DNA from: Salipiger profundus
GTDB taxonomy: Bacteria > Pseudomonadota > Alphaproteobacteria > Rhodobacterales > Rhodobacteraceae
NCBI RefSeq assembly: GCF_001969385.1
Contig: NZ_CP014799.1
Coordinates: 1 to 27,822 of the forward strand
DNA length: 27,822 nt
Direction: 5' to 3'
Below, one piece after another: positions 1 through 27,822 of this stretch (position 1 is its first letter; the number at the start of each line of letters is the position of its first letter). The translations under genes and the position numbers were made by a program. The notes below the pieces were generated by a model. That model searched no databases. It was not told the DNA's origin and saw only the letters and a list, made by a program, of their open reading frames with translations.

Positions 1-71
1 CGCACATCTCGCCCCTCGGTTGGGCCCATGTCCTGCTCACTGGCGAATACAAGTGGCCGAAAAGGGCTTAA
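1..71 (+). CDS. tnpA: 3' end of Tn3-family transposase TnpA (continues from the right edge)
   Basis: These bases encode the last 23 residues of the transposase that begins at 25008. The right edge leaves one base (g) of a codon, and bases 1-2 complete it as GCG. Reading then continues through the motif PLGWAHVLLTGEYKWP to a TAA stop at 69-71. This C-terminus is typical of Tn3-family TnpA. The stop overlaps the terminal inverted repeat (67-104), as is usual in compact Tn3 elements. The whole protein is 961 aa when both edges are joined. Alternative: the window was cut from between two transposon copies, but the exact codon continuation makes a circular molecule the simpler reading. Confidence 0.93.
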   Translation, partial: HISPLGWAHVLLTGEYKWPKRA

Positions 72-104
72 CGTAGGATCCTGCCCCCTCCGGCATCAGC
101 CCCC
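67..104 (-). repeat. Tn3-family terminal inverted repeat, tnpA end
   Basis: This is a 38-bp repeat whose outer end is CCCC at 101-104. Its reverse complement starts GGGGCTGATGCCGGAG and ends ACGTTAAG, the classic Tn3 terminus pattern. It matches the repeat at 24222-24259 with only a few differences. The transposon lies to its left, across the window edge. Confidence 0.93.
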
Positions 105-386
105 AATATCTTCGGCCAGGGACCGGAACCCGGCACCGCGTTCCCGGATCGCCTCTACGATCTCCAAGAGGTCCTTCAGAGAACGCGCCAGGCGGTCATA
201 CTTGGTGACAGTGACAACGTCGCCGCCGCGGAGCTGCTCCAGCATTCTGTCCAGTTCCGGACGGGCGCGCCTCGATCCGCTTATCTTGTCCGCGAAAACC
301 TTCTCGGCACCCGCTGCCGAAAGCGCATCCGTCTGTGAATCTAGGCTCTGATCGTCAGTGCTGACGCGGGCGTATCCAATGATCAT
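96..386 (-). pseudogene. N-terminal half of a serine resolvase, interrupted by Tn3
   Basis: The frame encodes the catalytic domain of a small serine recombinase. It begins MIIGYARVSTDDQSL, with the catalytic serine at residue 9 in the YARVS motif, followed by SRRARPELDRML and YDRLARSL, and breaks after FRSLAEDI. The last codons before TGA come from the inserted transposon repeat. The remaining 85 residues are at 23959-24221 on the same strand; together they give a 179-aa resolvase of normal size. The gene is read away from repeat R1 (397-549), which sits directly upstream as a res site normally does. The helix-turn-helix is lost from this half, so an active product is unlikely. Confidence 0.93.
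105..109. repeat. 5-bp target-site duplication AATAT (left copy)
   Basis: AATAT directly abuts the outer end of the inverted repeat and recurs at 24217-24221 next to the other repeat. Five-bp duplications are characteristic of Tn3-family transposition. Removing one copy together with the transposon restores an open resolvase frame (…EDI-DTTTPAG…). Confidence 0.92.
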
Positions 387-396
387 GGTTCACTGT

Positions 397-549
397 GACA
401 AAAACCTGCCAAAACTGCAAAGGTTTTGCCGGGGGTTTTTGTCCCAGCTAAGCAGTTGATCCTGGGTAGGGCAGGGCGTTTGGACAAAAACGACCGTTTT
501 TGACGCAACAGTTTTGGCATGGGGTTTGTGGCCGCAGTGCGGGACGAAA
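397..549 (+). repeat. Resolvase-site-like repeat R1, upstream of the broken resolvase gene
   Basis: R1 fills the gap between the resolvase start (386) and the acetyltransferase stop (571). It holds nested symmetries. GACAAAAACC at 397-406 pairs with GGTTTTTGTC at 434-443. A 22-bp palindrome at 483-504 has arms GACAAAAACG and CGTTTTTGAC around AC. A third block at 510-533 (GTTTTGGCA, GGGGTTTGTGG) precedes GCGGGACGAAAC. The middle and right blocks recur in R2-R4. Three subsites of paired half-sites upstream of a resolvase gene is the usual res layout. The role is inferred. Confidence 0.7.
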
Positions 550-570
550 CTGTTGTTCGCGGCTTCTAGT

Positions 571-1059
571 TTAGCGCGTTGCCAGCATCGGCAGTATGCG
601 ACCCCATTGCGTTTCTTTTGGCTGCCCCGACGGTTCAAATCCTAGCTTCCTGTAAACTGCAATCGCTCGTTCATTGTCCGGGTGAGGGTCGGTCGCGATC
701 ACCGGCGCACCGCCGTCAAAGAGAATGTTCATTCTCGCGCTAATGAACGCCGTCCCATGCCCAACTCCGATCATCTTGGGATCGCCGATGTATTGATCGA
801 TCCCTCGCGCACCCTTTGGAAGATGTGCAAAGTGATGCTCTTCCCACCCGTGGACGGAGTAATCCTGCATGAAGGCAAATGGACGCCCATCAACCAAGAC
901 GATCCAACGCGACACGCGAGGATCGCTTATTTCTTCCTCATCATACGGTTCGTCTGAATCCCACCATTCGCGGACATGTGACTGGGCCTGCCACTCTAAC
1001 AGCATGGGCAGATCGCCCACCGTCACTTTGCGGAAATCGTATTTTCTGGCGGCTATCAT
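571..1059 (-). CDS. GNAT acetyltransferase, AAC(6')-like (putative aminoglycoside N-acetyltransferase)
   Basis: This 162-aa protein is full length for the Acetyltransf_8 / AAC(6')-I group. The acetyl-CoA-binding motif is visible as GDPKMIGVGHGTAFI (about residues 92-106). It is followed by ATDPHPDNERAIAVYRKLGF (about 122-141), the conserved family pattern near the C-terminus. Such enzymes acetylate the 6'-amino group of aminoglycosides using acetyl-CoA. Relatives of unknown substrate also exist, so the substrate is inferred. The ATG at 1057-1059 has only a weak ribosome-binding site. The gene stands alone between repeats R1 and R2, its stop codon about 21 bp from R1, like a cassette. Its base composition is lower in GC than the block starting at 2224. 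Confidence 0.8.
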   Translation of the reverse strand: MIAARKYDFRKVTVGDLPMLLEWQAQSHVREWWDSDEPYDEEEISDPRVSRWIVLVDGRPFAFMQDYSVHGWEEHHFAHLPKGARGIDQYIGDPKMIGVGHGTAFISARMNILFDGGAPVIATDPHPDNERAIAVYRKLGFEPSGQPKETQWGRILPMLATR

Positions 1060-1092
1060 TTTTACACTCTAGCACATCGCTTCACGGTCGGC

Positions 1093-1221
1093 GTGGGCTC
1101 GTTCGAGCCCTTCTCTGCACAGCAGGAAGTGCCAAAACTCAGGCGTTTTTGTCACCGGCGGAAACGACCGTTTTTGGCCCACAGGTTCTGTCAGGGGGGG
1201 TTGTCCGCTTGGCGGACGGAG
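1093..1221 (+). repeat. Resolvase-site-like repeat R2
   Basis: R2 is a direct copy of the family: TGGGCTCG…, GCCAAAACTCAGGCG at about 1131-1145, TGTCACCGGCGGAAACGACC, CGTTTTTGG, then AGGTTCTGTCAGG and TTGTCCG. It is nearly identical to R4 over about 44 bp (two differences). It starts about 33 bp before the acetyltransferase start codon and ends about 21 bp from the stop of the 199-aa gene. Confidence 0.75.
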
Positions 1222-1242
1222 CTGTCATTGGATTAGCTTCAG

Positions 1243-1842
1243 TCAGCGTCCGCTTGCGAGATATTTTGCCACAGGATCGTCGGTCCAGACTTGCACCTCG
1301 ATATATTTTTCGAACTTTCGTTTGTGGTAGCGGTCATACGTCTCATCCACATCGCCGTCAGGCAAACCGTGTTCCGCCACGACGTCCGCGAGTTCATCCA
1401 TGAAAAAGACGCGTTCATGATAAGGTTCGAGGGGGTCGGGCGGTAAGCCGTAGTCAGGGCCGAGCCGCATTGATACGAAGCTGTCAGGATAGGTGAAACT
1501 TACAGCCTTCTTGGGCAATGATCGCCAATCGAGCGTCACGGTTTCAGGGTCTGGATATAGCCCAGAAAACCAAGCGCATTCCCCTAGAACGAAGTAGTGA
1601 GGGGACTGTCTTTCTGGCTCGCCTCCGCGTGCTTCGAAAAGCCCGCGGAGCTTGGTTTCGGTCCTGCGTCGAAAATCCATGTATCGCTTGCCAAATATGC
1701 GCTTGTAGCCGGGGTTATCTGCCCTTCGCTGTTTCAACCCTTCGATGACTTCGCTCAGTTCATTCGGCTCTAAATCGCTCAAGTTCTGGAACGGGCGGTC
1801 GGTCTGAGAATGGTAGTGCGTGATGAAGTCAGGCAGATTCAT
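1243..1842 (-). CDS. Hypothetical protein, 199 aa, single-gene cassette
   Basis: I do not recognise the family. The protein is soluble, with no signal peptide or membrane segment. It starts MNLPDFITHYHSQTD and has a basic stretch (KRIFGKRYMDFRRRTE, about residues 47-62), a W/Y/P-rich centre and a charged C-terminal third (DVDETYDRYHKRKFEKYIEV). The ATG at 1840-1842 is chosen because it is the first start outside repeat R3; a weak GGAA motif lies about 10 bp upstream. The gene is bounded by R2 and R3, and its stop lies about 21 bp from R2, the same spacing as the other cassette genes. No function is proposed. Confidence 0.7.
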   Translation of the reverse strand: MNLPDFITHYHSQTDRPFQNLSDLEPNELSEVIEGLKQRRADNPGYKRIFGKRYMDFRRRTETKLRGLFEARGGEPERQSPHYFVLGECAWFSGLYPDPETVTLDWRSLPKKAVSFTYPDSFVSMRLGPDYGLPPDPLEPYHERVFFMDELADVVAEHGLPDGDVDETYDRYHKRKFEKYIEVQVWTDDPVAKYLASGR

Positions 1843-1917
1843 GAGCGATCATTTCCAGGGTTCTTGAGGCTTCCTTAGCAGACGTTCGAAAGATTCGCAG
1901 CATCGCATCGGTCTCTC

Positions 1918-2060
1918 TGGGCTCCTTCCGGACCTTCGCCGCAGCGGCAGGATGTGCCAGAACCCAACCGTTTGTGTCACCGGCGGAAAGGACCGTTTTT
2001 GACATGCCGTTTCTGACAGGGGGTTTGTGTCCGGTGTGCGGGACGGAGCGAACGTTCGCT
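1918..2060 (+). repeat. Resolvase-site-like repeat R3
   Basis: R3 carries TGGGCTCC…, GATGTGCCAGAAC, then a 39-bp stretch (1966-2004) identical to 7723-7761 in R5. That stretch includes TGTCACCGGCGGAAAGGACC and CGTTTTTGACA. A third block (GTTTCTGACAGGGGGTTTGT) and GTGCGGGACGGAG follow. A perfect 14-bp palindrome, AGCGAACGTTCGCT, closes it at 2047-2060. Most of the 380 bp between the genes at 1842 and 2224 is this repeat. The rest holds only an 8-bp inverted repeat, CCATAGGC (2097-2104) with GCCTATGG (2123-2130). Confidence 0.75.
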
Positions 2061-2223
2061 GCGCTATTCACGAGCGTCCGTTTCTCATGGCCATAACCAT
2101 AGGCTACATGTCGCGAGGTCGCGCCTATGGGCTGCGTTCCGCGCAGGGTGGGTCAGGATCGACCCGCGTGTCGACCCTTGCGGGCGGCTGCGCTAGGTTT
2201 AGTGCGGCTATCGGAGACCGCCC

Positions 2224-3222
2224 ATGCGCCTTCGCCTCGCCGCAATGTTCGTCGTTCTCGCAGAGCCGGTGTCCGCGCAGGACATGGCGCTCGACGCCTC
2301 GACCCTGCGCGCCGCGCTCGACTCCTTCGATGTGCCGGGCATCGCGGTGGCCATGCTTGCGGATTGCGCGCCCATGGCGACCGTTGAGGCCGGTCTTGCG
2401 GATGTCGCCGCGGGCGATCCGGTGACGCGCGACACCGCGTTCGAGGCCGCCTCGCTCTCAAAGCCGGTCTTTGCGCATATCGTGCTGCAACTCGCGGATG
2501 AGGGCGTCATCGATCTGGACCGCCCCATTGCCGAGATCATGCCCTATCCGCGCATCACCGACGCGCAGGCCTATGCCCGGATCACCCCGCGCATGGTGCT
2601 GACCCATCGGACGGGCTTGCCGAACTGGGCCGAAGCGGACGGCAGCTTCCGCTCGACCGCGCCCATCGCCTTCGACACGCCGCCCGGCACGGCCTACACC
2701 TATTCCGGCGAGGGGTTCGAACTCCTGCGCACGCTGGTCGAGCGGGAGACGGGCCAGAGCCTCGCGGCCCTGTTCGAGGCACGCCTGGGGATCTTGATGC
2801 CACACTCCTCGTTCGCGGGGCTGCCCGAAGGCGCCGCGCCCTCGCGCGGCTACGTCTCGGCCCGCGATCCCGGTGAGGGCCGTGCGCTCAGTTACGGCGG
2901 CGCGGCGGGCGGCTTGGTGACGACCGCATCCGATTACGCCGCCTTCCTCGGCTATGTCTGCCGCGAGGAGGGGCTCTCGGCCGCCATGCAGGCCGACATG
3001 CTGCGCCCCCAGTCACCCGTGCCACCCGGCCTCTGGTCTGGACCGGCCTCCTGGGGCCTCGGGTGGGCGGTGGTACAGATGGGCCCCGAGACCATCGTCG
3101 CCCATGACGGCAACAACGGCGCCTACCGCGCTCTGGCGGGGTTCCTCCCCGCCACGGGGCAGGGTTTCGTCTTCCTCAGCAACGGCCGCAACGGCGGCGA
3201 CCTCATCGAGCAGATGGGATGA
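2224..3222 (+). CDS. Beta-lactamase-family serine hydrolase (class C / PF00144 fold), exported
   Basis: This 332-aa protein has a short signal peptide (MRLRLAAMFVVLAEPVSA, probable cleavage before QD). The catalytic SxxK is in ASLSKPVFA at about residues 76-84. A tyrosine motif, YTYSGEG, is near residue 160, and a HDGNN motif near residue 296 stands in for KTG. That set marks the serine beta-lactamase/D-aminopeptidase/esterase superfamily. A true beta-lactamase is not proven, because the YxN motif reads Y-S-G. The start has GGAG about 8 bp upstream. The stop overlaps the ATG of the S41 pseudogene (ATGA at 3219-3222), showing a former operon. GC is very high, unlike the neighbouring cassette genes, so this block probably came from a high-GC chromosome. 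Confidence 0.8.
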   Translation: MRLRLAAMFVVLAEPVSAQDMALDASTLRAALDSFDVPGIAVAMLADCAPMATVEAGLADVAAGDPVTRDTAFEAASLSKPVFAHIVLQLADEGVIDLDRPIAEIMPYPRITDAQAYARITPRMVLTHRTGLPNWAEADGSFRSTAPIAFDTPPGTAYTYSGEGFELLRTLVERETGQSLAALFEARLGILMPHSSFAGLPEGAAPSRGYVSARDPGEGRALSYGGAAGGLVTTASDYAAFLGYVCREEGLSAAMQADMLRPQSPVPPGLWSGPASWGLGWAVVQMGPETIVAHDGNNGAYRALAGFLPATGQGFVFLSNGRNGGDLIEQMG

Positions 3223-3580
3223 GGACCGCCGCCGCGGCCCTCTCGGTCGCCATCGCGCTCGGCACGCCGGAGCGGGCGGAGGAACCGTTCGATCCGTAGG
3301 CCGGCTTCGACGCTTTCTGGACCATCTTCGACGAACGCTACGCTCTGTTCGAGGTGAAACACGTCGATTGGGACGCCGTGTGGGCGGTCTACGCCCCGCG
3401 CGTCGATCCCGTGACGACGCATGCGGAACTCTTCACGCTCTTCGAGAGTGTGACCGATCTCCTGAACGACATCCACGTCAAGGTCGAATACACTCGCACG
3501 GGCCGTTTCGCCCGCTCTGGCGGACGCGGGCTGGGGATCGCCCCCTTCGATGCGGGCACTTTCTCGACCGACCATGCCGC
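3219..3580 (+). pseudogene. S41-type peptidase (C-terminal processing / tricorn-like) remnant
   Basis: The frame starts with an ATG overlapping the hydrolase stop and a signal-like N-terminus (MRTAAAALSVAIALG). It hits an in-frame TAG at 3297-3299, then continues in the same frame with GFDAFWTIFDERYALFEVK and LFTLFESVTDLLNDIHVKV. This is the helical N-terminal region that precedes the protease core in tricorn-like S41 peptidases. The gene ends near 3580, where unrelated sequence is joined, so the catalytic domain is gone. One nonsense codon plus a 3' truncation make it inactive. Confidence 0.65.
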
Positions 3581-3585
3581 GCTCG

Positions 3586-3800
3586 TGCCGGACTGCACGA
3601 CGTGGCGCACCGGTGCTCCGTCGACGTAGCCTGGGCAGCCAACGCTGCCAGGGTTCAGTATCACCCGTCCATCCGGCAGAACGATGCGGCGCGGCAGGTG
3701 CGTGTGCCCGCAGAGCACGAGGCGCGCGTCGATCCGGTCCGCCTCGCCCGCAGGACGATCTTCCCCTCCGGCGAGACCGCCTCCCCCCCGACGCGGCTAT
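3586..3800 (-). pseudogene. Metallophosphoesterase C-terminal remnant
   Basis: The minus strand reads DARLVLCGHTHLPRR, then VILNPGSVGCPGY and PVRHVVQSG. GHTHLP and NPGSVG are the C-terminal metal-binding and structural motifs of YfcE/MJ0936-type metallophosphoesterases. The N-terminal metal-binding motifs are absent. At its 3' end the frame runs into the antisense of the S41 remnant. The sequence upstream to about 3800 stays in frame but has no start I would trust. It is a fragment joined by recombination, not a working gene. Confidence 0.6.
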
Positions 3801-4025
3801 GATCTGCGCGCTGTATGGATGTCTGGCTAGGAGAACGCGGTTCTTGGCGGTGTTACACGAAACACGGTCTTCGGGCCGGTCACGGGAAGCGATAAGCGTC
3901 GCGGGCAGACGCTAAGGCAGTTTCCACGCGGTCTGTCGCGCATCTGCACACGAGGTGATTGATCAATCCAGACCGAAGGGCTTAATAGATGACTCTACGT
4001 CATCGTTCGTATCGGAGCACTGACA
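3801..4025. other. No recognisable gene
   Basis: Short unassigned sequence between the metallophosphoesterase remnant and the acidic-protein gene. It probably contains the promoter for the 4026-5203 pair, but no convincing -35/-10 pair was identified. Confidence 0.4.
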
Positions 4026-4460
4026 ATGTTGGACTTGTATTTCGACGGCACGCCGGGTGGCGGCTGGACTTGGGGCGACATCGAGGAGTTCGGGGCGACC
4101 GATCCGGCGTCCCTCCCCCAGTGGCAGCAGGATGCCATCGAGGACCTCTTCAACGAGATGCAGTACGATCCCCGGATCGCCGCGCTTCTCGACGCGTATG
4201 AGAACATTCCGAACCCGTCCCAACCGATCACCAACGCGGTGCTGAACCAGACCGTGCAGGTCGCGCAGGAGAACGCGGCGAACGGTCAGTACGACGGCTG
4301 GGTGGACCAGTTCGAGTGGGCGTCCGGGCATGCTGATGCCTGGTACGACGCCAATGGGTACGACGACCCCTATCTCGATTGGGGCTATTACGACAGCTAC
4401 GACTACTTCTGGGCAGACGATTCGCCGAGCTGGTGGGCCGACGAATACGGGCTCTATTGA
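4026..4460 (+). CDS. Acidic, aromatic-rich hypothetical protein coupled to a nucleotidyltransferase
   Basis: This 144-aa protein is strongly acidic and unusually rich in W, Y and D. The last third reads in steps such as DDPYLDWGYYDSYDYFW and SPSWWADEYGLY. No signal peptide or membrane segment is seen, and I do not recognise the family. Its TGA stop (4458-4460) overlaps the TTG start of the next gene as TTGA, so the two are probably translated together. A DNA-mimic or antitoxin-like partner would fit such an acidic protein next to a nucleotidyltransferase, but that is speculation. The long frame on the opposite strand (3963-4550) is a GC-driven shadow. Confidence 0.65.
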   Translation: MLDLYFDGTPGGGWTWGDIEEFGATDPASLPQWQQDAIEDLFNEMQYDPRIAALLDAYENIPNPSQPITNAVLNQTVQVAQENAANGQYDGWVDQFEWASGHADAWYDANGYDDPYLDWGYYDSYDYFWADDSPSWWADEYGLY

Positions 4461-5203
4461 CGCAAGTGCCGCTTCCGCACCACCTGCCGGTGGAGATCGG
4501 TGACGCGATTGCGTCCACCGTGTCCGAACTCTATCCCGGCGCGCCGGCAACGCTGCTCTACGGCTCGACTCTCTCTGGCGAGCGCAGCGCGCGGAGCGAC
4601 ATCGACCTCCTCGTGATTCTTGCGGGCGGAGACCGGATGGTTGAACGGCGCGTGCGCCGGGGCGGGCTCACCTTTCAGATCACCGCAATCCCGCGTCACG
4701 CGCTGCCGCATCTGCCGGGAGCGAGCCGCAAGGCAGGTCGGCAGGTTGGCCTTGTAGGGCTCGTGCATGGTCAGGTAGTACTAGGCGCGCTGCCGGAACT
4801 GGAAGACCTGCGGCGCCTCGCGGTAGATGCGTTCACCGAAGTGAACGCCGCCATGTCCCGTCAGTGGGAGCGCAATCTCCGCAAGGCGGTGGAGATGGCC
4901 GAGTCCGCCCTGGACAGGCCCGGCCCCGGCGGCACCGCATTGGCGCTGCGCGCGGTGGCGATGCTGATGGAGGCCGAGCTTCAGTCCCGCTCCCGGGACT
5001 ATTTCAGCACCCGCAGCCGCCTGCGCGCTCTGGCCGAAGCGGAGCCCGATATCGTCGCCGACTACGCCCGGATCGCAGCGTCCGTCGCGGCAGGAGAGAT
5101 GGAGCCCCTCGCCGGTGTTGCGCGGCGGCTCCTCAAAACGCTGCCACCCCCGCCCGATGACGAGATCGTCCGCAATGCACCGGTGGCCGTGTTTATGCGC
5201 TAG
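4457..5203 (+). CDS. Nucleotidyltransferase-domain protein (pol beta superfamily) with helical C-terminal domain
   Basis: This 248-aa protein carries the nucleotidyltransferase signature YGSTLSGERSARSDIDLLV: G36-S37, then D48 and D50 as the metal-binding pair. A third acidic residue is not obvious. From about residue 120 the protein is mainly helical and Ala/Arg/Glu-rich, as in KNT-like or HEPN-type C-terminal domains. The TTG at 4457 is chosen because it overlaps the stop of the upstream gene; GTG at 4466 is the alternative. An open frame extends upstream to 4379 but lies inside the acidic-protein gene. Possible roles are an aminoglycoside nucleotidyltransferase, or an MNT-type toxin or antitoxin. 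The sequence does not decide between them. Confidence 0.7.
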   Translation: MTQVPLPHHLPVEIGDAIASTVSELYPGAPATLLYGSTLSGERSARSDIDLLVILAGGDRMVERRVRRGGLTFQITAIPRHALPHLPGASRKAGRQVGLVGLVHGQVVLGALPELEDLRRLAVDAFTEVNAAMSRQWERNLRKAVEMAESALDRPGPGGTALALRAVAMLMEAELQSRSRDYFSTRSRLRALAEAEPDIVADYARIAASVAAGEMEPLAGVARRLLKTLPPPPDDEIVRNAPVAVFMR

Positions 5204-5225
5204 TAGGCGCGGGGCGGCCGCCGGC

Positions 5226-5530
5226 TTACTCCTGCCACCACGTAGCGATTTCCGGAAACGCGATCAGGAGCGCGAGGGCAAGTATCTTGATGCAGATGAA
5301 GGGGACCAGCGCCTTTAAGATATCGGCGAGGGAGATCTCGGGCGGGGCGACGGACTTGAGGTAGAACGCCGCCGGGCCGAAGGGGATGACCGGAAGCTCA
5401 TATCCATGTTCATGGCGAAGAGCACCCGAAGCACACGGAACCTTAGACAAAGGATTTCACGATGAGCACGACGATCGGAATGGTCGGGAGGGCGATGCCG
5501 ACCCAGTCGAGGAAGAGTCCCGGCGGGATT
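5226..5530 (-). pseudogene. TRAP transporter large permease (DctM) C-terminal remnant, frameshifted
   Basis: Two minus-strand frames together recover the end of a DctM-type permease. One reads GLFLDWVGIALPTIPIVVL up to a stop near 5447. After one or more frameshifts, LFAMNMDMSF and then PFGPAAFYLKSVAPPEISLA and LALALLIAFPEIATWWQ follow, to a stop at 5226. These are conserved last-helix sequences of TRAP large subunits. Everything upstream of about 5530 is missing. It is a decayed fragment carried in the mosaic block between R3 and R4. Confidence 0.65.
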
Positions 5531-5791
5531 AGGGTCAGTGGACTTCGGTCTCACTCTAATACTTAGAGATCGCGTCACGGCAGGACGTCGGTGACACGGA
5601 TCAGGAGCAGACGTTCCGACAAGTGCGCCCCAACTGAACCGCAAGGTGGAACAGGTCAGCCGTCGCAATAGCGTCCGTGCAAACTTGCGGAAAGCTCCCA
5701 TGGGCGTGTCTAAATCCATACGGAACACGATGCCGCATCCGCAATACGGCCCGTCGAAGCCGACTTTCATGCGCTTTGCAGCATCCGGTAC
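5531..5791. other. Unassigned sequence between the DctM remnant and R4
   Basis: Open frames exist on both strands here (for example 5601-5855, minus strand), but none has a recognised motif, a good ribosome-binding site or a sensible boundary. The longest one runs through the start of repeat R4. I see no supportable gene. Confidence 0.4.
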
Positions 5792-5906
5792 AGTGGGCTC
5801 GTTCCAGACCTTCTCCGCACCGCAGGATGTGCCAAAACTCAGCCGTTTCTGTCACCGGCGGAAACGACCGTTTTCCGCGTGCAGGTTTCGGCTAGGGGTT
5901 TATGGC
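5792..5906 (+). repeat. Resolvase-site-like repeat R4
   Basis: R4 begins GTGGGCTCGTTCC and continues with GCAGGATGTGCCAAAACTCA, CCGTTTCTGTCACC and GGCGGAAACGACCGTTTTCC. The last is close to a perfect inverted repeat around AC. AGGTTTCGG and AGGGGTTTATGG follow. It matches R2 closely and has the same orientation as all other copies. It ends about 30 bp from the stop codon of the DUF262 gene. Confidence 0.75.
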
Positions 5907-5936
5907 ACATCCAAGAGATGCTCGGCGTGTCCCGAC

Positions 5937-7574
5937 CTATAAAGACGATATTCCGGTCCGTTCTTGCAGCGCTGCGATCATCTTTCTTCGTCGCGCCTTA
6001 ACGAATGTTGGGAAGCGTTTCTTCAAGTCTTCGCGGTCGATTAGCGCCGCCTCTAGCGTCGCATCATCTACATCGGCCAAGTAGGTCTTTGGCTTGGCGT
6101 CCGTTTTGCTCCGATTCACATGCTGAGGCAGAAACCAAAGATTCCCGATGTCGTCGATCAGCGGGTCGTCGCCGTGCCTTGCGCGTGGAAAGATGTGATC
6201 CGTCTCAGCGACATTACGCGCATAGAGAGTTTTTCCATCTGTTTTGCCCTGCACCAAGGCCAGCGCCAGAGGGACGTGGTTCCCGAAAAGTTGGTTGTCC
6301 GCTCCCTCAATACGGGTTTTTGCTTTCACATAACGAGCTACGCGATCGTAAGGAAACTGCGCGGGAAGTCCTCCGAGCGCCTCGCGAATGAGACCGCCGG
6401 GACGACTGTCTGAATGCTTTGTCAGCACCCCAGAGAACGCGATCAGATAGATTGCGCGGCGCAGGTCCGCCCTCTCGGAGTTTGCAACGATGGGCTTCTT
6501 TTTTTCCGCGAGATAGTGAACTACCGGCACCAAACTGTTGAGACCGTTGAGTAACTTCACTGACCCCAACCGGCACTCGTCCTGAGCGAAGTCGATGGCT
6601 GAACGAATTGCGGCCGTCGTCTTATCATATGCCGCTTTTACCTTCTCAACGTTCTTCTCTTTGCGTAGCAGCCCAATGTCGAGGCGGGTGCCAAGGCCCG
6701 CCACAGAGAAGATGCAGCGGATCACAAAATCCGAATCAATCTTGATGCTGCTCTTGGAGTTTACGTCCTCGATGAACTTCGGCAGCGCGTCGGTCGCGTC
6801 TGGCCAGTGAAGGCGCAGCATTGATAGGATTAGGTCTGACCGCGTCAGGTTTATACCCTGCGTGTTGATCCGCATGAAGATTTCGAGAATATCGAAGACG
6901 GTTTTCCGCGAAGCATCGTCCTTCGTCAGACCCTCATCAATAACTTGCTCCTGCAGAAGGCCACGCCGATCAGTCATTATGGCGAGCGGTAGTCTAAGAT
7001 TCTCAATCAAACGCTCTTCGTCTTCATCCCCAAGGTTGAATGCCTGATCCAATTCTTTACGCAGCGCTTTACCAGGAGCAGACTGTCCAGAGAAATCCGT
7101 TAGCGCGACATAGTGCGCAGGCACTGCCTCGTCGTCGTTGTCCCCGCGCGCCTGCGCGTTCCGCGCTTTTGCTTCATTTGAGGTCATGAATCGGAACGAG
7201 AACTTTTCCTCACTCGCATCGTCCGAACTGCGCCCGCTAAGGACGTCGAAGTGAAGTTTACGCCCATCAAGAGAACCGCGTAGGGCGATATAGAGCGATG
7301 TTAAGCGTTGCTGCCCGTCCAAAACCAACTGCACGGTCTCCCCGTCGTTAACCCTGTAGTCCGCCCGTGCTCCACGGCGATGCTTGGCGTCGAAGGTCCG
7401 GTACTGGATCGCCTCCGTCGTGTCCCACAGTAATACGACCCCAATAGGGTAGCCACGGAACAAGGAGTCGAAGAGCTTCTCGATCCTGTCCGCGTTCCAC
7501 ACGAAGTCCCTTTGGATCGCGGGCAACACGATGCGCCCCTTCTCGATGCCATCAAGCAGCGTGGATACGGACAT
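5937..7574 (-). CDS. DUF262/HNH protein (GmrSD-like), putative phage-defence nuclease
   Basis: This is a full-length 545-aa protein. The N-terminal DUF262 (ParB/Srx-like) domain shows LPAIQRDFVWNADRIEKLFD and GYPIGVVLLW (about residues 18-50), then the nucleotide-handling signature LVLDGQQRLTSLY near residues 83-95. The C-terminus carries an HNH/DUF1524-type nuclease motif: ETDHIFPRAR near residue 460, with N-x-W-F-L and HVNRSKTDAK following. The same two domains occur in type IV enzymes such as GmrSD (BrxU), which cut modified phage DNA using NTP. ATG at 7572-7574 has AGAGGT upstream. The gene is alone between R4 and R5, so it is a one-gene defence cassette. The substrate is unknown. Confidence 0.82.
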   Translation of the reverse strand: MSVSTLLDGIEKGRIVLPAIQRDFVWNADRIEKLFDSLFRGYPIGVVLLWDTTEAIQYRTFDAKHRRGARADYRVNDGETVQLVLDGQQRLTSLYIALRGSLDGRKLHFDVLSGRSSDDASEEKFSFRFMTSNEAKARNAQARGDNDDEAVPAHYVALTDFSGQSAPGKALRKELDQAFNLGDEDEERLIENLRLPLAIMTDRRGLLQEQVIDEGLTKDDASRKTVFDILEIFMRINTQGINLTRSDLILSMLRLHWPDATDALPKFIEDVNSKSSIKIDSDFVIRCIFSVAGLGTRLDIGLLRKEKNVEKVKAAYDKTTAAIRSAIDFAQDECRLGSVKLLNGLNSLVPVVHYLAEKKKPIVANSERADLRRAIYLIAFSGVLTKHSDSRPGGLIREALGGLPAQFPYDRVARYVKAKTRIEGADNQLFGNHVPLALALVQGKTDGKTLYARNVAETDHIFPRARHGDDPLIDDIGNLWFLPQHVNRSKTDAKPKTYLADVDDATLEAALIDREDLKKRFPTFVKARRRKMIAALQERTGISSL

Positions 7575-7718
7575 GAAGATACCTCTAAGCTTCGATACGA
7601 TGGGAAAACGAAGGCTACTTATGCGAACCTACGTTGGGAACATGATCTGTAACGCGAGATGACCGCCCCTGCACGACAAACTTGAGAGCACCGCTCCGGG
7701 ACAAGCCTGGCAGACAGA

Positions 7719-7761
7719 ACTCAACCGTTTGTGTCACCGGCGGAAAGGACCGTTTTTGACA
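7719..7761 (+). repeat. Resolvase-site-like repeat R5 (short)
   Basis: R5 contains a 39-bp stretch (7723-7761) identical to 1966-2004 in R3, ending CGTTTTTGACA. The right-hand block present in R1-R4 is missing, and the left arm is not clearly conserved, so this copy is truncated or has recombined. It ends 26 bp from the stop of the OLD-family gene. Confidence 0.75.
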
Positions 7762-7787
7762 ATAGCAGTCCCGTTGCTGGAAAGTCT

Positions 7788-9668
7788 TCAGGCAGCAAAT
7801 TCCGCTATCATGCGTGCCACTTCACCGAACCAAGTTCGAATCTCGTTTCCAGGATCAGTTTGGTTCAACCGGTCGGCGGTCATCCGGGCAACTACACCAT
7901 TGTTTAGGGACGACTTCGCGTTGCGCATCTTCTTCCTGCGCTTGTCCTCTTCCAGACCCGCCCATGCTGCTCCGCCGCTCGCCAAATGAACAGCCTCCGC
8001 TACCAGTTGGGGCACATCGTCAAAGTCGTTGAACGGCGCCCCAAAAGCTACTGCCGCTCCATTCGCGGCGTAAAACTCGTTGATTGCTTCATGATGCAAG
8101 TAATTTTCAAGCTCACGCTTGTTCGTTACGACAGCGAGACATCCCGGTCGGCTGTTCACCGCCGCCATGTGGTCGTTATATTTGGGGTTGGCCGGTGGTT
8201 GGTTGTCCCGATCACATATGTGAAGCTCAGGGCGATTGAGGGCCTTTAACCGAGAACTCCAGACTGCCAAGTTGCTTCCGCCGAGAGGGATAAAGATGAG
8301 TTCTCCATCAACCTCGAGCTGTTCTAAGTCAGGAATATCCTCTCCCGCTGCACGAAGAATACGCGCCATTCCCGTTAGGAACGAGATGTCATGCGGGCCT
8401 TCTACGCCGACGAACACCTTGACGTTGTGATCCGGTAACACTCCAAGGGACTTGGCAATCTCTGCCGAAATCGCCGGGCTACCTTCATCGACGCTTCTTA
8501 ACCCCGCATCATCACGTTGGATGAAGCGGACGTCACCTTCAGGCAGGTGCCGTGCCAGCATTGGAGTGTGTGTGGAGATGATCACTTGTCTTCCGTCTGC
8601 AGCTGCCAACTCTCTAAGAGCTTTAAGCAGCAAACGTTGATTTCTTGGGTGTTGGCTCGTTTCAGGTTCTTCAATCGCGTAGATGATGGAAGTGGAGTTC
8701 CGTTCCGCAGCGTTCTTTTCGGCCTGTGCGCGGAAAAAGTTGAGTAGGACTAATCGCTTTACCCCACTCCCGCGCTTATTTAGCGGTATTCCCTCGTCAC
8801 CAGTGATGCTAGTGGAAAAAAGCGAGTCCCATTTTTTGGTCATAACAACAGGGTCGAGTGTCTCGGCGACAGACGCATCCATCTCCCGCAGCTTGTCCAC
8901 GGTCGCCGCCGCAATTTTTTTGACCTCGGCTTCAACGTAGTCCTTAACCTCCTGCAATTTCGGTTCCACCGCCTTGATGGCTTCGCGAATAGCCGCCTTT
9001 AGGGGGTCTTGGGCTTCTGCGTCTTGGTCGGTGCTTGCCCGATCAGACTTGAATAGTGCGAATGTCGGCAGAAACTGCTGTAGTGCCGCCCATGCCTGCT
9101 TGCCTCCCTCCGCCTCGAGAGAGACCGGGACCTCAGCAAGTTGCAGGTCATCGCTTGAGGCCCAAATAGCTGATCTCACCGGCGCGTTTGCGCGCTTATC
9201 CACTTCCTTAAGGTCAACTCGCAACTCCTCGGCCCTCTTGGCGAGGTCAGCCTTCTTAAGAGCTAGAAGGTCGTTGTAGCCCTTGGCTGTAGGGTGTCGC
9301 GCTATGGCCTCAATAGCGGAGACCTTGGGGGTGGCGAGCGCTCCATTGTAGGTCTTCCGGACAACGAGCGTGCCGTTTTCGCTCAACAAATACTCGGAAG
9401 CGAGCGTGGTGGGAAATTCGGCGTCCACGACAATGGATTCAGGCAACCGATCAAACTCACAACTGATACGCATAAGCTTTGGATCGCCGTTCTTACTTGC
9501 ATCATCCTTGTCCGGATTGGCCGTCTCAAAGAAGATCGCGAGCGCTTCCATCAAGGTCGACTTGCCAACGTCGTTGCGTCCAACCAATGCTGTAAGATCA
9601 TCAAAGCGGACTGAAATAGGTGCGACGTAGCACCGGAAGTTCTCAACAGTCAGGCCAACAAGTCGCAA
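7788..9668 (-). CDS. OLD-family protein: ABC/SMC-type ATPase plus TOPRIM nuclease domain
   Basis: This 626-aa protein begins with an SMC/RecF-like ATPase. It shows VENFRCYVAP, the Walker A motif VGRNDVGKSTLMEALA (about residues 28-43) and a Walker B region with IIYAIEEPETSQHPRNQ, followed by HTPMLARHLP. The C-terminal part reads VKVFVGVEGPHDISFLTG and later LHICDRDNQ and TNKRELENYL, the acidic motifs of an OLD-type TOPRIM nuclease. Proteins of this kind act in defence (GajA, PtuA-like and P2 Old relatives). No UvrD-like GajB partner is adjacent, so this appears to be a solitary OLD protein. The start is TTG (9666-9668), supported by GGGAGGGG seven bases upstream. The gene follows R5 directly. 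No further repeat was found on its far side. Confidence 0.85.
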   Translation of the reverse strand: MRLVGLTVENFRCYVAPISVRFDDLTALVGRNDVGKSTLMEALAIFFETANPDKDDASKNGDPKLMRISCEFDRLPESIVVDAEFPTTLASEYLLSENGTLVVRKTYNGALATPKVSAIEAIARHPTAKGYNDLLALKKADLAKRAEELRVDLKEVDKRANAPVRSAIWASSDDLQLAEVPVSLEAEGGKQAWAALQQFLPTFALFKSDRASTDQDAEAQDPLKAAIREAIKAVEPKLQEVKDYVEAEVKKIAAATVDKLREMDASVAETLDPVVMTKKWDSLFSTSITGDEGIPLNKRGSGVKRLVLLNFFRAQAEKNAAERNSTSIIYAIEEPETSQHPRNQRLLLKALRELAAADGRQVIISTHTPMLARHLPEGDVRFIQRDDAGLRSVDEGSPAISAEIAKSLGVLPDHNVKVFVGVEGPHDISFLTGMARILRAAGEDIPDLEQLEVDGELIFIPLGGSNLAVWSSRLKALNRPELHICDRDNQPPANPKYNDHMAAVNSRPGCLAVVTNKRELENYLHHEAINEFYAANGAAVAFGAPFNDFDDVPQLVAEAVHLASGGAAWAGLEEDKRRKKMRNAKSSLNNGVVARMTADRLNQTDPGNEIRTWFGEVARMIAEFAA

Positions 9669-9995
9669 TAATTACCCCTCCCAAATGCACCTCTAAGCTG
9701 AGACAGCCGGATCGGTTGGTCAATGAAAATAACGTGTTCACTCTTGTCGTCATCTACCTATGTATCCCCGCCTAAGAATTCCTCAGATAGACAGTCTTTG
9801 GTTCTAGTGGACTGTGCCCCGCTTCTGGCTCGGGCATTCCATGCCCGTCCGCGCGAAGCGCCGGGCCTGTCGGCGGGTGGCCTTCAGGTTGCCCACCGAC
9901 AGGTCACCTTGAAACCGCCCCGCCCAGGATCACACCACAACAAAAAAGGCCCCCGCCTGCTGACGGGGGCCTCGATTGTTCGGCGGCGCGGGCTG
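9669..9995. other. Intergenic region between the accessory array and ardC
   Basis: The 327 bp contain no supportable gene. The array-proximal part is ordinary sequence and probably holds the promoter for the TTG-started OLD gene. The ardC-proximal part has a 12-bp inverted repeat with one mismatch (9866-9877 with 9892-9903, CCTGTCGGCGGG) and a strong terminator at 9942-9971. No sixth array repeat is visible, so the array boundary is not marked by one. Confidence 0.5.
9942..9971 (-). terminator. Rho-independent terminator of ardC
   Basis: On the minus strand an 8-bp GC-only stem (GGCCCCCG with CGGGGGCC, 8-nt loop) is followed directly by six T residues. It lies about 25 bp beyond the ardC stop codon. 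Confidence 0.88.
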
Positions 9996-10880
9996 CTACT
10001 CGGCGGCCATCCGGTCAGCCTGGGCGGTGCAGGCCATGATGTAATCCACGGCCTTCTGCGCCTCGGACGCAGCGCGGAAAATCGCACGGCTGTCTTCCTT
10101 CATCGCCTCAAGCCATCCTTCGACATAGGCCGCGCTCTGATCGAATTCAGGCTCCACTCCGATCTGCGCGCAAAGCATGCAGTTTCCGATTTCAGCAACC
10201 AGCTCCTCGAACGCGTAGGCCTTGCGGTCATTGAACCGGCCCAAACGGTCCAGCCGCTTTGTCGCCCCTGTCCAGTGGGTCAGCTCGTGCGCCAAGGTGC
10301 CGTAATATCCTGCCGCTCGATGGAACGTGCCAATCGGTGGCATGTGGATGCGGTCAGTTTTGATGTTGTAGTACGCGCGCGGCTCCTCGGTCACGTCGAT
10401 CTGCGCGCCGGTCGCGGCAAAGAACGCCTCCAGCGCGGGGTCGGCCACGGTGCCAAGATCGCGGGGCGGATCGGGCAGGATGTAGAACTCGGCGGGCAAG
10501 CCCTCGATCTGATCAGCGTTGAACACGCGGTAGGCCTTGGCATAGGGGATCTGGCGTTCCTCGCCGTTCTCGTCCTCGCGCTCGACGGTGCCATATTTCA
10601 CGACGGTGGCGGATTTCTCGCCCTTCCGGACATGGCCCCCAAGCTGCTTGGCCTGATTGAACGTCATCCAGCGGGCTGACCTGTAATCCTTAGCCATCGC
10701 TGTCGCCCAAAGCATCAGGATGTTGATGCCCCGATAAGCCTCGCCGTTGAACCGTTCCGGCAGGCTGACCCCGGCCCCGCCACCGGTCCACGGCTTGCGC
10801 CAGGGCGGCGTTCCCGCCTCGATCTGCGCGACGATCTGATTGGTGACATGGTTGTAGACGTCAAATTTCTCTGCGGTCAT
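9996..10880 (-). CDS. ardC: ArdC-like antirestriction protein (ssDNA-binding domain plus zincin metallopeptidase domain)
   Basis: This 294-aa protein has both ArdC/DUF1738 domains. The N-terminal ssDNA-binding domain starts MTAEKFDVYNHVTNQIVAQI and contains PWRKPW and GINILMLW. The C-terminal domain has the zincin motif AHELTHW (HExxH, about residues 197-203) and a downstream EELVAEIGNCML glutamate. Family members protect incoming single-stranded plasmid DNA from host restriction during conjugation, which fits the mobilisation genes next to it. The ATG at 10878-10880 follows a strong GAAGGGGGGTC ribosome-binding site; the upstream extension of the frame is not coding. A terminator follows the stop. 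Confidence 0.9.
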   Translation of the reverse strand: MTAEKFDVYNHVTNQIVAQIEAGTPPWRKPWTGGGAGVSLPERFNGEAYRGINILMLWATAMAKDYRSARWMTFNQAKQLGGHVRKGEKSATVVKYGTVEREDENGEERQIPYAKAYRVFNADQIEGLPAEFYILPDPPRDLGTVADPALEAFFAATGAQIDVTEEPRAYYNIKTDRIHMPPIGTFHRAAGYYGTLAHELTHWTGATKRLDRLGRFNDRKAYAFEELVAEIGNCMLCAQIGVEPEFDQSAAYVEGWLEAMKEDSRAIFRAASEAQKAVDYIMACTAQADRMAAE

Positions 10881-11284
10881 TTGTGACCCCCCTTCAAGTG
10901 ACGCGGGCCGGGTCTCTTCCCCTTTCCGCCGATGGGCGGGCCTTCCTTCTCTGTTGTCTGGAATGCCCATGCATTCCGGACGGCAGAGCAGGTAAGGGCA
11001 AAGCCCGTCCTGCGGCCCGGCGGGGCCGTGACAACCGGGTGGAGGGCGTGAATTTGGGAGGGAACCGCGCGCCTGCGCGTGGGAGGAACCGGAATTCTCG
11101 ACCGGAACCGACGCCGCAGGCGGCGCTTGCCGGTTTTCTCGGACCTGCCGGGATGGCAGGCGGATCAACAGGATTGGAAACTGTCAGGGTTGGGGTGAGC
11201 GGGCGTTAGCCCGTCGATCCCCTGCCCTGTCTATCGCTCAAAGCGAGACCGGCACACTGCCGGGATCACAGTCGTTGCATCACA
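10881..11284. other. GC-rich intergenic region with short hairpins upstream of ardC
   Basis: No gene is supported in these 404 bp. Several short inverted repeats occur: CGCCGC/GCGGCG at 11112-11125, CCTGCC/GGCAGG at 11144-11160 and CGGGC/GCCCG near 11200-11213. It must carry the ardC promoter and probably the end of the upstream transcript. Antirestriction genes on some plasmids are expressed from single-stranded hairpin promoters on entry, which would suit this structure, but no such promoter was identified here. Confidence 0.4.
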
Positions 11285-12100
11285 TCAATACGTGCGCTGG
11301 TCCGTGATCTCCTGATAGGTCACAATTCCAGCCTCAGCCAAAAAATCTTTGAGGCCCTGATACCTAGCTTTGTATTTAGGGGCCTTGATCGTCTTCGGAC
11401 TAAACTGAAAACCCAACTCGGGGACCGGCTCGCCATCATGTTGCCGCCAAAACATTGGTGACAAGAGACCAAGCAAGGTGTTGGCAGTTGCCAACAAGCC
11501 TGTTGTCTCCCGTGTGTGAGCGTTGATTGCCAAACGTAGCGACCCCAAAGCAACGTCAACAACACTCGGGAAGTGAGATTGCCCTATCGCGGAATAGTGG
11601 AAGCCCGTGATGTTAGTGAGACGCATCTCAGGACTGTATGGCAGGCCGGTGATGCCCACGGTGAACTTGTCTCTTAGATGGGCATCGATGGCATTTCCCT
11701 CATCATTGAAGCGGTCGATCAGCACCAATCCCGCCCCGCCAAGCCGGTTCAGAATGCAATCAAAATGGTAGCAGACTGTGTTGATCCCGTTACGGCGTGC
11801 TGTATCTGGGTCTACGGCTATGTCGTGCAGGATCGTATAGACAACTAGGCGGGTTCCAAAACGGGCTGCCGTCTCAAGCACCGCTTGCTTCAACGCAATG
11901 AACTGTTCATGCGTGAACCCTTCTGGACCAGGATTGAATTTAAGCCGGTAGTCACGCGGAACGCCGTGTCTCGTTCGCAATTCATCAATTGCTGCAGAGA
12001 ATTCTTTCGCGGTCGAACCGTCAATAATCAGTCCACCGTAAATCAGAAAGTCACCTGCCCGTTCTTCAAGGTTCGTCTCGTCGCAATAGAAAAGATGCAA
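11285..12100 (-). CDS. DUF3800-family protein (putative RNase H-like nuclease)
   Basis: The 271-aa protein begins L-H-L-F-Y-C-D-E-T-N, the first acidic motif of DUF3800 (YxDEt/s), and has the second aspartate strand GLVLIDRFND near residue 135. Later motifs (SVVDVALGSLRLAIN) match the helix that carries further acidic residues in this RNase H-like family. I place the start at TTG (12098-12100), because the core GGAGG lies at the right distance before it. The longer ATG start at 12128 would place that ribosome-binding site inside the gene and add ten residues outside the domain. DUF3800 proteins are common on plasmids and near defence genes; their role is unsettled. It sits in the same direction as the relaxase gene. 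Confidence 0.75.
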   Translation of the reverse strand: MHLFYCDETNLEERAGDFLIYGGLIIDGSTAKEFSAAIDELRTRHGVPRDYRLKFNPGPEGFTHEQFIALKQAVLETAARFGTRLVVYTILHDIAVDPDTARRNGINTVCYHFDCILNRLGGAGLVLIDRFNDEGNAIDAHLRDKFTVGITGLPYSPEMRLTNITGFHYSAIGQSHFPSVVDVALGSLRLAINAHTRETTGLLATANTLLGLLSPMFWRQHDGEPVPELGFQFSPKTIKAPKYKARYQGLKDFLAEAGIVTYQEITDQRTY

Positions 12101-12138
12101 AATGTTTCCTCCGAAGCGCCTGCTCCGCAATCGTAGTT

Positions 12139-12429
12139 TTACCGTAACTGATGGAACACTGGTGGCTGATCCGGCTTTCCATCGAACAGGATCACGCGCC
12201 CGTCGCTATCGTCTGGATCGTTGACCAAGACAAACGGCACCTCTGCCCCGTCCTTCTCATAGATGCAGCGGTATTTCATCTTGCCGTCGAGCGGATCGCG
12301 CACCTGGTCGTAGCGGTAGCTGTGCGGGATGCCCTTCTCGATCCAACCTTCAACACCTGCGGGCGTCACAAGAGATAACGGCTTTCCGTCCAGTAAGATC
12401 GTCTTTCCCACGTTGAATACTTCATACAT
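12139..12429 (-). CDS. Small hypothetical protein, 96 aa
   Basis: I do not recognise this protein. It starts MYEVFNVGKTILLDGKPLSL, is hydrophilic, and ends with the beta-rich stretch DGRVILFDGKPDQPPVFHQ. The phrase LLDGKP near the start and LFDGKP near the end suggest an internal duplication of a small beta unit. The ATG has a very good ribosome-binding site (GAGGAGACT). It begins 35 bp after the relaxase stop and ends 38 bp before the DUF3800 start, so the three are likely co-transcribed. An accessory mobilisation or entry function is possible from position only. Confidence 0.65.
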   Translation of the reverse strand: MYEVFNVGKTILLDGKPLSLVTPAGVEGWIEKGIPHSYRYDQVRDPLDGKMKYRCIYEKDGAEVPFVLVNDPDDSDGRVILFDGKPDQPPVFHQLR

Positions 12430-12464
12430 TCGATCAGTCTCCTCTGTCGTTTCAGCGGGTTGCG

Positions 12465-13754
12465 TTACAGGCTGTGACCTTCGCCACGATCCATGTCCCG
12501 CGTGTTTTCGTTCTCGTCGTCACCGCGCTCTTGTGCGCGTTCGTCCTCGATCTCCAGCTTTTCGCGCGGCTTGTTCAGCACGTCCTTCAGGCGCTCGTTG
12601 ACGGACAGCTTACGCGCCTCGCGCCCCGTGTCGCTCATGTTATGCTCGCCGTGACCATCCAGCTTGTGAACCGCTTCCTGACCATCGCGCCCGGCGTCTT
12701 TCTCCATGATCTCTTTCAGCCGCTCCCGCGCATAATTGCGGCCTTCCGGTTTCGGCGTGTCGTCACGGTCTTCTGACCGGCCCACGACGCGCGCCAACCG
12801 CTCCCGGAAGTCATCCGGGTTTCGGTCGCGGTCGCGATCTTTCGCGGTTGCGGCCCTGAGTGCTGCCAGACCGGCAGAGACGCGGCCCTGCCCGGCCTCG
12901 CGCTCGATGCCGTAGGTCTCGCGCGCCAATTCCAGCCGCGCGCGCATTTCGCGAAACGCGGCGCGTGCCTGGCGGGCGGCATGGACCACGGCACCGCGCT
13001 CGGTGACGGGTTTGTATTCCCGTCCCTGGCGCTCGGCCATCGCCTTGGCCCGGCGTTCCATGGAATTGGCGGCTGGCCCCAGCTTCAGCTCGGGGTCGCG
13101 GTCCAGCTCCTCCGCCGTCAGCTCGTCACCCCGTTCCAGCGCCGCCTCGCGCTGCGCCTCAAGCGACCGGTGATCGACGCGTTCCACCTCCCCTGCCCGC
13201 TCCAGAGCGCGGTTCTGCAACTCGGCCCAGAGGCCTCGCATCTGCTCGATCTCGACGCCACCGGTTTTCGCGGAATCGAGTACGCGGGTCTTGGTCGTGA
13301 AGCCATCCGCGTCCAGCTTGCGGGTGGAGGTCAGCACATGGGCGTGGTGATTGCGCTGATCGCCTTCCCGGTGCGGCGCATGGATCGCCACATCGACAGC
13401 CACGCCATAGCGGCTGACCAGCTCCTGGGCGAAGTCGCGGGTGATCTGCGACCGGTCCTCAGCACTGATCTCGGACGGCAGGGCCAGCTCCCACTCGCGG
13501 GCAGTGACGGAGTTGCGGCGGGTCTCGCTGGCCTCGACCTCATTCCAGAGGCGGGACCGATCCGTAGCCCAGTCCGGGGCGTCCTTCGGGGTCAGGATGA
13601 AGGTCTCTTCGATGCCCTGCTTGCGGGTGTAGTCGTGGACGCGGCCTTCGCGCTGGCACTCGATGCGCTCCCCGACACGGTAGGCTGCTGCCGCCGTGGC
13701 GGAACGCCCGGCGCTGCGTTTGATCGTCTTTACAGAGAGGTGGTAGCTGGCCAT
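12465..13754 (-). CDS. mobA: MobA/MobL (MOBQ) relaxase
   Basis: This 429-aa relaxase starts MASYHLSVKTIKRSAGRSAT, the usual N-terminus of MobA/MobL proteins, including the YRVGERIE strand. The metal-binding histidine motif reads HAPHREGDQRNHHAHVLTST (about residues 124-143). The enzyme nicks oriT on one strand and stays covalently attached to the 5' end. After about residue 210 the protein is a highly charged, probably coiled-coil tail with no primase or helicase motif. The chosen ATG (13752-13754) follows GAGAGAGGAGGG; upstream frame extension lacks support. The presumed oriT lies about 700 bp upstream at 14401-14450. Confidence 0.9.
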   Translation of the reverse strand: MASYHLSVKTIKRSAGRSATAAAAYRVGERIECQREGRVHDYTRKQGIEETFILTPKDAPDWATDRSRLWNEVEASETRRNSVTAREWELALPSEISAEDRSQITRDFAQELVSRYGVAVDVAIHAPHREGDQRNHHAHVLTSTRKLDADGFTTKTRVLDSAKTGGVEIEQMRGLWAELQNRALERAGEVERVDHRSLEAQREAALERGDELTAEELDRDPELKLGPAANSMERRAKAMAERQGREYKPVTERGAVVHAARQARAAFREMRARLELARETYGIEREAGQGRVSAGLAALRAATAKDRDRDRNPDDFRERLARVVGRSEDRDDTPKPEGRNYARERLKEIMEKDAGRDGQEAVHKLDGHGEHNMSDTGREARKLSVNERLKDVLNKPREKLEIEDERAQERGDDENENTRDMDRGEGHSL

Positions 13755-14076
13755 CCGCCCTCCTCTCTCAAAGGCGATAGTTGCCGCCGTGGCAGAGCGC
13801 CCAGCTCTTGGCTCGTGACAAGAGCTGAGGTGTTGGTGCAGAGTGGGGATGAAGCCCAACCTCTTCCGGTTCCCTTGGGAAAGGGCTTCGTCCTCCCTGT
13901 TGGGCGTAAGACGGTGGTTTTGGAGATCAGTGATCCAAGACCGCCGCAGCTTTGCGCAACCGTCTTTTCCCCGGAGGCCCGCGCCCCAAATCGCAGTGCG
14001 CGTTCGCACCGCTGGGGCTGGAGTGGAAAAGACAGCCCGGCTGAAGCGAGCCTCTGGCTCTCTGAGGCACGGGCTT

Positions 14077-14140
14077 GCCAGTGATCTGTCCCCATATCCC
14101 CAGCCTCATGGGGGGCGGGATATGGGGACAGATCACTGGC
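14077..14140. repeat. 24-bp perfect inverted repeat
   Basis: The left arm (14077-14100) starts GCCAGTGATCTGTCCCC; the right arm (14117-14140) is its exact reverse complement, with a 16-nt loop between. A second hairpin with an 8-bp stem and GGG loop (14141-14159) follows at once. No T-tract follows either strand, so it is not a standard terminator. Its position 260 bp from the nic sequence suggests a role in transfer or single-strand conversion. Confidence 0.9.
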
Positions 14141-14400
14141 GGTTTGCCGGGGGCAAACCCGGTTCGTGTCGGCATCGCAAGGTCCGACGACATGAACCGC
14201 CCGCAAGGGAGACACCAACGGCAGACCGGCCCCCACCGTGGGGCATCGGGCGAGACGCTGGCGCGACGTTGCGGGACGCGATCCAACTGCCAAAGTTGGC
14301 CTTGGTGAGTTTGAGAGGCCGGGAGGGCCTTTCATTCCGGCGCGCATCGCGTCGGACGGAGTTCGCCATCGGCTGAGGCCCCGCCTCAAGGAGATCGCAC

Positions 14401-14450
14401 GCAAATCTCGGAACCGCAGGTGGAGAGTTTGCATAAGTGCGCCCTTGTCC
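14401..14450 (+). other. oriT: Origin of transfer (oriT), RSF1010/MOBQ type
   Basis: The sequence TAAGTGCGCCCT at 14434-14445 is identical to the core nic region of RSF1010/R1162-like plasmids. Directly before it is an inverted repeat, GCAAATCTC (14401-14409) with GAGAGTTTGC (14423-14432), placed as in R1162, where MobA binds the repeat and nicks just beyond. By analogy the nick is on the plus strand after TAAGTGCG. The leading strand would then carry traD, traG and repA in first and the relaxase gene last. Confidence 0.85.
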
Positions 14451-14515
14451 TTTACAGGTCTACGGGTAAGCGCTACCGATGGTTGTTGCAAGCCTAACCT
14501 TTACACCTGCCCCCT

Positions 14516-14812
14516 TTGAAGTGGATTCCCGAATTGGCCGAGACTGAGCTTGAACGCGCCGAGAAACGCTACGCCCAGGCCAAGGCCCGCCTGCAGGCCC
14601 TGAAGAACCGGGAAGCCACCAGACAGCGCAAGCTGGATACACGGCGCAAGGTGATCCTGGGCGGGGCGCTCATGGACCTGGCGGAACGGGATTCCAATGC
14701 TGCCGCCATGCTCGACCGGCTGATCCGTAACCTGTCCCGTGAACAGGACCGCAAAGCCTTCGCGGAATGGGATGCCCCCTCCCCTGCCCCTACCGATGAG
14801 GACGCGTCCTGA
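14516..14812 (+). CDS. traD: TraD-like mobilisation protein
   Basis: The 98-aa basic protein contains RKLDTRRKVILGGALMDLA and LDRLIRNL, the signature of the small TraD family found beside TraG in alphaproteobacteria (Ti plasmid TraD). These proteins are thought to assist DNA processing at oriT. The N-terminal half is a charged helix (ELERAEKRYAQAKARLQAL). The start is uncertain: TTG at 14516 lies close after an upstream in-frame stop and lacks a clear ribosome-binding site, and TTG at 14534 is an alternative. The stop overlaps the start of traG (TGATG), indicating coupled translation. Confidence 0.75.
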   Translation: MKWIPELAETELERAEKRYAQAKARLQALKNREATRQRKLDTRRKVILGGALMDLAERDSNAAAMLDRLIRNLSREQDRKAFAEWDAPSPAPTDEDAS

Positions 14813-16482
14813 TGCGGAGCGTGATGCTCGTCTTCGGGGGGCTGTTCCGCTTCTTCGGTCGGTTGATCTTCACACCCATCCTTCTGGGCTGGATGATCGG
14901 CGCTGTCCTGTTCGGGGCGATGCTCGGCTCTCTGGTGGCCACGCCGTTCATCTTCACCTTCTTCGATCAGACGCCCGGTGAAAGCGGCTGGCAATGGCTG
15001 GTCTTTGGTCCCTTCATGCTCATAGGCGCTGTCTTCGGGTTTCAGTACTGGCGCATGGCCTCCGGAGCTGATGCCTATTTCGGTCTGACCGGTGACAGCC
15101 ACGGCTCGGCACGGTTTGCGAACCGCAAGGAGCTGAAGAAGCTGGAACGGGGCAAAGGGCAGGAAGATGCCGGGCTTCTGATCGGGCGCAATCCGCACAC
15201 CGGGCGGTTGCTACGCTATGACGGCCCGGCCCATCTGATCACCCTCGCCCCGACACGGGCCGGGAAAGGCGTCGGCACCGTGATCCCGAACCTGCTGGCG
15301 GCGGAACGCTCGGTGCTGGTGATCGACCCAAAGGGCGAGAATGCTCGGATCGCGGGCGAGGCCCGGAGGCGGTTCGGTACGGTTCATGTCCTCGATCCGT
15401 TTGAGGTCAGCGGCCACCCCTCCGCCGCCTACAACCCGCTCGACCGGCTGACGCCGGACGGCCTCGATCTGGGCGAGGATGCCGCCTCCCTGACCGAGGC
15501 GCTGGTGATGGACCCGCCGGGACAGGTGACGGAAGCGCACTGGAACGAGGAAGCTAAAGCCATTCTCGGCGGTCTGATCATGTTCTGCGTCTGCCACGAG
15601 GACCGCGACCGCCGGTCCCTTGCCACCGTCCGGGAATATCTCACCCTGCCCCCGGAAAAGCTGCGCGCGCTTTTGGAGCTGATGCAGGACAGCGACGAGG
15701 CAGGCGGGCTGATCGCCCGCGCCGCCAACCGTTTCCTCGGCAAAGCGGATCGGGAAGCCGCCTCGGTCCTGTCCAACGCGCAGCGCCACACGCACTTCTT
15801 GGATTCGCCCCGGATCGCAAAGTGCCTCGCGCGGTCGGACTTTGCCTTCTCCGACCTGCGGCACCGGATCACCTCCGTCTTTCTGGTCCTGCCGCCCAAC
15901 CGGATGGACGCCTACAGCCGCTGGCTGCGCCTTCTGGTCTCCCAGGCCCTTCAGGACATCGCACGGGACGCTGAGCGGCCTCAGGGCGCGTCAGAGGGCC
16001 GTTCTGAACGCCTCAAGGCCCCCACCCTCTTCCTCCTCGATGAATTCGCCGCCCTGGGCCGTCTGGAGGCCGTAGAGCGCGCCATGGGGCTGATGGCGGG
16101 ATATGGGCTTCAGCTCTGGCCGATCCTGCAGGACATGAGCCAGCTCAAGGACCTCTATGGCGAGCGCGCTGGCACCTTCATTGCCAATGCCGGGGTGCAA
16201 CAGGTCTTCGGGGTGAATGACTTCGAAACCGCGAAATGGCTGAGCCAGATGATCGGCCAGGAAACTGCCGGGTTCCAGACCGACAGCTTCAAGCCCGGCG
16301 ATGGCCCCAGCTTCTCGAACAACCTCACGGGACGCGATCTGCTGACCCCCGATGAAATTATGCAGCTTCCGCCAGACCGCCAGCTCCTGCGCGTCCAGGG
16401 GCAGGCCACCGCCATCGCCCAAAAGCTGCGCTACTACGCTGATCCTGAATTTGCCGGGCTGTTCACGCCCGAAGCCCCATAA
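14812..16482 (+). CDS. traG: Type IV coupling protein TraG/VirD4
   Basis: This 556-aa protein has two N-terminal membrane segments (about residues 18-50 and 60-78). A VirD4/TraG ATPase domain follows, with Walker A APTRAGKGVG (about residues 147-156), the DPKGENAR motif near 180 and Walker B TLFLLDEFAALG (about 405-416). The WPILQDMSQLKDLYG motif follows. Coupling proteins bring the relaxase-DNA complex to a type IV secretion channel. No VirB channel gene is on this molecule, so a co-resident conjugative plasmid would have to supply it. The ATG overlaps the traD stop by one base. Confidence 0.92.
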   Translation: MRSVMLVFGGLFRFFGRLIFTPILLGWMIGAVLFGAMLGSLVATPFIFTFFDQTPGESGWQWLVFGPFMLIGAVFGFQYWRMASGADAYFGLTGDSHGSARFANRKELKKLERGKGQEDAGLLIGRNPHTGRLLRYDGPAHLITLAPTRAGKGVGTVIPNLLAAERSVLVIDPKGENARIAGEARRRFGTVHVLDPFEVSGHPSAAYNPLDRLTPDGLDLGEDAASLTEALVMDPPGQVTEAHWNEEAKAILGGLIMFCVCHEDRDRRSLATVREYLTLPPEKLRALLELMQDSDEAGGLIARAANRFLGKADREAASVLSNAQRHTHFLDSPRIAKCLARSDFAFSDLRHRITSVFLVLPPNRMDAYSRWLRLLVSQALQDIARDAERPQGASEGRSERLKAPTLFLLDEFAALGRLEAVERAMGLMAGYGLQLWPILQDMSQLKDLYGERAGTFIANAGVQQVFGVNDFETAKWLSQMIGQETAGFQTDSFKPGDGPSFSNNLTGRDLLTPDEIMQLPPDRQLLRVQGQATAIAQKLRYYADPEFAGLFTPEAP

Positions 16483-16499
16483 CCCGAAAGCAATGCGCC

Positions 16500-17051
16500 A
16501 TGTCTGACACGCCTGCCTCCCCTGCCCTGCTCTCGGACGATGATTTGCGCGAAACGCTCGATCTACTCGCCACGGCGGTCGCCAGCATCTCGGATCGGGT
16601 GGATGATCAGACACGGGCGCTCGACCGCGTGAACAAGACGGCGACGGAGGCCCGCTCTGCCGCTTTCGCGGCCCGCAAACAGACGGACCCGGAACACTAC
16701 AGCGAGATTGTCGGCGCGACCATCGACGGCAGGATCGGTGATACCTTGGATCGCGTTGGCCAGATGGCTGGTGATCTGCTGCGGGCGTCCAACCATACCC
16801 AGGAGGTTCTCAGGAAGGCTGAGGATGCCAGGTCGGACACCATGCGCCAGCTTTGGGAACGGGAACAGAAGCTGGATCGCTTCAAGAGCCGTCTTCCATG
16901 GTTCGGTCTGGGTGCTGTCGTTCTGGCTCTTGTGCTGACGGTGACGTTTCCTCGTTTCTTAGCCAGCAACGCTTCCATGTGCGCTGTCCTTGGTGCCTCC
17001 TGGACCACGACGACCACAGGTGTCGATGCTTGTGTGTTCTACCAACTGTGA
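16500..17051 (+). CDS. Coiled-coil protein with C-terminal membrane anchor, downstream of traG
   Basis: The 183-aa protein starts MSDTPASPALLSDDDLRETL and is largely helical and charged up to about residue 130. A single hydrophobic segment follows (LPWFGLGAVVLALVLTVTF, about residues 133-151), and then a short tail with two cysteines. It begins 18 bp after the traG stop in the same direction. Similar membrane-anchored proteins are found behind traG on alphaproteobacterial plasmids (possibly the DUF6118 group). RSF1010 MobB is likewise a membrane-associated relaxase helper. A role in anchoring the relaxosome at the coupling protein is an inference from position and topology. Confidence 0.7.
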   Translation: MSDTPASPALLSDDDLRETLDLLATAVASISDRVDDQTRALDRVNKTATEARSAAFAARKQTDPEHYSEIVGATIDGRIGDTLDRVGQMAGDLLRASNHTQEVLRKAEDARSDTMRQLWEREQKLDRFKSRLPWFGLGAVVLALVLTVTFPRFLASNASMCAVLGASWTTTTTGVDACVFYQL

Positions 17052-17178
17052 CCGGTGAAGTGCTGATCGTGGTTAGCTCAAGTTGTGAAGTCGGGTGTTA
17101 TATTTGTGTTAGAATCTGTGTTACGCGCCTTCAAAACCGGCTTAGATTTCTGAAAAATAAGAGATTTATCTGAATACT

Positions 17179-17296
17179 GGTAACTGATAACACGAACTTT
17201 GGTAACTGAAATCCTGCTTTTGGTAACTGATAACACGAATCTTGACTGCGGTAACTAAAACCACGAATGTCGACTCATGGTAACTGATAACACGAA
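17179..17296 (+). repeat. oriV: Iterons of the replication origin (five copies)
   Basis: Five copies of GGTAACTGATAACACGAA start at 17179, 17201, 17222, 17250 and 17279. Copies 1, 3 and 5 are identical over 18 bp; copy 4 has two changes (GGTAACTAAAACCACGAA), and copy 2 keeps only the first half (GGTAACTGA). The last copy covers repA codons 2-7. The upstream 17052-17178 is AT-rich with three spaced GTGTTA elements, as expected for an origin. Confidence 0.9.
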
Positions 17297-18311
17297 TGCC
17301 CTTGCCCCGCTCCTGCCTGATCGTCATCCGCAGCATGACCTGTTCATCTGTGATGTGGCCGACGCTGTCCTGAAGGACGTGATGCAACACATGGAGCATC
17401 CGTTCTATTCTCTCTCAAAGAAGCCGGAGACGACCATCAAGCGCTATGAGAATGGCGACAAGTGGCTACAGATTACGCCGAGCGTGAAGGGCCTGGCGAC
17501 GATCTACGACAAGGACATTCTGATCTACTGTATCAGTCAGATCATGGCGAAGCTGAAGGAAGGAGAAGCCGTCTCTCCCCGCGTACGGATCAACTCCAGA
17601 GAGCTGCTGATCTTCACCAACCGGGGCACAAGTGGCCGGGAATACCAGTCCCTGCTTGATGCCCTTGATCGCCTCGAAGGGACGCGGATCAGGACGAACA
17701 TTGTCACTGGCGATGAAGAGCAAGTCGATGGTTTTGGCCTGATCGATGCTTCCTCGATCCGCCGTAAGCACGGTCTGGACGGGCGTCTTCTATGGTGTGA
17801 AGTGAAGCTGTCAGATTGGGTGTTTAACGCAATCCGAAACGAAGAGGTACTGACCCTCCACCGGGACTACTTCCGCCTGCGCAAGCCCATTGAAAGACGG
17901 GTGTACGAGATCGCACGGAAGCATTGCGGGCAGCAGAAAACCTGGCGCATCACGCTGGCTAAGTTGCTGCTTAAGACTGGGTCACAAAGCCCACAGAAGC
18001 GTTTTCGGCAGATGATCCGGCAACTCGCAGAGCATGACCATTTGCCGGATTACCACGTCACCTTTGAAGATGAAGCCGACATGGTAGTGTTCACCAATCG
18101 CGGCACGATGTCTCCTGCCCAGCTTGTTGAAGGTAGTATTCCCCCGCTGCAGTCCGACACCTACGAAGAAGCGCGCCATGCAGCGCCCGGTTGGGACGTT
18201 CGTTTTCTGGAACGAGAGTGGCGCGACTGGTGTGTTGAGCCACCCCGAAACGCTGACCGCGCTTTCATTGGGTTTTGCCGAAAGTGGTTTGAGAAGCGAG
18301 GCAGGCCTTGA
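17277..18311 (+). CDS. repA: Replication initiator protein RepA (RPA family)
   Basis: This 344-aa protein matches the alphaproteobacterial RPA-type RepA (PF10134, pTAR-like). It shows LLPDRHPQHDLFICDVADA, MEHPFYSLSKKP, WLQITPSVKGLATIYDKDIL and INSRELLIF at the N-terminus. The winged-helix region follows (LRKPIERRVYEIARKHCG, about 200-217). It binds the iterons to start replication. The ATG at 17277 lies at the edge of the fifth iteron, and codons 2-7 are the iteron itself, so RepA bound there could also block its own transcription. No Shine-Dalgarno motif precedes it, but the family's N-terminal motif begins only eleven residues in, which supports this start. Confidence 0.92.
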   Translation: MVTDNTNALAPLLPDRHPQHDLFICDVADAVLKDVMQHMEHPFYSLSKKPETTIKRYENGDKWLQITPSVKGLATIYDKDILIYCISQIMAKLKEGEAVSPRVRINSRELLIFTNRGTSGREYQSLLDALDRLEGTRIRTNIVTGDEEQVDGFGLIDASSIRRKHGLDGRLLWCEVKLSDWVFNAIRNEEVLTLHRDYFRLRKPIERRVYEIARKHCGQQKTWRITLAKLLLKTGSQSPQKRFRQMIRQLAEHDHLPDYHVTFEDEADMVVFTNRGTMSPAQLVEGSIPPLQSDTYEEARHAAPGWDVRFLEREWRDWCVEPPRNADRAFIGFCRKWFEKRGRP

Positions 18312-18320
18312 GATTAAAAA

Positions 18321-18410
18321 CCGGTAACGGAAATCAAACCGGTAACAGATTTATTTCTGGTGTTGGATTTAATTCCGGTATGAGATATAAATCCGGTAAC
18401 AACAAAGTGG
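18321..18410 (+). repeat. 18-bp-period direct repeats between repA and parA
   Basis: Five units start at 18321, 18339, 18357, 18375 and 18393. Units 1, 2 and 5 begin CCGGTAAC, unit 4 begins CCGGTATG and unit 3 is degenerate (CTGGTGTTG). The second half of each unit is A/T-rich. The array ends 12 bp before the parA ATG. It shares only GGTAAC with the origin iterons. Likely roles are the partition site (parS) and operator of parA, or extra RepA sites. Confidence 0.85.
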
Positions 18411-18422
18411 CAGGATCGAGCA

Positions 18423-19091
18423 ATGCCCGTCATCGTTATGGCAAGCCCCAAAGGTGGGGTTGGAAAATCGACATGCGCCGTTCTTCTGGCGTCTGAGTTC
18501 GCCCGCATGGGCGCAGATGTCACAGTGCTTGATTGTGACCCGAACAAATCTCTTACCCGGTGGGCATCTCATGGCGCACCTTCCGGTGTGACCTTGAAGA
18601 GCGATGTTGGTCGGTCAGAGATCGTTCCGACCATCCGGAGCGCGGATGGTGACGGCAAGATCGTGATTGTGGACCTCGAAGGGGTTGCCTCCCAGCTCGT
18701 CAGTCGCGCCATCTCCCAGGCGGATTTGGTGATTGTCCCGATGCAGCCGACAGCGCTGGACGCAGAGATCGGCTCTGAAGCGTTGGCGTTGGTTCGGGAA
18801 GAAGAAGAAGCGCTTGGGCGGTCAATCCGGCATGCTGTGGTGCTGACCAAGACCAGCGCAGCCGTCAAAAGCCGTGTCCAGAAGGAGTTGGAAGAACAAC
18901 TCAACGGGGCAGGGATCGACGTGATCGAACCGTCGCTGGTCGCGCGCGCAGCGTTCTCGGAACTCTTTGCCTATGGGGGTGATCTGACAGCGATGATGAA
19001 TGACCCGGAGATGGTTACGGGTGGCAAGGTAGATAAGGCGTTGGCAAACGCTCAGGCATTCACGGAGGCTGTTTATGAGCGGCTCAAATAG
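18423..19091 (+). CDS. parA: ParA-family partition ATPase
   Basis: The 222-aa protein is a short (type Ib-like) ParA without an N-terminal DNA-binding domain. The deviant Walker A is KGGVGKST (residues 10-17), followed by VTVLDCDPNKSLTRW and the Walker B-like strand KIVIVDLEGVAS. The ATPase forms a nucleoid-bound gradient that positions plasmids at division, working with a small centromere-binding partner; the next gene overlaps it by 17 bp and is the natural candidate. CAGGA lies just upstream of the ATG. The direct repeats before it probably serve as its operator and centromere. Confidence 0.93.
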   Translation: MPVIVMASPKGGVGKSTCAVLLASEFARMGADVTVLDCDPNKSLTRWASHGAPSGVTLKSDVGRSEIVPTIRSADGDGKIVIVDLEGVASQLVSRAISQADLVIVPMQPTALDAEIGSEALALVREEEEALGRSIRHAVVLTKTSAAVKSRVQKELEEQLNGAGIDVIEPSLVARAAFSELFAYGGDLTAMMNDPEMVTGGKVDKALANAQAFTEAVYERLK

Positions 19092-19350
19092 GCTTGCTGG
19101 GCTGAAAGCCCGTCCAAAAGGGACGACCGTTGAAGAAGTCCGGCGCGTAGACGAAGTTGGAGAGGCGAGGGGGTTTCTCGACCGGACGCCCCGCAAGAAG
19201 CCTGGGCGTAAACCTAGCCCACGAACCTGGCAACTTCACCCAAAGGTTCTCCCTGGGGTAGGGGAGGCGATCGCGGCTGAAGCCGAAAGGTTGGGAGTTA
19301 CGCAAGGTCAACTAATTGAGCGGATGTGGGAACAGTATCAGCAGGGGTAA
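19075..19350 (+). CDS. Small putative ParB-like centromere-binding protein
   Basis: The 91-aa protein starts inside the end of parA (17-bp overlap, a sign of coupled translation). The N-terminal half is basic and low in hydrophobics (TPRKKPGRKPSPRTW, about residues 38-52). The C-terminal half, LPGVGEAIAAEAERLGVTQG, looks like a short ribbon-helix-helix or helix-turn-helix DNA-binding unit. Type Ib partition systems carry such small partners right after parA. No homology to large ParB is visible. The partner role is inferred from position and composition. Confidence 0.72.
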   Translation: MSGSNRLAGLKARPKGTTVEEVRRVDEVGEARGFLDRTPRKKPGRKPSPRTWQLHPKVLPGVGEAIAAEAERLGVTQGQLIERMWEQYQQG

Positions 19351-19591
19351 CCTTATCCTGTGAAGCTGGCTACGAGAGGCGGAGCGCCCAACTTTGGCGG
19401 CCCGAGTGCTAACTCCATAGTTAACCGAACCTTTCCACATCCAAGGCGATAACTAGCCACACCGACAGCGTCAAACCCTGCAAATCTGTGGCGCGGCACG
19501 CCGCATGCGGTATCAGCTTCCAACGCATTTACCAAATGTGGTAGCTGTCCTCATCAATTTGATGCAGAGTGAAGCACGGAAGGAACAGGTT
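19351..19591. promoter_or_regulatory. Probable control region of the restriction-modification operon
   Basis: This 240-bp gap separates parB from the RHH gene. It contains a perfect 10-bp palindrome CCGCATGCGG at 19501-19510 and an imperfect one, ACCAAATGTGGT, near 19529-19540. The RHH protein encoded next could bind either. No firm -35/-10 pair was identified. Confidence 0.35.
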
Positions 19592-19804
19592 GTGGAAATT
19601 CAGAGCGAGACTGACAGCATGCCTAAGCGCCGTGTCACTGCCATGATCGACGAAGCAGACATATCGCAGCTCGAAGAAATTGCCCAGCGTCAGCGTGTGT
19701 CGCTTGCATGGGTCATTCGGGATGCCGTGGCGGGTTATCTGGCCGAAAAATCAGAAGAGAGCGGCAGTCTGCACGCAGCTTCGCACGCCGCGCGGAGTAG
19801 ATAA
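19592..19804 (+). CDS. Ribbon-helix-helix (CopG-type) regulator upstream of the methyltransferase
   Basis: The core MPKRRVTAMIDEADISQLEE followed by RQRVSLAWVIRDAVAGYLAE is a typical ribbon-helix-helix domain: a basic beta strand and two helices. GTG at 19592 is preferred because AAGGAACAG precedes it, giving 70 aa. ATG at 19619 would start exactly at the core, and an ATG at 19505 would give 99 aa without a ribosome-binding site. The stop codon directly abuts the GTG start of the 985-aa methyltransferase. It probably controls expression of the restriction-modification genes, doing the job of a C protein. An antitoxin role is less likely as no toxin gene follows. Confidence 0.75.
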   Translation: MEIQSETDSMPKRRVTAMIDEADISQLEEIAQRQRVSLAWVIRDAVAGYLAEKSEESGSLHAASHAARSR

Positions 19805-22762
19805 GTGGAGACGTGCTCTAAAGAGAGATGCATAGAGCATGGTGTGCCTCGCCGGGGCTACGTGCTTTCGACAGTAGTGGAAGAAATCGCAGGGCCGAGC
19901 CGGACAGTAGTTGCGGGATTGCACAAGGCGTTCGCCAAATCACCCGAGCACATTGCTCCCCTTCTGAATGCTGTCGGTTCTGGTCGCTTCGAACGCGCAG
20001 CGTGGCTTTCTGTGTCTGCATGGTTCCTAGCCAGAATCAGCGGACGGTTCGTCTCTAACCCAACGCTGGAAGAAAGCCTCTCTTGGTTCATTGGGCGGCC
20101 TCACACCGAGAGCGAGCGCGATTTCTGGCAGGTGCAAGACACATGGCACAGGAGAGCCTTGGAATGTGTAGCTACGAAGCCCGGCCTCCACGCTCTCTTG
20201 CCCTACATCCTCGAAACTCACGGCCCAGGGTCACGGCTTAGCGTGCGGCGCGACCCCTCAACGATGAAGGCGCGAACGACGAAGAAAGCGGCTGGTGTCT
20301 TCTACACGCCGAGCGATGTGGCCGCGTTCATGGCACGCGAGGCCATCCGAAACACGAAGCAGTTGGATTCGATCAAGGTACTGGACCCAGCGGTTGGAAC
20401 GGGCGTGTTTCTCCGGGCCGCACTAGCGGAGCTGCGGTTGAGAAGCCCGGCAGAGAACGGCTTCCAGATGGCACGTCGAAGCCTCTTCGGCTGCGACATT
20501 GACCCTGTTGCGCTTGATGGTGCCGCCAGCGTGCTTTTGGCCGACACGTTCAATGACGCGCTCACGGTAATGGGTTCCCCACTCGCTGCGTGGCAGGCGT
20601 TGCGAGATCGGTTGAAGCAATTCGATACACTGCTGATCGATCGGGAGATGCGCTCGCCGGAGCGAAGTGACCGCATGCACCTGGATGTGCTCTTTCCCGA
20701 GTGTTCAGACGGTTTCGATGTGGTGCTGGGTAATCCGCCCTACGCGGCCATTGGAGCGCGCCGGGACATGGCAGAACTCACAGCGCGATTTGCAACTATA
20801 GCCGCCAAACCTCGGCATACCGCTGATCTGTATCCGGTGTTCATAGAGCAGATGATGCAACTGGCGGCGAAGTCTGCGTCAGGGGCTATGGTTGTGCCGC
20901 TTTCACTCGCCTGCAATACGGGTTCGCAATTTGCCGCATGCCGCTCTCTGATGGAGCAGCAGCTTGGTACTTGGCGTTTCTCGTTCTTCGACCGGCAGCC
21001 GCACGCGCTTTTCGGAGAAGATGTGAAAACGAGAAATGCGATCCTGTTCTGGCGACGTGGTCGCACTGCCACACGCATCGAGACCGGCCCGCTGCGGAGA
21101 TGGCGCGGGGATGACCGTGCTGCGATGCTCCAAAGGATCGATTTCACACCCATTCAGGGGGGTATTCGTTCAGGCATCCCCAAGCTCCATGGCGTTGACC
21201 AAGCAAAGGTTTGGGAACGTGTTCAGCGAGAGCGGGTTTGCCTGGGTCATCTTGTCTCTTCATGGGGAAGGACAACTCTTGACCAGGCACCAGGTGGCGC
21301 TTCCAGCGAGGTCTATGTCAGCCCAACGGCCTACAACTTCCTTGGAGTATCGCGCCCATTTCCACTGAAAACGGCAAGCGGCGAGGCGCTGTCCACGCAT
21401 CCATTGATGCGATTGGAAGGGGAAACCGCTGAAGACGCGGCTGCAGCATTTGCGGTGTTGTCCAGCCGGTTCGCATACTGGTGGTGGTCAGTTGTGGGCG
21501 ATGGATTTCACGTGAACCAGGGGAATCTTTCGCGGTTGCCCATCGGGCGATCTGCTTTGGCCGGTTCCCTTCACAAGCAGTTGGCCACGCTAGGCGATGC
21601 CATCTGGAACCAGGCGCGGAAACATCCGATCCGAAGCGTCAATCGGGGTAGGGTTTCCTATACATTTTCGGCGGCACATGCCGATGCCCTTCGACGCGAA
21701 GTTGACTGCCTACTGTTGGAGTCACTTGGACTTGATGCGTCGTTCGCAGACGAGCTGCACCATTTCACAAACTGTATCGCAGAAGCGCGTTTGCTGCCGC
21801 CTGCGAAAAGAACAACCAAGGGAAAATCGAGCATGACCAAGAAAATTCCACAAGAAATCAAAGATAAAAGTATCCTCACAAAGGAAGAGTGGCGCGAGTA
21901 CACCAAGACGGTGTGGTCAATTGCTAATAAGGCGCGCCCTGATCACCCAGCAGTGTTCCCTGAGGAAATTCCCCATCGGCTTACCAAGCTGTTCAGCTTC
22001 TACGGAGAAAGTGTGCTTGATCCTTTCGCCGGGACCGGCACGACTGCGCGCGCAGCGATCCCGTTAGGTCGTCGCGCTATATGCGTTGATCAGAACCCTG
22101 AGTATGTGAACATCATCCAGACTGAATGCGCCAAACTCCGCAATGGGCATGCCGATGATTTTGTTCCTCTTGAGGCAGTCAAGGGTGACAGCCGGAACAT
22201 GAGCTTCCTTCCCGACGACAGTGTCGGTCTGGTCGTCACTAGCCCCCCTTATTGGGACAAGGCCGACTATGGCGACGGCGGGAATAACCTCGGGAACATC
22301 ACGAACTATCGGGAGTTTCTCGACGGCATTCGACCGGTCTTTCAAGAGTGCTACCGCGTCCTCGCGCCGGGTCGGAAGATTTGCCTCGTGACCGCAAACG
22401 TCAACCAACACACCGACAAGGGTCTGTTGACATTCCCGTTGGCGACAGACTTTGCCGTGCTGCTGCGCAGCCTCGGGTTCGTCATGATCAACGAGATCAT
22501 CTGGTCGAAGGATGGCACAGGCGGCAAATGGGGCTCCTTTGGGGCGCAGCGTCCTATCTTTGGCAGCTATCCTTACCCACCAAACTTCCTATTCAAGAAT
22601 GTCCATGAGTACGTTCTGATCTTCGCAAAGCCTGCCCTGACCAAAACAAAGGGTCCGAAGGTCAAACAATACAGCGATCTTATGGACGGGATTGAACAGG
22701 TTATACCTTTTGCACCAAACGGAGAGAACGACGAGCACCACATGCCAATGGTCGAGATGTAG
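19805..22762 (+). CDS. Dual DNA methyltransferase: N6-adenine (Eco57I-like) plus N4/N6 amino-methyltransferase in one polypeptide
   Basis: The 985-aa protein has two complete methyltransferase domains. The first has GVFYTPSDVAAFM (about residues 164-176), the SAM motif VLDPAVGTGVFL (about 191-202) and catalytic NPPY (about 309-312), followed by a probable target-recognition region to about 660. The second starts near M677 and has the SAM motif VLDPFAGTGTTARA (about 736-749) and catalytic SPPYWD (about 812-817). Its order is motif I then IV, and SPPY is common in N4-cytosine enzymes. Two methyltransferases are what an asymmetric recognition site needs. M677 (21833) has AAGGGA upstream, so an internal start making the second enzyme alone is possible. 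The GTG start follows GGAG and touches the RHH stop. The endonuclease gene begins 18 bp after the stop. Confidence 0.85.
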   Translation: METCSKERCIEHGVPRRGYVLSTVVEEIAGPSRTVVAGLHKAFAKSPEHIAPLLNAVGSGRFERAAWLSVSAWFLARISGRFVSNPTLEESLSWFIGRPHTESERDFWQVQDTWHRRALECVATKPGLHALLPYILETHGPGSRLSVRRDPSTMKARTTKKAAGVFYTPSDVAAFMAREAIRNTKQLDSIKVLDPAVGTGVFLRAALAELRLRSPAENGFQMARRSLFGCDIDPVALDGAASVLLADTFNDALTVMGSPLAAWQALRDRLKQFDTLLIDREMRSPERSDRMHLDVLFPECSDGFDVVLGNPPYAAIGARRDMAELTARFATIAAKPRHTADLYPVFIEQMMQLAAKSASGAMVVPLSLACNTGSQFAACRSLMEQQLGTWRFSFFDRQPHALFGEDVKTRNAILFWRRGRTATRIETGPLRRWRGDDRAAMLQRIDFTPIQGGIRSGIPKLHGVDQAKVWERVQRERVCLGHLVSSWGRTTLDQAPGGASSEVYVSPTAYNFLGVSRPFPLKTASGEALSTHPLMRLEGETAEDAAAAFAVLSSRFAYWWWSVVGDGFHVNQGNLSRLPIGRSALAGSLHKQLATLGDAIWNQARKHPIRSVNRGRVSYTFSAAHADALRREVDCLLLESLGLDASFADELHHFTNCIAEARLLPPAKRTTKGKSSMTKKIPQEIKDKSILTKEEWREYTKTVWSIANKARPDHPAVFPEEIPHRLTKLFSFYGESVLDPFAGTGTTARAAIPLGRRAICVDQNPEYVNIIQTECAKLRNGHADDFVPLEAVKGDSRNMSFLPDDSVGLVVTSPPYWDKADYGDGGNNLGNITNYREFLDGIRPVFQECYRVLAPGRKICLVTANVNQHTDKGLLTFPLATDFAVLLRSLGFVMINEIIWSKDGTGGKWGSFGAQRPIFGSYPYPPNFLFKNVHEYVLIFAKPALTKTKGPKVKQYSDLMDGIEQVIPFAPNGENDEHHMPMVEM

Positions 22763-22780
22763 GCATCTGGAGAGGCACCT

Positions 22781-23896
22781 ATGTTTTACAACCAGCCATT
22801 GTCGATACGGTTTGGTACGGAGTTGCTCAAACACATCGATTCCAAAACGGGAATAGAGCCTTTCTGGGATAGCTTGGATATCGCAGTCGCTTGGGTGCGC
22901 GCGACGGGCATGGCCTATCTCTCCGATGCCCTCGCCCGGTTCCTCGGGCATGGTGGACAGCTTTGCTTCATAGTCGGGATCGATTTGCAGAATACTTCAA
23001 AGGAGGGGTTACAAGCGCTTCTTGATCTCGAAGCGCACGGTGCCAGCGAAACCTACGTCTATCACAACGAGGCAGGCAGTGTATTCCATCCGAAGCTTTA
23101 TCTGTTTCGCAACGAGGAAGAAGCCAGGCTGATCGTTGGATCGAACAACCTTACCGCTGCCGGGCTTTATACCAACGTAGAGGCGGGGCTTCAGCTCGAT
23201 ACCAAACTGACGGACAACGTGATCGTGGATGCTGTGGATGCGCTGGCGTCTTGGCGCGACACCTCAACAGACCTTGCCGTTCGTCTCGACCAACCCTTCC
23301 TAAATTTACTGTATTCGGAAGGATATGTGAAGGATGAGGCGAACACTCGACCACCCAAGAGGTCAGGAACCAAGCCAGGAGGTGGAGCAGCCGCCAAACT
23401 ATTTGGTACGCGGTCTTATTCTGCTCCAGCCAAACCGGCTGTTACCACGACAGGAGCCGCCACGGTCGCTTCATCAACGCAGCCAACCTCCACGGCACAG
23501 CCGACAGCGGCAGCCCCTATGGGCACAGTTGTCTTGATGCGTCTTCGTAAGGCGCGTGGCACGCAGACTCAGATTCCGTTTCGAGTGGCAGGCACCTTCC
23601 TCAAAGGTGTGACAAATGTTGTCAGTGCGCAATCTGGAGTGACGCATGGGATTAACCCAGCTCAGGCGCACGGAAACCCAAACACGATCAAGCTCGAAAT
23701 TCCTGAGCTTCGGCACCACACGGACACCTATGCACGCTTCGAGAAGACCTCGGCAGGTGTTGTCTACGAAGTGCACGACATCGGAACCCCTAAAGGCAAC
23801 CAAATCAAAGCAATTCTAGATGCCGGGTTTAGCACGGGCGACACACAAACCAGTATCAGCGACGCCTCTAGAGCAACATGGTGGAGATATATCTAA
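22781..23896 (+). CDS. PLD-family restriction endonuclease (BfiI-like)
   Basis: The 371-aa protein has an N-terminal phospholipase-D-type nuclease domain with a single HxK motif, VFHPKLYLF (H103, K105), and GSNNLTAAGL (N122/N123). BfiI has its catalytic histidine at nearly the same place (H105) and similar length. A Ser/Thr/Ala/Pro-rich linker (about residues 200-248) leads to a C-terminal beta-rich domain (about 250-371: VVLMRLRKARGTQTQIPF, GTFLKGVTNVV). By analogy with BfiI that would be the B3-like DNA-binding domain. Such enzymes cut without metal ions, a short distance from an asymmetric site, as dimers. GGAGAGG precedes the ATG. The gene is the last of the RHH-methyltransferase-nuclease operon. 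The recognition site cannot be read from sequence. Confidence 0.8.
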   Translation: MFYNQPLSIRFGTELLKHIDSKTGIEPFWDSLDIAVAWVRATGMAYLSDALARFLGHGGQLCFIVGIDLQNTSKEGLQALLDLEAHGASETYVYHNEAGSVFHPKLYLFRNEEEARLIVGSNNLTAAGLYTNVEAGLQLDTKLTDNVIVDAVDALASWRDTSTDLAVRLDQPFLNLLYSEGYVKDEANTRPPKRSGTKPGGGAAAKLFGTRSYSAPAKPAVTTTGAATVASSTQPTSTAQPTAAAPMGTVVLMRLRKARGTQTQIPFRVAGTFLKGVTNVVSAQSGVTHGINPAQAHGNPNTIKLEIPELRHHTDTYARFEKTSAGVVYEVHDIGTPKGNQIKAILDAGFSTGDTQTSISDASRATWWRYI

Positions 23897-23958
23897 GATC
23901 GATCTCTCGAGCGTTCATATCGCTCTAAGCGCTTGAGCTATGACCAAGCGCAAGAACT

Positions 23959-24221
23959 CTATACGCGGCGCACCGTTCTTTCGCTAACTTTGAAGAGCCG
24001 CGCAATCTCATTGATTGCGCGGCTCTCTTCATCGCGCATGCGAAGCACCTCCACCTTCTGTGCTGCTGACAGGGCAGGGGGCCTGCCACCAATCCGACCT
24101 CGTTTGCGGGCTGAAGCCAGTCCTTCCCTGGTCCGTTCCGAAATCCTCTCGCGCTCAAACTGGGCGATTGAGGCGAAGACATGAAACACGAGACGGCCCG
24201 CCGGCGTCGTCGTGTCAATAT
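23959..24221 (-). pseudogene. C-terminal half of the Tn3-interrupted serine resolvase
   Basis: The frame continues the resolvase of 96-386: IDTTTPAGRLVFHVFASIAQ, FERERISERTREGL, then the helix-turn-helix region ALSAAQKVEVLRM and INEIARLFKVSERTVRRV, to a TAG stop. The AATAT duplication at its 5' edge makes the junction exact. A GTG at 24189 could give a 76-aa fragment with the DNA-binding domain but no catalytic serine, which at most could occupy the sites. Confidence 0.92.
24217..24221. repeat. 5-bp target-site duplication AATAT (right copy)
   Basis: Matches 105-109. It lies immediately outside the inverted repeat that starts GGGGTCTGATGCC at 24222. Confidence 0.92.
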
Positions 24222-24259
24222 GGGGTCTGATGCCGGAGGGGGCAGAATCCTACGCTAAG
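24222..24259 (+). repeat. Tn3-family terminal inverted repeat, tnpR end
   Basis: The 38-bp end begins GGGGTCTGATGCCGGAG and finishes TACGCTAAG, matching the Tn3 consensus and the partner at 67-104. The tnpR stop codon lies within it (24255-24257). Confidence 0.95.
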
Positions 24260-24842
24260 GCTGAGTTTTGGCCGGATTTCGCTGCAGCGTCCTGTAGACG
24301 GTCGGTCTTGAGACGGCAAAGAGCTCAGCGAGATCGCTGATGGAATATTCGCCGGAGGCGTGCATCCGGCTCAGTTCTTTTTGTTGTTTTTCCGAGAGTT
24401 TCGGCTGCTTTCCCCGAAGCTTGCCCCTGGCTCGGGCGATGGCCATACCTTCGCGGGTACGCATGCGGATGAGGTCGGCCTCGAACTCGGCGAAGGTGGC
24501 GAGGATGTTGAAGAACATCTTTCCCATCGGGTCGGTCGGATCGTAGACCGATGCGCCGAGGGCAAGCTTGACGCCCTTCTTTTCCAACTGATCCGCGATG
24601 GCCCGTGCGTCCGGGACCGAGCGCGCAAGGCGATCGAGTTTCGGCACGACCAGCACGTCGCCTTCTCGCACAGCAGCAAGCGCTTGGTCGAGACCGGGGC
24701 GGGCGCGGTTCGTGCCGGTCAGGCCATGGTCCGTGTAGATGCGGTCTACGGTGACCCCAAGCTCTGCAAGGGCAGCACGTTGCGCTGTCAGGTCCTGACG
24801 GTCGGTGGAGCAGCGGGCATAGCCAATTTTGGTCACGGTCAT
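24255..24842 (-). CDS. tnpR: Tn3-family resolvase TnpR
   Basis: This full-length 195-aa serine recombinase begins MTVTKIGYARCSTDRQDL, with catalytic Ser12. The conserved arginine segments LDRLARSV and GMAIARARGK are present, and so is a C-terminal helix-turn-helix (SISDLAELFAVSRPTVYRTL). It resolves the cointegrate formed by TnpA at the res site in 24843-25007, to which it is also expected to bind as repressor. It is only distantly similar to the resolvase that the transposon interrupts, so the two systems probably use different sites. The stop lies inside the terminal inverted repeat. Confidence 0.95.
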   Translation of the reverse strand: MTVTKIGYARCSTDRQDLTAQRAALAELGVTVDRIYTDHGLTGTNRARPGLDQALAAVREGDVLVVPKLDRLARSVPDARAIADQLEKKGVKLALGASVYDPTDPMGKMFFNILATFAEFEADLIRMRTREGMAIARARGKLRGKQPKLSEKQQKELSRMHASGEYSISDLAELFAVSRPTVYRTLQRNPAKTQP

Positions 24843-25007
24843 GTAGCGAGTGTACGGATAAGGGGCGGCATGTGCGAATCAAATCGTACCATCTATACGA
24901 GATAGGATGGAGTGCGGTTTCCTTACCGCTCCCAACCCTCTCGACACATGTCCGCTCACCGATCCCCTTACGGACGGTCGTCCACCGCGATTTCCTGAAA
25001 GGTCGCC
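24843..25007. promoter_or_regulatory. Presumed res site and divergent tnpR/tnpA promoters
   Basis: This 165-bp gap between divergent genes is the normal place and size for a three-subsite res. Two segments in inverted orientation resemble each other: TGTACGGATAAGGGG near 24852 and, on the minus strand, TCCGTAAGGGGATCGG near 24974. Both are followed by a CATGTG-like sequence. The individual subsites cannot be assigned by eye. Confidence 0.6.
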
Positions 25008-27822
25008 ATGCCAAGACGCAGCATCCTGACCGCCCGGCAAAGGGCGGCATTGTTCGACCTGCCGACCGATGACGCGTCGATGCTGCGCCACTACACGCTG
25101 GCAGACGACGATCTGGAGATCGTCCGCGCCCGTCGTCGTCCGCACAACCGCTTCGGTTTCGCCCTGCAGCTCTGCGCGCTTCGGTATCCGGGGCGGCTGC
25201 TGGCGCCGGGCGAGGTCATTCCGCTGGCGGTCACGCGCTTTCTGGCAGCGCAGCTCGGGATGAGGCCTGACGATCTGGCCGGGTATGCGACCCGGGAAGA
25301 GACCCGGCATGAGCACCTGGCCGCCTTGCGCGAGATCTATGGCTACAAGATGTTCGCGGGCCGTGGGGCACGTGACCTGAAAATATGGCTTGAGGATGCC
25401 GCCGAAGCCGCCCGGTCGAACGAGGATCTGGCACGGCGCTTCGTCGAGCAGTGCCGGGCAACCCAGACCATCTTCCCGGGGATCACGGTCATCGAGCGGC
25501 TTTGCGCGGAGGCGCTTGTCGCGGCCGAGCGCCGGATCGACGCCCGGATCGGTGGCCGGCTGGACGATGCCATGCGAGCACGTCTCGATGCCCTCCTGAC
25601 CGAAGATGCGGGCGGCTCGGTCACGCGGTTCGTCTGGCTGCGCCAGTTCGAAACCGGGCAGAATTCGGCCGACATGAACCGCCTTCTGGACCGGCTGGAA
25701 TACCTGCGCGCGCTGGCGCTGGACCGGGGCATTCTGGCGGATGTGCCGCCACACCGCGTTGCCCGCCTTCGTCGGCAGGGAGAGCGATACTTCGCAGGCG
25801 ATCTGAGGGATATCTCGGGTGACCGCCGCCTCACCATCCTTGCGGTCTGCGCGCTGGAATGGCGCTGCGCCATTGCTGACGCTGTCGTCGAGACCCATGA
25901 CCGCATCGTGGGCAAGACCTGGCGCGAGGCGAAGTCACGATGTGACGCCCGGATGGACGATGCCAGATCGGCGCTGAAGGACACCCTGCAATCCTTCAGG
26001 ACATTGGGAGCGGCGCTCCTGGAAGCGCATGAGGATCGGGCCTCTCTCGAAGAGGCCGTCGGCAATGCCGGCGGCTGGATATCCCTCAAGGGGCTTGTCG
26101 CCACGGCCGCTCAACTGACCGACACGTTTGCCGCTGATCCGCTGGCGCATGTCGGTCACGGATATCATCGCTTCCGGCGTTATGCGCCGCGCATGCTGCG
26201 GGTACTCGACATCTGTGCCGCGCCCGTGGCGGAGCCGCTGCTGGCGGCAAGCGCGGTCATCGCGGGCACGGCGACACCAGACGTCCGGCCGCTGACCTTT
26301 CTGCGCCGCGCCTCGAAGTGGCACCGCCACCTGGATGGCGAAGATGAGCACCGGATATGGGAGGTCGCGGTCCTGTTCCATCTGCGCGAAGCCTTCCGTT
26401 CCGGTGATATCTGGCTGGCGCATTCGCGCAGGTATGGCGACCTGAAGGAAGCGCTGGTCCCGGTCGACGTCGCCCGCGCCACGCCGAGGCTGGCCATGCC
26501 GTTCGAGCCGGAAACCTGGCTGGCCGACCGCAAAGCCCGAATGGCTGACGCCCTGCATCGCCTGGCGCGTGCGGCTAGGGCCGGGACCATGCCGGGAGGC
26601 TCCATCGAGGACGGCACCTTGAAAATCGACCGGCTGGCTGCGGCGGTTCCCGAGGAAGCCGACGCCTTGGTGCTCGACCTCTATGGCCGCCTGCCGGAAG
26701 TCAGGGTCACCGATCTCCTGCTCGAAGTGGATGCGGAGGTTGGCTTCACCGAGGCCTTTACGCATCTGCGCACCGGCGCGCCGTGCAGGGACCGGATCGG
26801 CCTGCTGAACGTGTTGCTTGCCGAGGGGCTGAATCTCGGCCTCAGCAAGATGGCCGGGGCCACGAACACGCACGACTTCTTCCAGCTTTCCCGCCTGTCG
26901 CGCTGGCATGTCGAAAGCGAGGCGATGGCCCGCGCCCTGGCCATGGTGATCGACGGGCAGTCGGCACTGCCGATGGCGCAGTTCTGGGGCGCCGGACAGA
27001 CCGCATCGAGCGACGGGCAGTTCTTCCCGACGACACGCCAGGGCGAGGCGATGAATCTGATCAACGCCAAGTACGGCCATGAGCCCGGGCTGAAAGCCTA
27101 CACCCATGTCTCCGACCAGTTCGGTCCCTTCGCCACACAGACCATCCCGGCTACCGTGAACGAAGCGCCCTACATCCTCGATGGCCTGCTGATGACCAGC
27201 GCCGGGCAGAAGATCCGGGAGCAATATGCCGATACTGGCGGCTTCACCGACCACGTCTTCGCCGTCACCGCCCTGCTGGGCTTCCAGTTCATCCCCCGCA
27301 TCCGCGACCTGCCATCCAAGCGCCTCTACCTCTTCGATCCGGCCGCCTGCCCGAAAGAGCTGAAAGGGCTGATCGGCGGCAAGATCAGGCAGTCCCTCAT
27401 CGCCGCGAACTGGCCCGATATCCTGCGCAGCGTGGCGACCATGGCGTCAGGAGCCATCCCGCCGAGCCAACTCCTGCGGAAGTTCGCGTCCTACCCGAGG
27501 CAACATGAACTGGCGGTCGCCTTGCGGGAAATCGGACGGGTCGAACGGACGCTCTTCATCATCGACTGGCTGCTTGATGCCGGCATGCAGCGCCGCGCCC
27601 AGATCGGCCTGAACAAGGGCGAAGCCCACCACGCGCTGAAGAACGCTCTCCGCATCGGCCGCCAGGGCGAGATCAGGGACCGCACCTCCGAAGCCCAGCA
27701 CTTCCGCATGGCCGGGCTGAACCTTCTTGCCGCGATCGTCATCTACTGGAACACCAAGCATCTCGGCCAGGCCGTCGCCAGCCGCCGCCGCGAAGGCCTG
27801 GACTGTTCGCCGAACCTTCTGG
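25008..27822 (+). CDS. tnpA: Tn3-family transposase TnpA (continues at 1-71)
   Basis: The frame begins MPRRSILTARQRAALFDLP and stays open to the right edge (938 codons plus one base), with 23 more codons at 1-71, for 961 aa in all, the usual family size. The DDE residues fit D669 (ASSDGQ), D742 (YADTGGFTDH) and E872 (LNKGEAHHAL), with spacing as in Tn3/Tn4430. Conserved HVSDQFGPF and LFDPAACPKELKGLIGGKI are also present. The enzyme carries out replicative transposition at the 38-bp ends. The minus-strand frames across this gene are shadows. Confidence 0.95.
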   Translation, partial: MPRRSILTARQRAALFDLPTDDASMLRHYTLADDDLEIVRARRRPHNRFGFALQLCALRYPGRLLAPGEVIPLAVTRFLAAQLGMRPDDLAGYATREETRHEHLAALREIYGYKMFAGRGARDLKIWLEDAAEAARSNEDLARRFVEQCRATQTIFPGITVIERLCAEALVAAERRIDARIGGRLDDAMRARLDALLTEDAGGSVTRFVWLRQFETGQNSADMNRLLDRLEYLRALALDRGILADVPPHRVARLRRQGERYFAGDLRDISGDRRLTILAVCALEWRCAIADAVVETHDRIVGKTWREAKSRCDARMDDARSALKDTLQSFRTLGAALLEAHEDRASLEEAVGNAGGWISLKGLVATAAQLTDTFAADPLAHVGHGYHRFRRYAPRMLRVLDICAAPVAEPLLAASAVIAGTATPDVRPLTFLRRASKWHRHLDGEDEHRIWEVAVLFHLREAFRSGDIWLAHSRRYGDLKEALVPVDVARATPRLAMPFEPETWLADRKARMADALHRLARAARAGTMPGGSIEDGTLKIDRLAAAVPEEADALVLDLYGRLPEVRVTDLLLEVDAEVGFTEAFTHLRTGAPCRDRIGLLNVLLAEGLNLGLSKMAGATNTHDFFQLSRLSRWHVESEAMARALAMVIDGQSALPMAQFWGAGQTASSDGQFFPTTRQGEAMNLINAKYGHEPGLKAYTHVSDQFGPFATQTIPATVNEAPYILDGLLMTSAGQKIREQYADTGGFTDHVFAVTALLGFQFIPRIRDLPSKRLYLFDPAACPKELKGLIGGKIRQSLIAANWPDILRSVATMASGAIPPSQLLRKFASYPRQHELAVALREIGRVERTLFIIDWLLDAGMQRRAQIGLNKGEAHHALKNALRIGRQGEIRDRTSEAQHFRMAGLNLLAAIVIYWNTKHLGQAVASRRREGLDCSPNLL

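Follow-up and report, generated by a model that had tools for sequence, protein, structure and literature searches.

Can a small serine resolvase collect gene cassettes in the way that an integron integrase does? Integrons carry a recombinase gene next to a primary site and hold mostly one-gene units, each with a conserved secondary site at its end; different genes can have near-identical secondary sites, and orphan sites occur without a recombinase. The role usually assigned to resolvases is a housekeeping one, the separation of plasmid dimers and transposon cointegrates. The question was raised by a plasmid of Salipiger profundus (contig NZ_CP014799.1; the 27,822 nucleotides analysed are referred to as the window), in which a sequence-only reading had described five repeats, the first directly upstream of a serine resolvase gene, as an integron-like cassette array. 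Our comparisons suggest that this is probably a gene-cassette capture system analogous to integrons and built on a small serine resolvase; no description of such a resolvase-site cassette system was found in the literature.

All five repeats were present on the plus strand at the positions given earlier, and a search of the organism's own genome returned these five copies only, all on this contig. A weight matrix was derived from 72 C sites, the window copies R2–R5 among them, and was used to score the sequence. R2–R5 obtained the scores listed in Table 1, while no other place in the window exceeded −20.2 bits and the best of 103,659 bases of shuffled control reached −24.7 bits. The window repeats are real and lie far above chance. 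They fall into two related site types, namely R1, which is a res-type site, and R2–R5, which are "C" sites ending cassette-like units. The earlier view of R1–R5 as one set of repeats therefore holds for their relatedness and common centre but not for their equivalence, as R1 is attI-like and has a different left arm. This arm is conserved in sibling plasmids, and the accessory half-sites of R1 lie ~50–100 bp from its centre.

The R and C types have the centre AAACG-AC-CGTTT in common, and small serine recombinases use dyads of this kind, with 2 bp at the centre. After removal of sites with identical arms, AC was found at the centre of 82/83 C sites and 44/47 R sites, a conservation of AC and the C core that was partly selected because the main scan pattern prescribed AC together with the greater part of the C core. 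The C site is composed of an adjacent inverted pair of putative resolvase half-sites (TGCCAAAAC...GTTTTTGTCA) and the core, and ~40% of the sites have an accessory element on the right at a distance of 14 bp. In its left half the C core reads CACCGGCGGAAACG, which deviates from the resolvase half-site TGACAAAAACG. By eye, R3 and R5 share ~40 identical bases, in agreement with the 39 reported previously, and the 73-bp left arm of R3 is identical to that of a Paracoccus isoporae site (L046:962), with a different right side.

Table 1. Sites, units and genes located in the window; scores are from the C-site weight matrix.
Feature	Position	Strand	Remarks
R1, attI-like/res-type site	396..549	+	accessory half-sites ~396-445, spacer, site I centre AC 493-494, right arm 495-549
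R2, C-type site	1093..1221	+	centre AC 1167-1168; score 87.0 bits
R3, C-type site	1918..2062	+	centre AC 1992-1993; score 83.1 bits
R4, C-type site	5793..5906	+	centre AC 5867-5868; score 83.3 bits
R5, short C-type site	7711..7761	+	centre AC 7749-7750; short left arm and right half-site only; score 67.7 bits
Serine resolvase, N-terminal part	108..386	-	start 386; PF00239 profile 1-102
Serine resolvase, C-terminal part	24094..24219	-	PF00239 profile 103-144
Cassette 1: GNAT, AAC(6')-like gene 571-1059(-)	495..1167	+	under the curated cut-offs of all AAC models listed
Cassette 2: 199-aa protein, gene 1243-1842(-)	1169..1992	+	homologue in G140
Mosaic unit: beta-lactamase-fold protein 2224-3222(+), ORFs 4026-4460(+), 4379-5203(+)	1994..5867	+	Beta-lactamase PF00144 1.2e-47
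Cassette 4: DUF262/GmrSD_N protein 5937-7574(-)	5869..7749	+	PF03235 3.8e-30; PADLOC HEC-05-like 1.5e-66
Distal unit: OLD/AriA-like ATPase 7788-9668(-)	7751..9829	+	PF13175 3.9e-67; AriA 2e-55
pTB3-type plasmid backbone	9830..24219	.	genes listed below
ArdC-like zincin	9996-11168	-	pTB3-type backbone
MobA/MobL relaxase	12465-14009	-	pTB3-type backbone
Coupling protein	14812-16482	+	pTB3-type backbone
RepA	17277-18311	+	pTB3-type backbone
ParA	18423-19091	+	pTB3-type backbone
Methylase	19805-22762	+	pTB3-type backbone
PLD-type nuclease	22781-23896	+	pTB3-type backbone

Profile searches identified the gene at R1 as a serine resolvase and not the tyrosine integrase IntI. A Tn3-family transposon, ending at 104 with an AATAT copy at 105–109, interrupts the gene, the two parts of which are located at opposite contig ends. 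The pieces were searched separately, without joining; over 94 residues the N-terminal part had 94.7% identity with the intact resolvase of pTB3, and the C-terminal part was 91.9% identical to pTB3 residues 93–178, with similarity extending to ~23965. The intact pTB3 relative has 179 aa, and the nearest solved relatives are a DNA invertase (4m6f) and gamma-delta resolvase. Paracoccus sediminicola SCSIO 76264 and Roseobacter denitrificans OCh 114 also carry an intact resolvase. The size agrees with the resolvase family (~180–190 aa) and not with the large serine recombinases of SCC-type (Ccr) cassettes (~450–560 aa); the best Ccr model on the resolvase, CcrB, reached 68.3 bits, whereas its cut-off is 900. 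The multipartite site directly upstream of the gene, with its putative half-sites, also fits a small serine resolvase/res system. The transposase frame runs off the right end of the contig and resumes at 3–68, where another 22 codons are read in the matching frame, and the transposon pieces on contigs C4 and C5 would each total 3,705 bp if the contigs were circular. Both contigs are therefore most likely complete circles. The window plasmid's own resolvase gene is broken, which counts against the cassette model.

The position of R1 directly upstream of the resolvase gene, where a res site belongs, was confirmed, with 107 bp between its centre and the gene start. This spacing recurs across loci, as the distance from the R centre to the start of the resolvase match was 107–110 bp in 20/21 loci and 97 bp in the remaining one. 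Among 40 plasmid records with the R left arm, inspected by eye, at least 26 had a resolvase within 200 bp among the matches listed and two had it 2.9–4.6 kb away, the other 12 being outside the 60 matches listed. Judged from this arrangement, the adjoining resolvase gene has its res-type site in R1, which is the attI-like partner of the C sites.

R and C sites were found in plasmids and genomes that were nearly all from Rhodobacterales, and in one phage contig. A chromosomal R arm, used as the query, occurred in 8 of 120 family genomes and is therefore not a high-copy repeat. A scan match in a Rivularia MAG (L043) showed no site by a looser pattern and was dropped as a chance hit. Duplicate loci were dropped before counting (for example L084=L162, L069=L152, L061=L159, and L071, which is like L051), as were L035, L038, L079 and L157, which are like L033; L015–L018, L020, L021, L023 and L025 were dropped in favour of longer stretches. 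For the comparisons of unit boundaries between loci, only part of the duplicate loci was removed.

The divergence profile of all 21 resolvase-adjacent R sites (210 pairs, of which 205 aligned over the left arm) demonstrated cargo turnover at R. Mean pairwise identity was 0.80 at −100..−61, 0.95 at the centre and 0.88 at +1..+8, and fell to 0.30 at +13..+24, 0.28 at +25..+50 and 0.25 at +51..+100. The homology ended at +4..+18 in 156/205 alignments and earlier, inside the spacer, in 32/205; in the other 17/205 it passed +18, up to +86, mostly via a common right arm. Long matches ended in the same place, as in L129/L131 (98.9% over 4,016 bp, end +9, the following 4 kb having no match to each other), L095/L127 (96.4% over 2,150 bp, end +6) and L012/L124 (91.9% over 4,007 bp, end +7).

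The sites are also arranged in a regular manner. The nearest C site lay downstream in the same orientation at 26 of the 30 R sites having a C site in the locus, with another order or orientation at 4/30. Adjacent C–C pairs had the same orientation in 18/20 cases and the opposite one in 2/20, which supports the direct-repeat arrangement seen in the window. Unit length had a median of 1.4 kb and a maximum of 11.6 kb, and no second site was present within 4 kb at 14 of the 42 C sites having 4 kb of upstream sequence. Four minus-strand passenger genes of the window do stop near the right arm of a repeat (ends 571, 1243, 5937 and 7788), as had been pointed out; it was not upheld that the genes generally point one way, as integron cassette genes mostly do, since the longest ORF per unit, taken as a gene proxy, was on the plus strand in 22 and on the minus strand in 22 of 44 units.

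Unit boundaries and re-use with other neighbours were demonstrated most directly by the AAC(6')-like unit, the one window unit for which the expectation that passengers occur elsewhere between the same kinds of site was borne out. It was found in another genus (L018/L148, G170) as 676 bp with 1 mismatch to 493–1168, between different DNA on both flanks, and the homology stopped within 5 bp of both centres. In the window it is preceded by an R left arm, in G170 by a C left arm, and the two arms have no evident similarity beyond CGAC. As the block was cut exactly at the site in another genus, it points to integron-like gene swapping, seemingly by another kind of enzyme. This is the one case in which a whole unit was seen between sites in two different settings, the other cases being one-sided; among these, Pontibrevibacter and Yoonia loci (L072/L077) share 1,341 bp at 99.7%, ending at +16 gapped or +6 ungapped. 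Junction comparisons thus place the exchange point at the dyad centre, where the earlier reading had suggested looking for it, or within a few bases of it. Unit re-use and cargo turnover contradict the alternative that the repeats are fixed promoters or terminators at which no genes are exchanged.

Under the limits applied, the 199-aa protein matched nothing in Pfam, PADLOC or NCBIfam, and its G140 homologue is chromosomal, 82% identical and without core sites. Searched together against plasmids, the AAC(6')-like and 199-aa units gave 102 records, and the 25 listed were all Sinorhizobium meliloti gene-level matches (query 77–587). For the beta-lactamase-fold protein, all 25 NCBIfam models listed were below their own cut-off, and apart from this gene and the two other ORFs the mosaic unit consists of DNA in which no genes were recognised. 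The DUF262 and OLD units had no match in the plasmid database search. A scan with the C matrix detected no C site at the far end of the distal unit or further on in the window.

Three other explanations were weighed. In the first, which we consider unlikely, resolvases would shuffle DNA without dedicated cassettes, R and C being res descendants of many elements joined by chance res × res crossover or cointegrate resolution. Such joining of unrelated DNA has reportedly been proposed for resolvases in general, under the name "shuffling function of resolvases" (Kholodii 2001). In favour of this explanation, resolvases acting on foreign res sites are known, as in passages on CinH-RS2 in one source (PMC9501444), and the C-matrix scan found no recognisable C site in 12/14 sibling plasmids. 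In the remaining two, a C site lay inside the cargo (L136) or, in degenerate form, at its far end (L130, the sole such case); in the sibling plasmid L127, a truncated arm was seen by eye. Against this explanation, the 83 C sites belong to a single, sharply conserved family that has its own arm, the median unit length is 1.4 kb and the arrays are same-oriented. A resolvase gene lies within 1 kb of only 3/83 C sites, and two of these three are near an R site, which likewise disfavours the repeats being leftovers of separate res-bearing elements.

The second explanation, to which we give rather low odds, accepts real cassettes but has them moved by another recombinase (chromosomal serine or tyrosine), the plasmid resolvase only resolving multimers and its res site being hit because it resembles the cassette site. 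In its favour are the deviating left half of the C core and the R sites away from a resolvase, which was matched within 1 kb at 21/48 R sites and at none of the other 27/48. In the 38 carrier genomes searched, which are part of all carriers, many had several other serine recombinases and nine had no pTB3-resolvase match at E 1e-20; the other 29 had a homologue at E 1e-20 or better, many at only 40–60% identity. These 29 genomes with a homologue, the further R-type half-sites inside C, the centre and polarity common to R and C, and the cargo turnover at the resolvase's own site argue against another enzyme. The third, homologous recombination between the conserved arms (~73 bp left, ~50 bp right) with the core merely their most conserved part, is very improbable. 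In its favour, near-identical 73-bp left arms (up to 100% identity) are joined to different units, which exchange at AC alone leaves unexplained, and two families switch at the right-arm end instead of AC (L006/L073 at +52; L033 vs L035 and L038 at +48), but the AAC(6') junction and the resolvase-adjacent R sites, which share little right of ~+12, contradict it as the general mechanism, and it may play an additional role.

In the cassette system that we favour, the pTB3-type resolvase would bind its own res site R, ~107 bp upstream of its gene, and would normally resolve plasmid multimers there. Cassettes would consist of one gene or a short operon and the related second site C, and a crossover at AC, R × C or C × C, would insert a cassette next to R, presumably the preferred place, or remove it. 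Same-oriented R-C-C-C arrays would therefore accumulate. Besides the broken resolvase gene, what weighs against this model are the R sites with no resolvase match nearby, the sibling plasmids without a recognisable C site, the R/C pairs in another order or orientation, the alignments running past +18, the switches at the right-arm end, the near-identical left arms on different units, and the C sites with no second site within 4 kb. We infer that the resolvase is the exchange enzyme and that the intermediates are circular; orphan R sites on chromosomes and the phage contig would be served in trans.

Such a system resembles integrons in having a recombinase gene beside the primary site, rows of units ending in C, near-identical C sites on different genes and orphan sites; it differs in its small serine resolvase and 2-bp-centre dyad, where integrons use a tyrosine integrase, and in its longest ORFs in both orientations and its units of up to 11.6 kb. 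The pdif site layout is 11-6-11. Genes between plasmid recombination sites also move between plasmids as modules in the Acinetobacter pdif (XerC/XerD) system, according to passages in one source (PMC9501444), whereas here the sites are res-like, mostly in direct orientation, with R beside a serine resolvase and a 2-bp centre. The resolvase/res systems, as far as the passages on CinH-RS2 and the 2001 proposal go, share the small serine resolvase, the multipartite upstream res and recombination with foreign res; the dedicated cassette-end site and multi-cassette arrays lie outside that description. Tn5053-type res-site hunters, whose inserts carry transposition genes and terminal repeats, likewise use plasmid res regions as insertion targets (PMC7765201); here the boundaries lie at the res centre, and no transposase family was found among the 8 cargo ORFs scanned.

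We lean towards a third class of bacterial gene cassettes beside integrons and Xer/pdif, in which a pTB3-type resolvase and its attI-like res site may collect single-gene cassettes bearing the specialised C site, supply attI-like orphan sites that lie on chromosomes, on other plasmids and in a phage across Rhodobacterales, and move defence-like, resistance-like, transport and regulatory genes. If one resolvase family also collects cassettes, cassette shuffling would have arisen independently with serine recombinases. It would also become testable how a deletion-favouring res site can gain DNA and where cassettes originate, G140 having a chromosomal copy of a cassette gene that lacks the core sites. 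If true, the C site would offer a simple handle by which the accessory genes of Rhodobacterales could be catalogued, candidate defence genes and genes without known function among them.

The five related repeats (R1-R5) that the sequence-only reading had placed in one orientation were all located on the plus strand of the window. They fall into two related types: R2-R5 are termed C sites (cassette-end type), and R1, which has a different left arm, was assigned to a separate type, the res-type or attI-like R site. R2-R5 scored 67.7 to 87.0 bits against a weight matrix built from 72 C sites, among them these four; the runner-up position in the window reached -20.2, and 103,659 bases of shuffled sequence peaked at -24.7. 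A BLAST search of the organism's own genome (5.42 Mb, 9 contigs) yielded no copies besides R1-R5.

Repeats of the window and genes of the inserted transposon
Feature	Position	Strand	Centre (A of AC)	Type or family
R1	396-549	+	493	R type
R2	1093-1221	+	1167	C type
R3	1918-2062	+	1992	C type
R4	5793-5906	+	5867	C type
R5	7711-7761	+	7749	C type
Transposon's own resolvase	24255-24842	-		
Tn3 transposase	from 25008, off right contig end			PF01526, 3.5e-125

Positions within a site are given relative to its 2-bp centre, AC. The left arm of R1 contains four half-sites (TGACAAAAAC, TGCCAAAAC, GTTTTGCC and GTTTTTGTC, about -98 to -50), followed by a spacer and GGACAAAAACG-AC-CGTTTTTG. The C core reads TGCCAAAACTCA..CGTTTNTGTCACCGGCGGAAACG-AC-CGTTTTTGGC, frequently with a longer outer arm, GGGCTC.TTCCGGACCTTC.CCGCACCGCAGGATG. 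Across the sites behind the consensus (83 of C type, 47 of R type), AC occupied the centre of 44 R sites and 82 C sites, the latter figure being partly ascertained as AC was fixed in the main C scan pattern. A right-hand accessory element (GGTTCTGGCAGGGGGTTTATGTCC-like) was detected in 33 of the 83 C sites and 27 of the 47 R sites; its position was +14 in 51 of these 60. Of 2,000 random 70-mers, 18 were positive.

The two types also differed in their proximity to the small serine resolvase, a match to which lay within 1 kb of 21 of 48 R sites vs 3 of 83 C sites. Two of these three C sites were also near an R site, and the third (on stretch L068) resembles, by eye, the fusion of a C arm with an R arm in reverse orientation. 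The distance from the start of the resolvase match to the R centre was 107-110 bp in 20 of the 21 cases and 97 bp in L122. Among the 48 non-redundant R sites, 30 shared their locus with a C site and 18 had none within the stretch analysed; the nearest C site was downstream in the same orientation in 26 cases, upstream in the same orientation in three and opposite in one. Neighbouring C sites shared an orientation in 18 pairs and opposed each other in two, and a second site was found within 4 kb of 28 of the 42 C sites having at least 4 kb upstream. The 44 units had a median length of 1.4 kb (range 424 bp to 11.6 kb). A common orientation of the passenger genes, proposed from the window, fails as a general rule, since the longest ORF lay on the plus strand in 22 units and on the minus strand in 22.

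A pattern scan of a genome collection (84,980 species) returned 49 stretches, 48 of which had a site by a looser test; L043 matched the scan and had no site by that test. Almost all site-bearing stretches were titled as Rhodobacterales (Roseovarius, Sulfitobacter, Paracoccus, Yoonia and others), with exceptions including Martelella, one Rhodovibrionaceae MAG and one Verrucomicrobia MAG. Within the window's family, the exact pattern occurred in 5 of 394 genomes, the window's own counted. R3 matched 53 PLSDB records, of which 44 (counted by eye) were Pseudosulfitobacter plasmids of ~80 kb with one match each, while Paracoccus sediminicola p1 matched in five places. The one match among viral contigs (L082, IMG/VR, 1602-2619) comprised an R site, two C sites and two small ORFs adjoining phage Baseplate_J and gp25 genes. 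A chromosomal R site with a C-ended unit was also seen between apparent rplY and pth genes (named by eye) in a Paracoccaceae MAG (L070, about 5275-6422).

The junctions, whose mapping the sequence-only reading had proposed, fell mostly near the centre. Among the 21 resolvase-adjacent R sites, mean pairwise identity was 0.80 at -100..-61, 0.66 at -60..-17, 0.67 at -16..-1, 0.95 at the centre and 0.88 at +1..+8, then 0.43 at +9..+12 and 0.30, 0.28 and 0.25 in successive intervals out to +100. Homology ended at +4..+18 in 156 of 205 left-arm pairwise alignments, earlier, in the spacer, in 32, at +19..+60 in 16 and beyond in one. At least one partner in each of the 17 long R-site alignments is L006, L012, L073, L122, L136, L149 or the window, and the majority of these seven retain a similar right arm. 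Two families switched at the right-arm end rather than the centre (+48, +52). The stretches L129 and L131 shared 98.9% identity across 4,016 bp ending at +9; over the next 4 kb BLAST detected nothing in common. Other R-site pairs of at least 88% identity ended at +6 to +13, except L012/window (+37) and L006/L073 (+52).

Because arms alone are near-identical between different units, only matches running past the arm were counted as the same cassette. The window unit 493-1168 recurred, with other neighbours on both sides as the cassette proposal had anticipated, in a genome of another genus (G170; 676 bp, 1 mismatch). On its left lay the R1 left arm in the window vs a C arm in G170, on its right the R2 right arm in one and CGTTACTGCC... 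in the other, and homology ended within 5 bp of both centres (BLAST). Of whole units, this was the only one seen flanked by sites in two contexts. Two further stretches showed such a junction on one side only. The first, 1.3 kb long with a C site at its end, has 99.7% identity in Pontibrevibacter and Yoonia, beyond which the two differ; the second is the 277 bp preceding a C site (L035 vs L059, 83% identity, ending at +7). A 73-bp copy of the R3 left arm without mismatches occurs in Paracoccus isoporae, next to a different right side. In our view, these comparisons establish, at the level of sequence, DNA exchange at R and C sites.

The window cargo comprises an AAC(6')-like GNAT protein (best AAC model 81 bits vs a cut-off of 280), an unknown 199-aa protein, a beta-lactamase-fold protein, a DUF262 protein (PADLOC HEC-05, 1.5e-66) and an OLD/AriA-like ATPase (2e-55). 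Outside the window, 18 passengers of our choice from the units were scanned, plus two phage-gene proteins. The 18 included acetyltransferases (2), a pyridoxamine-oxidase-like protein, an alpha/beta hydrolase with a LuxR domain, MFS transporters (3), histidine kinases (2), LysR and AHSA1; seven had no family above the curated cut-off. The sites of P. sediminicola p1 enclose an arginase-family gene, an MFS transporter accompanied by TetR, and an extended group of thiol and metal genes. A chromosomal homologue of the 199-aa protein gene (genome G140, L150:2019-2761, 82% identity) has flanks that resemble both arms in their outer portions, and it lacks a core site; it may therefore be a progenitor, and possible cassette source, or a decayed copy.

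The window backbone is of pTB3 type (RepA, ParA, MobA/MobL relaxase, coupling protein, ArdC-like zincin, restriction-modification) and was compared with 14 whole sibling plasmids and pTB3 itself. Left matches started at window position 106; their ends lay at 499-507 in 10 of the 15 plasmids, at 511, 516 and 530 in another three, and at 386 in the remaining two, which have a more distant R site. Matches restarted at 9829-9846 in the eight with the ArdC region and further on in the rest, and none of the 15 matched window 530-9829 in that comparison. Sibling resolvases were 82-96% identical to that of pTB3. Among the sibling cargo are a DUF262 gene, SMR efflux alongside TetR, metal transporters, a helicase and genes for mercury resistance. 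A recognisable C site was absent from 12 of the 14 siblings; L136 has one within its cargo, and at the cargo far end L130 has a degenerate C site abutting a conserved hairpin (GGGCAT...ATGCCC) and L127 a truncated arm (by eye). Either the far ends erode or much cargo comes by another route.

Other features of these plasmids were observed. The right cargo boundary (window 9832-9846 and siblings) has a short palindrome whose sequence varies with pairing kept (GGGCAT..ATGCCC, GGGCAATTTGCCC, CCCTTAGGG; by eye). In L130 (4179-6894) and L132 (6658-8308), a gene pair for a cytosine methyltransferase and an ATP-binding protein separates the resolvase gene from the R site. Beside the window's relaxase gene is a perfect 24-bp inverted repeat with a 16-bp loop (14077-14140), possibly part of a transfer origin. 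Four ~24-bp direct repeats of iteron-like appearance (17178-17301) lie immediately ahead of the repA start and overlap it.

The window's resolvase gene is split by a Tn3-family transposon with 38-bp ends (67-104 and 24222-24259) and AATAT flanks on both sides; in size and layout it is similar to Tn3434a and Tn6122 of Paracoccus (PMC3281130). A 3,602-bp stretch on C5, another contig of the same genome, is identical to it. The transposase frame resumes in frame at 3-68 (22 codons), and the transposon parts (24222-27822 and 1-104 in the window; 21512-25119 and 1-97 on C5) total 3,705 bp each if circular, so the window contig is most likely a complete circle. With this gene interrupted, the array may be frozen unless a resolvase acts on it in trans. 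The broken resolvase has intact relatives.

No description of such a system was found in the searched literature (titles and abstract starts, with subscription papers mostly and preprints wholly outside coverage). PMC9501444 treats pdif modules and states that CinH-RS2 acts on foreign res sites. Within the limit set by a single whole unit in two contexts, a resolvase-run cassette system is the best explanation and a likely one. The system of the window would work like an integron, while not being a member of the integron family.
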